The position numbers were made by a program, and so were the translations under genes. This document shows, piece by piece, positions 1 to 64,000 of a DNA stretch of 64,000 bases. Under the pieces are notes generated by a model. It had not been told where the DNA came from, did not search any database, and saw only the letters and a list, made by a program, of their open reading frames with translations. Numbering within the stretch: position 1 is the stretch's first letter; each line of letters begins with the position of its first letter. The stretch comes from Acidithiobacillus marinus (GTDB lineage: Bacteria > Pseudomonadota > Gammaproteobacteria > Acidithiobacillales > Acidithiobacillaceae). The stretch lies in NCBI RefSeq assembly GCF_002847505.1, contig NZ_MXAV01000033.1, positions 1-64,000 of the forward strand, read 5' to 3'.

Positions 1-335
1 AAGTACACCATAGTCGACATGGGAAAGGCGGCTGTCGTATTGGAGGTGGGTAAGAGCGCCTGGGTGAGTTCATCATTCATGCTGATGATGGGGCGGGGCA
101 GGCCGACAAAAGGGAACCATTGATGACCGAAGCCCATGTTATATGCCCAGAGTACCCAGGCGATGAGCACCGCAGAGAAAGCATAAAAGGCCATAAAAGC
201 AGAATTGACGGCCCACTTCTTTTTGACAATGCCCGCGTAAAGTACCACGAGCCCCGGGACACTTTGCATGCCGACGATGGTCGCGGCAGTGAGCTGCCAC
301 GCATTATCACCGGTATTCAGCCAAGCTACTGACAT
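1..335 (-). CDS. amt: Ammonium transporter, N-terminal part (cut by window edge)
   Basis: The reading frame begins at ATG 335 and is open to the window edge, so only about 111 residues are visible. It starts MSVAWLNTGDNAW and runs into a first membrane helix with the Amt hallmark PGLVVLYAGIVKKKWAVNS (compare PGLALFYAGMVRKKN in the second Amt of this window). Amt/Mep/Rh channels conduct ammonia/ammonium across the inner membrane. Unlike the paralogue at 5164-6501 it has no N-terminal signal-peptide-like leader. It lies 54 bp downstream of glnK, the usual PII-Amt pairing, and is presumably co-transcribed from the sigma-54 promoter at 1996-2012. Start supported by a GGGGGA stretch about 10 nt upstream. 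Family call is firm; full length cannot be judged. Confidence 0.93.
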   Translation of the reverse strand, partial: MSVAWLNTGDNAWQLTAATIVGMQSVPGLVVLYAGIVKKKWAVNSAFMAFYAFSAVLIAWVLWAYNMGFGHQWFPFVGLPRPIISMNDELTQALLPTSNTTAAFPMSTMVY

Positions 336-389
336 GAGGTATTTCCCCCTTTTAACAATATAAGAGCGGTTGTGAAACGGTTTGAAAAA

Positions 390-1954
<1,565 letters not shown>

Positions 1955-1995
1955 TGCTGTAACGCTCCCTGTCAGTGTAGTTGCAGAAAGCGTTT

Positions 1996-2012
1996 AGCAA
2001 ATTCAATGCCAC
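1996..2012 (-). promoter_or_regulatory. Sigma-54 promoter of the porin-glnK-amt operon
   Basis: On the minus strand the sequence reads GTGGCATTGAATTTGCT: a -24 GG and a -12 GC separated by the required 12 bases, matching TGGCAyr-N4-TTGCw very closely. The start of transcription would be near 1985, giving a leader of about 30 nt to the porin ATG at 1954. Two NtrC-type dyads lie about 95-115 bp upstream. Confidence 0.85.
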
Positions 2013-2072
2013 TTAAAAAACCTTTGTATAACAGACTGTTTATTAAATTTGACGGGGAATCGGGAGGCGTGA

Positions 2073-2109
2073 TGCACTAAAAAAGTGCGGCATGCATTAT
2101 GTTGGTGCG
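2073..2109. promoter_or_regulatory. Two NtrC-type enhancer sites
   Basis: Two 17-bp dyads, TGCACTAAAAAAGTGCG (2073-2089) and TGCATTATGTTGGTGCG (2093-2109), resemble the NtrC consensus TGCACyAwwwTGGTGCA. Their centres are 20 bp apart, about two helical turns, so they could bind NtrC dimers on one DNA face. They lie upstream of the sigma-54 promoter at 1996-2012 at typical enhancer distance. Confidence 0.8.
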
Positions 2110-2123
2110 CGCGACGTCGTTGC

Positions 2124-3608
2124 TCAGTCGGCTGACAGCGATTGCGGAGCCGTTAAAGTCTGGTCTTCAATATCCAGATGTACGTCATAGCCCCAGAGAT
2201 GATGCAAAAACCCCAGAGTTTTTTGGGCTTCTTCCAGGTCCAGTGGCTGTTGGTCCATCTGCTTCAGGCGTAAGTGCCGGTCTCCCCAGCGATCTACGGA
2301 AACCACCTGAATATCCGGAGGGCGGCTGCTGTCGGCGATTTGTTGGGCCAGGGCTTCGCGCAGATGTTGATAACCCGTATCATCATGGATGGCGCTGACC
2401 TTGTAGCTGGCTTCATCTGCTTCATTACGCAGGGAAAACAGGTGCAGGTCGCGCATCACCTTGGGAGAAAGGTATTGCAGCACGAAGCTTTCGTCGCGAA
2501 ATTCGCGCATGGCAAAATGAATTTGTTTGAGCCAGCCCGGATCTCCAGCAAAGGGAAACCAGCGCCGGTCTTCTTCCGTAGGTGCTACGCAGATCCGCTT
2601 GATATCCTGAAAAATGGCAAAGCCTAGGGCATAGGGGTTGATACCACTATACCGGCGGTCATCAAAGTCGGGCTGCATGACCACGGCAGTATGGCTGGCA
2701 TAGAACTCCAGCAAGGTGCCGTCCGTCAATAACCCTTTGCCATGCAGGCTGTGCATGATGTGGTAATGCACAAAACAGGCAAAACCCTCATTCATGATTT
2801 TGGTCTGACCCTGGGGATACAGATACTGGGTGATTTTGCGCACAATGCGCAGGATTTCCCGTTTCCACCCCTCCAGATGTGGTGCGTTTTTCTCGATGAA
2901 ATAGAGCAGGTTTTCTTGTGGTTCGGAAGGGAAAACGTCTATTTGCTGGGTCTTTTGGCCCAATACGGGGGGCAGGGTTCGCCAGATTTCCAGGACCTGT
3001 TGTTCCAGGTAACGTTCCCGTTCCTGCCAGCGCTGTTCTTCTTCCCGCGCCGAAAGCTGGCGGGGGCGGCGGGCCCGATCAATACCATTGCGACTGATGG
3101 CATGGGCGGCATCCAGTACGTCGGTCACGGCATCCATCCCGAAACGTTCTTCACATTGGGCAATATAACGCTGGGCAAAAGCCAGGTAGTCAATGATGCC
3201 TTCGGCATCGGTCCACTGCCGGAAAAACGCATTGTTTTTGAAAAAGGCATTATGGCCAAAAGCCGCATGGGCAATGACCAGGGTCTGCATGGTCATGGTA
3301 TTTTCTTCCATGAGATAACTGATGCAGGGATCGCTGTTGATGACCAACTCATAAGCGAGGCCCATTTCGCCGCGTCGGTACTGGCCGGATTCGATGGCCC
3401 GCTGTTTGCCAAATGACCAGTGCGCATAATATACCGGTAGACCGATGGAGGCGTAGGCATCGAGCATTTGCTCGGCGCTGATGACCTCCAGTTGGTTCGG
3501 ATAGGTGTCGAGCTGCAGTTCCTCCTCGGCAATAGCTGCGATAGCCCGGGTGACCGCATCCAGCCGGGGAAAGGTCCAATCGTTGTCGGTAAACAGGTAG
3601 TCAGCCAT
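2124..3608 (-). CDS. spoVR: SpoVR family protein
   Basis: 494 residues from ATG 3608 (MADYLFTDNDWTFPRLDAV), preceded by GAGGAG. The frame extends further upstream, but that part overlaps yeaH and is not conserved. It carries SpoVR features: LPVYYAHWSFGK near the N-terminus, GFACFVHYHIMH in the middle, and NPYALGFAIFQDIKR. SpoVR (YcgB in E. coli) has no firmly known biochemical activity. It is repeatedly encoded with PrkA/YeaG and YeaH, as here, and the trio is linked to stress and starvation. The start overlaps the yeaH stop by 8 bp, indicating translational coupling. Confidence 0.95.
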   Translation of the reverse strand: MADYLFTDNDWTFPRLDAVTRAIAAIAEEELQLDTYPNQLEVISAEQMLDAYASIGLPVYYAHWSFGKQRAIESGQYRRGEMGLAYELVINSDPCISYLMEENTMTMQTLVIAHAAFGHNAFFKNNAFFRQWTDAEGIIDYLAFAQRYIAQCEERFGMDAVTDVLDAAHAISRNGIDRARRPRQLSAREEEQRWQERERYLEQQVLEIWRTLPPVLGQKTQQIDVFPSEPQENLLYFIEKNAPHLEGWKREILRIVRKITQYLYPQGQTKIMNEGFACFVHYHIMHSLHGKGLLTDGTLLEFYASHTAVVMQPDFDDRRYSGINPYALGFAIFQDIKRICVAPTEEDRRWFPFAGDPGWLKQIHFAMREFRDESFVLQYLSPKVMRDLHLFSLRNEADEASYKVSAIHDDTGYQHLREALAQQIADSSRPPDIQVVSVDRWGDRHLRLKQMDQQPLDLEEAQKTLGFLHHLWGYDVHLDIEDQTLTAPQSLSAD

Positions 3609-4905
3609 GTTGGGGGAGCTCCTCACGGGAAAACAGGGCGCGGAAGAGGGGATAAATATCTTCCCGGGCACTGGCTCTGGCGGTAATCAGCTCGGGATGA
3701 TTTTCGGCAATACCTTCATATAATTGCAGCAGGTCGCTCTCATTTTCACGATTGACTTCCAGATAAAAAAGATTCCGCAAGCGGGGTAAAAGCTGGTCGA
3801 GATGATCGGCCACCACCGCGTTGTCGGCAAAATAATTATCACCATCGGAAACCTGGGCCACATACACATTCCAGCGCTCCGCCGGAAAGCGTTGCTTGAT
3901 GATGTTTTCGGTCAGCTGGATGGCCGGGGAAACCAGGGTGCCGCCGCCTTCCCGGGCCCCGAAAAAAGCCTGTTCCGTACACTCGGTGGCGGTGCTGTGA
4001 TGCTTGATAAAGATAATATTCACGGCTTGGTAATGGCGGTGCAGAAATAAATAAAGCAGCAGAAAGAATCGTTTGGCCAGATCTTTTTCCTTTTCCCCCA
4101 TGCTGCCCGAAACATCCATGACGCAGAACATGACCGCATTGGTGATGGGGTGAGGCTGCTGATCAATATGGGCAAAGCGCAGGTCGGCTTCGTCAATAAA
4201 AGGTATCGCCTTGATTTTGCGGGTGAGTATGGCGATCTGCGCGTCCAGGTCGCGCAGCCGTTCCTGCTCCAGGGAAATATCCTGTTTGCGGGCCATGCGC
4301 GCGCTGATTTCCTGCTGCAATATGCTGCGGGCCTCTTCCAGTTCCTGGAGTTCGCGGCGCTTGCCAGCGCGCAGCGCCAGGCGCCGCGCCCGGGCGGCGC
4401 GCATGGTCCGGCCAACGTGCATGCGCGAAGGACTACCGTCCTTGATGAATCCGGCCCGTCGCCATTGCTCCGCCTGAACATCTCCCTGGGAGGTTTTGCG
4501 CAAATTGGGCAGGGCCAGACCATCAAAAAGCAGGTCGAGAAACTCGTCAGCGGAGAGGACGATGGCGACTTCGTCTTCGCCGAGGCCATCGGGGGAGCCT
4601 TCCCGACCCTGCCCTGAAGCGCCACCTTCGGGTTTGGGGATTTCGTCGCCGCGCTGGTATTCCTTGTTGCCCGGCAAGACCCTTTCCCAGGAGGAATCGC
4701 TGAGATCCCGGCGGAAACTGGGCTCGTGCAGGTCGCGGGTGGGTATGGAAATGGGTTGATCGGCATTGGCCAGATCTTCAATGGAACCGGATCGGGCTAT
4801 TTTTTCCACGGCTTTTTTCAGGCGGGCACGGACCCGTCTTTGCAGGCGCTCCTGATTGCTGGTAGAGCGAGTGCCAGAACTGCGCCGGTCGATAATCGTA
4901 CTCAT
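3601..4905 (-). CDS. yeaH: YeaH/YhbH family protein (DUF444, VWA-like)
   Basis: 434 residues from ATG 4905 (MSTIIDRRSSGTRSTSNQER), with AAGGAG 8 nt upstream. A basic N-terminal region rich in Arg is followed by a C-terminal von Willebrand A-like fold carrying the metal-site motif DVSGSMGEKEKDLAKRFF (DxSxS). The family accompanies the PrkA kinase. In E. coli yeaG-yeaH are reported to be NtrC-dependent under nitrogen starvation. The gene is 258 bp downstream of amt and overlaps spoVR. I find no convincing sigma-54 promoter of its own in that 258-bp gap, so it may depend on read-through from amt or a vegetative promoter. Confidence 0.94.
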   Translation of the reverse strand: MSTIIDRRSSGTRSTSNQERLQRRVRARLKKAVEKIARSGSIEDLANADQPISIPTRDLHEPSFRRDLSDSSWERVLPGNKEYQRGDEIPKPEGGASGQGREGSPDGLGEDEVAIVLSADEFLDLLFDGLALPNLRKTSQGDVQAEQWRRAGFIKDGSPSRMHVGRTMRAARARRLALRAGKRRELQELEEARSILQQEISARMARKQDISLEQERLRDLDAQIAILTRKIKAIPFIDEADLRFAHIDQQPHPITNAVMFCVMDVSGSMGEKEKDLAKRFFLLLYLFLHRHYQAVNIIFIKHHSTATECTEQAFFGAREGGGTLVSPAIQLTENIIKQRFPAERWNVYVAQVSDGDNYFADNAVVADHLDQLLPRLRNLFYLEVNRENESDLLQLYEGIAENHPELITARASAREDIYPLFRALFSREELPQHG

Positions 4906-5163
4906 GGCAGACTCCTTGGGGAACCCCCCACTTTTTTGTCCTTGTCGCTTATGATGCACAAACAGGGAGAAAAGTTGCGGGGCAGCACCGCTACGGGTTG
5001 AGCAGAACAGGCTCCGAGTATATTTCCAGTCTACGCGGGTAATGCGTTCTGGAAAACAGGTGCAGCACAAAAGCTGCTACGTACAAGTAAAGCGTGTTCT
5101 GGTCAGCCTTGACGACCCCTGTGACAGGCCCGGCAACGGCCCGCCACAGGTTCTGATGAACAG

Positions 5164-6501
5164 TTATTCGTAAACCTGCTCACCATGCTGGGTAATATCC
5201 AGCCCTTCCCTTTCCTGCTCTTCTTTCACTCGCAAGCCGAGGGTCCAGTCGATGGCTTTCAGGATAATGAAGCTGACGATGGCATCATAAACAATGGTCA
5301 CGCCCACGCCGGTAGCCTGAATCAGCAACTGTCCGGTATTACCTTCCAGCACCCCCGCCGTACCGCCAATGGCCTTTACCGCAAAAACTCCCGTCAGTAG
5401 CGCCCCGACAATCCCGCCCATGGCATGTACGCCGAAGGCGTCCAGAGAATCATCATAGCCCATCCAGTTTTTCAGATAGACAGAAGCCCAGAAGCAGATG
5501 ACACCAGCGGCAATGCCGATCCACAGGGCACCCATAGGGCCGACAAAACCCGAAGCCGGGGTAATGGCCACTAGTCCGGCAACGGCTCCGGAAGTCATAC
5601 CCAGTACGGTGGGTTTACCCCGCGCTGCCCATTCCGCAAACATCCAGGCCAGAGCAGCCACGGCCGTCGCAATCTGGGTGACGGCCAGCGCCATGCCGGC
5701 CCGATCACTGGCGGCCACTGCCGATCCGGCATTGAAGCCGAACCAGCCGACCCAGAGTAATGAAGCGCCGATGAGGGTGTACATCAAATTGTTGGGGTGC
5801 ATGGCATCGTGTTTGTAGCCGACCCGCTTGCCCATGACCAAAGCCGCCACCAGGCCCGCTACCCCGGCGTTGATGTGGACTACAGTGCCACCGGCATAGT
5901 CCAGTACGCCATCAGCACCCAGCCAGCCGCCCGGTCCCCAGACCATGTGGGCAATGGGCGCATAGACCAGCAAGGACCACAGCCCGCTAAACCAGAGCAG
6001 GGCGGAAAATTTCATGCGCTCGGCGAAAGCCCCGACAATCAGTGCGGGGGTGATGATCGCAAAAGTCATCTGGAAGGTCATGTAGACGGATTCGGGAATG
6101 GTCGGCGCGAGGCTGCTGACTGAATCCAGCCCCAGGCCATTGAGAAATAAACGATCCAGACCACCCATGAAGGCGTTGCCCGAGGTAAAAGACAAGCTGT
6201 AGCCCACAATCATCCACAACACAGAAATCAGCGCCGTCACCGCAAAACTCTGGGCGGCGGTGGCCAAAACATTTTTTTTGCGCACCATCCCTGCATAAAA
6301 CAGCGCCAGACCGGGCACGGTCATCAGCAGTACCAGGGCGGTGGATGTCAGCATCCAGGCGGTATCGCCACTATTGAAACTGGGGGTGCTGGTACCTGCT
6401 TCGGCCAATGGGATACCCATCAGGGTCCCGAAAAATACCAGGCCGAAAACTCCCAGTTTTGAAAAACCATAAAATCGGTGTCGCCTTGCTCCCTTCTTCA
6501 T
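5164..6501 (-). CDS. amtB: Ammonium transporter (full length)
   Basis: 445 residues. ATG 6501 is chosen because AAGGAG lies 8 nt upstream; the frame could begin one codon earlier at GTG. An N-terminal signal-like helix (FSKLGVFGLVFFGTLMGIPLAEA) precedes the mature Amt core of about 11 membrane helices. Signatures include PGLALFYAGMVRKKN and the twin-histidine pore residues in GGTVVHINAG and FGVHAMGGIVGA. It conducts ammonium across the inner membrane under GlnK control. It is the second Amt of the window and sits between prkA and yeaH, an unusual interruption of the yeaG-yeaH pair. It has its own sigma-54 promoter (6569-6584) and NtrC site (6647-6663). Confidence 0.96.
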   Translation of the reverse strand: MKKGARRHRFYGFSKLGVFGLVFFGTLMGIPLAEAGTSTPSFNSGDTAWMLTSTALVLLMTVPGLALFYAGMVRKKNVLATAAQSFAVTALISVLWMIVGYSLSFTSGNAFMGGLDRLFLNGLGLDSVSSLAPTIPESVYMTFQMTFAIITPALIVGAFAERMKFSALLWFSGLWSLLVYAPIAHMVWGPGGWLGADGVLDYAGGTVVHINAGVAGLVAALVMGKRVGYKHDAMHPNNLMYTLIGASLLWVGWFGFNAGSAVAASDRAGMALAVTQIATAVAALAWMFAEWAARGKPTVLGMTSGAVAGLVAITPASGFVGPMGALWIGIAAGVICFWASVYLKNWMGYDDSLDAFGVHAMGGIVGALLTGVFAVKAIGGTAGVLEGNTGQLLIQATGVGVTIVYDAIVSFIILKAIDWTLGLRVKEEQEREGLDITQHGEQVYE

Positions 6502-6568
6502 CACTGTCGCTCCTTGTTTCCAACGTTTATGAGGCTGAATGCCCCGTGCGTACTTTGCAGGCTAGCTT

Positions 6569-6584
6569 AGCAAAAACCGTGCAA
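6569..6584 (-). promoter_or_regulatory. Sigma-54 promoter of amtB
   Basis: The minus strand reads TTGCACGGTTTTTGCT, aligning to TGGCACG-N4-TTGCw with a single substitution (TG for GG at -24). Transcription would begin near 6558, about 57 nt before the amtB ATG. Confidence 0.72.
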
Positions 6585-6646
6585 GCATCCGGAACCCTGC
6601 AGGATAAGGGATTCCAGTCAGGAGCAAGGGCTGGAATTTTCCGCCA

Positions 6647-6663
6647 CGCACTATTTTGGTGCA
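6647..6663. promoter_or_regulatory. NtrC-type enhancer site upstream of amtB
   Basis: CGCACTATTTTGGTGCA matches the 17-bp NtrC dyad consensus with one substitution. Its centre is about 97 bp upstream of the predicted sigma-54 start of amtB. It lies between that promoter and the prkA terminator. Confidence 0.78.
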
Positions 6664-6703
6664 GCGGGTAGAATGCTCTGAATGAAAAAATCGGCCTTGC
6701 CCA

Positions 6704-6728
6704 GAAAAATGCCCGCAGATGCGGGCAG
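6704..6728 (-). terminator. Intrinsic terminator of prkA
   Basis: On the minus strand a perfect GCCCGC-ATCT-GCGGGC hairpin is followed by ATTTTT, about 35 nt after the prkA stop. It separates the prkA and amtB transcripts, which agrees with amtB having its own promoter. Confidence 0.85.
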
Positions 6729-6762
6729 TCGTCAGAAAAAACCAGGGGGGTGGGGGCATTGT

Positions 6763-8697
6763 TCAGTGATGCTTGCGATACCGCATATACCAGTCCACCA
6801 GCAGGCGCACCTGTTTTTCCGTGTAGCCTTTGCGGGTCATGCGCGCCACAAAATCCTGATGCTTGCGTTCATCATCGGAAGAGCTTTTTTTGCCGAAGGA
6901 AATCACCGGCAGGAGATCTTCGGTGTTGGCGAACATTTTTTTCTCGATGACGGCGCGCAATTTTTCATAGCTCGTCCAGGAGGGGCTGATACCGTCATTG
7001 GAGGCTTTCACCCGCAACACAAAATTGACGACTTCATTGCGAAAGTCCTTGGGATTGGCAATGCCTGCCGGCTTTTCGATTTTTTCCAGTTCCTCATTCA
7101 GTAGGCTGCGGTCCATCAACTGGCCGGTATCCGGATCCCGGAATTCCGTATCCTGCAACCAGAAATCGGCATACTGAATGTAGCGATCAAAGAGGTTCTG
7201 GCCGTAATCGCCATAACTTTCGAGGTAGGCCTTTTGAATTTCCAGACCCAGGAATTCGGCATAACGGGGTGCCAGTTCGGTTTTCAGAAAGGCCAGGTAA
7301 TGGGATTCGGTTTCTGCCGGGAACTGCTCGGCACGAATCTGGGTTTCGAGCACATGCAGCAGATGCACGGGATTGGCGGCTACTTCATCACTGTCAAAAT
7401 TGAAGGTACGCGACATGATTTTGTAGGCAAAACGGGTGGAAATCCCATCCATGCCTTCATCCACACCGGCAGCATCCCGGTATTCCTGCAGACTTTTGGC
7501 CTTGGGGTCCTTGTCTTTCAGGGATTTGCCGTCATAAATTTCCATTTTCGACCAGAGACTGCTGTTGCCGGGCTCCTTGAGGCGGCTGAGTACCGAAAAA
7601 CGCGCCAGCATGTCCAGGGTGTCGGGGGCGCAAGGCGCGGCGCTCAGGGCGCTGCTCTCCAGCAGTTTGTGGTAAATGCGGGTTTCTTCGCTGACGCGCA
7701 GGCAGTAGGGCACCTTGACGATATAAACGCGGTCAAGAAAGGCTTCATTGCGCTTGTTGTTGCGAAATGCCGCCCATTCCGATTCGTTGCTGTGGGCGAG
7801 AATAATGCCCTGGAAAGGCATGGCACCAAAGCCCTCGGTACCGTTGTAAGTGCCTTCCTGGGTGGCGGTCAGCAGGGGATGCAGCATTTTGATGGGCGCC
7901 TTGAACATTTCCACAAATTCCAGCACCCCCTGGGTGGCGACGTTCAGTCCACCGGCATAGGAATAGGCATCGGGATCATCCTGGGAAAAGTCTTCCAGTT
8001 TGCGAATATCGACTTTACCCACCAAGCTGGAGATGTCCTGGTTATTCTCATCGCCGGGCTCTACCTTGGTGATGCCGATTTGGTGCAGTTGTGAGGGCAT
8101 CAGACGCTGCACCGTGAATTTGCGGATATCGCCGCCGAATTCACGCAGCCGTTTGGCCGCCCAGGGAGACATGACGCCGCTGAGGGCGCGGCGGGAAATG
8201 CCGTAACGATCTTCCAGTACCGGGCCGTCTTCGTCACGATCAAACAGACCGAGGGGTGACTCGTAGAGGGGGGATACCTTGCCGTTGGCGGCCAGGCAAT
8301 AGATGGGATAGTGCTCCATCAGGGTTTTCAGCCGTTCGGCCAGAGAGGACTTGGCGGCCCCCACCGGACCCAACAGGTAGAGGATCTGCTTGCGTTCTTC
8401 CAGCCCCTGGGCGGCATGACGGAAGTAGGCCACCAGATTTTCGACCACATCTTCGATGCCGTAAAAATCCTTGAAGGCAGGATAAGTGAGGAGTTTACGA
8501 TTCATGAATATGCGCGACAGACGGGGATCGGCCTGGGTATCGAGCACTTGCGGCTCGCCAATGGCGGCCAGCATGCGTTCTGCAGCGCTGGCGTAGGCCA
8601 TGGGTTCTTTTGCGCAGAGGTTCAGATAAGCATCCAAAGAGAGGGTAACTTCCTGCTGCTGCAGGAAACGCTCCTGATAACGGTCAAATAAAGCCAT
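6763..8697 (-). CDS. prkA: PrkA/YeaG family serine protein kinase
   Basis: 644 residues from ATG 8697 (MALFDRYQERFLQQQEVTLS), with AAGGAG 7 nt upstream; this equals the length of E. coli YeaG. An N-terminal AAA-like PrkA domain carries the P-loop GPVGAAKSSLAERL. A C-terminal kinase-like domain ends in VRLLVDWYMRYRKHH. PrkA/YeaG kinases act in starvation and stationary-phase adaptation and are usually encoded with yeaH and spoVR. Here those partners lie downstream, beyond an interposed ammonium transporter. A sigma-54 promoter at 8797-8813 and NtrC-type dyads at 8883-8921 indicate direct nitrogen control. A hairpin terminator follows the gene. Confidence 0.96.
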   Translation of the reverse strand: MALFDRYQERFLQQQEVTLSLDAYLNLCAKEPMAYASAAERMLAAIGEPQVLDTQADPRLSRIFMNRKLLTYPAFKDFYGIEDVVENLVAYFRHAAQGLEERKQILYLLGPVGAAKSSLAERLKTLMEHYPIYCLAANGKVSPLYESPLGLFDRDEDGPVLEDRYGISRRALSGVMSPWAAKRLREFGGDIRKFTVQRLMPSQLHQIGITKVEPGDENNQDISSLVGKVDIRKLEDFSQDDPDAYSYAGGLNVATQGVLEFVEMFKAPIKMLHPLLTATQEGTYNGTEGFGAMPFQGIILAHSNESEWAAFRNNKRNEAFLDRVYIVKVPYCLRVSEETRIYHKLLESSALSAAPCAPDTLDMLARFSVLSRLKEPGNSSLWSKMEIYDGKSLKDKDPKAKSLQEYRDAAGVDEGMDGISTRFAYKIMSRTFNFDSDEVAANPVHLLHVLETQIRAEQFPAETESHYLAFLKTELAPRYAEFLGLEIQKAYLESYGDYGQNLFDRYIQYADFWLQDTEFRDPDTGQLMDRSLLNEELEKIEKPAGIANPKDFRNEVVNFVLRVKASNDGISPSWTSYEKLRAVIEKKMFANTEDLLPVISFGKKSSSDDERKHQDFVARMTRKGYTEKQVRLLVDWYMRYRKHH

Positions 8698-8796
8698 TTG
8701 CCACTCCTTGCGGCGCTGCCGCGATGGTTTACAGCCAGAACTTTTGACAGACAGGTGAGATCGGGGTTCACCTGTTGCAGACACTCAAGTTAAGTA

Positions 8797-8813
8797 AGCA
8801 TTTCCTATGCCAA
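8797..8813 (-). promoter_or_regulatory. Sigma-54 promoter of prkA
   Basis: The minus strand reads TTGGCATAGGAAATGCT, with -24 GG and -12 GC exactly 12 bases apart. Predicted transcription start is near 8786, giving a leader of about 90 nt to the prkA start codon. NtrC-type dyads lie about 105-127 bp further upstream. Confidence 0.85.
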
Positions 8814-8882
8814 TCAAGGGGCGGAACCATTTTTCCGTGCGGATACGCTCTGTCTTGTCGAGGGGCACGCGCAAGGGCCTGC

Positions 8883-8921
8883 TGCCCGTCCATAGTGCGC
8901 TTTATGCACAATTATGGTGCA
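8883..8921. promoter_or_regulatory. NtrC-type enhancer sites upstream of prkA
   Basis: TGCACAATTATGGTGCA (8905-8921) is a near-perfect NtrC dyad. A weaker neighbour, TGCCCGTCCATAGTGCG, occupies 8883-8899, with centres about 22 bp apart. Both are at enhancer distance from the prkA sigma-54 promoter and could also act on the divergently placed small-RNA promoter region. Confidence 0.78.
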
Positions 8922-9059
8922 TGGCGCGGGCTTGCGCCAGTCCAATTTGTGACAGAAGACCGGTCTGCAGAGTGACCTGATTCGAAAATGAATGGGTTTT
9001 TATTCGATGTTTTATCAGGATGTTACCAGAAAATGAGAACGCTTGGGTGATTGAGATAT

Positions 9060-9084
9060 AAAAAAAGGGCGGGAGGACCGCCCT
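9060..9084 (-). terminator. Intrinsic terminator of the predicted small RNA
   Basis: The minus strand has a perfect stem AGGGCGG / CCGCCCT with a 4-nt loop followed by seven T residues. No protein gene ends just upstream of it, which is why a short non-coding transcript is proposed. Confidence 0.85.
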
Positions 9085-9124
9085 GGAAGCCACTTGAGGA
9101 GGAGTGATCAGATGACCATGATCA
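9060..9124 (-). ncRNA. Predicted sigma-54-dependent small RNA, about 65 nt
   Basis: A sigma-54 promoter at 9135-9150 (minus) points at a short interval with no protein frame, ending in a strong intrinsic terminator (9060-9084). The predicted RNA begins at or next to a 5' hairpin (arms TGATCA and TGATCA, 8-nt loop). This is followed by an unpaired CTCCTCCTC tract complementary to Shine-Dalgarno sequences, then a short linker and the terminator hairpin AGGGCGG/CCGCCCT with a run of seven T. Promoter, start, 5' stem and terminator fit together without gaps. Nitrogen-regulated sigma-54 sRNAs are known in other bacteria (NrsZ of Pseudomonas), but I recognise no homology to it. Its targets are unknown. 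No clear NtrC dyad lies directly upstream of its promoter. Confidence 0.6.
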
Positions 9125-9134
9125 GTATCTATTA

Positions 9135-9150
9135 AGCAGGAAGCGTGCCA
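9135..9150 (-). promoter_or_regulatory. Sigma-54 promoter of the predicted small RNA
   Basis: The minus strand reads TGGCACGCTTCCTGCT: a perfect TGGCACG -24 element and CTGCT at -12 with correct spacing, one mismatch to consensus. The expected start falls at about 9124, directly at the 5' stem of the predicted RNA. Confidence 0.75.
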
Positions 9151-9278
9151 TATTTTTGCTCTGCTGCGAGCCAGTGTGATCATGGCATAGCCCTTGCTGG
9201 ACTGTTGGGGGTGTCATGAGGCAATTGGTCGGATCGTCCTCGCTACGTTTAAGCCACGAAACCGTTTGGGGGTGGATC

Positions 9279-10094
9279 ATGAATCGCTTTGAGCATTTTC
9301 GGGAGCTGCGCAAGGATCTTTCCACATTGTTGGGTGGCGTCGTCGAGGCCTTGGCCAGCCCGACTCTTTTGCAGCAGTCTCCCGAAGAACAGCGCAAAAA
9401 ACTGCGTTGCCTGATTAGCCGCCACCCATTTCTCGACTTATGTTATCTCCTGGATGCCCATGGGCGGCAGCTGGGCGATAATGTGGGTGCCTCTCGGCGG
9501 CGGGGGATAGCCCAGGATGGAGGCGATGGTGCCGATCGCAGTCATCGGCCCTATTATCGGCTTGCCCTGAACGCCTTGTCGCCAGTGCTGACCGAACCAT
9601 ATTTATCTTCAGCCAATGGTCACATTTGCGTCACGGCGGCGGTACCCATTCGCGATGAAAAGGGTCTGCTGTTGGGTATGCTGGTGGCAGACAGTGAGCT
9701 GGACAGAGCCTTGGCGCTTCTTGAAGAAGATGACATCCGACGTGGTTTCGAGCCCTATTTCAAGGCCATTTATACGCTTTTTTCGGGAGGCTTGTTGGCA
9801 GTGAGTGCGGCTTTGGGGTTTCACGCAATCGTGACCTTAAAGCAGGTCTGGTCAGCTATGGCGGCTCCGGGCGATTTTGCCGCGCCTTTCCAGGCGACAA
9901 TCCTGTTCACTCTGGCGCTGGCCGTTTTTGATCTGTCCAAAAGCATTTTTGAAGAGGAGGTGCTGTTGCGCAAGGATATCCGCCGCCATAGCACCACGCG
10001 TCGTACTTTGACGCGATTTATAGCAGCCATCCTGATTGCCGTATCTATCGAGGGTTTGATGCTGGTATTCAAATTCGCCCTGGACAGCATATAG
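9279..10094 (+). CDS. PDC/Cache-sensor membrane protein, apparently truncated at its C-terminus
   Basis: 271 residues from ATG 9279 (MNRFEHFRELRKDLSTLLGG); an in-frame start at 9216 is possible but has no better signal. A PDC/Cache-like sensor region (about residues 40-160, with RPYYRLAL and ICVTAAVPIRDEKGLLLGML) is followed by membrane helices near 170-195, 208-225 and 250-268. The protein stops abruptly after EGLMLVFKFALDSI. The same peptide EGLMLVFKFALD reappears at 17134 and there continues into a further hydrophobic helix, so I infer the original gene was split by the 10.08-17.13 kb island. No output domain is visible. Ligand unknown. Confidence 0.8.
   Translation: MNRFEHFRELRKDLSTLLGGVVEALASPTLLQQSPEEQRKKLRCLISRHPFLDLCYLLDAHGRQLGDNVGASRRRGIAQDGGDGADRSHRPYYRLALNALSPVLTEPYLSSANGHICVTAAVPIRDEKGLLLGMLVADSELDRALALLEEDDIRRGFEPYFKAIYTLFSGGLLAVSAALGFHAIVTLKQVWSAMAAPGDFAAPFQATILFTLALAVFDLSKSIFEEEVLLRKDIRRHSTTRRTLTRFIAAILIAVSIEGLMLVFKFALDSI
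10050..10081 (+). repeat. 32-bp direct repeat, left copy
   Basis: Identical over 32 bp to 17134-17165. It encodes EGLMLVFKFA in both copies and brackets the 7-kb island. Sequence beyond the repeat differs at once on both sides apart from synonymous changes in the next two codons (CTGGAC here, CTAGAT in the right copy). Confidence 0.95.
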
Positions 10095-10326
10095 CCGGTA
10101 CTGGAGTTGGCGTGAGGATGGTAGACATGGGATGGTGCCAGGATTCGCAAGCCAGCGAAAACCAGCTCCGCGGGGGTATCGATCAATCGAATGTGTGCCT
10201 GATGAGGATCATCTTCCATTCCACCCCTCCACCTACCAGAAATGCCCAAAGTTATTGGCTGCTTGCACCAAGCGGATACGTTCTCTACACTTTTCACGGT
10301 CCGCCAGAGAAGCCAGAAGGAGCCCC

Positions 10327-13300
10327 ATGCGCTCGGAACCGCAAAGCCTGCCCGATGATAGCCGTGAAATCCGGGTTTTTCTATCCTCGACCTTCAAGGA
10401 CATGGACGAGGAGCGCAACATCCTGATGCAGCGGGTCTTTCCCGAGCTGCGTCGGCTCTGCTCCGAGCGGGCCGTGGCCCTGACCGAGATCGACCTGCGC
10501 TGGGGGGTCACCGAGGAGGCCTCCAAAAATGGCCAGACCGTGGAAATCTGCTTGCAGGAAATCGACCACTGCCGCAAGTTCCCACCCTTTTTCATCGGTT
10601 TTCTGGGTGAGCGCTACGGCTGGGTTCCCCAGCACGGTGAATTGCAGGCCTACTGGGAGAAGCACTCCGACTCCCCCTATGCCCATCGCATCCAACAGGC
10701 CCTGGAGCAAGGCATCAGCGTCACCGAACTGGAAATGCGCTACGGCATCTGGGAAGGCGGCGTGGGCGTTGAGAATGCTTGGGTCTTCCTGCGCGCCCCC
10801 GACTTGACCCAGACGCTGGCCGACGGACATCCGCACGACGATTTTTACGACGATGGCGGCGGCAAGCTCCAGGCTTTCAAAGCGCAGTTACGTAAGCAGC
10901 CCGGTCTGCTGGCCGTCGATGGCTACAGCAGCGTCGAAGCCTTTGCCGACGCCGTCCAGGCGGCCTTGCTCCAGGCCATCGACCAGCGCTATCCCAAGGC
11001 GCAGACCCCATCAATCCAGCAGATATGCGACCGGGCCCACTGCGCCTATGCGCAGAGCCGCCTGCGCGCCTATGTGCCCGACCCGCAGATCGATCAGCGG
11101 ATCAAGACCAACCTCCAGGATCAGGCCAATGCCCCGGCAACGGCGCGCCGCCTGCATGTCAGCGGCGCTTCGGGGCTGGGCAAGAGCGCGCTGCTGGCGC
11201 ATACGGCACAAGCCCTACGCGAGCAAGGCTACTGGGTGCATGAACATTATGTGGGCGCCGATGGCGACCGGAGCCTGGCCGGCTGGCGCGAACGCCTGCG
11301 CGGGGCCTTGCCGGGTACTACTGAAACTGAAATACAGACACAAGACACACAGCAGCAAGACCCCTGGGCAGCCCTGGACCAAGCCCTGGAAAAAGCACAG
11401 AGCCAACTCCAACAACCCATGCTCCTGCTGCTCGACGCCCTGGATCAGTTGCACGAACCTGACAAGGCTCTGGTCATACTTGCCCAGCGTATCCTGCCGC
11501 CGCAGGTTTTCCTGCTGCACAGCGCCACGCCCGACCTGGTGCTTTCGCTGCCGGAACCGCAGCGGATTGAACTACAGCCTCTGGATGCCCAACGGCGGCA
11601 GGAAGCCATTACCCGTTTCCTGACGCAGACCTACCGCAAGTCGCTGGAAGAGCGGCAAGGTCAGCGCCTGAGTCAGGCCGAGGCCTGCGGCAATCCGCTC
11701 TTTCTGCGCCTGCTTCTGGAAGAACTGCGCCTGCACGCTCGTTTCGAGACCCTGGATCAGGAGATCGAGGCCCTGTTGGCCAGCGGCACGGTGGATCGGC
11801 TTTTCGCCCAGGTGCTTGCTGCCATGGATCGGGATTTCGCGGACAGCGGACACGCCCATCTGGCCCGGGAGCTGGTCACCTACCTGACCCTTTCCTATCG
11901 GGGTCTGCACAAGAATGATCTGGCCGTGCTGCTGGGTAGCAAGACGACCCGTCTGGCCGATGCCCAACTGATTCCCCTGCTGGCGCGTCTGGAGCCCTAT
12001 CTCTTGCAGGACGCCGGCCGCCTGCGCCTGCTGCATGCCGCCCTGCGCGAACCGCTGGAACAAGGCCTGAACGCCGATGAAGCGGCAACGCAGGACCTGC
12101 GTAGGCGGATGATGGTACGCCTCGACGGCGAGACCATCGACCAGCGCATCGAGCGCATCCACCAGGCTATCGAACTCGGCGACCAGACTCTGCTCCTGGG
12201 TGGAGCGGGGCTCGCCTCGCTGAAAGCAGCCGTCTCCCTGCAGAAGGAAACACCGGAGCTGCTCATCACCGCCCTGCGCCTCCTGGGCGGTGGTCAACAT
12301 CAGTTGCCGGAAGCGGTCACACAACTGGCCCAAGGCTGGGCCGGGCAAACAGAAGATGCCGAGGCTGCTGACGCAGCCAACAGTCTGGCATTTCTTTTCC
12401 ATAGCCAAGGGCTTTACGCCTTGGCTGAACCGCTCTACCAGCGCGCCCTCGCCATCAGCGAAAAAGTCCTCGGCCCCGAGCATCCCGACACCGCCGCCAG
12501 CCTCAACAACCTGGCCATGCTGTACGATGCCCAAGGCCGCCTGAACGAGGCCGAACCGCTCTACCAGCGCGCCCTGGCGATCTGGGAAAAAGTCCTCGGC
12601 CCCGAGTATCCCAATACCGCCACCAGCCTCAACAACCTGGCATCGCTGTACCAGGACCAAGGCCGCCTGAACGAGGCCGAACCGCTCTACCAGCGCGCCT
12701 TGGCCATCCGCGAAAGAGTCCTCGGCCCCGAGCATCCTGACACCGCCAGCAGCCTCAACAACCTGGCCTTGCTGTACAAGGCTCAGGGCCGCCTGAACGA
12801 GGCCGAACCGCTCTACCAGCGCGCCCTGGCGATCTGGGAAAAAGTCCTCGGCCCCGAGCATCCTGACACCGCCACCAGCCTCAACAACCTGGCATCGCTG
12901 TACAAAGCCCAAGGCCGCCTGAACGAGGCTGAACCGCTCTTGCAGCGCGCCCTGGCGATCTGGGAAAAAGTCCTCGGCCCCGAGCATCCCGACACCGCCG
13001 CCAGCCTCAACAGCCTGGCCGGGCTGTACCAGGACCAAGGCCGCCTGGACGAGGCTGAACCGCTCTACCAGCGCGCCCTGGCGATCTGCGAAAAAGTCTT
13101 TGGACCCGAGCATCCTGACACCGCCAGCAGCCTCAACAGCCTGGCCGGGCTGTACCAGGACCAAGGCCGCCTGGACGAGGCCGAGCCGCTCTACCAGCGC
13201 GCCCTCGCCATCCGTGAAAAAGTCTTTGGACCCGAGCATCCTGACACCGCCACCAGCCTCAACAACCTGGCATTGCTGTACCAGGACCAAGGCCGCCTGA

Positions 13301-14172
13301 ACGAGGCTGAACCACTCTACCAGCGCGACCTCGCCATCAGCGAAAAAGTCCTCGGCCCCGAGCATCCTGACACCGCCACCAGCCTCAACAACCTGGCTGC
13401 GCTGTACAAAGCCCAAGGCCGCTTGGCCGAGGCTGAACCACTCTACCAGCGCGCCCTGGCGATCCGCGAAAAAGTCCTCGGCCCCGAGCATCCTGACACC
13501 GCCACCAGCCTCAACAACCTGGCCATGCTGTACCAGGCCCAAGGCCGCCTGAACGAGGCTGAACCGCTCTACCAGCGCGCCCTGGCGATCTGGGAAAAAG
13601 TCCTCGGCCCCGAGCATCCCAATACCGCCAGCAGCCTCAACAACCTGGCATTGCTGTACCAGGTCCAAGGCCGCCTGAACGAGGCTGAACCACTCTACCA
13701 GCGCGCCCTGGCGATCTGGGAAAAAGTCCTCGGCCCCGAGCATCCCAATACCGCCACCAGCCTCAACAACCTGGCTGCGCTGTACGATGCCCAAGGCCGC
13801 CTGAACGAGGCCGAACCTCTCTTACAGCGATCCCTGGCTATCTCGGAAAAGGCCCTCGGCCCCGAGCATCCCAATACCGCCACCAGCCTCAACAACCTGG
13901 CTGCGCTGTACGATGCCCAAGGCCGCCTGAACGAGGCTGAACCGCTCTACCAGCGCGCCCTGGCCATCAGCGAAAAAGTCCTCGGCCCCGAGCATCCTGA
14001 CACCGCCACCAGCCTCAACAACCTGGCATTGCTGTATCTGTCCATGAAAAAAATCGACCAGGCCCTCCCCCTGCTGAAACGAGCGCGAGAAATTTTTGCT
14101 CTCTACCCGGAAACGGCGGCGCAAGCAGAGCAGGTACAGGCGTGGATTGAGCAAATTCGGCAGCAACAGTAG
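10327..14172 (+). CDS. DUF4062-STAND NTPase with 13 tandem TPR units
   Basis: 1281 residues from ATG 10327, chosen because AAGGAG lies 4-9 nt upstream; the open frame back to 10132 is not conserved-looking. An N-terminal DUF4062 domain (about 14-110: IRVFLSSTFKDMDEERN, FFIGFLGERYGWVP) of the Nephrocystin-3 type is followed by a NACHT/STAND-like NTPase with Walker A GASGLGKS (about 281-288) and Walker B LLLLDALDQL (about 366-375). The C-terminus has 13 TPR units of 42 residues (about 699-1244) of the form EAEPLYQRALAIxEKVLGPE. STAND proteins with such sensors act as signal-triggered switches, often in immunity. It is followed directly by the SLOG-SLATT gene, suggesting one operon. Function is inferred, not known. 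Confidence 0.88.
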   Translation: MRSEPQSLPDDSREIRVFLSSTFKDMDEERNILMQRVFPELRRLCSERAVALTEIDLRWGVTEEASKNGQTVEICLQEIDHCRKFPPFFIGFLGERYGWVPQHGELQAYWEKHSDSPYAHRIQQALEQGISVTELEMRYGIWEGGVGVENAWVFLRAPDLTQTLADGHPHDDFYDDGGGKLQAFKAQLRKQPGLLAVDGYSSVEAFADAVQAALLQAIDQRYPKAQTPSIQQICDRAHCAYAQSRLRAYVPDPQIDQRIKTNLQDQANAPATARRLHVSGASGLGKSALLAHTAQALREQGYWVHEHYVGADGDRSLAGWRERLRGALPGTTETEIQTQDTQQQDPWAALDQALEKAQSQLQQPMLLLLDALDQLHEPDKALVILAQRILPPQVFLLHSATPDLVLSLPEPQRIELQPLDAQRRQEAITRFLTQTYRKSLEERQGQRLSQAEACGNPLFLRLLLEELRLHARFETLDQEIEALLASGTVDRLFAQVLAAMDRDFADSGHAHLARELVTYLTLSYRGLHKNDLAVLLGSKTTRLADAQLIPLLARLEPYLLQDAGRLRLLHAALREPLEQGLNADEAATQDLRRRMMVRLDGETIDQRIERIHQAIELGDQTLLLGGAGLASLKAAVSLQKETPELLITALRLLGGGQHQLPEAVTQLAQGWAGQTEDAEAADAANSLAFLFHSQGLYALAEPLYQRALAISEKVLGPEHPDTAASLNNLAMLYDAQGRLNEAEPLYQRALAIWEKVLGPEYPNTATSLNNLASLYQDQGRLNEAEPLYQRALAIRERVLGPEHPDTASSLNNLALLYKAQGRLNEAEPLYQRALAIWEKVLGPEHPDTATSLNNLASLYKAQGRLNEAEPLLQRALAIWEKVLGPEHPDTAASLNSLAGLYQDQGRLDEAEPLYQRALAICEKVFGPEHPDTASSLNSLAGLYQDQGRLDEAEPLYQRALAIREKVFGPEHPDTATSLNNLALLYQDQGRLNEAEPLYQRDLAISEKVLGPEHPDTATSLNNLAALYKAQGRLAEAEPLYQRALAIREKVLGPEHPDTATSLNNLAMLYQAQGRLNEAEPLYQRALAIWEKVLGPEHPNTASSLNNLALLYQVQGRLNEAEPLYQRALAIWEKVLGPEHPNTATSLNNLAALYDAQGRLNEAEPLLQRSLAISEKALGPEHPNTATSLNNLAALYDAQGRLNEAEPLYQRALAISEKVLGPEHPDTATSLNNLALLYLSMKKIDQALPLLKRAREIFALYPETAAQAEQVQAWIEQIRQQQ
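12421..14058 (+). repeat. Tandem 126-bp repeats (13 TPR units)
   Basis: Thirteen consecutive 126-bp units, each encoding one 42-residue TPR-type repeat, are highly similar at the DNA level; long identical stretches such as GAACCGCTCTACCAGCGCGC recur. The variation is concentrated at a few residues (position after ALAI: S/W/R/C; LY-D/Q/K-A/D-QGR). This implies recent expansion or homogenisation and makes copy number prone to change and assembly error. Confidence 0.95.
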
Positions 14173-16014
14173 GTGTCTCTGGTGCAAAACGAGTCTTGCC
14201 AGAATGAGGAGTACACGCACCTCGGCCAACGCCGTTTCCTGAATGTCCTGGTTACCGGACACCGCATGAACCGCATGGGCGAGGCGCGGGATGGTGTTGC
14301 CAAGAAGGTGCAGGCCGCCCTGCGCGGCGTGCTGGACGTACTGAGCCAGAAAACCCTCCAACAGGGGCGCCAGTTTCGTCTCTTCAGCGGCAGCGCCGAC
14401 GGAACGGACGCCATGGCTTGGGCATGGTGGCGGGATAAGGCCCAATCACAGGATGAGCATGGTGCGTATTACTGCGTCAGCCCCACACCGCCGGACTGGC
14501 TCCAGGAGCTCCAGAAGCTCCAGAAGCTGTCCAGGGAGGGGGTTAGGAGCGGCATACTGGCGGTGGATTCCATAGCCCCAGCAGAAGGTGTCCACGGGCC
14601 TTGGCATGCCATCAGCGACGATTACAAGCTGCTCATGGCCGATCTGTTGGTCGCTGTCTGGGACGGCCAGCCGCCGCGGGGTTGCGAGGGTGGCACCGTG
14701 CGCCTGATCCACGAGGCTTTGCGCCGCCGGACCCCCGTGCTCTGGATTCGCGGCGACGCTGCCCATGTGGGTGACTTGATGAGCGAGCGCCAAGATCCGA
14801 TGGACACTGTTCTGCTGGACATTTCCCCGGAGCAGATTCCGGAACACTTTCAGCTCTGCACTCTGGAGGCCGTAGTGGGGTTGGTCCAGCGCCTCTGCCA
14901 GCCAGCGGAAAAGGTCAGTGGCCCGATGGTTGAGGCCGACCCTGGGCAGCGCAAGACCTGGGCCGGTTTCTGGCATACGCTCTTTTTCCGCCTGCTTTCG
15001 CCCCTGTGGCGGATCAAGCCGATCCTGAGTCCGGTACGCGCCTGGCGTGGCCCTGATGCCCTGGTCCAGGGCAGCCGCCTGGGGAAGGCGTTCTGGCAGT
15101 CCTTCGACGGGCTGGATCGCGTGGCCACCCACTATGCTAACCTGCACCGCGACGCCGTGGTCTGGAGCCATTTGCTCTCCAGCCTGGCGGTCTTTGGCGC
15201 CGTGGCGGGTGCCATCGCTTTTCTGGCCGCGCCCGATTCGATCTGGGCGAGCTTTGAATTGCTGACTCTGCTGGGGGTGGGGGCCATCGTCTGGTTTGGA
15301 CAACCCAAAAAGCGCCACGCCGCCTGGCGGGATCGCTGGATGCTGGGCCGCCAGGCCGCCGAGGCCATGCGGGTCAGCGCGCTGCTCTATCCGCAGATGG
15401 CCAGTCTGCCGGCCCTGTATCGGCTCTCGGAACATGGCAAGGACATCGATCTTCAGGGTCAGGCCCGAATGCTCGCCATCCAGCGCCTGCGCGATGCCGA
15501 GCCACCCCAGGGAGAACAGGGGCAGCCCTATTTTCTGAAAACGCAGTTTTCCCCTTTGAAAAAAGCGCTGAAGGGGTTGCTGGACGACCAGATGAGTTAT
15601 CACCGCAAAACCGCCCAACGTTATGAAAGTACGCACCGTCGCTTGAAGTGGCTGACCAATGCGGTGTTTTTTCTGGCCTTGGGCACGGTCATCGTGCACT
15701 TGGCCGGCGTGCTGGATCATGTCCGTTGGATAGAAGAGCAAGACTGGTTGCTCTTTCTGACTGCCTACTTCCCGGCCCTGGCCGCTGCCCTGGAATCCAT
15801 CGCCATCGAGTTCGAACTGGGGCGTCTGGCCCACAACTCCGAAACCATGCAGAAAAAGCTCCAGGTGCATCGAGACCTGTTGGATAGCTGCCGCTCGGAG
15901 GCGGATTTCCTCACGCTGCGTCGCCTGGCCATCCGTACTGCGGAAACCCTCTATGCGGAACATGACGGCTGGGTCGGGCTCATGGACATCCATCAATTGG
16001 GGATTCCCGCGTGA
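14173..16014 (+). CDS. SLOG-like sensor fused to SLATT-like membrane domain
   Basis: 613 residues if GTG 14173, adjacent to the upstream TAG, is used; GTG 14182 is an alternative and the start is uncertain. The N-terminus has a Rossmann-like SLOG/LOG pattern: FLNVLVTGHRMNR (about 22-34), LFSGSADGTDAMAW (about 70-83) and ADLLVAVWDGQPPRGCEGGT (about 156-175), where the last resembles nucleotide-binding loops. Four hydrophobic helices follow near 330-352, 355-375, 492-515 and 525-547. The last pair and the flanking basic/helical segments resemble SLATT domains (SMODS and SLOG-associating 2TM effectors), predicted pore-formers in nucleotide-signalled defence. Domain calls rest on pattern recognition only. 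Confidence 0.72.
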   Translation: MSLVQNESCQNEEYTHLGQRRFLNVLVTGHRMNRMGEARDGVAKKVQAALRGVLDVLSQKTLQQGRQFRLFSGSADGTDAMAWAWWRDKAQSQDEHGAYYCVSPTPPDWLQELQKLQKLSREGVRSGILAVDSIAPAEGVHGPWHAISDDYKLLMADLLVAVWDGQPPRGCEGGTVRLIHEALRRRTPVLWIRGDAAHVGDLMSERQDPMDTVLLDISPEQIPEHFQLCTLEAVVGLVQRLCQPAEKVSGPMVEADPGQRKTWAGFWHTLFFRLLSPLWRIKPILSPVRAWRGPDALVQGSRLGKAFWQSFDGLDRVATHYANLHRDAVVWSHLLSSLAVFGAVAGAIAFLAAPDSIWASFELLTLLGVGAIVWFGQPKKRHAAWRDRWMLGRQAAEAMRVSALLYPQMASLPALYRLSEHGKDIDLQGQARMLAIQRLRDAEPPQGEQGQPYFLKTQFSPLKKALKGLLDDQMSYHRKTAQRYESTHRRLKWLTNAVFFLALGTVIVHLAGVLDHVRWIEEQDWLLFLTAYFPALAAALESIAIEFELGRLAHNSETMQKKLQVHRDLLDSCRSEADFLTLRRLAIRTAETLYAEHDGWVGLMDIHQLGIPA

Positions 16015-16024
16015 GGAAACGGCC

Positions 16025-16477
16025 ATGACGGAGCTGTTCTCCGACGATTTACGCCAGCTTTCCGGGGCGTTTCAGGCCCGCAAAAGGCCCCTTTCCGTGC
16101 AGGTGGAATTTGCCGAAAACGACGGCTCCCTGCAGACCCGCGAAGGCCCCGTTACCTACCGCCGAGGCGACGCCATTCTCACCGGCGTCGAAGGCGAGCG
16201 CTGGCCCGTTTCCCGCAAACGCTTCGAGGCGACCTACCAGCCCAGCGAAACCTCGGGGGTGTACAGCAAAAAGCCCGCTATCGTTTGGGCCTATGTTGCG
16301 CCCAGCCCCTTGGACGTTGCGCTTCCCGATGACCGGGGACACCTGCACGCCGCGCCGGGAGACGTGATCGTGCAATACGCCCCCGGCGACCAGGCCGTAG
16401 TGGGTGCCAGTATCTTTGCGCAGACCTACGAACGGCTGCCTGAAAATACCGGAGCTACGGGCGAGCCCCCCGCTTGA
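16025..16477 (+). CDS. Small PGDYG-like protein of the STAND/SLOG cluster
   Basis: 150 residues from ATG 16025 (MTELFSDDLRQLSGAFQARK), with GAGGAAA 6 nt upstream and only 10 bp after the previous stop, so probably the third gene of the operon. It has two similar beta-rich segments, TYRRGDAILTGVEGERWPVS (about 40-59) and HLHAAPGDVIVQYAPGD (about 106-122), with RFEATYQP and IFAQTYERLP after them. The motif GDxxxxG...WPVxxxxFxxxY is typical of PGDYG-domain proteins, which are found beside SLOG-type genes. No catalytic residues or signal peptide are evident. Role unknown; possibly a regulator or target sensor of the system. Confidence 0.65.
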   Translation: MTELFSDDLRQLSGAFQARKRPLSVQVEFAENDGSLQTREGPVTYRRGDAILTGVEGERWPVSRKRFEATYQPSETSGVYSKKPAIVWAYVAPSPLDVALPDDRGHLHAAPGDVIVQYAPGDQAVVGASIFAQTYERLPENTGATGEPPA

Positions 16478-16507
16478 TTGGGATAGCTGGTTGGGTGCGG
16501 CCGCAAA

Positions 16508-16800
16508 TTACTGGTAGAGAGCGTCGAGATCTACGCCCAGGTCCCTGCCCAGCGCCATATCCCGCAAAACCTGCGCCCACCAGGGCAAGGGGTCCACACT
16601 CTGCCAGACAAGAGTGCCTTTTTCGACTTCCAGGAGCAGGGGCGGCTGGTAGTCGGGCTGCGCCTTCAGGTCCACGCTGGCGCGGTTGTCATGGACCCGC
16701 AGGCGCCGCGCCAGATGCGCGACCAGCGCCGTATGGGCAAAACCGATGAAGAGGTTGCGGGCAATCTGTTGCTCGGGAATCTCCAGTCGCTCAGAGTTCC
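16508..16800 (-). pseudogene. 3' remnant of an unknown gene cut by the IS3-family element
   Basis: Immediately outside the terminal repeat of the IS remnant an open minus-strand frame begins RNSERLEIPEQQIARNLF and ends GRDLGVDLDALYQ, about 97 residues. The only upstream start codon (16843) lies inside the IS, so the native 5' end is missing. I do not recognise the family. A short hydrophobic segment FIGFAHTALVAHLA and an LLLEVEKGTLVWQSVDPLPW block are the notable parts. It could still be expressed from the IS start as a hybrid of 111 residues. Confidence 0.5.
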
Positions 16801-17133
16801 TGAACCGCCCCGGGTTCAGTGGAGGGTAATTTTTGTACTTCAAGCGGCCTTGGTGGGCTGCTCCACGAGCTGCGCATAATAGTTTGCCTCAGCTTCTGCG
16901 GGAGGGATATAGCCCAGAGGACCGAAGAGACGCTGATGGTTATACCAATGCACCCATTCCAGGGTGGCGATCTCTACAGCTGACCGGTTTTTCCAGGGAC
17001 CCAGATGATGAATCACCTCGGCTTTGTACAATCCATTGATGGTCTCTGCCAAGGCATTATCGTAACTGTCCCCGGTGCTGCCGACAGAAGCAGCCACACC
17101 GGCATCGGCCAGGCGCTCCGTATAACGTATGCT
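16801..17133 (-). mobile_element. Truncated IS3-family insertion sequence
   Basis: The segment begins with a typical terminal repeat TGAACCGCCCCGGGTT and encodes, on the minus strand (stop at 16840), the C-terminal part of an IS3-type OrfB transposase: SIRYTERLADAG, GDSYDNALAETINGLYK (including the last catalytic Glu) and WVHWYNHQRLFGPLGYIPP. The first two thirds of OrfB, all of OrfA and the other terminal repeat are missing. The break at 17133/17134 coincides exactly with the right copy of the 32-bp repeat. Confidence 0.9.
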
Positions 17134-17165
17134 GAGGGTTTGATGCTGGTATTCAAATTCGCCCT
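17134..17165 (+). repeat. 32-bp direct repeat, right copy
   Basis: Exact copy of 10050-10081. It begins where the IS3-family transposase sequence breaks off and runs into the C-terminal remnant of the PDC-sensor protein. Confidence 0.95.
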
Positions 17166-17313
17166 AGATGCACCGCAGAACCTCTGGTTGGCGGTATTGC
17201 TGTTGGTAGCTGCCGCCATGTTGCTGGTCTCTCTGGGTTTGTATGTGTATTTGGGGGGGCAAGCAGAAGTGCTGCTATCACGGCATCGTGATCAGCGCCA
17301 CGATGCCGGCTAG
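17134..17313 (+). pseudogene. C-terminal fragment of the split PDC-sensor membrane protein
   Basis: The frame reads EGLMLVFKFALDAPQNLWLA and then a hydrophobic helix (VLLLVAAAMLLVSLGLYVYL) and a short charged tail ending RHDAG. It lacks any sensible start. Joined to the end of the gene at 9279-10094 through the shared 32 bp it would rebuild a protein of about 315 residues with one more membrane helix. It overlaps the 3' end of the transglutaminase gene on the other strand by 4 bp. Confidence 0.75.
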
Positions 17314-20300
17314 GGTGTGGGTTTTAGGGGCCGCGCCATGCGCAGATCCAGGGTATGGGGATAGTCGGGCTGCTCCTCATCATAAGGGGACTGCCAGGGA
17401 TATTCGCCACTGCCTCTGGCCACAAAGCGGCCCTCGCTGGGTGAAGTCATGCTGCCCATGATATTGCGGACAACGGGTTCAGGCTCTGGCTGACTATGTC
17501 CCGTAATTGTAAAGCGGGACTGACGGCGGGCTTCGGCTTCCCAGGCATTGACCGGAAAAATCTCGGAATTGCGGCCACCCGGGTGCATGACATGGTAAGT
17601 ACAGCCGCCAATACTACGATTGTTCCAGGTGTCGATCAGATCAAAAGTCAAAGGGGTATGTACCGGAATGGTCGGATGCAGGGCGGAAGGCGGTTGCCAG
17701 GCCCGGTAGCGCACGCCGGCCACCTGGGTATCCGCAGCGCGGGTGCCCTGCAGAGGGACGCGCCGCCCATTACAGGCAAGTACATGGCGTCCCGGAGTCA
17801 TCCCGGTCACTTTGACCTGCAGACGTTCGATGGAAGAATCCACATAGCGGGCAGTGCCGCTGCCGGTGACCTCTTCGCCCAGCACATGCCAGGGTTCGAT
17901 GGCGGCGCGCAATTCTATCTGAACATCGCCAATGCGCACATGACCATGTTCCGGAAAGCGAAATTCCGCAAAGGGAGCGAGCCATTCCAGTTGAAAAAGA
18001 ATGCCATGGTTCTGCAGATCCGCACAGACTTCGCGGAGGTCTTCCCAGACATAATGGGGCAGCATGAAGCGATCATGCAGGTTGGTTCCCCAGCGAATCA
18101 GGGCATGGCGGTAGGGGTCTTCCCAGAAGCGTAAAATCAGACTGCGGACGAGCAATTGTTGGACCAGACTCATGCGGGCGTGGGGCGGCATTTCAAAGGC
18201 GCGCAGTTCTACCAGGCCCTGCCGTCCAGCGGATCCCGTCGGGGAGTAGAGCTTGTCGATGCAGATCTCGGCGCGATGGGTGTTGCCGGTGATGTCCACC
18301 AGCAGGTTGCGAAACAGACGATCCACCAGCCAGGGTTGGACGACCGCGCCCGGCGGCACCTGACTGAAGGCAATTTCCAGCTCATACAGGGATTCGTGAC
18401 GGGCCTCATCCACGCGCGGTGACTGGCTGGTGGGGCCGATAAACATGCCGCTGAAAAAATAGGACAGCGCCGGGTGATGCTGCCAGTAAGTAATCAGACT
18501 TTGCAGTAGATCGGGGCGCCGCAGAAAAGGGCTGTCAGCGGGAGTGGCGCCACCCAGGGTCATGTGATTGCCACCACCGGTACCGGTATGGCGACCATCG
18601 AGCATGAATTTTTCGGCGGTCAGGCGGCAGGCGTGGGCCTCCTCGTAGAGGAGGGTGGTTTTCTCCACCATTTCGGACCAAGCAGACGAGGGGTGGATAT
18701 TTACCTCGATCACCCCGGGGTCGGGAGTGACCAGGAGTTTTTCCAGGCGGGGATCGCTGGGCGGCGCATAACCTTCAATGACCACCGGCATGTTCAGGAT
18801 ACGGGCCGTGCTTTCGACAGCGTTGAGTAGGTCCAGATAGTTTTCGGTGACCTGGAGGGGCGGAAAAAAACAGTACAGGCAACCCTTGCGGACTTCCATG
18901 GTCAGCGCTGTGTGGGGGATTTCCTCCCAACTGGGGGTTTTGGGGGGCGTGCTGGTGGCGGTCTGGCTGTCAGTGCGGCGCTCGACCGGAAAATCGGGTA
19001 AGGGCGGCAAGGGGGCAAAGGGATCGGTTTCCGGCTGCCATTTTTTGTGGGGGTCCACCATCCACGGCAGGCTATCCAGAGGCAGCCGCATACCCAAAGC
19101 CGAGTCACCGGGAATCAGTACCAGGCGGCCGCTACGAAACACCCAGGTCGCCGAATACCAGCACCGGGCATTCCACTCCCAGGCCAGGGGCAGCACCCAG
19201 CCTACCGGGTGCTCAAGGCCCGCCTGGAGTTTTTCGATCAGTGCTTGCCGCTCCAGGGGGTCGTCGAGGCGATGGGTACTGAGATCAATATTGACCGGCA
19301 CCCGTCCCTCCTGATGCAATACATGCCAGGCATCTTCGTAAGCCGGAATGAGCCGGGCGCTGTCCACCTGCAACTGCCGGATCAACTCGCAGGCAAACTG
19401 GTGCAGGTCTTCGTCCGTCCAGCCATAATCCTGGAGGGGGTCTGCCAGTAAATCGGGCTGATGCCAGATCGGCAATCCGTCCTTGCGCCAGTACACACCC
19501 AGCGCCCACCTCGGCAGAGGCTCACCCGGATACCATTTTCCCTCGCCGGTATGGCGCAGTGCGCCCCGGGCGAAATGCTGGCTGAGCTTTTCGGTAAGGA
19601 TTTCAGCGCGTTCTCTTTTGTGGCGGCCCAGGGCCTCCAGATTCCACTGTGGGTCGTCCACGGCTTCGGTGGCGACAAAAGTAGGTTCTCCGCCCATGGT
19701 CAGGCGCACATCGGCGGCGTTGAGGCGGTCATCGACAATCCGCCCGAGGACCATGACTTCTTCCCACTGGCTTTCAGTATAGGGTTTGGTGACCCGGGGT
19801 ATTTCCGGCAGGCGGGTGACCTGATTGGAAAAATGAAATTCCACTTCGCATTTTCCGGTGGCACCGCTGATGGGGGCGGCACTCTGATAATGGGGGGTGC
19901 AGGCCAGGGGAATATGTCCTTCACTGGCAAAAAGGCCGGAGGTTGGATCCATGCCAATCCAACCGGCACCCGGAATATACACTTCCACCCAGGCATGGAG
20001 ATCAGTGAAATCCTGGACGGGACCGGAAGGCCCTTCCAGAGGCGTCTGATCGGCTACCAACTGAACCAGATAGCCGGAAACAAAGCGGGCCGCCAGACCC
20101 AGATGGCGTAATAACTGTACCAGCAGCCAAGCACTGTCCCGACAGGAACCGCTGGCTTTTTTCAGGGTTTCTTCCGGGGTCTGGACGCCGACTTCCATGC
20201 GCAGTGTGTATTGAATGGCCCGCTGCAACTGCTGGTTGATGCTGACCAGAAAATCGATGGTACGTGCCTTGCGCTTCATGATGTCCAGCAACAGCTTTTG

Positions 20301-20681
20301 CAGTAAACGCCCGGCGCGTTCTTTTTCCAGATAGGGCGTCAATTCTTTATACAGTGCGGCGTCGTAGCGGAAGGGCCAGCGCTCGGCCTGAGGTTCAATA
20401 AAAAAGTCGAAAGGATCAATCACGCTGAGATCGGCGATGACTTCGACATTGAAGTGCAAGGACCGGGCGCGTTCCGGAAATACCAGACGGGCCTGATAAT
20501 TGCCGAAGGGATCCTGTTGCCAGTTGAGAAAATGCTTTTCGGGGCTGACTTCCAGGGAATAAGCGAGAATCGGGGTACGGCAATGGGGTGCCGGGCGCAG
20601 GCGCAGCACGTGAGGATGAATTTCTACTAGCTGATCGAAGTCGTACTCGGTCTGATGACGCAGAACGACATGAATGCCCAT
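17310..20681 (-). CDS. Transglutaminase-like / DUF2126 protein (Anbu-cluster)
   Basis: 1123 residues. ATG 20681 is preferred (GAGG 9 nt upstream); a TTG two codons earlier is possible. The N-terminal part has a bacterial transglutaminase N-domain (about 1-110), then a transglutaminase-like cysteine-protease core with Cys in GSCRDSAWLL (about 180), His in DLHAWVEVYIPG (about 228) and Asp in GMDPTSGL (about 245). The remaining 700 residues are the DUF2126 domain. Proteins of this family are encoded with alpha-E, circularly permuted ATP-grasp and Anbu genes and are predicted to hydrolyse or transfer amide bonds in small peptides. It ends a three-gene operon driven by the sigma-54 promoter at 23264-23279. 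Confidence 0.93.
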   Translation of the reverse strand: MGIHVVLRHQTEYDFDQLVEIHPHVLRLRPAPHCRTPILAYSLEVSPEKHFLNWQQDPFGNYQARLVFPERARSLHFNVEVIADLSVIDPFDFFIEPQAERWPFRYDAALYKELTPYLEKERAGRLLQKLLLDIMKRKARTIDFLVSINQQLQRAIQYTLRMEVGVQTPEETLKKASGSCRDSAWLLVQLLRHLGLAARFVSGYLVQLVADQTPLEGPSGPVQDFTDLHAWVEVYIPGAGWIGMDPTSGLFASEGHIPLACTPHYQSAAPISGATGKCEVEFHFSNQVTRLPEIPRVTKPYTESQWEEVMVLGRIVDDRLNAADVRLTMGGEPTFVATEAVDDPQWNLEALGRHKRERAEILTEKLSQHFARGALRHTGEGKWYPGEPLPRWALGVYWRKDGLPIWHQPDLLADPLQDYGWTDEDLHQFACELIRQLQVDSARLIPAYEDAWHVLHQEGRVPVNIDLSTHRLDDPLERQALIEKLQAGLEHPVGWVLPLAWEWNARCWYSATWVFRSGRLVLIPGDSALGMRLPLDSLPWMVDPHKKWQPETDPFAPLPPLPDFPVERRTDSQTATSTPPKTPSWEEIPHTALTMEVRKGCLYCFFPPLQVTENYLDLLNAVESTARILNMPVVIEGYAPPSDPRLEKLLVTPDPGVIEVNIHPSSAWSEMVEKTTLLYEEAHACRLTAEKFMLDGRHTGTGGGNHMTLGGATPADSPFLRRPDLLQSLITYWQHHPALSYFFSGMFIGPTSQSPRVDEARHESLYELEIAFSQVPPGAVVQPWLVDRLFRNLLVDITGNTHRAEICIDKLYSPTGSAGRQGLVELRAFEMPPHARMSLVQQLLVRSLILRFWEDPYRHALIRWGTNLHDRFMLPHYVWEDLREVCADLQNHGILFQLEWLAPFAEFRFPEHGHVRIGDVQIELRAAIEPWHVLGEEVTGSGTARYVDSSIERLQVKVTGMTPGRHVLACNGRRVPLQGTRAADTQVAGVRYRAWQPPSALHPTIPVHTPLTFDLIDTWNNRSIGGCTYHVMHPGGRNSEIFPVNAWEAEARRQSRFTITGHSQPEPEPVVRNIMGSMTSPSEGRFVARGSGEYPWQSPYDEEQPDYPHTLDLRMARPLKPTP

Positions 20682-20716
20682 ATGCAATTTCCTCGGCAGT
20701 GAAAAGGGTGTGGCGT

Positions 20717-21703
20717 TTAGGCCTCAGCTATCTGCAACTGAATACCATTGAGCAGACTTTCCGAAGCGCTGTCTCCTCTGGCGAAATAAATACCCTGGAT
20801 GGTCCGGTGCACGACGGCCAGATCGCGCTGGGCCTGATCCAGATATTCGTGCAGGAGATCTGGACGCAGATCAGTCAATTTGAGGTTATCCAGACGCCGC
20901 CGTGCCCGGCGCACCGCCTCGGCGGGCGTGCCAGCATTGGGCAGATAGGCCAGGGCCACTTCCATCTCGCCCAGGCAATACTTCATGCTGCGCGGAAATT
21001 TGCTGTCCTTGAGCAGGTAATCTACCACCTGATTACTGCGCACCTGGACGGATATGTGGCGGCGATACATTTCAAAAGCACTCAAGGATTTGAGCACCCC
21101 GATCCACAGGCTGCTCCCGGCAGTTTTTTGCAAACCCTGATCCTGGGGTAAAATCACCGCGCTGGTGACATCGACAATGCGCGTGGTCATGTCGGCTCTT
21201 TCCATGTTGCGGCCCAGTTTGATCAACTGGTAAACATTATCCTGACTCATGCTGCTGATCAGTAATCCGACCAGCGCATGGCGGCGGGCAATCACCTCGT
21301 TGAGGAAGGCATAGCGGGCATGGCGGCTGTCGGCGCCGGAAACGGCTTGATCCCGGACATACAGAAAGAGGGTATTGAGGCGCTCCCAGAATTCTCCGGG
21401 AAGGAGGTCACGAAAAGTGCGACAGTTTTCCCGGGCCTGGTGGATGGCCGCCATGACCGAGTTCGGATTGCGCTCATCAGCAATCAGAAAGCGCATGATG
21501 CGGTTTTCTTCCGGGGTGCCATAAAGCTCGGCATAGAGTTGCGCGTCGCCGGTGACCTGCAAGAGGATATCCCAACCAAAATAAGCGCCTGGCGGCAGAT
21601 CCAGCAACATCAGGGTGGTGGCATTGATCAGGCGGGCCATATCTTCGGTGCGCTCCAGATAGCGCGCCATCCAGTACAGATTTTCGGCTACTCGGGAAAG
21701 CAT
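20717..21703 (-). CDS. Alpha-E domain protein
   Basis: 328 residues starting MLSRVAENLYWMARYLERTEDMARL, the signature opening of the alpha-E family (DUF403), entirely alpha-helical. The biochemical role is not established. In comparative genomics it travels with the circularly permuted ATP-grasp enzyme and is thought to act with it in making a peptide-like product. Its start overlaps the ATP-grasp stop by 16 bp and its stop is 35 bp before the transglutaminase gene, so all three are surely co-transcribed. Length is normal for the family. Confidence 0.94.
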   Translation of the reverse strand: MLSRVAENLYWMARYLERTEDMARLINATTLMLLDLPPGAYFGWDILLQVTGDAQLYAELYGTPEENRIMRFLIADERNPNSVMAAIHQARENCRTFRDLLPGEFWERLNTLFLYVRDQAVSGADSRHARYAFLNEVIARRHALVGLLISSMSQDNVYQLIKLGRNMERADMTTRIVDVTSAVILPQDQGLQKTAGSSLWIGVLKSLSAFEMYRRHISVQVRSNQVVDYLLKDSKFPRSMKYCLGEMEVALAYLPNAGTPAEAVRRARRRLDNLKLTDLRPDLLHEYLDQAQRDLAVVHRTIQGIYFARGDSASESLLNGIQLQIAEA

Positions 21704-23151
21704 GGGGCCTCCTCATCGACAATCCAGGTGTCCTTGCTGCCCCCTCCCTGGGAGCTGTTGACCACCAGTGACCCCGGCTGCATCGCCACCCGGGTCAGTC
21801 CACCCGTGGTCACGTACATTTTGTCCGCTTGCAGAATAAAAGGACGCAGGTCCAGATGGCGGGCCTCCAGATGATCGTCCACCAGCGTCGGTGCGGTGGA
21901 AATATTCAGAGTGGGCTGGGCAATATAGTTGCGCGGATTGGCCCGGATCAGTTCGGCAAAACGATCGCGCTCGGCCTGACTGGCCCGGGGGCCGATCAAC
22001 ATGCCATAGCCCCCGGATTCATTGGCGGGTTTGACCACCAGTTCGGCCAGATGATTGAGCACATAATCCCGATCCGCATCACGCATGCACAGGTAGGTCG
22101 GCACATTGGGGATGATGGGTTCAGCGTCCAGATAATAACGGATAATTTCCGGAACAAAAGCATAAACCACCTTGTCGTCCGCGACCCCGGCACCGGGGGC
22201 GTTGGCAATAGCCACATTGCCCCGCCGCCAGGCTCGCAACAGACCGGGAATCCCCAGCGCTGAATCGGGGAAAAACACTTCCGGGTCCAGATAATCATCA
22301 TCAATCCGGCGGTAAATGACGTCTACCCGTTGCAAACCGGAAATGGTGCGCAGGTACACAATATCTTCCTTGCTGACATAAAAATCAGCGCCTTCGGCCA
22401 GATAGGCCCCCATCTGCTGCGCCAGATAACTATGTTCGAAATAGGCAGAATTATAGATGCCGGGGGTCAGTACGGCGATTACCGGTTTTTCGTCCGGTCG
22501 CGGTGAAAGGGCGGCAAGGGTTTCGTAAAGGCGGTTCGGATAGTCATCCACCGGTCGGATGATGGATGACTTGAAAAGCTCCGGAAACAGCCGCTTCATG
22601 ATCTGTCGATTTTCGAGCATGTAGGATACGCCTGAAGGAACGCGCAGATTATCTTCCAGGACATAAACCGTACCGTCGGCATCGCGCACCAGGTCACTCC
22701 CGCAAATGTGTGCCCATACGCCGAAGGGGGGATGCACGCCCCGGCAGGCCTCGCGGAAATTGCGTGAGCCTGTCAGTACTTCCGCCGGAAAAACACCATC
22801 AGCGACAATGCGTTGTTCATTGTAAAGATCGTCAATGAAAAGATTGAGCGCCTGCAGTCGCTGTTTGAGACCCTCTTCGATTTTGGACCATTCGGTGCTG
22901 GATAGAATTCTGGGAATGATGTCAAAAGGCCAGGCGCGATCAATGTTGCCCGCCTCGCTATATACCGTAAACGTGATGCCCATGGCGAGAATAGAGGCAT
23001 CGGCGGCCTGGCGACGCGCCTGTAATTCGCTGCTGTCGAGAGTGTTCAGGTAATCAAATAATGGAGCCGCCGCCCGCCGTGGTCCAGCGTTGGCATCTAC
23101 TAGTTCGTCATAAGTGATCTGCTGCTGATAATGGGTTTTAAGCCAGTCCAT
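21688..23151 (-). CDS. Circularly permuted ATP-grasp protein (predicted amidoligase)
   Basis: 487 residues from ATG 23151 (MDWLKTHYQQQITYDELVDA), supported by CGAGGAG 8 nt upstream. The frame extends to 23400 but would start before or at the predicted sigma-54 transcript start (about 23253), so those upstream starts are rejected. Typical family motifs include GVHPPFGVWAHICGSDLVRD, YVLEDNLRVPSGVSYMLENR, APGAGVADDK and VVKPANESGGYGMLIG (nucleotide-binding loop). Family members are predicted to ligate amino acids into peptides or tags. First gene of the ATP-grasp/alpha-E/transglutaminase operon, under apparent NtrC/sigma-54 control. Confidence 0.94.
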   Translation of the reverse strand: MDWLKTHYQQQITYDELVDANAGPRRAAAPLFDYLNTLDSSELQARRQAADASILAMGITFTVYSEAGNIDRAWPFDIIPRILSSTEWSKIEEGLKQRLQALNLFIDDLYNEQRIVADGVFPAEVLTGSRNFREACRGVHPPFGVWAHICGSDLVRDADGTVYVLEDNLRVPSGVSYMLENRQIMKRLFPELFKSSIIRPVDDYPNRLYETLAALSPRPDEKPVIAVLTPGIYNSAYFEHSYLAQQMGAYLAEGADFYVSKEDIVYLRTISGLQRVDVIYRRIDDDYLDPEVFFPDSALGIPGLLRAWRRGNVAIANAPGAGVADDKVVYAFVPEIIRYYLDAEPIIPNVPTYLCMRDADRDYVLNHLAELVVKPANESGGYGMLIGPRASQAERDRFAELIRANPRNYIAQPTLNISTAPTLVDDHLEARHLDLRPFILQADKMYVTTGGLTRVAMQPGSLVVNSSQGGGSKDTWIVDEEAPCFPE

Positions 23152-23263
23152 CTGCTTTTCTCCTCGTCGCAAGATTCTCGCCCGGAACTCTGAAGCCTGG
23201 GTGGGCAGTGGCGTATCCCGTAAGAGAGATACTTGGTCTGCCATGATCTTCGCTCGTAATGAA

Positions 23264-23279
23264 AGCAAAGCCTGTGCCA
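23264..23279 (-). promoter_or_regulatory. Sigma-54 promoter of the ATP-grasp/alpha-E/transglutaminase operon
   Basis: The minus strand reads TGGCACAGGCTTTGCT, a near-perfect -24/-12 sigma-54 promoter. Transcription would start near 23253, about 100 nt before the chosen ATP-grasp start codon. Two NtrC-type dyads lie about 140-160 bp upstream. Confidence 0.85.
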
Positions 23280-23382
23280 TGCAGGCGGATAAGTAAAAAT
23301 TCAGGCAGAAGGATATTTTCCAGACCTGGAAGGTGGAAAATATCTGCAAATAATAATCGCGTGATGATAAGGAATAATGAAT

Positions 23383-23420
23383 TGTATCATATTGGTGCAT
23401 GGCGCACCATCATGGTGCGC
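23383..23420. promoter_or_regulatory. Two NtrC-type enhancer sites between anbu and the ATP-grasp gene
   Basis: GCGCACCATCATGGTGCGC (23402-23420) is a perfect dyad of the NtrC type, and TGTATCATATTGGTGCA (23383-23399) is a weaker one. Their centres are 20 bp apart, the same spacing as the pair at 2073-2109. They serve the sigma-54 promoter at 23264-23279. Confidence 0.82.
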
Positions 23421-23434
23421 TTTTCTTGCTGCAC

Positions 23435-24184
23435 TCAAGCTGGTGGCGCCGCTGGCGGGGTTTCCCAAGAAAATGGCGGAAGATCATCCAGAGCCCGCAA
23501 TAATCCCTGGCTCCAGCGATCACCCAGAGTGCGATAAAACCGGTCTTCCTCGGTCAGGGAAAGATAGCGTCCCAACTGCAGGCTATTGGTATCATAAATC
23601 CTTAGTTCAACCGGCGGCCCAACGGTGACGTTGCTGCGCATGGTGGAATTCATGGAAACCAGCGCACAGCGCGCCGCCGCTTCCAGAGAAAGCTCCGGAC
23701 TGATGACGCGATCCAGAATGGGTTTGCCGTATTTGATCTCGCCAATCTGCAAGAAAGGATGATCTGCCGATTCGTGAATGTAATTACCCTGGGGATAAAT
23801 CATGTAGGTCGCCGGGATTTCCGTACCGATCTGGCCGCCGAGAATGAATGTCGCCTCGAAGTTGGTGTTGGCGGTATCGCGGCTGACCTGATTGCGCTGG
23901 ATTTCGGCATTGATCAGGCCGACGTAATCAGCAGCTTCTGCCATGCTGGGAAGATTCAGTAAGTGTATGGCGGCATTTTGATCTACATCTTGCTGCAGGC
24001 GCATGACCACCCCCTGGGTAGTCGCAAGATTACCTGCGGAAAGCAGACAGAAAAAGCGGTCTCCAGGCCAGCAAAAAGTATGCATTTTCGAGTAGATGCT
24101 CACATTGTCGGTGCCTGCATTGGTGCGGGAGTCCGAACAGAAAATCAATCCTCCGTTTACATGGGCAGTGAGACAATAGGTCAT
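23435..24184 (-). CDS. Anbu proteasome-like peptidase (ancestral beta subunit)
   Basis: 249 residues starting MTYCLTAHVNGGLIFCSDSRTNAG, the Anbu/BPH hallmark. After Met removal the catalytic Thr1 is exposed, with Asp17 in SDSR and Lys32 in YSKMH completing the proteasome-type Ntn-hydrolase site. Anbu forms HslV-like oligomers, and in many bacteria it is encoded with the alpha-E, ATP-grasp and transglutaminase genes that follow here. Its natural substrate is not known. RBS AGGAAT lies 7 nt from the ATG. I find no correctly spaced sigma-54 promoter directly upstream, but an NtrC dyad (24299-24315) lies in the intergenic region shared with ntrB. Confidence 0.94.
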   Translation of the reverse strand: MTYCLTAHVNGGLIFCSDSRTNAGTDNVSIYSKMHTFCWPGDRFFCLLSAGNLATTQGVVMRLQQDVDQNAAIHLLNLPSMAEAADYVGLINAEIQRNQVSRDTANTNFEATFILGGQIGTEIPATYMIYPQGNYIHESADHPFLQIGEIKYGKPILDRVISPELSLEAAARCALVSMNSTMRSNVTVGPPVELRIYDTNSLQLGRYLSLTEEDRFYRTLGDRWSQGLLRALDDLPPFSWETPPAAPPA

Positions 24185-24298
24185 GGAGTATTCCTGTCAG
24201 CGAGCAGCGTAGCCGCTTTATAGTCGCTGAATTTCCGGAGTTTTGGAAGCCTGTACGGGAAAGTCTTTCCCGACTTACATTGTAGAGCCCAGCCCTTG

Positions 24299-24315
24299 TG
24301 CACTATTATGGTGCG
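24299..24315. promoter_or_regulatory. NtrC-type enhancer site between anbu and ntrB
   Basis: TGCACTATTATGGTGCG matches the 17-bp NtrC dyad closely. It lies about 150 bp upstream of the predicted sigma-54 start of ntrBC and about 115 bp upstream of the anbu start codon, so NtrC may control both (autoregulation on one side). Confidence 0.78.
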
Positions 24316-24429
24316 ATCGATGCATCATTATGTTCCCGTATTCACAGGGGGAGAGTAAGCTCACTCCCCAGTAAAGAGGATAGCGAACAGGCGTGCTCGG
24401 AACAGATCCCATTCTTTGAAGCGTCAGCT

Positions 24430-24445
24430 TGGTGTGCTTTTTGCT
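24430..24445 (+). promoter_or_regulatory. Probable sigma-54 promoter of ntrBC
   Basis: TGGTGTGCTTTTTGCT has the invariant GG and GC at correct spacing and a perfect TTGCT -12 block, with three deviations in the -24 block. The start of transcription would be near 24456, which is why the ntrB start at 24498 is preferred to ATG 24456. Confidence 0.62.
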
Positions 24446-24497
24446 TTGAAAAATTTTGATGAGAGCCCCTAAAGGCGCATACCCACTTGGAGCTTGC

Positions 24498-25583
24498 ATG
24501 GCGCAGCACAAAAACACCAAAACCTCGTTGTCAGAAAATACGGTGCTGGATGCGTTGGAGTCGGCAGTCCTGACTCTGGATGCTCGGCAACAATTGCGTT
24601 TCATGAATCCGGCCGCAGAAAATCTCCTGCGTGTCAGCCAGCATCAGGCGCGCGGACAAAGCGTGCCAGCCCTCTGCAGCATCATCGGCGAGGATCGCTT
24701 TGCGGTACTTTTTGCCGATGCGCTGGAGTTGAATGGCACGATCCTGAGGCGGGCATTGCCCTTGCAATTACATGATGGCGGCCATGCCGTGGTGGACCTG
24801 GTCGTGACTCCTCTGGCGGAAGGACAACTAATTGTAGAAATGCGGCCCATGGAATTACCGGCCCGTCATGCCGAAGAAGAAATGCAGGAACGGATTTATG
24901 CTGCGGCCCAGGAAATGCTGCGGGGGCTCGCTCATGAAATCAAAAATCCGCTGGGCGGTTTGCGAGGTGCCACCCAGCTTCTCGACCGGGAATTGCAGCG
25001 CCCGGAATTGAAGGACTACACGAGAGTAATACTTCATGAGGTGGATCGTCTGCATCATTTGGTGGATCGTCTGCAGGGTCCGCGCACCCGTCCGATTTTT
25101 GCCGAAGTCAACATTCACCAGGTGCTGGAGCATGTCCGCCGCCTTCTCCAGGCCGAATTGCCTACGGGAATCTCGCTGCGTTTTGATTATGACCTTTCTA
25201 TTCCGGAAATTTACGCCGATCAGGAGCAATTAGTGCAGGTTTTCCTCAATTTGATGCGTAACGCCCAGCAAGCCCTGGACCGTCATGGCACGATTCTCAT
25301 CCGTACCCGGGTGGATCGTTACGTCACCTTGCTCCATCAAAAGTTCCGTCTCGCTTTGCGGGTGGACATTATCGATAGTGGCCCAGGTATTCCGGCGGAC
25401 CTGCTGCCCCGCATCTTCCTCCCGCTGGTCACCAGTCGGGCCGAAGGCATGGGCATGGGGCTGGCCATCGCCCAGGGCCTGATACGTGGACATGGAGGGG
25501 TGGTGCACTGTCACTCGCGGCCCGGCGAGACGGTATTCTCGGTGTCCCTGCCCCTCACCCAGCAACGGGAGGCCGCCCAATGA
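24498..25583 (+). CDS. ntrB: Nitrogen sensor histidine kinase NtrB
   Basis: 361 residues from ATG 24498 (MAQHKNTKTSLSENTVLDAL), GGAG 6 nt upstream. A PAS domain (about 15-115, LDALESAVLTLDARQQLRFM) precedes the dimerisation/phosphoacceptor helix with His146 in LAHEIKNPLGGLRG. The ATPase domain follows, with the N-box NLMRNAQQAL and G-boxes DSGPGIP and GMGMGLAIAQG. NtrB phosphorylates NtrC under nitrogen limitation and is held in phosphatase mode by PII. Length and order are standard for NtrB (GlnL). The stop overlaps the ntrC start (ATGA), indicating translational coupling. Confidence 0.96.
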   Translation: MAQHKNTKTSLSENTVLDALESAVLTLDARQQLRFMNPAAENLLRVSQHQARGQSVPALCSIIGEDRFAVLFADALELNGTILRRALPLQLHDGGHAVVDLVVTPLAEGQLIVEMRPMELPARHAEEEMQERIYAAAQEMLRGLAHEIKNPLGGLRGATQLLDRELQRPELKDYTRVILHEVDRLHHLVDRLQGPRTRPIFAEVNIHQVLEHVRRLLQAELPTGISLRFDYDLSIPEIYADQEQLVQVFLNLMRNAQQALDRHGTILIRTRVDRYVTLLHQKFRLALRVDIIDSGPGIPADLLPRIFLPLVTSRAEGMGMGLAIAQGLIRGHGGVVHCHSRPGETVFSVSLPLTQQREAAQ

Positions 25584-26989
25584 AACAGGTTTGGATTATT
25601 GACGACGATCCTTCCATTCGCTGGGTCCTCGAAAAAGCGCTGGCCCAGGCGGAAATCCCTTTCCGGAGTTTTGCCGACGCCGATAGTGCCCTGCGTGCGC
25701 TGGGTCGGGATCAACCCGATGCCATCGTCACCGATTTGCGCATGCCGGGCCTGGATGGCCTGGCTTTTCTGAAAGAAGTCCAGGCGCGTTGGCCGCGCTT
25801 GCCGGTTATTGTCATGACGGCACATTCGGATCTGGATAATGCGGTATCTGCTTTTCAAAGCGGCGCTTTCGAGTATCTGCCCAAGCCCTTTGACATGGAT
25901 GAAGCCATCCATCTGGTACGACGGGCTTTGGGCAGTCAGCAGGAAGCCGCCGCCAAGAGCGTGCCGGAAGAGAGTGATCCGACAGAAATGATTGGCGAAG
26001 CGCCCGCCATGCAGGAGGTGTTTCGGGCCATCGGTCGCCTGTCGCGCTCACAAATCAACGTGCTGATTACCGGTGAATCGGGAGCCGGCAAAGAATTGGT
26101 GGCCAGCGCCCTGCATCGCCATAGTCCCCGTGCCAGAGGCCCCTTCATTGCCATCAACACCGCCGCCATTCCCGCAGAATTACTGGAATCCGAGCTGTTT
26201 GGCCATGAAAAGGGGGCCTTTACGGGCGCGGTACAAACCCGCCAGGGACGCTTTGAGCAGGCCTCTGGAGGAACCCTGTTTCTGGATGAAATCGGCGATA
26301 TGCCTGCCGCCCTGCAAACCCGTTTACTCCGGGTCCTCTCCGATGGGACTTTTTATCGGGTTGGAGGACATGCTCCGTTGCGCGCCGATGTCCGGGTGCT
26401 GGCCGCTACCCACCAGAACCTGGAAGCCAAGGTCCAGGATGGGAGTTTTCGTGAAGATCTCTATCATCGTTTGAATGTCATTCATATTCATCTCCCGCCC
26501 CTGCGAGAGCGGCGGGAAGATATCCCGAGACTGGCGCGCCACTTTCTGCGTCACAGTGCCGAACAGCTCGATGTGGAGCGCAAGGTTTTGAGCCCCACGG
26601 CCGAAGCCGCCTTTATGGAATGGCACTGGCCCGGCAATGTGCGGCAGCTCGAAAACGTCTGCCGCTGGATTACCGTCATGGCGCCGACCAGTGAGGTGCA
26701 GGTGACCGATTTGCCGCCGGAAATGAGTGTGGCAGCAGCGCCTGTAGAATCCGCTGAAGCACCGGTTTATCAGGACTGGCGCCTGCAATTGGGGGCCTTG
26801 GTGCGCCAGCGCCTGGCCAGTGGGGAAGAAGCGCTGCTGGATAAAATCCAGCCCCAGTTTGAACGCTGTCTGCTGGAAGCCGCCCTGCAGCATACCCGGG
26901 GTCACAAACAGGATGCTGCCCAGAAACTCGGCTGGGGACGTAACACCTTGACCCGCAAACTGAAAGAACTGGGAATCGAAGAGCGATAA
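25580..26989 (+). CDS. ntrC: Nitrogen regulator NtrC (sigma-54 activator)
   Basis: 469 residues. The receiver domain (1-120) has acidic pocket DDD at 8-10, phosphoacceptor Asp52 in VTDLRMPG and Lys in LPKPFD. The AAA+ domain (about 140-380) has Walker A GESGAGKE, the sigma-54 contact loop GAFTGA and Walker B GGTLFLDEIGD. A Fis-type HTH (HKQDAAQKLGWGRNTLTRKL) ends the protein. Phosphorylated NtrC binds dyads of the TGCAC-N7-GTGCA class and drives sigma-54 promoters, several of which lie in this window. All key residues are present. Confidence 0.97.
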   Translation: MKQVWIIDDDPSIRWVLEKALAQAEIPFRSFADADSALRALGRDQPDAIVTDLRMPGLDGLAFLKEVQARWPRLPVIVMTAHSDLDNAVSAFQSGAFEYLPKPFDMDEAIHLVRRALGSQQEAAAKSVPEESDPTEMIGEAPAMQEVFRAIGRLSRSQINVLITGESGAGKELVASALHRHSPRARGPFIAINTAAIPAELLESELFGHEKGAFTGAVQTRQGRFEQASGGTLFLDEIGDMPAALQTRLLRVLSDGTFYRVGGHAPLRADVRVLAATHQNLEAKVQDGSFREDLYHRLNVIHIHLPPLRERREDIPRLARHFLRHSAEQLDVERKVLSPTAEAAFMEWHWPGNVRQLENVCRWITVMAPTSEVQVTDLPPEMSVAAAPVESAEAPVYQDWRLQLGALVRQRLASGEEALLDKIQPQFERCLLEAALQHTRGHKQDAAQKLGWGRNTLTRKLKELGIEER

Positions 26990-27083
26990 AAAGTTTCTTG
27001 CGAATCCTGGTCTTTAGACTAATTGCTTCTGAACACGCGGTTATCATGGCGTCTGGGAGCAGGATCGTGGGTTTGAGGTTTTT

Positions 27084-28022
27084 ATGCAAGGCTTGATGAT
27101 AGTCCTGGAAGTGGTGGTGGTATTGCTGCTGTTGGCGGAGGTTTTTATTCGTCTGCGTGCCCGCCGCCGACGTCTGCAGAGCCGCAATGAACAGGTGACA
27201 GCAGAAGCGCACAAGGAAATCCGCTTGCCTTCTGTCCAGGAAACGCCTGTTTCCCAGCCTGAAGTGCTTCCCGCGCAACCACACAGGGAAGCGGTTGCTG
27301 CCACTCAGGAAGCTCTGAGCATCGATGATCTCCTCAATGAAGCCAACATTTACCTCGAATATGGCCATTATGCCCAGGCGGCAACGGTATTGCGCTGGTA
27401 TGTGGATCTGAATCCTCACGAAACCCGGGTCATCAATCAGCTCCTGGATACTTATCTGGCCATGGCGGATATGGACAGTTATGCGGGCTTGCTGGAAAGC
27501 TTGGGTGAAAAATCCGGCAGTGTGCCTATGGATGAAAGCTGGTGGCGCGAGCGTGTGGAGCACGGTTTGCAGCAGGACCCTGGAAATCTGGAGCTTTTGG
27601 TGTTGGCTGAAAAGGTCGGCATGACAGTGCCCATGCCTCAGGAACAGGACTCTGAGCCACCAATGACTGCAGAAATGGCTCTGGCACTTGTTGCCCGTAA
27701 CCATGATCCGCATTATGGGATGGCCATTTTGTGGCGGGCCATTGTCCACGAGCCCCTGCGGCTGCCGCTTTATGCGGAATTGTTGCGGATCACGCATCAA
27801 CAACATCTTCTGGAAGAATATATTAATGCATTGATTTTATTGTATCTTACTGTGGGCTATAATGCGCAGACCCTGCGGGAGAGAATGTTGCGTGCCGGTC
27901 AGGATCTCGGGCCGCACCCCCTCTGGCAGGTGCTGGCAGACTGGGATGGTAATCCCGAAACCCTGCGCCAGTTAGCGCGTTCCCGCCAACTGGAAATTCC
28001 AGATTCTTTACCCTCAGCCTGA
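27084..28022 (+). CDS. Membrane-anchored TPR protein (FimV-C-terminal-like)
   Basis: 312 residues from ATG 27084 (GAGG 5 nt upstream). One N-terminal membrane helix (MIVLEVVVVLLLLAEVFI) with a basic RLRARRRRLQSR stop-transfer is followed by a Pro/Glu-rich linker. Helical TPR-like repeats beginning SIDDLLNEANIYLEYGHYAQ come next. This block resembles the C-terminal TPR region of FimV-type proteins, but the LysM and other FimV parts are absent. Likely an inner-membrane scaffold facing the cytoplasm. It is 94 bp after ntrC and 120 bp before ispB; a shared role with either is not evident. Confidence 0.6.
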   Translation: MQGLMIVLEVVVVLLLLAEVFIRLRARRRRLQSRNEQVTAEAHKEIRLPSVQETPVSQPEVLPAQPHREAVAATQEALSIDDLLNEANIYLEYGHYAQAATVLRWYVDLNPHETRVINQLLDTYLAMADMDSYAGLLESLGEKSGSVPMDESWWRERVEHGLQQDPGNLELLVLAEKVGMTVPMPQEQDSEPPMTAEMALALVARNHDPHYGMAILWRAIVHEPLRLPLYAELLRITHQQHLLEEYINALILLYLTVGYNAQTLRERMLRAGQDLGPHPLWQVLADWDGNPETLRQLARSRQLEIPDSLPSA

Positions 28023-28145
28023 TGCCGGTGCAGGAACTCTGCTTGACAAGGTATTGTCGCCCTCACCACAATCCCCTGCGGCCGCAAGCTTGGCACCATC
28101 CGGTGTAAAGTGCCGCCAATGCCAATAAACGGGGAGCAGTATAGG

Positions 28146-29114
28146 ATGAATCTCGAGTCAGTGAATCAGCTGGTGCGGTCGGATATGTTGGCGGTGAATC
28201 AGGTGATTCAGGAGCAACTGCGTTCCGGGGTGCCGACGATTCCTGCCATGGGCACCTACTTGATCAACGCCGGCGGCAAGCGACTGCGCCCTATCGTTCT
28301 CCTGCTGGCCGCACGCATGGGTGGAGAGCGCAGCGCGCGACCCATTCCCCTGGCCGCTGTTGTCGAATTTATCCACACCGCCACTCTCCTTCATGACGAT
28401 GTGGTAGATGGCTCGGAACTGCGGCGCAACAATGCCACTGCCAATCAGTTATGGGGAAATGCCGCCGCCGTTCTGGTCGGCGATTTTCTCTATGCGCGAT
28501 CCTTCGAAATGATGGTGGCTGATGGGGATATGCGGATCCTGGCGACCATGGCCGAAGCCACCAGCGTGATTGCTCAGGGAGAAGTGGCGCAGTTGGAAAA
28601 TGCCCATGATCCAGACTTGAGTGTCGACGCCTATTTTTCGGTCATCGAAGCCAAAACCGCCAAACTTTTTGAAGCGGCCATGCGGATTGGGGCGCTGATC
28701 AATCATCTGGATCAGCAGGCAGAAACGGCGCTGGCAAAATATGGCTCCCTTCTGGGCATTGCTTTTCAATTGATGGATGACGCCCTGGACTATTCCACTT
28801 CCGCCGAAAAGATGGGAAAAAACCAGGGAGATGATTTGGCAGATGGAAAAGCCACCCTGCCATTTATTCATGCCATGCAACAGGCGACAGCGACTGAGCA
28901 AGCGCTTCTGCGCGATGCCTTGAGCGCCGAAAGCAAAGCCGATTTTTCGGGAGTCCTAGAAATCATTGCCAGAACAGAAGCTATTGATTACACTTTGCGC
29001 GTCGCCGAGGAAAAGGCTCAGCAGGCCATTGCTTGTTTATCCAGCTTTCCTGATGGTCCGGAAAAATCAGCCTTGGAGTTTCTGGCCGGGTTCGCCGTAC
29101 AGCGCGACTATTGA
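28146..29114 (+). CDS. ispB: Octaprenyl (polyprenyl) diphosphate synthase
   Basis: 322 residues from ATG 28146, GGGGAG 9 nt upstream, the usual IspB length. The trans-prenyltransferase signatures are intact: INAGGKRLRP (about 41-50), first aspartate motif HDDVVD (83-88) and second aspartate motif MDDALDY (about 210-216). The enzyme condenses isopentenyl diphosphate onto farnesyl diphosphate to make the ubiquinone side chain. A tRNA-Pro gene follows after 11 bp. Side-chain length cannot be read from sequence by eye. Confidence 0.95.
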   Translation: MNLESVNQLVRSDMLAVNQVIQEQLRSGVPTIPAMGTYLINAGGKRLRPIVLLLAARMGGERSARPIPLAAVVEFIHTATLLHDDVVDGSELRRNNATANQLWGNAAAVLVGDFLYARSFEMMVADGDMRILATMAEATSVIAQGEVAQLENAHDPDLSVDAYFSVIEAKTAKLFEAAMRIGALINHLDQQAETALAKYGSLLGIAFQLMDDALDYSTSAEKMGKNQGDDLADGKATLPFIHAMQQATATEQALLRDALSAESKADFSGVLEIIARTEAIDYTLRVAEEKAQQAIACLSSFPDGPEKSALEFLAGFAVQRDY

Positions 29115-29125
29115 CGCAGTATTAT

Positions 29126-29202
<77 letters not shown>

Positions 29203-29210
29203 TATGAATG

Positions 29211-29237
29211 AAAAGGCCCGCTTTGTCGGGCCTTTTT
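29211..29237 (+). terminator. Intrinsic terminator after tRNA-Pro
   Basis: AAAGGCCCG-CTTTGT-CGGGCCTTTTT hairpin with T tail, 8 nt after the tRNA 3' end. Confidence 0.9.
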
Positions 29238-29295
29238 GGTGTTTTTCACAGTATGTTCGCAAAACTGTGACTTGAATCAGGCAGGGATATTGCCG

Positions 29296-29526
29296 ATGTT
29301 TAAATGGTTGTTGCTGGCAGGTTTCGTGGGCGTGCTGTTTTATATCTGGCGCAAAAAGCAGCGACCTGCCCGGCAGCGTCCTGAAGTGGAATCTCTGGTA
29401 CGCTGTTCCCGCTGTGGCCGCTATGTATCAGCGCATAATGCCCTGCGTAGCGCTGAAGGCAACTATCGTTGTTCGGAACATGCAAGCCCATATGCGGGTC
29501 AACAAAACGCGGGAGATTCAGATTGA
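29296..29526 (+). CDS. PP0621-like small membrane-anchored zinc-ribbon protein
   Basis: 76 residues from ATG 29296 (MFKWLLLAGFVGVLFYIWRK). One membrane helix is followed by a basic stretch and a CSRCGRYV...YRCSEH motif that could bind one zinc ion. This layout matches the short PP0621 family of unknown function. The stop overlaps the presumed TTG start of the next gene. Confidence 0.72.
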   Translation: MFKWLLLAGFVGVLFYIWRKKQRPARQRPEVESLVRCSRCGRYVSAHNALRSAEGNYRCSEHASPYAGQQNAGDSD

Positions 29527-31613
29527 CCATTAACAGACGTTCCTCGGGGGTGCCAAGCGTCAGCCCGGCCATTTCAATGCGAGCGGGTGTATACACCATT
29601 CTCGCCCTCGTGGTTTACGGCCTTTCCTGGTATTACAACGGCCAATTGATCCCCCTGCTTGCGGTCGAAAGTATGGTGCTGATGATTTGGGGGTTGATGG
29701 TCTGGTGGCCCTGCCTACGGGCTGGCCTGATCTGGCCAAGGGGATTTCTGCCGCTATTCATGCTGTCCTGGTTCATCTGGTTCGGGCTCACCCTTTTCTG
29801 GAGTGGATCGCCCTACAGTAGCTGGTTTTATTTCTGGGTACTGGGCTCGTTGCCACTGACCTTTATGATTGCGATCATGATTCCTGAACTGACGGCCGAA
29901 CTGTTCTGGACCTGGTTCTGGCGGGGGATATTAATCAGCGCCTGGATTCTCAGTGCTATGGCGCTGTGGCAATATTATCAAGACTTGGTCACCAATATCG
30001 GGCTGGCTAATTTGCGCCCTTTTGGCCCCTTGCTGGACACCAACAGTTTTGCGGCCTGGCTGAATTTGCTGTTTTTCCCGGTGCTCGTTCTGTATTTTGT
30101 GAAAGATAGCCGTCGTCAGGTGGGCTTTTTACGAGGAGGTCTTGATCCAGAAGCTTTTTTCTATTTGTTGACCTTGACGGTTGTGTTGCTGGCTTTTTTT
30201 TCCACCAGCAGTCGTGGCGGTTTTCTGGCCTGGATCTGCACCATGCCCTTTGCTATCTGGGGATTATGGCGACTACCTGCTGCGCGACCCCGGTTTTTAG
30301 TGGTTGCCGCCTTGGTCATCATTGCTTTTTTGTTGATGGATTATGCGCACGGCTATGATCTGATCGGTCATCTTTCTCCAGGTTATATCACCAGCAATAT
30401 CACTACGGTATCCCGCAAGCTGATGTGGATCGCTACCTGGCACATGTTTCTCAGTCACCCCTGGCTGGGTACCGGTATCGGCAGCTACTTTCTGAATTAC
30501 CCGGCATACCGTTTGCCCGGTGAGCTGGCTTCGGCAGGCACTTACGCGCATAACGATTTTCTGGAGTATCTGGCCGAGGGCGGTTTGATCAATCTGGGGT
30601 TTTTGCTCGGTTTTGCTGGAGTGTTGATGTATGCCCTTTATCGTCTGCTGTATCGGGCGGGACAAGCGCTACAGATAGATGATGAAAAAAGACTGACGGC
30701 ACTGGGTCTGGTTCTGGGCGTGTTTGCGATTACCGGCCACGCTCTGGGTAATTTCATTTTTTACAATTTGCCGCTGAGTATTCTGGCGGGACTGTTCATG
30801 GCGCGCGCTTGGCGAATTTATGGGAACACCGGAAACACGGAGCCTTTGTTACCCAAAATCGGTATCCATCATGGGTTCATCACTCAGGGGCTTTTGTTGC
30901 TGGGGGTTTGTGTCGCCTCCTGGAACCTGTTGGCAGACGCTACCACCTACGCTTTCTTGAGTGATAATGCCTGGCTGAATGGGGTGATCAATCATCCCCG
31001 GCAGCGTGCGGAATTGTTGCTAAAAGTTGCGAATACACTAACGGCAGTACGTCCTTTGGCGACTCAACCCCATGTGTATCTCGCCAATACCTATTTGACG
31101 CTGGTCGAACATGACACCCGAATGGACGCAGCCAATCGTCGTTCCTTGGTGCAGGCAGCGCTGCATCAATATCAACAAAGTCTCGTGGGTATTCCCCAGC
31201 AATCGGGAGTACTCAACTCCATCGGCACGCTCTATCTCACCCAGGGAAAATTCCTGGGGCTGGATGTCACACAAAGACAGCGGCAGACCCTTCTGGCCTG
31301 GCGCCAGGGGTTGGCCATTGACCCGGAAAGTATCAGCCTGCGGAACGAGATTGCCCAGTTGGCTTACGCAGACCAGGGCGATGTGCAAGGTGGGCTGGCA
31401 TTCTTGCGTGCGGGCTTGAAACGCCCACTTTTCCCTGAACCCCGCTCAGAACTGCTGCTGGATATTGCCTTGATGCAATGGCGTGGCGATGACAAAGCCG
31501 CTGCGGAAAAAACGCTGTTGCGGATTTTGCGCGACAACCCCGGTTATCTGCCTGCGGTTTCCTGGCTGCAGGCCATACATCACCAGACTGGCCTGCACGC
31601 TACAGTGCATTGA
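29523..31613 (+). CDS. O-antigen ligase/polymerase-like membrane protein with TPR tail
   Basis: About 696 residues. TTG 29523 (overlapping the previous stop, GGGAG 7 nt upstream) is taken as start; ATG 29577 is the main alternative. Ten or more membrane helices lead into the Wzy_C-type region containing FLSHPWLGTGIGSYFLNYPA, THNDFLE-like YAHNDFLEYLAEGGLINLGF and the following helices. The last 200 residues are soluble helical repeats (RSLVQAALHQYQQSLVGIPQ and on) resembling TPR. Such proteins transfer or polymerise surface polysaccharide at the periplasmic face (WaaL/Wzy) or glycosylate pilin (PglL-type). Which one cannot be decided here; no other LPS genes are adjacent. Confidence 0.82.
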   Translation: MTINRRSSGVPSVSPAISMRAGVYTILALVVYGLSWYYNGQLIPLLAVESMVLMIWGLMVWWPCLRAGLIWPRGFLPLFMLSWFIWFGLTLFWSGSPYSSWFYFWVLGSLPLTFMIAIMIPELTAELFWTWFWRGILISAWILSAMALWQYYQDLVTNIGLANLRPFGPLLDTNSFAAWLNLLFFPVLVLYFVKDSRRQVGFLRGGLDPEAFFYLLTLTVVLLAFFSTSSRGGFLAWICTMPFAIWGLWRLPAARPRFLVVAALVIIAFLLMDYAHGYDLIGHLSPGYITSNITTVSRKLMWIATWHMFLSHPWLGTGIGSYFLNYPAYRLPGELASAGTYAHNDFLEYLAEGGLINLGFLLGFAGVLMYALYRLLYRAGQALQIDDEKRLTALGLVLGVFAITGHALGNFIFYNLPLSILAGLFMARAWRIYGNTGNTEPLLPKIGIHHGFITQGLLLLGVCVASWNLLADATTYAFLSDNAWLNGVINHPRQRAELLLKVANTLTAVRPLATQPHVYLANTYLTLVEHDTRMDAANRRSLVQAALHQYQQSLVGIPQQSGVLNSIGTLYLTQGKFLGLDVTQRQRQTLLAWRQGLAIDPESISLRNEIAQLAYADQGDVQGGLAFLRAGLKRPLFPEPRSELLLDIALMQWRGDDKAAAEKTLLRILRDNPGYLPAVSWLQAIHHQTGLHATVH

Positions 31614-31653
31614 AAGTTATAGAAAGCGCAGATATGGCATTGAGAACCCAGAC

Positions 31654-33408
31654 ATGACGACAGAATCCTCGCCGCAAAAGCGTCATCTGCCCCGCTGGCG
31701 GGCCCTGCTGATTTTGTCGGTCATTTTCCTGGGCTTTGTGCTGGTTCTGTTCCGGGACACGGACTTGCAATGGTGGCAGGATCATACCTTGCGCGATCAG
31801 GGTCGCATGCGCTACCTGCAGACGCGTCCTTTACCGGCGGATCGGGGGGTCATTTATGCCAGTAACGGCACGGCCCTCGCGGTGAATGTGCCCGCCGTGA
31901 CCATTTGGACAGACCCACGCATTTTTGATCAGCATAAAAAAGACTGGGACAAGGTGGCTGCGGCCCTGCAAATGAGTCCTCGGGCGCTGGCAGAGCGCGT
32001 GCAGTCGGGTGGCTCGGGCTTTGCCTATATTCTGCGTCAAGGGGAGCCGCAAATAGGCAAGGCGCTAAAGGCACTGCATGTTCCGGGCATTTATGTGCAG
32101 GCCAGCAGCCGGACTTATTATCCTCTGGGTGCCGTGACCACCCCTTTGCTGGGTCTGGTGCATCTGGATCATCATGGCGCGGCCGGTTTGGAAATGGGCT
32201 ATGACCAATGGCTGTCCGGTCATGCTGGCACCGAAAAAGTGCTGGTGGACGGGCAGGGTGAAGTGCTGCGGGTGCTAGGTGCCCGTCGTGCGCCAGTGCC
32301 CGGCCACGACTTGCATTTGACCATCAATCCCCAGATTCAGTATTGGGCTTACATGACACTGCAGGCTGCCCAAAAGCACTTTGGTGCCAGCGAAGGCTCT
32401 GCTGTGGTCATGAATGTCGAAAATGGTCAGATTCTCGCCATGGCCAGCGTGCCATCCTGCAATCCTAATTCCCGCAATGGTTGTACTAGTCCGGACGATT
32501 ATGTCAATAATGCGGTGCATCAAGCCTTTGAACCCGGCTCGGTCATGAAGCCCTTTGTGGTGGCGGCGGCTCTGAAAACCGGTAGTATTCAGCCTGATCA
32601 AAGTTTCAATGTGTCCCATTGTCTGCCGGTGGGAGGGTTTTGTATTCGGGATGATGTGGTGCATCATGAATTGAATGTGGCGCATATTCTTAAATATTCC
32701 AGTGACATTGGCGCGGCCAAAATTGCCTTGCGCACCCCTGCCCAGGCGATTTATGCCATGTATCGGGCAGCGGGTTTCGGAAAGACACCGGATTTGGGCT
32801 TTGCTGGAGCAACCGCTGGTGTGTTGCCGCAACCCCAGACCTGGGACAAGGCCCGCCATGCGACCATTGCCCTGGGCTATGGGGTTTCGGTGACGACTCT
32901 GCAGCTCGCCGAAGCCTATGCGGCCATTGCCAACGGCGGATACCATGTGGAGCCGACTCTGATTGCCGGCCAGTCAGTCCACAAACAGCGCATCATGCCC
33001 GCCAATATTGCCGCCCATCTGCGCCACTGGCTGGAAGGGGTCTGTGCCGCCAATGGTACCGGTATTCTCGCCGCGATTCCCGGTTACGCGGTGGCGGGTA
33101 AAACCGGCACCGCCAATCTGGCCAACGGCAAGGACGGTTTTCAGAAAAACAAAACCAATGCCACGTTTGTCGGCTTTGCCCCGGGGTTTGCGCCGAAGCT
33201 GGTGATGGCAGTGACCATGCGCGGTAGTACCCGTTACTGGAATTTCGGGGGCGTCGAATCTGCACCGGTATTCCGGGTGACCATGCGCCATGCCCTGCAG
33301 GAGCTGAATATTTCGCCACGATGGTGTGGTGGCAAGGCCTGTGCATCCAAGGATAAAGGCATTACCGCGACCCAGGCGGAAATCTGGGCAGAAGGAGGTG
33401 GAAATTGA
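31654..33408 (+). CDS. Class B penicillin-binding protein (FtsI/PBP3-like)
   Basis: 584 residues from ATG 31654 (MTTESSPQKRHLPRWRALLI). One N-terminal membrane anchor precedes the pedestal region (RPLPADRGVIYASNG), then the transpeptidase domain with SVMK (Ser about 296), SSD (about 348-350, where most FtsI have SSN) and KTGTAN (about 482). It would cross-link septal or side-wall peptidoglycan in the periplasm. It is not in a division-and-cell-wall cluster, so it may be a second, specialised PBP. Two small membrane genes overlap or follow in the same direction. Confidence 0.9.
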   Translation: MTTESSPQKRHLPRWRALLILSVIFLGFVLVLFRDTDLQWWQDHTLRDQGRMRYLQTRPLPADRGVIYASNGTALAVNVPAVTIWTDPRIFDQHKKDWDKVAAALQMSPRALAERVQSGGSGFAYILRQGEPQIGKALKALHVPGIYVQASSRTYYPLGAVTTPLLGLVHLDHHGAAGLEMGYDQWLSGHAGTEKVLVDGQGEVLRVLGARRAPVPGHDLHLTINPQIQYWAYMTLQAAQKHFGASEGSAVVMNVENGQILAMASVPSCNPNSRNGCTSPDDYVNNAVHQAFEPGSVMKPFVVAAALKTGSIQPDQSFNVSHCLPVGGFCIRDDVVHHELNVAHILKYSSDIGAAKIALRTPAQAIYAMYRAAGFGKTPDLGFAGATAGVLPQPQTWDKARHATIALGYGVSVTTLQLAEAYAAIANGGYHVEPTLIAGQSVHKQRIMPANIAAHLRHWLEGVCAANGTGILAAIPGYAVAGKTGTANLANGKDGFQKNKTNATFVGFAPGFAPKLVMAVTMRGSTRYWNFGGVESAPVFRVTMRHALQELNISPRWCGGKACASKDKGITATQAEIWAEGGGN

Positions 33409-33716
33409 GCCGAACCGATAAATGGGTGGCCGGTATTCTGACCCTGGGAGTGATCGGATTACTGCTGGGCGTGCTGGCTTTTGCTGCAGTGTCGCGCATT
33501 CCTGTGGCGCACATCTATGTCAATTCGGCTGGCGCGCGATCCATTATTGTCGCCGGTCACCGGGCTAAAGCTGCGCCAGACTGGCCGGGTGCCTATCGGG
33601 TATCACCCCGTTATACCGACCCCGCTTTCTGGTCCACGGCCACCCTGTATTTTCGGCAAGGCCCGGCGGTGACCATTCCCCGTCAGGACATCAAGCTCTG
33701 GGTGTACCGTGGCTGA
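33405..33716 (+). CDS. Small single-span membrane protein
   Basis: 103 residues from TTG 33405, which overlaps the PBP stop and has a perfect GGAGGT 5 nt upstream. One membrane helix (about 8-30, ILTLGVIGLLLGVLAFAAVS) precedes a periplasm-sized soluble tail. I do not recognise the family. The overlap with the PBP gene upstream and with the next gene downstream suggests a coupled operon. Confidence 0.7.
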   Translation: MSRTDKWVAGILTLGVIGLLLGVLAFAAVSRIPVAHIYVNSAGARSIIVAGHRAKAAPDWPGAYRVSPRYTDPAFWSTATLYFRQGPAVTIPRQDIKLWVYRG

Positions 33717-34035
33717 GTCCGGCCAGATTCCGCGCATCCTGAAAGCCCTGCTGCAAGGGGCTGTCGCTGTTGTGCTGGTGCTTCTAATAGTCCTTTTGTT
33801 GCTGGCTCTGGATGCCCTGTTGTTGATTCCGGGCCTGATGCTGGCGTATACGCTGATGGGCATTCCCTGGCACTGGCCGGGAATACTGCCCGATCCCCTC
33901 AATCCTCCGGGACCCTGGATCAGTATGGCTGTAGGCGTCATAGCTACCCTGGTTCCGGCTCTGCTGGACGGTATTGTTCTGTATTTTTTTCTGCACCGTA
34001 AAAAATCCGGCGATAAGGCATCGGCTTCCTCCTGA
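33709..34035 (+). CDS. Small multi-span membrane protein
   Basis: 108 residues from GTG 33709, overlapping the previous gene by 8 bp. Two to three hydrophobic segments (AVAVVLVLLIVLLLLALDAL, LIPGLMLAYTLMG, VGVIATLVPALLDGIVLYFF) and a short basic C-terminus. No recognised family. The coupled position behind the PBP gene hints at a cell-envelope role but nothing in the sequence proves it. Confidence 0.65.
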   Translation: MAESGQIPRILKALLQGAVAVVLVLLIVLLLLALDALLLIPGLMLAYTLMGIPWHWPGILPDPLNPPGPWISMAVGVIATLVPALLDGIVLYFFLHRKKSGDKASASS

Positions 34036-34204
34036 AACGACGGGGAGGGGAACAGCTTCAGAAGCGGAAATCCAGCCCAGCCACGCACAACAAACTCAAG
34101 AGCTTGCAATTTATTCTCAGGCGCGCCAGAATCTTTCTTGTACCATTAAGTCATTGTTCTGTTTTGATAACCGGTGTTGCCGTAAAGTTCGTGCTGGAGA
34201 GCTA

Positions 34205-34561
34205 ATGAATATTCAGAATGAATTGAATAAGGCTACGTTTGATTCCAGATTCGCTACCTTGCCTGACGGCACGATGGTATATAAACCGGCTTTTAGTAAG
34301 ACGCGCTATATTGTTCCATCATTGAAAGAAAAAGATAGAATCAAAAAATTTATTGAGCTAAAGCAAGATGTTATTTCTTCAGGTTTTGCCTTATCGTTAT
34401 TTTTTGTTTTTATGAATAAGTGGTTAGGTTTTGATGTTTTTATTACAGGGTATTCATTAACGATAATTGTGCCCGTTGTGATTCAGATAATGATGCACAT
34501 AAAAATGGTCAAAGGGCTAGAGCGATATACTGCAGACAATCAAGCAGTAAATGCCAACTGA
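34205..34561 (+). CDS. Hypothetical two-helix membrane protein in AT-rich islet
   Basis: 118 residues from ATG 34205 (MNIQNELNKATFDSRFATLP), GGAGA 5-6 nt upstream. Two hydrophobic helices (SSGFALSLFFVFMNKWLGF and SLTIIVPVVIQIMMHI) follow a soluble region with YKPAFSKTRYIVPSL. The DNA is clearly richer in A+T than the neighbouring PBP and uup genes, which points to horizontal acquisition. No family recognised. Confidence 0.6.
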   Translation: MNIQNELNKATFDSRFATLPDGTMVYKPAFSKTRYIVPSLKEKDRIKKFIELKQDVISSGFALSLFFVFMNKWLGFDVFITGYSLTIIVPVVIQIMMHIKMVKGLERYTADNQAVNAN

Positions 34562-34666
34562 ATACTTTTTTGCGCAGATGATGTATGGATTTTGATCTAT
34601 GTTGCTGTAATTTTTGTATAGCCATGATGCTGATTCTGTAGATTGTCTATTGATCAAGGAGGGGCT

Positions 34667-34987
34667 ATGTGTAAAAAACAGATCAGGATCACATCACCCA
34701 TTGCTGATCGTACGCAGTTTGTGCGCGCATTGCGCCTCATCGGTGGTGATTTGGATTTAAAATCAGCGGTCTCGCTTGCAATCTATCTGGATAATCACTG
34801 CAATACGGTTATAGCTGCGGGGCTAGATCACGAAGTTGCAGAGCATATAGCCAACGAGCTCCGTAGCGGAGGCACTGAAGCCCTTGTAGAGTCAAGCGTT
34901 ATCGACACACCCATGCGTTGTTGCCCATCCGCTAATGAAAAGTTTTCCTGGTCATTCCCGCGCCATATCAGACGTTCTACCGCTTAA
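34667..34987 (+). CDS. Hypothetical protein with ribosomal L7/L12-like or DUF-type small fold
   Basis: 106 residues from ATG 34667, chosen over an upstream TTG because AAGGAGG lies 5 nt before it. The stretch FVRALRLIGGDLDLKSAVSL...VAEHIANELRSGGTEALVES resembles, in pattern only, the L7/L12 C-terminal type of fold (alternating helix with a closing strand). This is a weak impression rather than a family call. Part of the same AT-rich islet of orphan genes. Confidence 0.55.
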   Translation: MCKKQIRITSPIADRTQFVRALRLIGGDLDLKSAVSLAIYLDNHCNTVIAAGLDHEVAEHIANELRSGGTEALVESSVIDTPMRCCPSANEKFSWSFPRHIRRSTA

Positions 34988-35018
34988 TTTGTTGCTATAG
35001 TTTTTAAGGGGGTAGCCA

Positions 35019-35495
35019 ATGAATCAATACGAGCAATTTTTGTGGGATAAAACAGGCAATAAATATCGTGTGCGGGTTAAGAAAAGGCTCCTCTCCCCCT
35101 ATGGCTGTGCCTGGTCATGTTGGTCTCGGAGCATAATCCTGGATAGTGGCTACGACACACCGGACACCCATCCACAGGCCTGGCAAGCCTGCCTGTTATA
35201 CAATGCCGGGCTGGCGCGGGATCGTGAGTACAACATTGCGCAATTGTTGACGGGAGTTGTAGTCATCTCTGGCATGTTGTCAATTATCTCAAGCTTTCTC
35301 TCGGCGCAAACGGTAAGTTCGGTTTCTGGTTGGGTGATGATTTCAACAATCATAACACAAATTTGGTTACAAAAGCGTGCAAAAAATCGTGCCGATCAGT
35401 ATGCCTTGAATCATTGGGGCTTGGCTGACGACTATAATCATTGGAAAATTATACCAATGGTACATAGTATATTTAGAAAAGCGAGTACCTTATGA
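35019..35495 (+). CDS. Hypothetical two-helix membrane protein
   Basis: 158 residues from ATG 35019, GGGGG 7 nt upstream. Two closely spaced hydrophobic segments (LLTGVVVISGMLSIISSFL and VSGWVMISTIITQIW) form a hairpin in the middle, with charged ends. The TGA stop overlaps the ATG of the next small gene. No family recognised; the layout (soluble, membrane hairpin, soluble) occurs in many small accessory-region proteins. Confidence 0.58.
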   Translation: MNQYEQFLWDKTGNKYRVRVKKRLLSPYGCAWSCWSRSIILDSGYDTPDTHPQAWQACLLYNAGLARDREYNIAQLLTGVVVISGMLSIISSFLSAQTVSSVSGWVMISTIITQIWLQKRAKNRADQYALNHWGLADDYNHWKIIPMVHSIFRKASTL

Positions 35496-35803
35496 CCAGA
35501 CAAATAAGCGGCCCAAAAAGGAATGCTCGTGAGACTGAAAAAAGACTTCCTCGTATCTGCTCAATATCATGGTCGATATTCCTGATCGTTGCAGTTTCTG
35601 TTTCCTTGATCACCAACCCGATGTGGTGTGATTCCGCAACATCTTAACTGATATTCTTCGTTTCTTCACTTTTTTTGGCAGTGGGCAACGCAGCATGTTT
35701 TGTTGCGTATTCTCGATATGTATTTCAAATACGAAGAGGTGGGAGTGGGTTAAAAGATGGCAATAGGAAAAATCCCTCTGGCTTGAGAGACCGGCTGCTT
35801 TGA
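35492..35803 (+). pseudogene. Small membrane protein gene with an in-frame TAA stop
   Basis: From ATG 35492 (ATGA overlap with the previous stop) a frame of 51 codons runs to TAA at 35645-35647, ending in a hydrophobic helix IFLIVAVSVSLIT. The same frame then stays open for another 51 codons to TGA 35801. That second half encodes a second helix (LIFFVSSLFLAVGNAACFVA) with a basic tail YVFQIRRGG. The most economical reading is one two-helix protein of about 103 residues interrupted by a nonsense mutation. The alternative is a genuine 51-residue peptide. Confidence 0.55.
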
Positions 35804-35861
35804 AAAGTGCGTTGTGTAAGCGAATACGCACCAAAGTCAGAGAATCGGTATCGGAGTTACA

Positions 35862-37727
35862 TCAGCCCGCAGCCTCAGCGCTGGCTGCCGCCTTGGCTTC
35901 CAGCAATTCCCAGCGAGTGTAGGCCTGCTGCAGGGCGCTGGTCATCTGTTCTGCCTGAGCTTGTACCTCTTTCAGTTTTTCCGGATTCTGGTAGGTTTCC
36001 GGCAAAGTCAGGGTGGCTGCCAGATCCTCCTGTTCCTGTTCCAGCTTTTCAATCTGCGCCGGTAATTGCGCCAATTCCTGGGTTTCCTTGTAACTCAGGG
36101 CCGGTTTTTTGCTGTTATCGCGCTTGCTGGCATTTTTGCCCGATGAATTTTCCACTGTTTTGCTGGCGGCGCGCTGGATTTCAGTCTGCCAGCGGATCCA
36201 GTCCTCATAGCCACCGGCATTCTGGGTAAGCTGACCCTCTTCTCCGAAAGCGATGACCTGGGTGACCACATTATCCAGAAAATCCCGGTCATGAGAGACC
36301 AGAAACAGGGTGCCCGTATAATTTTGAAGGCGCTCTTCCAGAACCTCCAGGGTTTCCAGATCGAGATCATTGGTGGGTTCATCCAGGACCAGAATATTGG
36401 CAGGACGAGCAAAAAGGCGAGCCAGTAGCAGACGCGCCCGCTCCCCGCCGGACAATGCCTTGATCAAGCCCCGGGCACGACTGGGGGGGAACAGAAAATC
36501 CTGCAGATAACCCAGCACATGCCGACGTTCGCCATTGATTTCGATAAAATCATTCCCATCGGCAATAGCATCCACCACTCGACTTTCCGGATCGAGGGTG
36601 GCGCGCATCTGATCAAAATAAGCGACTTCCTGCTTGGTGCCCCGGCGAATTTTGCCCTCCTGGGGCTCCAGTTCACCCAGAATCAGACGCAGCAGCGTGG
36701 TTTTTCCGGCACCGTTGGGACCGATGATCCCGACCCGGTCGCCGCGTTCTATGCGAGTGGAAAAATTGCGGATGATGGGGCGCTGCGCATAATGGAAAGA
36801 CACCTGCTCCAGTTCGGCAATCAGAGCGCCCGAACGCTCGGCGGTGCTGATCTGCAAGCTTGCCTGACCTTGCTGCTGACGGCGACTGGCGCGCTCTTCG
36901 CGCAGACTTTCCAAGCGCCGTAAACGGCCCTGATTGCGCTTGGCGCGCGCCTTCACCCCCTGGCGCAGCCAGGCCTCTTCCTCCGCCAGTTGTCCTTCAA
37001 GACGATTGTCGGCGGCCGCTTCGGCGGCCAATACTTCCGCCTTGCGAGCCTGATATTCGCCGAAACTTCCCGGAAAACTGCGTAAAATGCCGCGATCCAG
37101 CTCGACAATCCGCGTCGCCAGACGGTCCAGAAAACGCCGGTCGTGGGTGATGAATACCAGTGTCCCCCGGTAACGCAGCAGCGACTGCTCCAGAGCAAGA
37201 ATGGCCGGTAAATCCAGATGATTGGTGGGTTCATCAAAAAAGAGAATATCGGGTTCGGAGACCATGGCGGCGGCAATGGCCACCCGCTTGCGCTGTCCTC
37301 CCGAAAGGGCGGAAATCACCCCCTCAGCAGGCAGACCCAGACTATCCCGCAGCGCCTCCGCCTTATAGTCGATCTGCCAGACATCATGATGATCTGCCAG
37401 GGCGTGGGCCTGGGTATCGCCCGCCTCGGCCTGCTGCAGTTGTCGCCAGGCCGGGTGTCCGGACTTAATGGCAGTGAGCAGGTCGTGTTCGGCATCCAGT
37501 TCGGGTTCCTGCGCCAGATAAGTACGACTCAGTCCCGGGGCAATCCAGAGATTCCCGCCGTCCAGCGGGTAAAGTCCCGCCAGTGCCTGCAGCAGGGTGG
37601 ACTTGCCCTCACCATTACGGCCAATCAGGCCAATGCGTTCACCCGTTTCCAGATTGAGATCGGCATGGTCCAGCAAGGCACGGCCTCCCCACTCTACCTG
37701 TCCCGCTTCCAGCCGCAGAATCGCCAT
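35862..37727 (-). CDS. uup: ABC-F ATPase Uup
   Basis: 621 residues with two ABC cassettes: Walker A GRNGEGKST (36-44) and GPNGAGKTT (about 338-346), signatures LSGGQ and LSGGE, Walker B LFFDEPTNHLD and LVLDEPTNDLD. There is no membrane domain, and a Lys/Arg-rich C-terminal coiled coil (about 520-615) is typical of Uup. ABC-F proteins act on ribosomes or DNA-repair intermediates; Uup reduces precise transposon excision in E. coli. The next plus-strand gene region ends just outside it and the gene stands alone. Confidence 0.95.
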   Translation of the reverse strand: MAILRLEAGQVEWGGRALLDHADLNLETGERIGLIGRNGEGKSTLLQALAGLYPLDGGNLWIAPGLSRTYLAQEPELDAEHDLLTAIKSGHPAWRQLQQAEAGDTQAHALADHHDVWQIDYKAEALRDSLGLPAEGVISALSGGQRKRVAIAAAMVSEPDILFFDEPTNHLDLPAILALEQSLLRYRGTLVFITHDRRFLDRLATRIVELDRGILRSFPGSFGEYQARKAEVLAAEAAADNRLEGQLAEEEAWLRQGVKARAKRNQGRLRRLESLREERASRRQQQGQASLQISTAERSGALIAELEQVSFHYAQRPIIRNFSTRIERGDRVGIIGPNGAGKTTLLRLILGELEPQEGKIRRGTKQEVAYFDQMRATLDPESRVVDAIADGNDFIEINGERRHVLGYLQDFLFPPSRARGLIKALSGGERARLLLARLFARPANILVLDEPTNDLDLETLEVLEERLQNYTGTLFLVSHDRDFLDNVVTQVIAFGEEGQLTQNAGGYEDWIRWQTEIQRAASKTVENSSGKNASKRDNSKKPALSYKETQELAQLPAQIEKLEQEQEDLAATLTLPETYQNPEKLKEVQAQAEQMTSALQQAYTRWELLEAKAAASAEAAG

Positions 37728-37850
37728 TGCCCCGATCTCCCTATGTACGCCTTCAGAAAGCAGATAGGGTACGGGGCGGGGTCAGGTGGTGCAAGTCGCC
37801 AGGGTTGGCTGACGGGGTTGCCAGCCAATAACCCGTCCAGTCGGGTTGGC

Positions 37851-38201
37851 CTAGCTCAGCAGGCGCAGGGTCAGCGGATAACGGAAAGACTCGCCGCTAC
37901 TGGCCTTTACCGCAGCAATAATGCAAAAAATCAGATTAAAGAGAAATATCAAGGGAAAGATGAACAGCCCGATGAGCAAGGCGCTGAGAATGCTGGCGGC
38001 AATATAGGCCAGCAGGATGGTGATCTGGAAATTCAGGGCCTCTTTGCTCTCGGAGATGAGCCAGGCGTTTCCACCATCTTTCTTGATCAGATACACAATC
38101 AATGCCGGAATGAAACCGAATAAAATACCTCCTGCATGAGTCAATGCGATGATATTACGATCTTCCTTGCTGCTGATTGATGCCAGACTTTCTGCTTCCA
38201 T
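37851..38201 (-). CDS. DUF4870 family membrane protein
   Basis: 116 residues from ATG 38201 (MEAESLASISSKEDRNIIAL), GGGAG 8 nt upstream. Three hydrophobic segments (THAGGILFGFIPALIVYLI, ILLAYIAASILSALLIGLF, IFLFNLIFCIIAAVKAS) around the conserved EALNFQITIL motif are typical of DUF4870. Function unknown. Confidence 0.85.
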   Translation of the reverse strand: MEAESLASISSKEDRNIIALTHAGGILFGFIPALIVYLIKKDGGNAWLISESKEALNFQITILLAYIAASILSALLIGLFIFPLIFLFNLIFCIIAAVKASSGESFRYPLTLRLLS

Positions 38202-38390
38202 AGTGACGCTCCCTGTGCGGGTGAATGAATCCATCTAACGCTTGATAGCGGCTCATACCCTTCGCATATTTTTTCATCATCATACTGATTATCAAATTAA
38301 AATGAAACAGGCGGACAAAACACGGTTGCGCTGCAGCATGACCGGCAGATAGCATTTGCCAGCGCTGCTTGTGACCCTTAGCATAAGTGC

Positions 38391-39314
38391 ATGTCCACGA
38401 TATTTAATGCAGAGCAGCGGCGTTTTCTGAAACTCCTGGGTTTGTCCATCCCCGGAGAAAGCCCCCTCCTGCCTCAGGGCGCCATCAAAGAAAAGGCCGG
38501 TGCTGTCGCTCATGCCACAGCTTCGGCCCATATTGCAGCATCAACGGTCCCCAGCGATGCTGCCCCCGCCGCTTTTGACGCCCTGCGCGCCGCTGCCAGG
38601 CAGGCACCCCGTCAGGAAAAACCGAGTGCTCCTCAGTCTTCGCCGGTGCGGGAACAAAGTGTGCCGCTCCCACCCGAAGAAGCCGAAGTCCCGCCTATCC
38701 CTGAGCCGACTGTCCCCACACCCTTGGCTGACCCGCACAGGCTGGCCCAGATAGCCGCCTCAGACTGGCGTGATCTGCAAATCATGGTCCATAACTGCCG
38801 GGCGTGTGGGCTGGGAGAAACCCGCCAGCACGCCGTATTCGGTGCGGGAAATCCCCGGGGTTCCTGGCTGTTTGTTGGCGAGGCGCCGGGGGCCGAAGAA
38901 GATCGCCGTGGTGAAGCTTTTGTGGGCCGTGGCGGACAGTTGCTGGATAACATGCTCAAGGCCATGGGCCTGACCCGCCAGCAGGATGTCTATATTGCCA
39001 ACGTCCTCAAATGTCGTCCCCCCAACAATCGTGACCCTCTGGGGCCGGAAGTACAGTCCTGCCTGCCCCATTTGCAGCGTCAGATAGCGTTGCTCCAGCC
39101 CCGCATCATTGTCGCCCTGGGGCGCTTTGCCGCCCAGAGTCTGTTGCAGGTCACCACTCCCATCGGCCAACTGCGCGGCCAAACCCACCACTATCAGCAG
39201 ATTCCCCTGATCGTCACCTATCACCCGGCATATCTGCTCCGCAGCCCCCTGGAAAAGCGCAAGGCCTGGGAGGATTTGCAGTTGGCATTGCGGGTGGTTG
39301 GCGAGGTGGAGTGA
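38391..39314 (+). CDS. Family 4 uracil-DNA glycosylase (Fe-S type)
   Basis: 307 residues. A Pro/Ala-rich disordered N-terminal 110 residues is followed by the family-4 UDG core: GEAPGAEEDRRGEAFVGRGG (active-site loop), ANVLKCRPPNNRDP and TYHPAYLLR. The four iron-sulfur cysteines are in CRAC, KCRPP and SCLPH. It removes uracil from DNA, a repair need increased by acid and heat. The long N-terminal extension resembles DNA-polymerase-fused or phage SPO1 Pol-related UDG proteins annotated as Udg4. Confidence 0.93.
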   Translation: MSTIFNAEQRRFLKLLGLSIPGESPLLPQGAIKEKAGAVAHATASAHIAASTVPSDAAPAAFDALRAAARQAPRQEKPSAPQSSPVREQSVPLPPEEAEVPPIPEPTVPTPLADPHRLAQIAASDWRDLQIMVHNCRACGLGETRQHAVFGAGNPRGSWLFVGEAPGAEEDRRGEAFVGRGGQLLDNMLKAMGLTRQQDVYIANVLKCRPPNNRDPLGPEVQSCLPHLQRQIALLQPRIIVALGRFAAQSLLQVTTPIGQLRGQTHHYQQIPLIVTYHPAYLLRSPLEKRKAWEDLQLALRVVGEVE

Positions 39315-39406
39315 TTTTGGTCTCAGTTCACCATCTGTTTGGCCTCCAGCCGTGGCATGTAGTTTCCCGTTTTCGGCAATGCACGCGACAAGCGCGTAAT
39401 TGCAGT

Positions 39407-39418
39407 GTTATACGTCTT
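39407..39418 (+). repeat. Inverted repeat, left arm, bordering the HNH gene
   Basis: GTTATACGTCTT, 12 bp, is the exact reverse complement of 40112-40123. The two arms enclose the HNH gene. GTTA-type ends are reminiscent of integron cassette borders. Confidence 0.6.
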
Positions 39419-39429
39419 AGGAGAAGAGT

Positions 39430-40101
39430 GTGAGCGAAAACTGGAGCGAGGAGGAATTGCGTGCATCTGTCCGGGCATATGTCGAGATGCACCGGAAGGA
39501 GTCACGAGGTAACGCCTTTACAAAGAAAGACTACTACGAAGATCTTGCAAAACAATTCGGCCGCACCGTTAAATCGTACGAGTATCGGATGCAAAATATC
39601 TCGTATGTCTACTCCCTGCAGGGGCGCCAATGGGTATCCGGATTAAAGCCAGCACGAAATGTTGGGGCAAACGTAATCCAGGTGCTTGAAAGATTAATTT
39701 CTGAAGCTGAAGGTCAGTGGCTTGGTGCCTCCTCCGAGTTTGGTGCTATAGTTGAGAAGCTCAAAAAGGCTCCTCCCAAGACTCCACCACCAGGCAGCAA
39801 GAAACCGTCAAGTTCTCAGACTTCTGTTACTCAATTCGCCCGGGACCCAGCTGTTGTTGCCTGGGTTCTGGCTGAGGCCGCAGGTGTTTGTGAGTGCTGC
39901 AGTAATCCGGCTCCGTTCACGCGTGAAGACGGTTCGCCGTTTCTAGAGGTCCATCATGTACTCCGGCTCGCTGATGGTGGTGAGGACACAACGAACAATG
40001 CTGCAGCCTTGTGCCCAAACTGTCATCGCGAATTGCACTACGGCACTGAAAAACGTGAGCTTGCGGCTAAGCTTCGTCGCAAAATTCCGAGATTAAGTTA
40101 G
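39430..40101 (+). CDS. HNH endonuclease (McrA-like)
   Basis: 223 residues from GTG 39430 with AGGAGAAGA 3-10 nt upstream. The N-terminal half is helical (SEEELRASVRAYVEMHRKES, KKDYYEDLAKQFGRTVKSYE) and looks like a DNA- or target-recognition region. The C-terminus is a classical HNH module: CECC, FLEVHHVLRLADGGEDT, NNAAALCPNCHRELHYG, with four zinc cysteines and the catalytic His pair. Such stand-alone nucleases often cut modified or foreign DNA, but target and partner are unknown. The 12-bp inverted repeat around it and its isolation suggest a mobile cassette. Confidence 0.88.
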   Translation: MSENWSEEELRASVRAYVEMHRKESRGNAFTKKDYYEDLAKQFGRTVKSYEYRMQNISYVYSLQGRQWVSGLKPARNVGANVIQVLERLISEAEGQWLGASSEFGAIVEKLKKAPPKTPPPGSKKPSSSQTSVTQFARDPAVVAWVLAEAAGVCECCSNPAPFTREDGSPFLEVHHVLRLADGGEDTTNNAAALCPNCHRELHYGTEKRELAAKLRRKIPRLS

Positions 40102-40111
40102 GTCAGTGGAA

Positions 40112-40123
40112 AAGACGTATAAC
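40112..40123 (+). repeat. Inverted repeat, right arm, bordering the HNH gene
   Basis: AAGACGTATAAC, reverse complement of the left arm at 39407-39418. It is followed at once by CTCTGACGTTAGATT, where GTTAGAT fits the integron core-site pattern GTTRRRY. Confidence 0.6.
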
Positions 40124-40149
40124 TCTGACGTTAGATTACATCAGACGCT

Positions 40150-40377
40150 ATGACCATTCAGAAAGAAAGCCAGAAAACTAAACAGGCTATGGCGACTAGG
40201 CGAGAAAAACACGAGCAATGGGCCACTCATGCAACAAAAGTCGAAGAGCACTTTAGTCAGGTGGCAAAGCAGATTATGATAGCTAACAACATCATGGCAA
40301 ATTCGGGCTGGCGTGGAGCCATGCCTATGCCAACAGGGCAAGCGGATACTGTTGCATACATGAATAACAAATCCTGA
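40150..40377 (+). CDS. Small hypothetical protein
   Basis: 75 residues (MTIQKESQKTKQAMATRREK), hydrophilic and helical with one coiled-coil-like stretch. The start follows the putative cassette junction closely and has no clear ribosome-binding site. No family recognised. It may be a second cassette gene or spurious. Confidence 0.4.
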   Translation: MTIQKESQKTKQAMATRREKHEQWATHATKVEEHFSQVAKQIMIANNIMANSGWRGAMPMPTGQADTVAYMNNKS

Positions 40378-40740
40378 ATGTTGACGGTAGTATTAAACTC
40401 TGTCGATGCGACGCTCAAAAAGGGCGAGGCAAATCTGTCGATCGATAAAACCTGCTGATGTCTGCGGAGTGCTCAGGTTTTCTGTCCGTTGCTTGGCTCT
40501 GCAGAGACTCGGGCTAGAGCCGTCATAAAAGTGTCATGATATAAGTTCATAAGATATAACATTCCTGTGCTAGGCACTGTATCCCCATTATTTGGGGTCG
40601 CAGGATGTAATCGACTGATGCTGTGGTATTGCTTTTGATCTGCGCGATAAACAGCGTATTCGTGGCACCCCGAACCGCGCTCCACCATTGCACACCCGCC
40701 CCAGACAGTCCAAAATCCACCCCTGATATGAGGGGGACCC
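40378..40740. other. Intergenic stretch before ffh, no gene seen
   Basis: The 363 bp carry no supported coding frame. They contain an imperfect hairpin at 40447-40481 and AT-rich sequence at about 40530-40565 that may hold the ffh promoter, but no consensus pair stands out. Confidence 0.6.
40447..40481 (+). terminator. Possible terminator hairpin
   Basis: AAAACCTG and CAGGTTTT are exact inverted arms around a 19-nt loop, and the right arm itself ends in TTTT. Weak because of the long loop; could end transcription from either side. Confidence 0.4.
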
Positions 40741-42117
40741 ATGTTTGACAATCTGACCCAGAAACTTACCCAGACTTTCAAAAACCTGCGTGGCCAGGGG
40801 CGTCTGAGTGAGGACAATATTCGTGATGCCCTGCGCGAGGTGCGCCTGGCTTTGCTGGAAGCCGATGTGGCGCTGCCGGTGGTGAAGGACTTCATCAACA
40901 AGGTGCGCGAGGCGGCTTTGGGCGAGGAGGTCATCAAGAGCCTGTCGCCGGGGCAGGTATTCATCAAGATTGTCAACGATGAGCTGGTGAAGCTCATGGG
41001 GGCTCACAACGACAAGCTGGATTTGAGCGCCCGCCCGCCGGCGGTGATTCTGCTGGCCGGTTTGCAGGGGTCGGGTAAAACCACCACCAGCGCCAAGCTC
41101 GCCCTGTGGCTGAAAGACAAGGAAAAGAAGCGGGTCATGATGGTCAGTACCGACGTCTATCGCCCGGCGGCCATGGAGCAGTTGGCCCATCTGGGTAAGG
41201 ACATTGAAGTGGAGGTGTTTCCTTCCCGTCCCGACCAGCAGCCGGTGCAAATTGCCAAAGATGCGGCGGAAGCAGCCCAGCGCGGCGTGTTTGATGTGCT
41301 GATTGTCGATACCGCTGGCCGCCTCCATGTGGATGAAGCCATGATGGCCGAGGCCCAGGCGTTGACCAATGCCGTGAAGCCCGTGGAATTGCTCTTTGTG
41401 GTGGACGCCATGACCGGTCAGGATGCGGTCAACACCGCCAAGGCGTTTAATGATGCCTTGCCCCTGACCGGCGTCATTTTGACCAAGGCCGACGGTGACG
41501 CCCGGGGCGGGGCGGCCCTGTCGGTGCGCGCCATTACCGGCAAGCCCATCAAGTTCATCGGTATCGGTGAAAAAATCCGCAAGGGTCTGGAGCCTTTTTA
41601 TCCTGATCGTCTGGCTTCGCGGATTTTGGGGATGGGCGACATCGTCAGTCTGGTGGAGCAGGTCCAGCAGGACGTGGATGTCGAGCAGGCTCAGAAAATG
41701 ACCGACAAGCTGCGCAGCGGCAAAGGCTTTGATCTGGAAGATTTTCGCCAGCAACTGCGGCAACTGGAAAAAATGGGCGGCATGTCGAGCATCATGGACA
41801 AGTTGCCGGGCATGGGTGAACTCCCTGCCGAAGCCCAGGCGGCCATGCAGGATGGCAAACCCATGCGCCGGCTGGAAGCCATCATCAATTCCATGACCCC
41901 CGGTGAACGGCGTCATCCCGAAATCATCAAAGCCTCGCGGCGGCGGCGCATTGCGGCGGGTTCCGGCACCACGGTGACGGAGGTCAACAAGCTGCTCAAA
42001 CAGTTTGAGATGATGCAGAAAATGTTCAAAAAAATGGGAAAAGGCGGGCGCGGCCTCAGCCGTTTGCTGGGGATGAATCCCAAATCGATGTTAAAGGGCG
42101 GTTTACCCTTCCGTTAG
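40741..42117 (+). CDS. ffh: Signal recognition particle protein Ffh (SRP54)
   Basis: 458 residues. N-domain (MFDNLTQKLTQTFKNLRGQG), GTPase domain with P-loop LAGLQGSGKTTTSAKLA (about 101-117), DTAGRL and TKADGDARGG. A methionine-rich M domain (KMGGMSSIMDKLPGM, MMQKMFKKMGKGG) binds 4.5S RNA and signal sequences. It targets nascent membrane proteins to FtsY. GAGGGGG lies 4 nt before the ATG. First gene of the run leading to rplS. Confidence 0.97.
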   Translation: MFDNLTQKLTQTFKNLRGQGRLSEDNIRDALREVRLALLEADVALPVVKDFINKVREAALGEEVIKSLSPGQVFIKIVNDELVKLMGAHNDKLDLSARPPAVILLAGLQGSGKTTTSAKLALWLKDKEKKRVMMVSTDVYRPAAMEQLAHLGKDIEVEVFPSRPDQQPVQIAKDAAEAAQRGVFDVLIVDTAGRLHVDEAMMAEAQALTNAVKPVELLFVVDAMTGQDAVNTAKAFNDALPLTGVILTKADGDARGGAALSVRAITGKPIKFIGIGEKIRKGLEPFYPDRLASRILGMGDIVSLVEQVQQDVDVEQAQKMTDKLRSGKGFDLEDFRQQLRQLEKMGGMSSIMDKLPGMGELPAEAQAAMQDGKPMRRLEAIINSMTPGERRHPEIIKASRRRRIAAGSGTTVTEVNKLLKQFEMMQKMFKKMGKGGRGLSRLLGMNPKSMLKGGLPFR

Positions 42118-42186
42118 AGCTTGTTTTTGGTTACGATACGCGCCTTTCTCCCGTCCAGTGGGAGAGGACATGGTTAAGGAGAACAC

Positions 42187-42447
42187 ATGGTAGTTATTCG
42201 TATGGCCCGGGGCGGCGCCAAAAAGCGGCCTTTTTATCACATTGTGGTGACCGATAGTCGTAATCGCCGCGATGGCCGTTTCATTGAACGCCTGGGTTTT
42301 TATAACCCCATTGGTGCCACCGCCGAGTTGCGGATTGACAAGGAACGTGCCGCGTACTGGCTGAGCCAGGGTGCCCAGCCTTCTGATACGGTTGCCGGCT
42401 TTTTCAAGAAAGAAGGCGTGAGTAAGACGGGTGTTGCCGCCGCCTGA
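42187..42447 (+). CDS. rpsP: 30S ribosomal protein S16
   Basis: 86 residues ([35 protein letters not shown]), full-length S16, with AAGGAG 5 nt before the ATG. Standard ffh-rpsP-rimM-trmD-rplS order. The 3' end overlaps the presumed rimM start by 17 bp. Confidence 0.98.
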
Positions 42448-42946
42448 GTCGGAAGAATGGGTGGTGCTGGGAAAAATTTCCGGCATCTACGGTGTGCGCG
42501 GCATGGTCAAGGTGTTTTCCTTTACCGAGTTGCGTGATGCCATTCTCGACTACTCACCCTGGTTGCTGGGGCCTGACCGTCACGCTTACGTGCTGGAAGA
42601 AGGGCGCATGCAGGGTGAAGGGGTGGTTGCCAAGCTGGTCGGCGTGGATGACCGGGAGCAGGCGCGTGCCCTCATTGGTCAGGAGATCCGCATTCCCCGG
42701 ACGCATTTGCCGGAGCTGCAGCCGGGGGAGTTTTACTGGCGCGATCTGCTCGGTTTGCAGGTGCTGAATCAGGAAGGCCAATGTCTGGGAACGGTAAAGT
42801 CTTTTCTGGAAACGGGTGCCAATGACGTCATGGTTCTGGACGATGGAAAGGGCGGGGAACTGCTGATTCCCTGGTCAGGCGAGACGTCTGCCGGAGTGGA
42901 CAGGGATGCCCGGCAGATTCACGTCGATTGGCAATCGGATTGGTGA
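42431..42946 (+). CDS. rimM: Ribosome maturation factor RimM
   Basis: 171 residues if GTG 42431 is the start (TTG 42434 equally possible). The N-terminal RimM beta-barrel ([18 protein letters not shown]) and the C-terminal PRC-barrel ([20 protein letters not shown]) are both present. RimM binds S19 and helps assemble the 30S head. It overlaps rpsP and, by one base, trmD, so translation is coupled along the operon. Confidence 0.95.
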
Positions 42947-43689
42947 TGCGCTTTGATATCATCACCATTTTCCCGGAGCTGATTCACGGTTATCTGCGTG
43001 AGGGGGTGCTGGGGCGCGGCCAGGCCAAGGGCTTGATTCAGGTGCATACCTGGAATCCCCGGGATTTCAGCGATAACGCCTATCGCCGCGTTGATGATCG
43101 GCCCTTCGGAGGTGGTCCGGGGATGTTGATGATGGCGCCGCCTCTGCTGGCTGCCATTGCTGCGGCACGAGCGGCCAACCCCGGGGCGCCGGTGCTGTAT
43201 TTGTCGCCCCAGGGGCAGCGTCTGCAGCAGTCTGCAGTGCAGGACTTTGCGGGCGCGGAAGGATTGATTTTGCTGGCAGGCCGCTACGAGGGCATCGATG
43301 AGCGGGTGCTGGCCGAGGTGGATGCCGAGTGGTCCATCGGCGATTATGTGCTGGCGGGCGGCGAATTGCCGGCCCTGGTGCTGATGGAGGCGGTGGCCCG
43401 GCAGTTGCCGGGTCTGCTGGGACATGCCGATTCGGCCGCCGAGGACAGTTTTGCGGATGCGGGCTTGCTGGATTGTCCCCACTATACGCGTCCGGAAGTA
43501 GTGGAAGGAAAGAAAGTGCCGGAGGTGTTGTTGTCCGGGGATCATGCCCGGATTCGCCGTTGGCGCTTGCAGCAGTCCTTGGGGCGCACCGCTGAGCGGC
43601 GTCCGGACGTGTTGGCGCAACGGGTTTTGAGTGCGCAAGAGCAGCAGTTATTGGAAGATTATCGCCGTCAGGACGGCGAGGTGCAGTAA
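42946..43689 (+). CDS. trmD: tRNA (guanine37-N1) methyltransferase TrmD
   Basis: 247 residues from ATG 42946, which overlaps the rimM TGA. SPOUT-fold signatures: [30 protein letters not shown] and [16 protein letters not shown] (the SAM-binding knot). It methylates G37 of tRNAs with CGG-type anticodons among others, which includes the tRNA-Pro(CGG) found at 29126. Length is normal. Confidence 0.97.
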
Positions 43690-43712
43690 TACATAGGTGA
43701 AGGAGCAGGGCT

Positions 43713-44057
43713 GTGAACATCATTGACGAAATCAACAAAGAACAGGTGCAGTCGGAGCTTCCGGCTTTTGGTGCGGGCGATACCGTGGCCGTACACGTCA
43801 AGGTCAAGGAAGGTGATCGTGAACGTATTCAGGTATTTGAGGGTATTTGTATTGCCCGTCGTAATCGCGGTCTGCATTCCGCCTTTACGGTCCGGAAAAT
43901 CTCCAATGGTGAAGGGGTGGAGCGCGTTTTCCCCTCATACTCGCCGCTGGTGACCAAGGTAGAAGTCAAGCGTCGCGGTGATGTGCGTCGCGCCAAGCTG
44001 TACTACCTGCGTAATCTGTCCGGCAAGGCGGCCCGCATCAAAGAAAAACTGGGCTGA
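43713..44057 (+). CDS. rplS: 50S ribosomal protein L19
   Basis: 114 residues from GTG 43713 ([20 protein letters not shown]), GGAG 7 nt upstream. Conserved L19 blocks [23 protein letters not shown] and [16 protein letters not shown]-like [20 protein letters not shown]. Ends the translation-related operon. Confidence 0.97.
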
Positions 44058-44096
44058 TGATATCTGCTGCGCTACTCGGCAAAGTCCGGGTTCGCT

Positions 44097-45317
44097 GTGG
44101 ATAATCGGGTGATGACGCCAGCGTTCAGGGAAATCCTGGATGGCTGGCGTGCTGCGTCTGTCGCCGGCAAAGCCACACTTTGGTCGGAGCCCGAGAAAAG
44201 GGTGTTGCTGCGCTCGGCCTGGCAGGAAGATATCCTGCCTTGCTGGTGGGGTGCGGGAGGCAATATCGAAGCCCTGCAGGTGGTGGTGGATAGCCAGTCC
44301 ATCTGGGCCGAAGCGGAGCAGCTTCCGGTGGATCTGCTGGCTTCGGCGCTGGCCATTCAGGAAAGCAAAAGGGCGCAGATGCACAAGCTTGTCCTGCCGG
44401 ATGCGCTGCTGCTGGAAGCCCGCCCGCCCATGCCTCTGGATATGGAAGTCGATCTGCTGTCCAAGGCGGTAGAAGAAGCCGATCTTGAGCAACTGGCGCC
44501 CCTGCTGCAGAGCATGGCCGATGATGATCATGCCCGGCGGATTGTCCTGAACCGCCTTGCCCAGCGTCTGGCCGATGATAGTCATGCTCAGGGCTTGCGC
44601 AGCATTCTTTTCGGGCAGTGGCACGATGCCGCTGCCGAACTGCCCGCACGGCCTTTTGCGCTGGGTGCTCTGGCCCTCCTGCACAGCCACTGGCAACAAC
44701 CTGCCGGGGTGGCAGTGGTGGTTCCCGAAGGACGCGCCAGCCGTGATAGTGAAGTGGACAAACCACTGCTGCATGCCTTGCGGGAACGGGACCTGCCCGC
44801 CTTTATGGGGCGGGTGCGGGCCATGGGCGATCAACCCTTGGATGCCATACGTCAGCTTTTCCTGACCGTGACCCTGATGATGATTGAAGGTGGGCACCGC
44901 CATGAACCCCAGGCGTTGATGCGCCTCTATGTCTGGCTGGGCACTCTGCTGACTTTGCCCCACCGCAGTTTGCGTCAGGCCCGCAAGGTGCTCTTCAGCG
45001 CTGCCGCCAGTATCTTTGCCTTTGCGGGCTGGCAGCGCCGTGAAGACTGGCCGGATTTCAGTACCCTGGCGGCCTATCGAGAGCATGCCTTGTCCGAGCC
45101 TGTTCCTGCGCCTTTCACCTGGCAGGGAGCACTGCATGCCGCAGCTTCCAATACAGCTACTGACTGGTGGCTGCAGTTGGCAGAGCGGGCTGTTGCCCAG
45201 GACAATCCACCCGGCTTCTGGCCACTCTGGCGTACTGCCCAGCGTGCCGGACAAGTCACTGGAGGACCTTTAGCGTGGATCCATCCTTTGGTCGTGCTGC
45301 GCTTCTATTTCGATTGA
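44097..45317 (+). CDS. Conserved-looking hypothetical protein upstream of xerD
   Basis: About 406 residues from GTG 44097 (ATG 44112 is the alternative). All-helical, rich in Leu, Ala and Trp, no signal peptide, no membrane segment, no catalytic motif that I recognise. Codon use is like the neighbours and the frame is intact, so it is a real gene. Helical hairpins such as EEADLEQLAPLLQSMADDDH suggest a repeat or scaffold protein. It ends 18 bp before xerD. Confidence 0.7.
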   Translation: MDNRVMTPAFREILDGWRAASVAGKATLWSEPEKRVLLRSAWQEDILPCWWGAGGNIEALQVVVDSQSIWAEAEQLPVDLLASALAIQESKRAQMHKLVLPDALLLEARPPMPLDMEVDLLSKAVEEADLEQLAPLLQSMADDDHARRIVLNRLAQRLADDSHAQGLRSILFGQWHDAAAELPARPFALGALALLHSHWQQPAGVAVVVPEGRASRDSEVDKPLLHALRERDLPAFMGRVRAMGDQPLDAIRQLFLTVTLMMIEGGHRHEPQALMRLYVWLGTLLTLPHRSLRQARKVLFSAAASIFAFAGWQRREDWPDFSTLAAYREHALSEPVPAPFTWQGALHAAASNTATDWWLQLAERAVAQDNPPGFWPLWRTAQRAGQVTGGPLAWIHPLVVLRFYFD

Positions 45318-45335
45318 ATAGCCGGTCTTGTGGTG

Positions 45336-46241
45336 ATGGCGCAGCCTCCCGCTGAAGATCGTCAACGCATCGACGGGTTTCTCGATGCGCTTTGGCTCGA
45401 AAAAAACCTCGGTGAAAATACCCTCGCTGCCTACCGGCAGGATCTGCTTCAGCTATCTACAGCCCTGGCCGAGCTGGATGTCGATTTAATCAGCGCCGAT
45501 GCCAGTCATCTGGGGCGTATTCTCGGGCAGAAACTGCAATCGGGTGCCGCTCTGCGATCCGTGGCCCGGCTAGTATCCAGCACCCGACGCTTCTACGGTT
45601 ATGCCCTGCGGGAAGGTTGGATCACCCGCAACCCCAGTCAGAACCTGCAAAGTCCGCGTCTGGCCCGTTACCTGCCCCATGTGCTCAGCGAGACGCAAAT
45701 CGAGGCGCTGCTCGCTGCTCCCGATCTGACCCGGCCTCTCGGCCTGCGCGATGCCGCCATGCTGGAATTGATGTATGCCTGCGGGCTGCGGGTTTCCGAG
45801 CTGGTCCATCTGGAAATGCGGCAACTGGATTTGACTGCGGATCTGGTGATGGTTTTCGGTAAGGGGCGCAAGGAGCGCCTAGTACCCATGGGTGAGATGG
45901 CGGCCGAACGGGTATCGACGTATTTGCAGCAGGCGCGTCCGCAGATTCTGAAAGAGCGGATTTCTGCCGCTGTATTTGTGACTGCGCGGGGAACAGCCAT
46001 GACCCGCCAGCGTTTCTGGCAGAATATCGAGGGCTATGCAAAAGTGGCGGGAATTGAGCAGAAAGTTTCCCCGCATAGCCTGCGCCACGCCTTTGCCACC
46101 CACCTGCTCAATCATGGTGCCGACCTGCGCAGCGTGCAACTGATGCTGGGTCATGCCAATCTCGGCACCACGGAAATTTACACCCATGTCGCTCAGGCCC
46201 GCCTCAAGGCCCTGCACGAAAAGCATCACCCCCGCGCGTAG
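45336..46241 (+). CDS. xerD: Tyrosine recombinase XerD (or XerC)
   Basis: 301 residues from ATG 45336; two GTG codons just upstream are possible starts. N-terminal SAM-like core-binding domain (IDGFLDALWLEKNLGENTLA), catalytic domain with Arg in ACGLRVSELVHL, HSLRHAFATHLL (about 246-257), LGHANLGTT and the nucleophile Tyr in EIYTHV (about 282). XerC/XerD resolve chromosome dimers at dif. The assignment to XerD follows overall similarity; XerC is not excluded. Confidence 0.92.
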   Translation: MAQPPAEDRQRIDGFLDALWLEKNLGENTLAAYRQDLLQLSTALAELDVDLISADASHLGRILGQKLQSGAALRSVARLVSSTRRFYGYALREGWITRNPSQNLQSPRLARYLPHVLSETQIEALLAAPDLTRPLGLRDAAMLELMYACGLRVSELVHLEMRQLDLTADLVMVFGKGRKERLVPMGEMAAERVSTYLQQARPQILKERISAAVFVTARGTAMTRQRFWQNIEGYAKVAGIEQKVSPHSLRHAFATHLLNHGADLRSVQLMLGHANLGTTEIYTHVAQARLKALHEKHHPRA

Positions 46242-46349
46242 AAAAGGGTGTGGGTGGGGGCGTCTTTTTACTCCTACGTTCCTTGCAAGCTTGCCCGATT
46301 CGACTATTTGCCATGAAGTAATTTCAGCCCGATCGTGGAGCAGATAACA

Positions 46350-47720
46350 ATGTCCCTTCCCGCTATACATCCTCAACGAGACCCCGGCACCGGTATAGTC
46401 ACCATCGACAATGAGCCCGTGGTGTTTCACTGCAATCATTACAACCGGTTTTTACAGTTGGTGGTCGAGGACTGCCACTATATTCAGCGGGATCCCATAC
46501 TCAAACAGTCTGCCGCCGAGGTGAGTTTCCGGCAACTGCGCAGACATTTTCAGGGCCACCCTGACTGGAGCGTGGAAGAACGGCTGGCCTATGCCGAAGC
46601 CGTCTATCGTTTTTGCGGCTTTGGGGATTTGCCCCTGGCCTCGTTTCGTCTGCCGGATGATCCGGAAAATGCCTTTCAGATCGTCGAAAAGCATTCCCAT
46701 TATGGTTTTGCGTTGCGCCTCAATTACGGAAAAAGACGCTGGGCAGGAGAACATTTTGATCTGGGCTTTGCCATTGGTGCCTTATCTGCAGTTTATGAAA
46801 AGCCTTTTTCAGGTCATCTGGGCAATCGTTCAGGAGATCAGGCCCTGAGCCGGGGAGATGAACGAACAGAATTCTGGATGAATGAAGTGCATGTAGCTCA
46901 TCCCGATGGCAACCTGAGCGACGTGCAAAAAAGTATGGTGCTGCCACAAGCAGCAGAAGCAGCGGATATTCCTGAGCGGACATATGGTCTTCATGTGGAT
47001 GAAACCGCCATCATTACGGCCGTGAGCGGTATGCCACTGGTCGGTGACGCGGATGGATTGATCCGCGAGTTCGGGGTCTGTCTTACCCGCCACTATGCGG
47101 ACTACTACAATCTGGTGTCATTCCGTTTTGAAGAAGCCCTGGTCAATGCCCTGGCCACTCATCCGTTGCTCGACGAAATGTTGTGGTACGAGTATCCCGC
47201 CCTGTTTTATTACAAGGAAAAATTTTCCGGACTGCAGGGGAAAGAGCTGGCCGATACCCTGCTCATTGAAGCAGGCCATATTTGTGGTTTCAACACCATG
47301 GGCGGGATCATGCGCTCGGAACCCTGGTATCAACTGGTGGTTCCCCAGTTGCAATGCCGTGAGGACTGGATGGCGGGTATTGTGGCCTGTATCAATGCAC
47401 TCGGCTGGGGAGTCTGGCGGATTCATGAACTGGTGCCGAACGAACGTCTAGTGTTGAGAGCCTGGTATCCCTATGAATCATTGGGTTACCTACGAGGCTT
47501 TGGCAAGGCCGATCATCCGGTAGATTACCTGATGACGGGGATTGGTGCTTCCCTGATGAACCTGCTCTACAGCGCCGACATTACTACCAAGCCGGACCTC
47601 ACCCTGGAATTCTATTACCAGGTGAATCGTTCCAAATCCGGTTTTTGGGGACGGCAAAGTGCCTGCGTGGCCATGGGCGATCCTTATTCAGAGGTTATTG
47701 TCGAACGTAACGTGCTCTGA
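46350..47720 (+). CDS. Hypothetical protein with V4R-like C-terminal region
   Basis: 456 residues from ATG 46350 (GGAG 9 nt upstream). The N-terminal half contains FHCNHYNRFLQLVVEDCHYI and GNRSGDQALSRGDERTEFWM. The C-terminal third (CREDWMAGIVACINALGWGV to CVAMGDPYSEVIVER) has the order and length of a V4R (4-vinyl reductase) small-molecule-binding domain, including the terminal CxAxGDPY block, but I rate that as tentative. Cytosolic, no signal. It converges on the DegP-like gene with a shared hairpin between. Confidence 0.6.
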   Translation: MSLPAIHPQRDPGTGIVTIDNEPVVFHCNHYNRFLQLVVEDCHYIQRDPILKQSAAEVSFRQLRRHFQGHPDWSVEERLAYAEAVYRFCGFGDLPLASFRLPDDPENAFQIVEKHSHYGFALRLNYGKRRWAGEHFDLGFAIGALSAVYEKPFSGHLGNRSGDQALSRGDERTEFWMNEVHVAHPDGNLSDVQKSMVLPQAAEAADIPERTYGLHVDETAIITAVSGMPLVGDADGLIREFGVCLTRHYADYYNLVSFRFEEALVNALATHPLLDEMLWYEYPALFYYKEKFSGLQGKELADTLLIEAGHICGFNTMGGIMRSEPWYQLVVPQLQCREDWMAGIVACINALGWGVWRIHELVPNERLVLRAWYPYESLGYLRGFGKADHPVDYLMTGIGASLMNLLYSADITTKPDLTLEFYYQVNRSKSGFWGRQSACVAMGDPYSEVIVERNVL

Positions 47721-47729
47721 CGCTCAAAA

Positions 47730-47751
47730 CCGCAGTCCCCGGGGACTGCGG
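47730..47751. terminator. Convergent intrinsic terminator
   Basis: A perfect 22-bp palindrome (arms CCGCAGTCCCC / GGGGACTGCGG) lies between two convergent genes. On the minus strand it is followed by TTTTG, so it most likely ends the protease transcript. Confidence 0.7.
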
Positions 47752-47772
47752 CAACAGGTCCGCCGAAAAGCC

Positions 47773-49290
47773 CTATTTTTTCGACAGGGTGATGACCACG
47801 TAAATGCTGGCTTTACCCTGACGGACCAACATGGGAACAGGTTGATCAGCAGGTAGGCTGGCAACAATGCTGGCCAGGGTGCTGACATTGTTGACGGTCT
47901 GTTGGTTGATCTGCTGGATGATCATGCCGGGCATGAGGCCGGCTTCGGCTGCCGGGCCTTCACTGACCCCCACCACGACGACGCCATGATGGACATCCAG
48001 CTGCTTTTCAATGTCTGGAGTCAAATCCTGAACATGGATATCCATGCGCGGAATTTTCAACGTCTTGGTTGGTTTAGAGGGCTGTGTGCTGTTGCTGGGT
48101 TCATCCATGTTTTTCGGGAGAGCCGTCACCAGCACGTTTTTGGTTTCCGCCACGCCGTGATGGAGGATGCCGACATTGGCATGACTGCCCGGCACCGTGT
48201 TACCCACCAGAGGGGGCAGTTGTCCGACGTTATACACCGGCTTGCCGTTGTAGGTGACAATGACGTCGCCAGCCTGGATCCCGGCCTTGGCCGCCGGGCT
48301 GCCGGGCATGACCGAGGCCACCAGCGCCCCGACCGGTTCCTGCAGGTGCAGGGCCTGGGCCATTTGCGGCGTCACATCCTGAACCTCGACACCCAGATAC
48401 CCGAACTGAATGGGTTTGTGATCCTTGAAATCCTGGACCACGCGCATCACGGTATTGATGGGAATGGAGAATGACAGCCCCATGTAGCCGCCGCTGTTGG
48501 TATAAATCTGGTCGTTGATGCCGATGACCTGGCCTTTCATGTTGAACAGCGGCCCCCCGGAGTTGCCGGGATTGATGGGCACATCACTCTGGATGAAAGG
48601 AATATATTCGTCATCGGGCAGGGGCCGGTTCATGGCGCTGACCACCCCCTGGGTGACGGTATTGTAAAAGCCGAAGGGCGCACCCACCGCCAGCAGCCAT
48701 TGACCGACTTTCAGATGGTCAGAATTGCCGATAGGCACCGTGGGGAGATCCTTGGCATCAATTTTGAGCAGGGCCGTATCATAACGCACCGAGAGCCCGA
48801 TGAGCTTGGCCGGATAGGCATGGTGGTTGGTCAGGGTGACGACAATATGATTAGCCCCACGCACCACATGACCCGCCGTCACAATGTAGCCATCGGGACT
48901 GATGATGAAACCCGAGCCCAGAGACTGAATTTTTTCGTGTTGCTGATGCCGGGGACCACCCCTTTGTCCGGGAGCACCGAAATGCTGAAAGAACTGATAG
49001 AAAGGTGAATTAGGCGGAAACGGATTGGTCTGCTGATGAATAACCTTATTGGTGGTACTGCTGATGTTGACCACCGCCGGACCGTAGCGGTCAATGATGG
49101 GGGTAAAATCCGGGAGAGCCACCAGAGCCTGCTGCGGCGCCGTATTGGTATTGATGGATAAAGCGGGCGCGGTGGCATCCGCCTGCGCCCATTCCGTGGC
49201 ACCGAGGCTAAAACCAAAGCAGGCGGCAACTACAGCGGTGATGAGCAGTTTCGGACGTTTTAACAGGCTGTTGGGGCGACTATTCGCCAT
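47773..49290 (-). CDS. degP: DegP/HtrA-family periplasmic serine protease
   Basis: 505 residues with an N-terminal signal (KLLITAVVAACFGFSLGATEWAQA). The trypsin-like triad is complete: His141 in TAGHVV, Asp171 in RYDTALL, Ser244 in GNSGGP. Two PDZ domains follow (about 300-390 with GYLGVEVQDV, and 410-500 with IPRMDIHVQDL). It degrades or refolds damaged envelope proteins. Gene symbol marks the family; DegQ or MucD are equally compatible. AAGGAG lies 7 nt before the ATG. Confidence 0.93.
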   Translation of the reverse strand: MANSRPNSLLKRPKLLITAVVAACFGFSLGATEWAQADATAPALSINTNTAPQQALVALPDFTPIIDRYGPAVVNISSTTNKVIHQQTNPFPPNSPFYQFFQHFGAPGQRGGPRHQQHEKIQSLGSGFIISPDGYIVTAGHVVRGANHIVVTLTNHHAYPAKLIGLSVRYDTALLKIDAKDLPTVPIGNSDHLKVGQWLLAVGAPFGFYNTVTQGVVSAMNRPLPDDEYIPFIQSDVPINPGNSGGPLFNMKGQVIGINDQIYTNSGGYMGLSFSIPINTVMRVVQDFKDHKPIQFGYLGVEVQDVTPQMAQALHLQEPVGALVASVMPGSPAAKAGIQAGDVIVTYNGKPVYNVGQLPPLVGNTVPGSHANVGILHHGVAETKNVLVTALPKNMDEPSNSTQPSKPTKTLKIPRMDIHVQDLTPDIEKQLDVHHGVVVVGVSEGPAAEAGLMPGMIIQQINQQTVNNVSTLASIVASLPADQPVPMLVRQGKASIYVVITLSKK

Positions 49291-49369
49291 AGGACTCTCC
49301 TTTGGAGTTTTGATTCTCTAGGACACTAAATTGAAAGGTTTGGTTCCTGTGTGTGAGCTACCATAGCAC

Positions 49370-50239
49370 TTAATACAAGGCGCGGGACAGTTTGGTCCGA
49401 TATTGTTCCACCATCGCCCCCTGATTGCCGTGCAGGGCAAAAATTTTCAGAATGGTTTTGCGGGCGAGGCCATCCTCGTAATTTTTATGGCGCTCCACCA
49501 TTTCGATCAGTTGGTCCAATGCAGCCGTTTCCTGCCCCTGCATGAGCAGGACCAGGGCGCGTTGATACATGGCCAGGGCGCGGGTGTCGCCTTTTTCCTG
49601 GGCAATGGTCGCTTCCAGGGCGGATATGGGCGGAGCTTTGCGGGCTTCTTCGGTAAACTCCAGCAATGCCTTCAGACCCTCCACCTCAGTTTCCATCTGA
49701 AACAGGGGCGACATGGCATCAATCTGGGCCTGAGCCTCGGCGTGCTGGCCCTGCTGTATGGCCAGGTGCGCCAGCGCCAGACGCGCCTGGTCATTCCGGG
49801 GATTCTGCTGGAGGGCTTCTTGCAGCAATGCCTGGGCCTCGGCGGTTTTGCCTTGGGCCATGGCATCCATGGCGGCAGCGCGCAGGTCATCGCCGGGTTT
49901 GGGCAGGTGCTTTTCCAGAAACTGACGAATGGCAGATTCGGGAAGCGCGCCGGTAAACTCATCCACAACCTGCCCGTTTTTGAAGGCCTTAACGGCAGGA
50001 ATTCCCCGTACTTGATATTTTTGCGAGAGTTCCTGATTTTCATCGGAATTGATTTTAGCCAGAACAAAAGCCCCTTGCATTTCTTCCGCCAGTTTTTCGA
50101 GGATAGGACCAAGGGCGCGGCAGGGTCCGCACCAGGGCGCCCAGAAATCCACGAGGACCAGGGTCTTTTGGGATAGCGCAATGACGGCTTCCTGAAAATT
50201 GCCTAAGTTGACTTCGAGGATATGTTCACCAGTGGGCAT
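49370..50239 (-). CDS. Thioredoxin-TPR protein (YbbN/CnoX-like)
   Basis: 289 residues. The N-terminal thioredoxin domain (1-110) has active site WCGPC (36-40) and cis-Pro in GIPAVKAF. It is followed by TPR-like helices (RAAAMDAMAQGKTAEAQALL, ARLALAHLAIQQGQHAEAQA) as in CnoX. E. coli CnoX lacks the first catalytic Cys, whereas this one keeps CxxC and may be redox-active. Such proteins protect substrates of the chaperonin or act as holdases. Single gene, 79 bp upstream of the protease gene's start on the same strand. Confidence 0.9.
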   Translation of the reverse strand: MPTGEHILEVNLGNFQEAVIALSQKTLVLVDFWAPWCGPCRALGPILEKLAEEMQGAFVLAKINSDENQELSQKYQVRGIPAVKAFKNGQVVDEFTGALPESAIRQFLEKHLPKPGDDLRAAAMDAMAQGKTAEAQALLQEALQQNPRNDQARLALAHLAIQQGQHAEAQAQIDAMSPLFQMETEVEGLKALLEFTEEARKAPPISALEATIAQEKGDTRALAMYQRALVLLMQGQETAALDQLIEMVERHKNYEDGLARKTILKIFALHGNQGAMVEQYRTKLSRALY

Positions 50240-50316
50240 GCAATACTCCTGAAAATAAAATGACGTTAGCTTGGGAAATAAGGGCAGTAAAAGACTATTT
50301 CAAGACGCATCAGAGA

Positions 50317-50871
50317 TTAATGCAGCTCGGCCTTGGCGAGTTCATCCAGGACCCCCTGCAGCAGGCTGCGCCCCAAGGGTCCCATGCCTTTTTCCAGCTT
50401 ACGGCGATCGTCGAGGCCTCTGGACAAGGGGCCGAGGGCGGCGCCCATGCGCGCCATATCACCCCCCGCCTTTTGCATCTGGCTGGCCATCTGCCCGAGC
50501 CAGGCCACGGCCTGGGGGTCACCCCGGCGGGCGGCGAGGATGACGCTGGCCAGTCCGGGCGCGGCCATGCCGGGGTCCGCCTGACCGGCAGGCTGAGGCA
50601 GGGTTTCGGGATTTTGCAGACCCATGAGGATAGATTCGACAATGATGCTGTCTTCCTCATCCAGCCCCTGCAACAGGCCCAAGTCGCGTTTGCCGCCCAG
50701 GATCTGCTGCAGTACCGTCACCAGATCACCCCAGCCGTTGGCAGCGGCGACGCGCAGATGATCTTCCACCGGTGGGCGTAACTGGGCGTTCTGACAGGCT
50801 GCCACCACTTGCAGAATGAGGGCGGCATGGGCGCTACGGATTTGCTCTCGACGTTCGGGGAGAACGGACAT
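50317..50871 (-). CDS. Hypothetical helical protein
   Basis: 184 residues from ATG 50871 (GGAG 8 nt upstream; GTG 50877 possible). Helical, with Gly/Met-rich centre (MAAPGLASVILAARRGDPQA, MQKAGGDMARMGAALGPLSR). No motif recognised. Codon use matches neighbours. Lies between uvrA and the thioredoxin-TPR gene, all on the minus strand. Confidence 0.65.
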   Translation of the reverse strand: MSVLPERREQIRSAHAALILQVVAACQNAQLRPPVEDHLRVAAANGWGDLVTVLQQILGGKRDLGLLQGLDEEDSIIVESILMGLQNPETLPQPAGQADPGMAAPGLASVILAARRGDPQAVAWLGQMASQMQKAGGDMARMGAALGPLSRGLDDRRKLEKGMGPLGRSLLQGVLDELAKAELH

Positions 50872-50913
50872 ATTCACGGCTCCAGGTCAGATTTCACCCA
50901 CATATTGTGCAAT

Positions 50914-53715
50914 TTATCGCGCTAAATGTCTTGCAAGGTAGTAGCCGGTATGGGAAGCGGGGTTGTGGGCGACTTCATCCGGGCTGCCCGTGGCAATAAT
51001 CTGGCCGCCGCCAGACCCGCCCTCCGGGCCCAGATCAATGATCCAGTCGGCGGTTTTGATGACATCGAGATTATGTTCGATGACGACAATGGTATTGCCG
51101 GCATCGGCGAGCTTCTGCAGTACCACCAGAAGCAGGGCAATATCATGGAAATGCAGGCCGGTGGTCGGCTCATCGAGAATATACAGGGTCCGTCCGGTGT
51201 CGCGCCGGGATAATTCCCGGGACAGCTTCACCCGCTGGGCTTCCCCTCCCGAGAGGGTAGTGGCGGACTGGCCGAGGCGCAGGTAGCCCAGCCCCACGTC
51301 CAGAAGAGTCTGCAATTTGCGGGCAATGGCCGGAACCGGTGCAAAAAATTCCCGGGCCTCTTCCACAGTCATCTCCAGAATCTCGTGAATGTTTTTGCCC
51401 TTGTAGTGCACATCCAGGGTTTCCCGCTTGTAGCGTTTGCCGTAGCAGACGTCGCAGGGCACATAAATGTCGGGCAGAAAGTGCATCTCGACGCGGATAA
51501 CGCCATCGCCTTCGCAGGCCTCGCAGCGCCCACCCTTGACGTTGAAGCTGAAACGACCGGGATTGTAGCCTCTGGCCCGGGCTTCACTAGTGGCGGCAAA
51601 CAGTTCCCGAATCGGGGTGAACAGCCCGGTGTAGGTGGCCGGGTTGCTGCGCGGCGTACGCCCGATGGGGCTCTGATCAATGGCGATCACCTTGTCCAGG
51701 GCTTCCAGCCCCAGAATTTGTTGATGGGGAGCCGGGCTCTGGGTGCTGCCCATCAGCGCCCGCGCGCAGGCTGGATACAGGGTGTCGTTGATGAGGGTGG
51801 ATTTGCCCGAACCACTGACCCCGGTGATGCAGGTAAACAGGCCGATGGGAATCCGGGCATGGACCGCCTGCAAATTGTTGCCGGTGGCGCCGATGACTTC
51901 CAGCCAGCGTTGCTGGTCATGGCGCCGCCGTTCAGGAACGGCAATGCACAGGTCGCCGGTCAGATAACGACCGGTGAGGGAATCGGGATTGGCGCGGATA
52001 TCCTCGGGGGTGCCCTGGGCGATGACAGTTCCGCCGTGAGTGCCGGCCCCGGGGCCCATATCTACCACATGATCGGCTGCGCGAATGGCATCTTCGTCGT
52101 GTTCCACGACAATGACCGTGTTGCCGAGGTCGCGCAGGTGTTTGAGGGTGCCGATCAGGCGGTCATTATCGCGTTGGTGCAGGCCGATGGACGGCTCATC
52201 CAGCACATACATGACCCCCACCAGTCCGGCCCCAATCTGGGAGGCCAGGCGAATGCGTTGGGCTTCTCCGCCCGAGAGGGTTTCTGCCGAACGATCCAGG
52301 CTCAGATAGGCCAGCCCCACGTCCACCAGAAATTTCAGGCGACTGCCGATTTCCTTGAGGATTCTTTCGGCGATGACGGCTTCCTGTCCCTCCAGCTGGA
52401 GCTGCTCAAAATGTTGCAGTGACTCGCGAATGGGCAGGGCCGAGACTTCCTGAATGGCCAGCGGCCCGACTTTGACCATGCGCGCCTCTTCACGCAGCCG
52501 ACTGCCCTGGCAAGTGGGGCAACGCAAGCGACCCATATAGCGCATGATTTCGTCCCGGGCCAGATTGGATTGGGATTCGCGCAGGCGGCGTTCCAGGCCG
52601 GGGATGACCCCCTCGAAATGCATCTGATGACTGCGGGAGCCTTGCTGCACGGATATGCGTTCGTCGGAGCCATGCAATATCTGTTCGCGCATCTCAAAAG
52701 GGAGATCCTCCCAGGCAGTCTCCAGAGAAAAGTGAAAATGGGCGGCCAGTGCTTTCAGGAGCGGGGCATAGTGTTCCTTGTGACGCTTGGTCCAGGCGGC
52801 AATGGCCCCACCACTCAGGCTCAGGCGCGGGTCAGGCACCACCAGATCAGGATCGAAAAAGGTGATTTCCCCCAGACCATCACAACGCGGGCAGGCTCCC
52901 GCCGGATTATTGAAGGAAAACAGCCGGGGCTCCAGGGCCGGAAAGGAGCGGCCGCAGCTGGGGCAGGCATGATGCGCCGAAAATAACCGTTCTTCCTGAT
53001 GTTGCGGCCCCATCAATACGGCAATGGCCTGGTCATCCGCCAGGCTCAGAGCGGTTTCCAGAGATTCGGCCAGGCGTGGCCCGCTGTCAGGGCGCAGTAC
53101 CAGCCGATCAATAACGGCCTCAATGCGGTGCTTGCGTTTTTTGTCCAGGCTGGGTATTTCGTCCAGTTCGAGCATCTCACCATTCACCCGGGCGCGGATC
53201 AGCCCCCGGGCACGCAGCGCACTGATTACCTCTTCATGACTGCCTTTGCGGTCACGCACCAGAGGGGCAAGAATCATCAGCTTTTCGCCTTCGGGCAGGG
53301 CCAGTAACTGATCCACCATCTGGCTGATGGTCTGGCTCTGGATGGGTGCGCCGCAGCACCAGGGCGTGCCGGTGCGGGCATAGAGCAGGCGCAGGTAGTC
53401 ATGAATTTCGGTCACCGTTCCGACCGTCGAACGGGGATTGTGGGAAGTGGATTTCTGCTCGATGGAAATGGCGGGAGACAGTCCTTCAATGGCATCCACA
53501 TCGGGCTTGCCCATCAGCGACAGAAACTGCCGGGCATACGCCGAAAGGCTTTCCACATAGCGGCGCTGGCCTTCGGCGTAGAGGGTGTCAAAAGCCAGGG
53601 AAGATTTGCCCGAACCCGACAAGCCGGTAATGACAATGAGGCGGTCCCGGGGCAGGGTCAATGAGATGTTTTTGAGGTTATGGGTGCGTGCGCCCCGGAT
53701 ATGGATGTGTTCCAT
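50914..53715 (-). CDS. uvrA: Excinuclease ABC subunit A
   Basis: 933 residues. Two ABC modules: Walker [15 protein letters not shown] (about 29-42) and [11 protein letters not shown] (about 630-640), signatures [12 protein letters not shown] and [12 protein letters not shown]. Zinc-binding CPSC...CPRC (about 250-280) and CEACEGDG...[11 protein letters not shown] (about 730-760) are intact. UvrA with UvrB finds bulky DNA lesions. Divergent from ssb, as in many gammaproteobacteria. No LexA box that I can identify with confidence. Confidence 0.97.
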
Positions 53716-53819
53716 CTAGCCACAGCCTTTTTTTGCCTTGGGAATGAGATTTTCTGCGAATGGGTTAGTATAGAGCTTTCGGGGACAGCCGTCCCCCTGT
53801 ACGCGAAGGAGATCTGACA

Positions 53820-54293
53820 ATGGCGGGAGTGAACAAGGTCATATTATTAGGACATCTGGGCCGGGACCCGGAGATGCGCTATCAGCCCAGCGGGGCGGCT
53901 ATCGCCAATTTCAGTTTGGCTACCTCTGAAACCTACAAGGATCGGGACGGCAATAAGCAGGAGCGCACCGAATGGCATCGTGTAGTTTTTTTTAACCGTA
54001 CCGCTGAAATCGCCGGGGAGTATCTGCGCAAGGGCAGCATGGCCTATGTGGAAGGCCGTCTGCAGACCCGCAAATGGACAGATAAGGACGGCCAGGAGCG
54101 CTATACCACGGAAATCGTCGGCGATCGCCTGCAGTTGGTAGGATCACGCGGCGGTAGTGGTGGTGCCGCCAGTTTTGATGAAGAAGATCATGGCGGTGGA
54201 CGCTCCTCAGCAGCCCCCGCAGCGGCCGGAGCAGGACGCAAGCAGGATACCCCGCCGCCCATGGAAGATTTTGATGATGATATTCCGTTCTGA
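53820..54293 (+). CDS. ssb: Single-stranded DNA-binding protein
   Basis: 157 residues ([20 protein letters not shown]). OB-fold with [20 protein letters not shown] and [20 protein letters not shown], a Gly-rich linker and the acidic protein-interaction tip [14 protein letters not shown] 7 nt before the ATG. Divergently transcribed from uvrA. Confidence 0.97.
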
Positions 54294-54324
54294 GGTCTAG
54301 CTTGGACCTATAAAACTATGTCAA

Positions 54325-54358
54325 TAAAATCCCGGAACACCCTGTGTTTCCCGGGATG
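54325..54358 (-). terminator. Terminator of higBA
   Basis: On the minus strand a long stem (ATCCCGGGAAACAC / GTGTTCCGGGAT with one bulge) is followed by TTTTATT, just after the higA stop. It may also end ssb transcripts from the other side. Confidence 0.75.
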
Positions 54359-54380
54359 ATGTTAGACGCCCAACACCCAG

Positions 54381-54698
54381 TTAGGCCATTCTTTGCAGAT
54401 GATGAAAATCTTCAATCGAGGCGAGCTCTTCTGCCTCAGTGGCTTGAGCTCGAAAAAGATCCCACCGGATCTGAAGGTTCAACCAAAAATCTGCAGAAAC
54501 CCCAAAAAATTTTCCCAACCGAAGCGCAGTGCTTGGCGTGATGCCACGCTTTTGATTAACGAGTTCATTGACTCGCTGATACGGAACGTGAATGGCATCA
54601 GCCAAATCACGTTGACTGATATTCATAGGCACGAGGAACTCCTCCCGGAGCATTTCGCCGGGATGGGTAGGCGCCCTATGCGTTGGAATTCGCACCAT
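54381..54698 (-). CDS. higA: HigA-type antitoxin (XRE/HTH)
   Basis: 105 residues from ATG 54698 (MVRIPTHRAPTHPGEMLREE). HTH_3 motif NISQRDLADAIHVPYQRVNE followed by KRGITPSTALRLGKFFGVSA, the standard HigA signature, then a short C-terminal helix. It neutralises HigB and represses the operon. It is the second gene, 11 bp after higB, the usual inverted toxin-first order. Confidence 0.94.
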   Translation of the reverse strand: MVRIPTHRAPTHPGEMLREEFLVPMNISQRDLADAIHVPYQRVNELVNQKRGITPSTALRLGKFFGVSADFWLNLQIRWDLFRAQATEAEELASIEDFHHLQRMA

Positions 54699-54709
54699 AT
54701 TTGATACCT

Positions 54710-55006
54710 CTAGTGACAATCGGTAACCTCAACTTCGCCCAGACCAGATTCGCCCCAAACGAAGCAGATTCGATACTGTTCGTTGATACGAATGCTGTAC
54801 TGACCTTTCCGATCTCCGGCTAGCGCCTCAAGGCGATGACCAGGCGGAACTTTCAGTTCTTCGAGCGCCTGCACTGAATCGAGTTGATCGAGCTTTCGCG
54901 TGGCGATTTTCCAGAGCTTTTCTGGACAGGATTTTCTAGCGGCTTTCGAATTGACGCCGTTAAAGATGTCCTCAGATGCCCGATCATGGAATGATTCAAT
55001 CACCAC
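54710..55006 (-). CDS. higB: HigB-type toxin (RelE superfamily mRNA interferase)
   Basis: 98 residues (MVIESFHDRASEDIFNGVNS). Core motif LEALAGDRKGQYSIRINEQYRICFVW is the HigB signature, with the basic residues used for ribosome-dependent mRNA cleavage. Length is normal, and the operon with higA appears intact. Confidence 0.94.
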   Translation of the reverse strand: MVIESFHDRASEDIFNGVNSKAARKSCPEKLWKIATRKLDQLDSVQALEELKVPPGHRLEALAGDRKGQYSIRINEQYRICFVWGESGLGEVEVTDCH

Positions 55007-55235
55007 GCCATGATAGCACGGCTTCCATGCTACGCAAAAGGATGATTATCCCTGGCGTAACGTAAAGTTGAGGGGCGCGCCGATCTTGGCGCGTCCGCGT
55101 TGAACGAGAGGTTGGACGAAGCCGCTACACAGTCCGCAGTGACTTGTTCCCGGTGTAATCCGCCCACCAGCTTGATTTATCGCAGCCCCCATCTACAATC
55201 AATATGTGCCGAACATGCACATAAAGGAGACGTTA

Positions 55236-55514
55236 ATGGCAGCGTATAGTGAACGTATTCCCGTCCTGGTGACGGTACAGGAAAAGGCGCTGATTGCCAG
55301 AATGGCCCAGGAGGCGCATATATCCATGGGGGAGTTTCTGCGCCGTGCCGCCTCGTCCTTCCGCCCGAACGAAGATGAGCAGATGCTGGAGGGCATGATG
55401 GACCAGATGTTAAAAACCACCGCCCAAGCCAGCAGAGTCATTGATGACACCTTGTCTTTTGTGGAGGCGTCCAATCAACGTATTGCCAGCCTGGAATCCA
55501 GTCGGAAAGGGTAA
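55236..55514 (+). CDS. Ribbon-helix-helix-like small protein (MobC/plasmid-type)
   Basis: 92 residues from ATG 55236, AAAGGAG 7 nt upstream; the frame upstream is not supported. The N-terminus IPVLVTVQEKALIARMAQEAHISMGEFLRRAA fits a beta-strand plus two-helix RHH DNA-binding fold as in MobC-type mobilisation proteins. A C-terminal coiled-coil-like helix follows. It overlaps the next gene by one base (TAATG). No relaxase is nearby, so it may be a plasmid remnant or a regulator. Confidence 0.65.
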   Translation: MAAYSERIPVLVTVQEKALIARMAQEAHISMGEFLRRAASSFRPNEDEQMLEGMMDQMLKTTAQASRVIDDTLSFVEASNQRIASLESSRKG

Positions 55515-55729
55515 TGGCTATCACCGACAAAATGTGGGAGGCCTTGACCACGGTCATCAAGATGAATGATAAGGTGGAACGCCTTGCCGAAGTCGTCAAG
55601 TCCCAGCAGGGTAAAATCGAAACGCTGACGGAAAGGGTCATCCGCCTGGAAACGGCGCTGGAAATCGCATTATCGCGCCCGGTGATGACCAGGATAGGCG
55701 CGACGCAACTCGACGAACGTAAAGACTGA
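55514..55729 (+). CDS. Small coiled-coil protein
   Basis: 71 residues (MAITDKMWEALTTVIKMNDK). A heptad-like region VERLAEVVKSQQGKIETLTERVIRLETAL predicts a coiled coil. Translationally coupled to the RHH-like gene. No family recognised; together they look like an accessory-element pair. Confidence 0.6.
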   Translation: MAITDKMWEALTTVIKMNDKVERLAEVVKSQQGKIETLTERVIRLETALEIALSRPVMTRIGATQLDERKD

Positions 55730-55763
55730 AAACAACGCCAGCGCGAACTGCCGGCAGTCTTTT

Positions 55764-55952
55764 TCAGCGCCCCAGCGCTTTCTCGATTTTCTGGTCGGTT
55801 TTGTACTGACTCAAGGCATATACGGCCCAGATGGCAGCCGGAATCCAGCCCAGTACCGTGATCTGCAGGATCAGGCAGATAATCCCGGCCACCGGCCGTC
55901 CGATGGTAAAAAACACCAGAAATGGTAAAAAAATAGCCAGAAGCAGACGCAT
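55764..55952 (-). CDS. YqaE/Pmp3 family membrane protein
   Basis: 62 residues from ATG 55952 (GAGAGGG 5-11 nt upstream). Two membrane helices, MRLLLAIFLPFLVFFTIGRP and IICLILQITVLGWIPAAIWA, then a short QYKTDQKIEKAL tail: the Pmp3/YqaE proteolipid pattern. Such proteins are linked to membrane potential and salt or acid stress. Confidence 0.88.
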   Translation of the reverse strand: MRLLLAIFLPFLVFFTIGRPVAGIICLILQITVLGWIPAAIWAVYALSQYKTDQKIEKALGR

Positions 55953-56038
55953 GGTTTTCCCTCTCTTTGAATTCATTATGCCTGCATAGTAAATGGCGGT
56001 TTCTCCTGAAGGCAAGCCCCTGTGCTAAACTCCCGAAC

Positions 56039-57367
56039 ATGACCACGAATCCAGAACAATTTCCTGAACTTCCATTGAATCCCCGCACCCCGGCACGGCG
56101 CCGGTCACTGCAGAACATGCGGCGCGGGGCGCTGGCTTTACTGGTGCTGGCGCTACTGCTTTTTATACTTTCGGCCATTCGGGATTTTCAGGGCATCTGG
56201 GCCTGGACCGGGGCTTTTGCCGAGGCGGCCATGGTGGGTGGCCTGGCCGACTGGTTTGCAGTGGTCGCATTGTTTCGTCATCCCTTGGGTTTGCCCATCC
56301 CCCATACGGCCATTTTGCCGCGTAACAAGGCGCGGCTGGCCAAGCGGTTGTCCGGCTTCATCCGCGATCATTTTCTGGAAAGTGAGGCCATCGTGCGCCT
56401 CTTGCGCCGCGCGGACCCTGCCGCCTGGCTGGCGCAGTGGCTCGCCCAGCCAGAAAGCAGCGAATTATTGACTAGGCAGTTGCTGACCCTGCTGCAAAAA
56501 GCCCTGGCTTTAAGTGATGATGCCGAATTACGCAAGGCTTTGCGGGGAGCCCTGGGCCGCCAGTTGCAGCGGGTGGATGGGGCCCGCTGGATAGGGAGTA
56601 TTCTGGCCTTGCTGACGGAAGATCATCGTCATCAGGCGCTGTTGGATGATGGTATTCAGCGCTTGCGCCAGTGGCTGGATGGAGAAGATACCCGGAGTCT
56701 GCTGGCTGAACATATTGCCGCTATTCTCAAACGGGCGTATCCGACCCTGTTTGCGTGGATGAGCACACTGATGGACCCTGCCACCCTGAGTGATAATCTC
56801 GCCCGCAATCTGGTCAAGGCGGCGCATCAGTTATTGCAAGAAATTGAGGATGATCCGGAACATCCCCGCCGGCTGGCCTTTGATCGCTGGATGGCCGAAG
56901 CTATCGAGCGTTTACAGACGGATGGTCCTTTCCAGGAGCGCATCCGGCGCTGGCAGCAGGGGTTGATTGCTCATCCTGCAGTGCAAGAATATGCCGACGG
57001 CGTACTGCGTGATCTGCGTTCCTGGCTGGATCGGGATTTGCAAAGTCCCGACTCCCGTCTCCAACATCATGTCCAGGAACTGGCCGCGCAACTGGGTGCT
57101 TTTTTGGGGGAGCAGGCGGTTTTGCGCGAAGCCATCAACACTTATCTGGAAAGCAGTGTGCGCCGCCTGGCTCCGGCAGTACGGGATGGGCTTGCCCAGC
57201 ATATCGAAAAAACCATTCTCGACTGGCCGGAAAAAGATCTGATCCGCTTGCTGGAAGAGGGGGTAGGCACCGATTTGCAATATATCCGGGTGAACGGAAC
57301 GCTGGTGGGGGGGGTGGTGGGCGTGCTCATTCATGCGCTGGCTTTGGCGGTGCCGTTTATCATCTAG
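56039..57367 (+). CDS. DUF445 family membrane protein (YjiN-like)
   Basis: 442 residues from ATG 56039; the upstream start at 55967 lies in a region with no support. One N-terminal helix (GALALLVLALLLFILSAI), the DUF445 hallmark EAAMVGGLADWFAVVALFRHPLGLPIPHTAILP, a long helical middle, and a C-terminal helix GVVGVLIHALALAVPF. Inner-membrane protein of unknown function, in the usual length range. Confidence 0.92.
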   Translation: MTTNPEQFPELPLNPRTPARRRSLQNMRRGALALLVLALLLFILSAIRDFQGIWAWTGAFAEAAMVGGLADWFAVVALFRHPLGLPIPHTAILPRNKARLAKRLSGFIRDHFLESEAIVRLLRRADPAAWLAQWLAQPESSELLTRQLLTLLQKALALSDDAELRKALRGALGRQLQRVDGARWIGSILALLTEDHRHQALLDDGIQRLRQWLDGEDTRSLLAEHIAAILKRAYPTLFAWMSTLMDPATLSDNLARNLVKAAHQLLQEIEDDPEHPRRLAFDRWMAEAIERLQTDGPFQERIRRWQQGLIAHPAVQEYADGVLRDLRSWLDRDLQSPDSRLQHHVQELAAQLGAFLGEQAVLREAINTYLESSVRRLAPAVRDGLAQHIEKTILDWPEKDLIRLLEEGVGTDLQYIRVNGTLVGGVVGVLIHALALAVPFII

Positions 57368-57573
57368 TCGATGGCCCCCGGGAAATGGTCCGAAATGGCC
57401 CCTCTGCACGCCGGGGTGTTTGGCCCATATCGGCCATTTTGTTACTGGATTCTTCTGGTTGATTTGGATTGTTGAGCTTATTCAGTCGGATGCAAAAAAA
57501 GGAACAAATCCTGCTAGTACAACGTCTGGAGTATTGTCCGTATTGGCAAACAAAGCCCGAGGGAGGTGCATTT

Positions 57574-57906
57574 ATGAAGCGTGTGATAATGAGTGTAGTG
57601 GCGGCAGGAACATTGTTGATGGCGGGGTTTGCCATGGCGTCCAATGTGACGGCAGCAGATGCCCATCAGGCTTTGTCTGCAGCAAAAACGGCCATGGCCA
57701 AAACATCTGCCGTTCATTATTTATGGCTTTCCACGCCTAAAATCTACAAAGAGGCGGTTGCTGCGGATAAGGCGGGTAAATATGATGAAGCCGTCGTCAA
57801 GGCCAAGCATGCTGAAGAACTAGCGAACCTGGCGTATGCCCAGGGTGAAGCCCAAGCCAAGAAATATGGCGTGAAGCTGACGGATCAGGGCGTTCAGCTC
57901 GACTGA
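57574..57906 (+). CDS. Secreted SoxXA-binding-like helical protein
   Basis: 110 residues from ATG 57574 (GGGAGGTG 7 nt upstream; the open frame back to 57469 is discarded). A signal peptide (VIMSVVAAGTLLMAGFAMAS) precedes a two-helix mature part: ALSAAKTAMAKTSAVHYLWL and YDEAVVKAKHAEELANLAYA. The pattern matches the small SoxXA-binding (SoxK/SAXB) proteins that help thiosulfate oxidation in the periplasm, but Sox genes are not nearby. It overlaps the 3' end of murI on the other strand by 13 bp. Confidence 0.65.
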   Translation: MKRVIMSVVAAGTLLMAGFAMASNVTAADAHQALSAAKTAMAKTSAVHYLWLSTPKIYKEAVAADKAGKYDEAVVKAKHAEELANLAYAQGEAQAKKYGVKLTDQGVQLD

Positions 57907-58688
57907 GTCCGGATGCCATGGGCGGCCAGCAGTTGCCTGGCCACCTGGGTTTTTGCCGCAGCTTCTGCCGTAAAATGAAAATCGATGGATGCTGCTCCGG
58001 GTAGTTCTGGGCAGACATCCGTTTGCAGAGGAATATCCAGTCTGCGGCAGAGTTGCCGCGCCACGCCGTCATTCCCATCCAGGGTAGGAATCGCTCGCCC
58101 TGCCAGTCCTGATGACAAGTCGCGGATCCAGCAATAATGGGTGCAACCCAGGACGATGGCCTGAATGTCAGCCGTACAGGCCGGCAGCACCTGCCGGTGC
58201 AGGTATTGCCGAACCTGCTGCTGCCAGTCGGCACCCTGTGATTCAATGCGTTCCGCAAGACCGGGGCAGGCAAGGGGCATGACCCGTTGCCGGGCATCGG
58301 GTAGCTGGGCGAGCAACTGTTCCAGCTTGGCTCCCGCCACGGTCATGGTGGTGGCCAATAGCAGAATCTTGCCCTCGGGATACAAAGTCAGCGCCTTTTT
58401 GATGGCGGGTTCAATGCCAATGACCGGAACATCGGCATACTCTCGAATGGGAGATACTGCCGCACTGGTAGCAGTGTTGCAGGCCAGCACGACCGCATCC
58501 ACTTCTGCTTGGATGAACCATTCATAAGCGGCTTCAGTCCATTGCCGCACCTGCTCGGGACTTTTGTCCCCATAGGGACTATGGGCGGTGTCGCCGTAAA
58601 ACAGAAAATGCGCCTCGGGCAGATAACGCAGACAGGCAATCAGAGTGCTGAGGCCACCAATACCCGAATCAAAAACACCAATACGCAT
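57894..58688 (-). CDS. murI: Glutamate racemase
   Basis: 264 residues from ATG 58688. Both catalytic cysteines are present: Cys70 in LACNTATS and Cys182 in LGCTHY, plus the N-terminal IGVFDSGIGGLS. Supplies D-glutamate for peptidoglycan. Ends the minus-strand cluster glgC-GH57-GH57-ROK-murI, 10 bp after the ROK gene, though the function is unrelated to glycogen. Confidence 0.96.
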   Translation of the reverse strand: MRIGVFDSGIGGLSTLIACLRYLPEAHFLFYGDTAHSPYGDKSPEQVRQWTEAAYEWFIQAEVDAVVLACNTATSAAVSPIREYADVPVIGIEPAIKKALTLYPEGKILLLATTMTVAGAKLEQLLAQLPDARQRVMPLACPGLAERIESQGADWQQQVRQYLHRQVLPACTADIQAIVLGCTHYCWIRDLSSGLAGRAIPTLDGNDGVARQLCRRLDIPLQTDVCPELPGAASIDFHFTAEAAAKTQVARQLLAAHGIRTQSS

Positions 58689-58698
58689 CACTCAGTGC

Positions 58699-59649
58699 TC
58701 AGTCGAGGCTGAGTTCCTGTTCCGCCAGCAACGCAACGCCGCGCATGCCGGCAAGATCATCATCATTGCCGCGTTTGACTTCTATCTGTCCCCCGCGCAA
58801 GGCCGGAATCAGGTCGGCGTCCAGACGCTGCAGCAGTGCCGGAGCAAAGCAATCCCAGGCGGCACTGACCCCACCACCGACACGAATGACCCGAATATCG
58901 GCTACTTTGAGAATGTGCGCCAGAGCTTGTCCCAAATAATCTCCGGCCATCTGAAATACCTGAGTGGCCTCGGGGCGGCCATCACAGGCCATTTGCGCAA
59001 TGACCGCCGTATCGGGACCGGTGCCTGTCAGTTCCACATAGCTGGAACGGATGCCCCGTGCCGAGGCGTATTGTTCTAGACAGCCCTGGTTGCCACAGCC
59101 GCAGCGGCGTCCGCCCGGAACCACAATAAGATGGCCAATTTCCATGGCGGTGCCATGTTCGCCGCGCCAGGGTCGGTCTTCGTGCACCCAGCCGCCCCCC
59201 ACGCCAGTACCAAGCCCGACATAGAGCAGATCGCGCAGCTCGGGAGTGTCCTGTTTTTCCTCCCAGAATTCGCCATAACCGGCGGCATTGGCATCATTCT
59301 CGACCAGTACCGGAAGTTGGCAGGCCTGCTGCACAGCGGATTGCAGATCAAAATTGATGAGTTGGGGAATATTGGGCGATTGCAGTAATATGCCTCGCGC
59401 ATTGACAAACCCGGGGACGGCCACCCCCACCCGGCTGACTTCGGGATATTGATGACGAAGTTCGGCGATACCTTGCTCCAGCAATTCGGTAAACAGCTGT
59501 GCGGCAGCTTCCGGATCGGCTGCTCCCGCACATTTGTCGCGCAGATCGACTTCATGGCGAATGCTGTGGAGACAGTCATGACCCCGAAATACACCAAAGC
59601 GTAAATTGGTGCCGCCAATATCAATACCAATGGTCTGGCTTTCAGTCAT
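58699..59649 (-). CDS. ROK-family sugar kinase (probable glucokinase)
   Basis: 316 residues (MTESQTIGIDIGGTNLRFGV). ATP-binding DIGGTN, substrate loop ENDANAAGYGEFW, catalytic NDAN Asp, and the zinc motif GHLIVVPGGRRCGCGNQGCLEQYAS. The family phosphorylates glucose or related sugars. Its overlap with the GH57 gene (8 bp) and nearness to glgC make glucose released from glycogen or maltodextrin the probable substrate. Confidence 0.92.
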   Translation of the reverse strand: MTESQTIGIDIGGTNLRFGVFRGHDCLHSIRHEVDLRDKCAGAADPEAAAQLFTELLEQGIAELRHQYPEVSRVGVAVPGFVNARGILLQSPNIPQLINFDLQSAVQQACQLPVLVENDANAAGYGEFWEEKQDTPELRDLLYVGLGTGVGGGWVHEDRPWRGEHGTAMEIGHLIVVPGGRRCGCGNQGCLEQYASARGIRSSYVELTGTGPDTAVIAQMACDGRPEATQVFQMAGDYLGQALAHILKVADIRVIRVGGGVSAAWDCFAPALLQRLDADLIPALRGGQIEVKRGNDDDLAGMRGVALLAEQELSLD

Positions 59650-61663
59650 GGGTGATCAGCTCCGTTAAAATTTCGATATTTTGAATCATACCGGTCGTTA
59701 TATCCCAGTAAAAATCCAGTTGCAAAGCCTGCATGATTTTTTCAAAGCCGGCCTCGGATTGGGAGACGGTTAGATGAGGGGCCGCTTCCCAGCGCACGGG
59801 CGGGTTGCAGCTTAACTGGATTTTTCCGCCCATGACCGCATCGTCCAGGACAATCTGCCGGGTTTTTTCGCCTTGAATGGGCCTGCCAAAGCCTCCTTGG
59901 GATACACCATCGGCAAAGAACTGGCCGGCCGGGCCGTCACAACTGGGCATGGCCAGATACAGGCGGCAATGAAAGCGATGGGAGTCCGGATTACTCTGCG
60001 CAGACTCTATGCGGTACTGCACCAACAACCCTTTTTCTGAGAGATGGTATCCTTTGCTGACCGCCCAGCGGTCGGCGATTCCGCCCGTAAAATGGGGGAT
60101 GTTTTGCACTGTATGGCCTTCTGAATAGCTGACTGCTGCATCATCCAGCCATTCCTGAAAGCTGTGACAGGGGGCCGTATCCATCACCAAGTCTTCGGCG
60201 GTGATGGCTGTTTTGAAGCTGATGCGGTCGTGGGCAGAGGCAATCCCTTCACTGGGAGCAGCATGTTCCACCGCACCATGACGGATTTTGTCATAATAGG
60301 CTTCGTCACGGCGCGCCAGCGTGTCGCCCAGATTGTGATGGAAGACGTAAGCATCCCATTCCACCACAGCGGCCGAGGGTGTCGGGCGAATAATGAGCTG
60401 TTGCTGGTCATTGTGATAGTAGAGTTCTTCATGTCCATCCATGTCCACATCTGTGGATTGCAGGCCAGGACGGGGCTGAATTTGATCCAGGCAGGCCTCC
60501 AGGCGCACAATGGCATGATAAACCGCACGACGCAGATGCGGCAGATAAATACCGCCAAATAAACCATGCCAGTACGCATCATTGGCCTGGGCCTCGTGCA
60601 GATCAGCGCGCATCTGTTTGCTTTGCTGGCGCTTGGGCAGGGCGTGAAAGCGCTGGGATAATTGCAGCATACGCTTCTGCATCCAGTTGGATTCCGGATA
60701 GCGGGTCAGGAAGTTTTTCCAGATACCCCCGCGAATCAGTGACTTGCGTTCATCCAAGCGGCCCGCAGATTTTTCCTGTTCGAGAAAAGCCGCATAACGG
60801 CGGGCGGCGTCGGGGGCCAGAGTCCATTCATTCATTTCACTATAGGAAACGGTGGGCAAATAGATGATGCCTTGGGGACGATGGGCTTGCAGATAATCCT
60901 TGAAGCGCATCGGTTGAATATGCGGTGAATCCAGCACACCCCGGAGAAATTGTTCCAGCCAGCCCTTTTCGTACACCCAGCTGTAGGTTTCCGGCCAGAC
61001 ACCGAATTTTTCGATATCATCAAAATAAATCCCGGCGCTTCCGGGATTGTGTCGGGAGATTTCTTCAATAAAGGTGACGGCAGCGGCAGCTTCCGAAAAG
61101 GGCAGGCGATAGCGCAGGGCTTCGGAGATAGGGAATACATCCACCGCCTGTCCATTTTCTTCGGTGCGATGAAAAGTGCCAAGTTGGTCGGCTGCGGCGC
61201 CTGCGCAGAGAAAGTGATAATCATCGACCATGACATAGCGAATGCCCGACTCCTGCAGGGCGGGGACGACACTGGGATCCCAGACCCGCTCGGTCAGCCA
61301 GGCTCCTACCGGACGTTGTCCGAAGTGCTTGTCGAGCCGTTCTGCCATGGCCTCCAGCTGGGTGATGCGATCAGCGTGAGGAATGGCCGCCAGCACCGGC
61401 TCAGTATCACCGGCTCCCACCAGTTCTGCCTGGTTACGATGGACCATGTCCTGCAAAAGCTGCATCGTCTTGGGATGAACGCGCAGCATGTAATCCAGCA
61501 ACCAGCCGCTGATGTGAATGGCACAGGGAAATTCCGGAAAACGATGCATGGCCTCAAGAAAGGGGTGATAACAACGCAGCACGGCGTCATCCATCACATG
61601 GGGAAAATTACCGACCGGCTGATGGGCGTGGACGCCCAGGAGGAGGGGGGTGCTGTGGGTCAT
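59642..61663 (-). CDS. GH57 4-alpha-glucanotransferase / alpha-amylase (DUF1925/DUF1926)
   Basis: 673 residues from ATG 61663. The N-terminal GH57 barrel has HAHQPVGNF (metal/substrate site), nucleophile Glu125 in GAWLTERVWDP and acid/base Asp in YFDDIEKFG (about 213-221), matching the Thermococcus 4-alpha-glucanotransferase layout. The C-terminal part is of the DUF1925/1926 beta type. It transfers or hydrolyses alpha-1,4-glucan segments in glycogen or maltodextrin metabolism. Overlaps the ROK gene at its 3' end. Confidence 0.92.
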   Translation of the reverse strand: MTHSTPLLLGVHAHQPVGNFPHVMDDAVLRCYHPFLEAMHRFPEFPCAIHISGWLLDYMLRVHPKTMQLLQDMVHRNQAELVGAGDTEPVLAAIPHADRITQLEAMAERLDKHFGQRPVGAWLTERVWDPSVVPALQESGIRYVMVDDYHFLCAGAAADQLGTFHRTEENGQAVDVFPISEALRYRLPFSEAAAAVTFIEEISRHNPGSAGIYFDDIEKFGVWPETYSWVYEKGWLEQFLRGVLDSPHIQPMRFKDYLQAHRPQGIIYLPTVSYSEMNEWTLAPDAARRYAAFLEQEKSAGRLDERKSLIRGGIWKNFLTRYPESNWMQKRMLQLSQRFHALPKRQQSKQMRADLHEAQANDAYWHGLFGGIYLPHLRRAVYHAIVRLEACLDQIQPRPGLQSTDVDMDGHEELYYHNDQQQLIIRPTPSAAVVEWDAYVFHHNLGDTLARRDEAYYDKIRHGAVEHAAPSEGIASAHDRISFKTAITAEDLVMDTAPCHSFQEWLDDAAVSYSEGHTVQNIPHFTGGIADRWAVSKGYHLSEKGLLVQYRIESAQSNPDSHRFHCRLYLAMPSCDGPAGQFFADGVSQGGFGRPIQGEKTRQIVLDDAVMGGKIQLSCNPPVRWEAAPHLTVSQSEAGFEKIMQALQLDFYWDITTGMIQNIEILTELITHD

Positions 61664-61667
61664 ACAT

Positions 61668-63368
61668 TCATCCTTCTGTATGGGTGCGGCGCATGGTGCC
61701 GCCGGATTCTGCCGAACCCCCACCGTGGCTGATGGGTTCGTTCAATGTCTCTGGAGGAGAAATTTCCATCAAAATATATAGTTTTCTCAGATTCATGCGA
61801 AACAGATCATCAAAATCCCGCACGGAGTCCGCCGGATTGTAATCCCCAAACCACCAGAACCAGTCCGAGCCTTCGCAGCGCCCGAGTTGTTCGATGATTT
61901 CTTCCTGTTTTTCGGGACTGAGTGCCTTGAGATGCTGGTCCACATCGCTTTTAGCCGCGCAAAGCAGATCCCAGGCACGGTTTTTAGCGCCATCGCCAAT
62001 CCAGGTGCTGAAATTGCCATATACCCAGCTTCCTGCCGCAAGACCCGTGAGATTCTGGATGGCCTCCGGATGGTCCTGCACATAGTCACTGAAGGTGCAC
62101 ATTTTGATATGAGGGTGATTGGACAAGGAGCGGTACAGCTCCGAGAGAAAATAATAACCATTATAAGGGTAGTATTCCCAGGCATTTTCCCCGTCGAGAA
62201 TGACACTGACGACGGGATGCTCCTGATCTTCTGTCTGTCGCCAGATGGACTCCAGTTTGTGCATGAAATCGGTAACGGCATCATGTCCGAACCAGGTCTT
62301 GTAATCAAAACCGATGGTGTCGGAGAGGGCGTCATCCCGAAAAAACAAAGCCGGTCCCTGATCATTTAAACGATAAACGCGATACAAATACTCGGTACGA
62401 CCCCGGGGAGCGGCATCCGTATCGCTGCGCAGCAGGCTATGGGTCAGCACGCCTTCGCCCGATGCGGTCCAGGTGACCTGGGCCTCTCCCAGCATTTGTA
62501 CGAATGCCGCCGAAACCCCGCCTTCTGCCGGCCACATGCCCTGGGCAGCAATACCAAACTGCTGAGGATGACTGGCTTGAGCGCGCTGGATGTGCCACTG
62601 AGCGCGCTCCCGGCCCCCCGGATAATGGGGGGAAGTGGGCAAGGGCGCTTCGGGGACGGCTTCCCGCGCGGCCGCAAAATCCAGCATCAAGGGACCAATG
62701 GGATGATAGTAGGGCGTGGTGGAGATCTCGATACGGCCGGCTTCGGCCAGGGCGCGGTAACGCGGGATCAGCCCGGAGATCAGATCACCCAGAAAATGCA
62801 CGAGATCCTGACGATCTTCCGGGCTGAAACCACGGCCCTTGTTCATCAGATTCTGGATCAGTGGACTGTTTCTGCGCACGGTTTCCCCGGTCCATGCAAG
62901 GTGATACCAAACAAGCAGGTCGGCCATAAACTGGACGGACAAATAGTCAGACAGCTCCACTGGATCCTCGCGCATGCGTAGATAGATTTCATGCAGGCGG
63001 CGATATCCGGGAAAGGGATTCAGCATGTGTTCCGGGTCCAGCCGGAAGCACTGCTCCATGATCTGATGACGTTCTTCGTTACTCAAGGTTTTCAGATCGG
63101 TACTGGCCAGGGCCTTTAGCAAGGGATCACGAAATGCACCGCTTTCAAACTGGCTGCTGTAATCCTGTATTTGTTCGACCAATATGGGAACACAGTTGAA
63201 TACCCCTCGCGCCAGAGGGTTTTCCTCATAATGAGCGATCATGTCGGAGTAATCCTTGCAGGCATGGAGATAAGTCCACGGCAGGGCGTAGATACCCTCA
63301 GCATTGCGATAGTCGGGCTGGTGCATGTGCCAGCAGAAAATGACATGGAGGGCGCGTGCCGGGGGCAT
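61668..63368 (-). CDS. GH57 family glycosyl hydrolase (amylopullulanase/alpha-amylase type)
   Basis: 566 residues. GH57 opening HVIFCWHMHQPDYRN, nucleophile-region GMWPAEGGVS (Glu about 266-268), acid/base-region ILDGENAWEYYPYNG, and a C-terminal helical lid (GSDWFWWFGDYNP). Probably hydrolyses or branches alpha-glucan; exact specificity cannot be told. It ends 4 bp before the other GH57 gene and follows glgC by 3 bp, so one operon. Confidence 0.9.
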   Translation of the reverse strand: MPPARALHVIFCWHMHQPDYRNAEGIYALPWTYLHACKDYSDMIAHYEENPLARGVFNCVPILVEQIQDYSSQFESGAFRDPLLKALASTDLKTLSNEERHQIMEQCFRLDPEHMLNPFPGYRRLHEIYLRMREDPVELSDYLSVQFMADLLVWYHLAWTGETVRRNSPLIQNLMNKGRGFSPEDRQDLVHFLGDLISGLIPRYRALAEAGRIEISTTPYYHPIGPLMLDFAAAREAVPEAPLPTSPHYPGGRERAQWHIQRAQASHPQQFGIAAQGMWPAEGGVSAAFVQMLGEAQVTWTASGEGVLTHSLLRSDTDAAPRGRTEYLYRVYRLNDQGPALFFRDDALSDTIGFDYKTWFGHDAVTDFMHKLESIWRQTEDQEHPVVSVILDGENAWEYYPYNGYYFLSELYRSLSNHPHIKMCTFSDYVQDHPEAIQNLTGLAAGSWVYGNFSTWIGDGAKNRAWDLLCAAKSDVDQHLKALSPEKQEEIIEQLGRCEGSDWFWWFGDYNPADSVRDFDDLFRMNLRKLYILMEISPPETLNEPISHGGGSAESGGTMRRTHTEG

Positions 63369-63371
63369 ATC

Positions 63372-64000
63372 TCACCTCACAAAATGGAGTTGCTGGCCGA
63401 GTAATTCCGGAGTAATGAGGGTCACCCCGTTGGGGGTACGGTAAAAGCGACGGGCATCTTCGGCGGGATCTTCACCGACTACCAGTCCGTCAGGGATGAT
63501 GGTGCCCTTGTCCACGACGACTTTACGTAGGCGGGCACCTTCCCCCATCCGCACATTGGGGAGGATGACCGAGTCTTCGATGAGGGTGTGGCCATCATTG
63601 ACGCGGACATTCGAAAAAAGCAAAGAACGCCGTACGGTGGCACCACTGATGATGCAGCCCCCCGAAACAATACTGTCCAGGGCCATGCCCCGGCGGCCTT
63701 CATCATCAAAGACAAATTTGGCCGGGGGGAGCTGTTCCTGGTAGGTCCAAACCGGCCAGCGACTGTCGTATAAATCCAGGTCGGGGGTGACGTGGACAAG
63801 ATCAATGTTGGCGGCCCAATAGGCATCCACGGTACCCACATCCCGCCAGTAGCAGCGGCTGGCCTTGCCTTCATTACTGCTGATGCAGCTGTTGCGGAAG
63901 CGGTGGGCCATGACCCGATAACGGGGAACCATGTACGGAATCAAGTCATTCCCAAAATCGTGGCTGGATTCGCGGCTGTCGGCATCACGAATGAGTTGTT
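63372..64000 (-). CDS. glgC: Glucose-1-phosphate adenylyltransferase, C-terminal part (cut by window edge)
   Basis: About 208 residues are visible, from QLIRDADSRESSHDFGNDLI to the stop at 63372. Typical GlgC blocks: RCYWRDVGTVDAYWAANIDL (glucose-1-phosphate/ADP-glucose region) and the left-handed beta-helix C-terminal domain (FSNVRVNDGHTLIEDSVILP). GlgC makes ADP-glucose, the committed precursor of bacterial glycogen. The N-terminal nucleotide-binding part lies outside the window. Confidence 0.95.
   Translation of the reverse strand, partial: QLIRDADSRESSHDFGNDLIPYMVPRYRVMAHRFRNSCISSNEGKASRCYWRDVGTVDAYWAANIDLVHVTPDLDLYDSRWPVWTYQEQLPPAKFVFDDEGRRGMALDSIVSGGCIISGATVRRSLLFSNVRVNDGHTLIEDSVILPNVRMGEGARLRKVVVDKGTIIPDGLVVGEDPAEDARRFYRTPNGVTLITPELLGQQLHFVR

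Follow-up and report, generated by a model that had tools for sequence, protein, structure and literature searches.

The Qrr sRNAs of Vibrio are transcribed with sigma-54 plus LuxO. The closest known system in control to the locus considered here is NrsZ, described as a processed RNA of ~226 nt that activates rhlA translation under NtrB/C and sigma-54 control (PMC8395346). In design, the closest known systems are the Betaproteobacteria toxic small RNA (RF02278) and Bordetella S17S, which are double-hairpin RNAs of ~60-70 nt (PMC5688073, PMC11722255). Predicted sigma-54 and NtrC sites are given in a 2025 paper on the sigma factors of the class, and the terms 'sRNA' and 'non-coding' do not occur in it (PMC12194929).

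By analyzing a 64,000-nt stretch of Acidithiobacillus marinus DNA (the window) and its relatives, a conserved and so far unlisted predicted sRNA was characterized, which may serve the nitrogen response of these chemolithoautotrophic, partly nitrogen-fixing biomining bacteria. A preceding sequence-only reading had proposed an undescribed sigma-54-type sRNA with an exposed anti-Shine-Dalgarno (anti-SD) tract, and this proposal is supported by conserved promoter and stems. No family in Rfam 15 matches the locus, and no such RNA was described for Acidithiobacillus in the literature search, which found almost no sRNA work on these biomining bacteria; older experimental A. ferrooxidans sRNA work lies outside that search, so that prior detection is possible. 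Its features are as follows:

9135..9150, minus strand: sRNA promoter, a -24/-12 box of the sigma-54 type, TGGCACGCTTCCTGCT, near-consensus, kept in the genus loci and in most sister-genus loci
9060..9124, minus strand: sRNA gene, ~65 nt, with a conservation peak and covariance-model matches
9105..9124, minus strand: 5' hairpin UGAUCA-loop-UGAUCA, seen in pairing across 22 distinct sequences and in folds
9096..9104, minus strand: unpaired anti-SD tract CUCCUCCUC, invariant in alignment A1
9060..9084, minus strand: intrinsic terminator of the sRNA, with its stem replaced in sister genera and pairing kept

Each element was found where it had been proposed. The promoter (TGGCACG-N4-CTGCT) is a near-consensus sigma-54 box, and the predicted +1 at ~9124 is the first base of the first TGATCA arm of the 5' hairpin (arms at 9124-9119 and 9110-9105, minus strand). 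The 9-nt CU tract, reading CTCCTCCTC at 9104-9096 (minus strand), comes next, followed by the terminator stem AGGGCGG/CCGCCCT at 9084-9066 (minus strand) and seven T, the last at 9060, from which the 3' end of the RNA was placed. The claim that this terminator serves no protein gene agrees with the separate, conserved sigma-54 box of the downstream prkA gene (8812-8797). The sRNA promoter has the joint-best sigma-54 score on both strands of the 64 kb (0.6 such boxes expected by chance), as judged by a simple weight matrix whose weights are an approximation of the consensus made for this analysis. This -24/-12 box is conserved and lies at the right distance from the predicted RNA 5' end; both the gene and its sigma-54 promoter class are well supported. 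The terminator and the fold energy (z = -1.84), each taken alone, stand little beyond chance; what marks the locus as a gene is evolutionary evidence. In the window's own sRNA, an alternative fold competes with the 5' hairpin, which is absent from the minimum free energy structure and present in the centroid; in most relatives, the hairpin is the minimum free energy structure. In the predicted ensembles, the mean unpaired probability of the CU tract is 0.66-0.93.

Comparison with relatives provides the main basis for these assignments. A blastn search with 9040-9160 gave matches in 15 of 16 congeneric (Acidithiobacillus) genomes at 87-100% identity, most of them spanning approximately the -24 box to the T run. 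In an alignment of 16 genus members, pairwise identity averages 0.91-0.99 from 9125 to 9066 and drops at both transcript ends to mostly 0.27-0.5 (about 0.4) in the intergenic flanks, except for the neighbouring sigma-54 box and NtrC-type sites. Thus, the promoter and stems are far better conserved than the surrounding intergenic DNA, the opposite of the poor conservation that would have spoken against the sequence-only reading. That reading had also called for a covariance search in relatives; a model built from 19 sequences matched 25 of the 29 family genomes (E < 1e-11), covering all four genera, one sister genus being Igneacidithiobacillus according to named records. Each of these genomes has a single copy, apart from one in which the sRNA is duplicated. 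Of 185 sampled genomes of the class, only the window's own gave a strong match. Among 22 distinct sequences, 97% of cells in the 5' stem are paired despite base changes (one pair changed on both sides, three on one side), as are 90% in the terminator; four pairs in total are changed on both sides in the two stems, and slid-partner controls reduced pairing to 25-66%. These counts are biased towards the structure, because the alignment was fitted to it. Moreover, Igneacidithiobacillus copies form the same terminator hairpin from another stem sequence, and a 5' hairpin is still predicted where the arms differ from the UGAUCA/UGAUCA of the genus, namely GUGACUAC/GUGGUCAC in L038 and GGUAAU/AUUACC in L096. 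The CU tract takes the variant form CCCUCCUC in L105 and L096. In genome G021 (L036 on C2, L038 on C1), the 3' part of the sRNA, the dCache gene and ntrC each occur twice and one sRNA copy has no -24 box, suggesting a partial duplication.

The known systems can now be set beside this locus. It resembles NrsZ as a predicted nitrogen-control sigma-54 sRNA, and the Igneacidithiobacillus copy likewise adjoins ntrBC; the two are set apart by a processed transcript of ~226 nt there and ~65 nt predicted here from the terminator (PMC8395346). With RF02278 and S17S it shares the double hairpin and an open CU-rich tract able to cover ribosome-binding sites, whereas S17S is released from a sigma-A transcript by RNase E (PMC5688073, PMC11722255) and a sigma-54 box is present here. 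The RF02278 covariance model gave no match for the present sRNA (L041) at E values up to 0.1, and it did match L048, L051 and L052; homology of the sRNA to RF02278 was rejected, and the class-level matches L042, L046, L048, L051 and L052 belong to RF02278. The Qrr sRNAs are likewise sigma-54-driven, and some relatives here also carry sibling copies, but the present sRNA is linked to NtrC rather than LuxO, differs in core sequence and has no Rfam match. By analogy, it may work like NrsZ and the Betaproteobacteria anti-SD sRNAs, being a member of neither group as tested.

The surroundings of the gene point to nitrogen control. The relevant neighbouring features are:

9183..9198, plus strand: divergent sigma-54 box that points towards the dCache gene, TGGCATAGCCCTTGCT, with similarly placed boxes in many relatives
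9279..10094, plus strand: gene for a membrane protein whose dCache/PDC sensor-like domain matches Pfam dCache_1 at E=1.2e-9, short of the curated cutoff; start alternatively 9216
8906..8920, no strand assigned: NtrC-type palindrome GCAC-N7-GTGC, kept in 16/16 genus loci
8797..8812, minus strand: conserved sigma-54 box TGGCATAGGAAATGCT that belongs to the prkA operon and not to the sRNA
6763..8697, minus strand: prkA (PrkA AAA / serine kinase, by Pfam)
24456..26989, plus strand: ntrB-ntrC, probably encoding the activator pair; a GCAC-N7-GTGC site lies at 24300
2074: NtrC palindrome, with sigma-54 box 2011 facing the porin gene
6648: NtrC palindrome, with sigma-54 box 6584 facing amtB
8906: NtrC palindrome, with sigma-54 box 8812 facing prkA
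23404: NtrC palindrome, with sigma-54 box 23279 facing the ATP-grasp operon

The window, which also encodes amtB, a DUF444 (yeaH-type) gene, spoVR and a BBP2 porin, contains seven GCAC-N7-GTGC sites against 1.6 expected, a number reached in 0 of 100 shuffles, and several of these palindromes lie 60-125 bp upstream of sigma-54 boxes. The sRNA is ~16 kb from ntrBC in the window and adjoins the dCache gene in most relatives examined. In Igneacidithiobacillus genome G022, where the order is glnA, ntrC, ntrB, sRNA, dCache gene, the sRNA immediately precedes ntrB-ntrC, and the interval that separates it from ntrB holds a palindrome and one more sigma-54 box. No NtrC site was found 80-150 bp before the sRNA start, the customary distance. 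For the sRNA promoter as well as for the divergent box at 9183, the nearest NtrC-type site is the 8906 palindrome, which precedes the prkA start by ~127 bp and lies ~210 bp downstream of the point where the sRNA begins; its equivalent lies at +192 to +206 in 16/16 genus loci. Because the closest site is downstream, another sigma-54 activator is possible, and the ntrC model also matches many other activators. Even so, the gene context suggests that the sRNA lies within the NtrC regulon, a setting that is new here.

Two other neighbours were observed. The gene at 10132-14172 (+) encodes a 1346-aa protein with DUF4062, a NACHT-like ATPase and ~13 near-identical tandem TPR repeats, a STAND-type protein by appearance. 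The cluster at 17310-24184 (-), divergent from ntrBC, encodes Transglutaminase/DUF2126, Alpha-E and circularly permuted ATP-grasp proteins and sits behind the sigma-54 box at 23279 and the NtrC-type palindrome at 23404.

The distribution of the sRNA provides a further clue. It is absent from four of the 29 family genomes (G001, G018, G020 and G040). In G001, the sRNA locus is cut off by the end of the contig, which lies ~100 bases before the dCache gene, and the absence is not a true one. The other three, which belong to three genera, show no ntrC-equivalog match above the family cutoff, and their close relatives carrying the sRNA do have ntrC. Two of these genomes are > 90% complete; the absences in G020 are weak because that genome is only 71% complete. 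Conversely, ntrC was seen in 24 of the 25 sRNA-bearing genomes (as partial genes in G013 and G016), the exception being G043, a genome 69% complete. Independent joint absence in three genera offers a natural test case for a tie between the sRNA and this two-component system, and NtrC dependence is strongly suggested by the genomic pattern.

The sequences show the promoter box, the limits of the gene, its structure and conservation, its position in an NtrC regulon and its joint absence with ntrC; transcription, activation by NtrC, use of Hfq, repression and target identity are inferred. The locus probably encodes a trans-acting sRNA, induced by NtrC and sigma-54, that blocks Shine-Dalgarno sequences under nitrogen limitation. 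NtrC phosphorylated under nitrogen limitation would activate sigma-54 RNA polymerase to make a free-standing regulatory RNA of ~65 nt, with the 5' hairpin capping its very start and the U-tailed terminator hairpin capping its end. The unpaired tract CUCCUCCUC would then pair with purine-rich Shine-Dalgarno sequences in several mRNAs, probably with the help of Hfq, and prevent ribosomes from binding. Hfq was present in 8/8 genomes tested, and together with the anatomy it fits a trans-acting repressor of ribosome binding. Testing can now start from a precise locus, size, promoter and condition.

With regard to targets, the best local complementarity to the sRNA was found at the alpha-E, spoVR, prkA, ATP-grasp and yeaH genes. 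The prkA site AGGAGTG is kept in 14/14 loci compared and the spoVR GAGGAG in 11/11. If prkA and spoVR were targets, they would form a feed-forward loop with NtrC. However, an anti-SD tract complements any strong Shine-Dalgarno sequence, so conserved complementarity names no target; of the earlier suggestion that GAGGAG of the ATP-grasp and spoVR genes is targeted, what stands is that the sites exist and are mostly conserved, which ordinary Shine-Dalgarno conservation predicts as well, and neither is established as a target. A search by extended complementarity found 37-60 GAGGAGT-N-ATG sites per Acidithiobacillus genome against 14-24 in the reversed control (genomes listed), and it was set aside since the excess equals ordinary Shine-Dalgarno enrichment; these sites include the starts of groEL, ilvB, nusG, nuoA and metE, none of which stands out. 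The two-part pattern GGAGG-N-ATGACCAT gave no target shared between species except the opposite strand of the sRNA gene itself. RNAduplex energies, which ignore internal structure, were given no weight for targets.

An almost invariant CU tract from which no target has emerged could also belong to a real sigma-54-dependent RNA that acts by protein titration or a general effect on translation rather than on defined mRNAs. UGAUCACUCCUCCU resembles the 3' end of 16S rRNA, GAUCACCUCCU. This explanation seems unlikely, as GAUCA sits in a stem, is lost in L096 and in the second sRNA type described below and is incomplete in L105 while CCUCCUC is kept, and as Hfq and typical sRNA anatomy are present. 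Quite unlikely is an extended form of pairing, in which the sRNA would be antisense to the whole translation-initiation region, with the CU tract on the Shine-Dalgarno sequence and the loop GUCAU on the start codon AUGAC at natural spacing; the 5' hairpin loop does usually keep GUCAU in relatives and across genera. In that case, NtrC would restrain translation broadly and in a start-codon-aware manner when nitrogen is scarce, and relatives would have sibling sRNAs of the same plan. Its location, ahead of prkA in the genus and ahead of ntrB in Igneacidithiobacillus and on the strand of these genes, would also suit a promoter-proximal attenuator or leader of those operons, whose transcript ends at the hairpin unless read through. 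This is very unlikely: prkA has its own conserved sigma-54 box and enhancer-type NtrC palindrome between the terminator and the gene, on which ground the leader was rejected; the RNA is kept while the downstream gene varies between genera; and no upstream ORF or switching partner was seen in the RNA. A translated small plus-strand ORF (ribosome site GAGGAGGAG, then ATGACCATGATC), with an SD-like run and ATG in nearly every copy checked and the usual start MTMI, was rejected as highly improbable, because no conserved product exists among those copies (lengths of 7 to 376 codons, unrelated C-termini, the frame closing at 7 codons in the window species and in the relative closest to it), conservation ends at the -24 box, and the terminator and T run are meaningful only on the minus strand.

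In addition to the predicted sRNA itself, further candidates were detected in relatives. A second sRNA, again with a sigma-54-like box, occurs in six Acidithiobacillus genomes; most copies contain CCTCCTC, every one has a GGGCGG-type terminator, and at the loci examined it is located between a BBP2 porin gene and a dehydrogenase E1-like gene. Another such sRNA lies directly upstream of spoVR in G017. These additional anti-SD sRNAs with sigma-54 boxes suggest that coupling between sRNAs and two-component systems recurs. At the second-sRNA loci (L097, L098, L099, L103, L104 and L039), GGGGCAA-N-TTGCC is conserved ~60 bp before the -24 box and is possibly the binding site of another activator. 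In another order, L056 (G180:C22), a weak match, has a sigma-54 box TGGCACGGCTCCTGCAT, a possible 5' stem, ACTCCTCC and a terminator, and may be regarded as a lead to an sRNA of the same plan; its neighbours encode a branched-chain amino acid-type binding protein and an aminotransferase. Finally, many family genomes contain tandem putative anti-SD sRNAs ~145 bp apart (L088 at G000:C30:7934-8145, L089-L095 and L100), made up of GCGAGCGCATGTTTCTT-CCTCCTTTGGTGG / TTTCCTCCTTTGTGG plus terminator. The pair resembles the RF02278 motif, and L088 and L091 gave no RF02278 match at E up to 0.1. It has no clear sigma-54 box and, in the window's genome, lies near groES-groEL.
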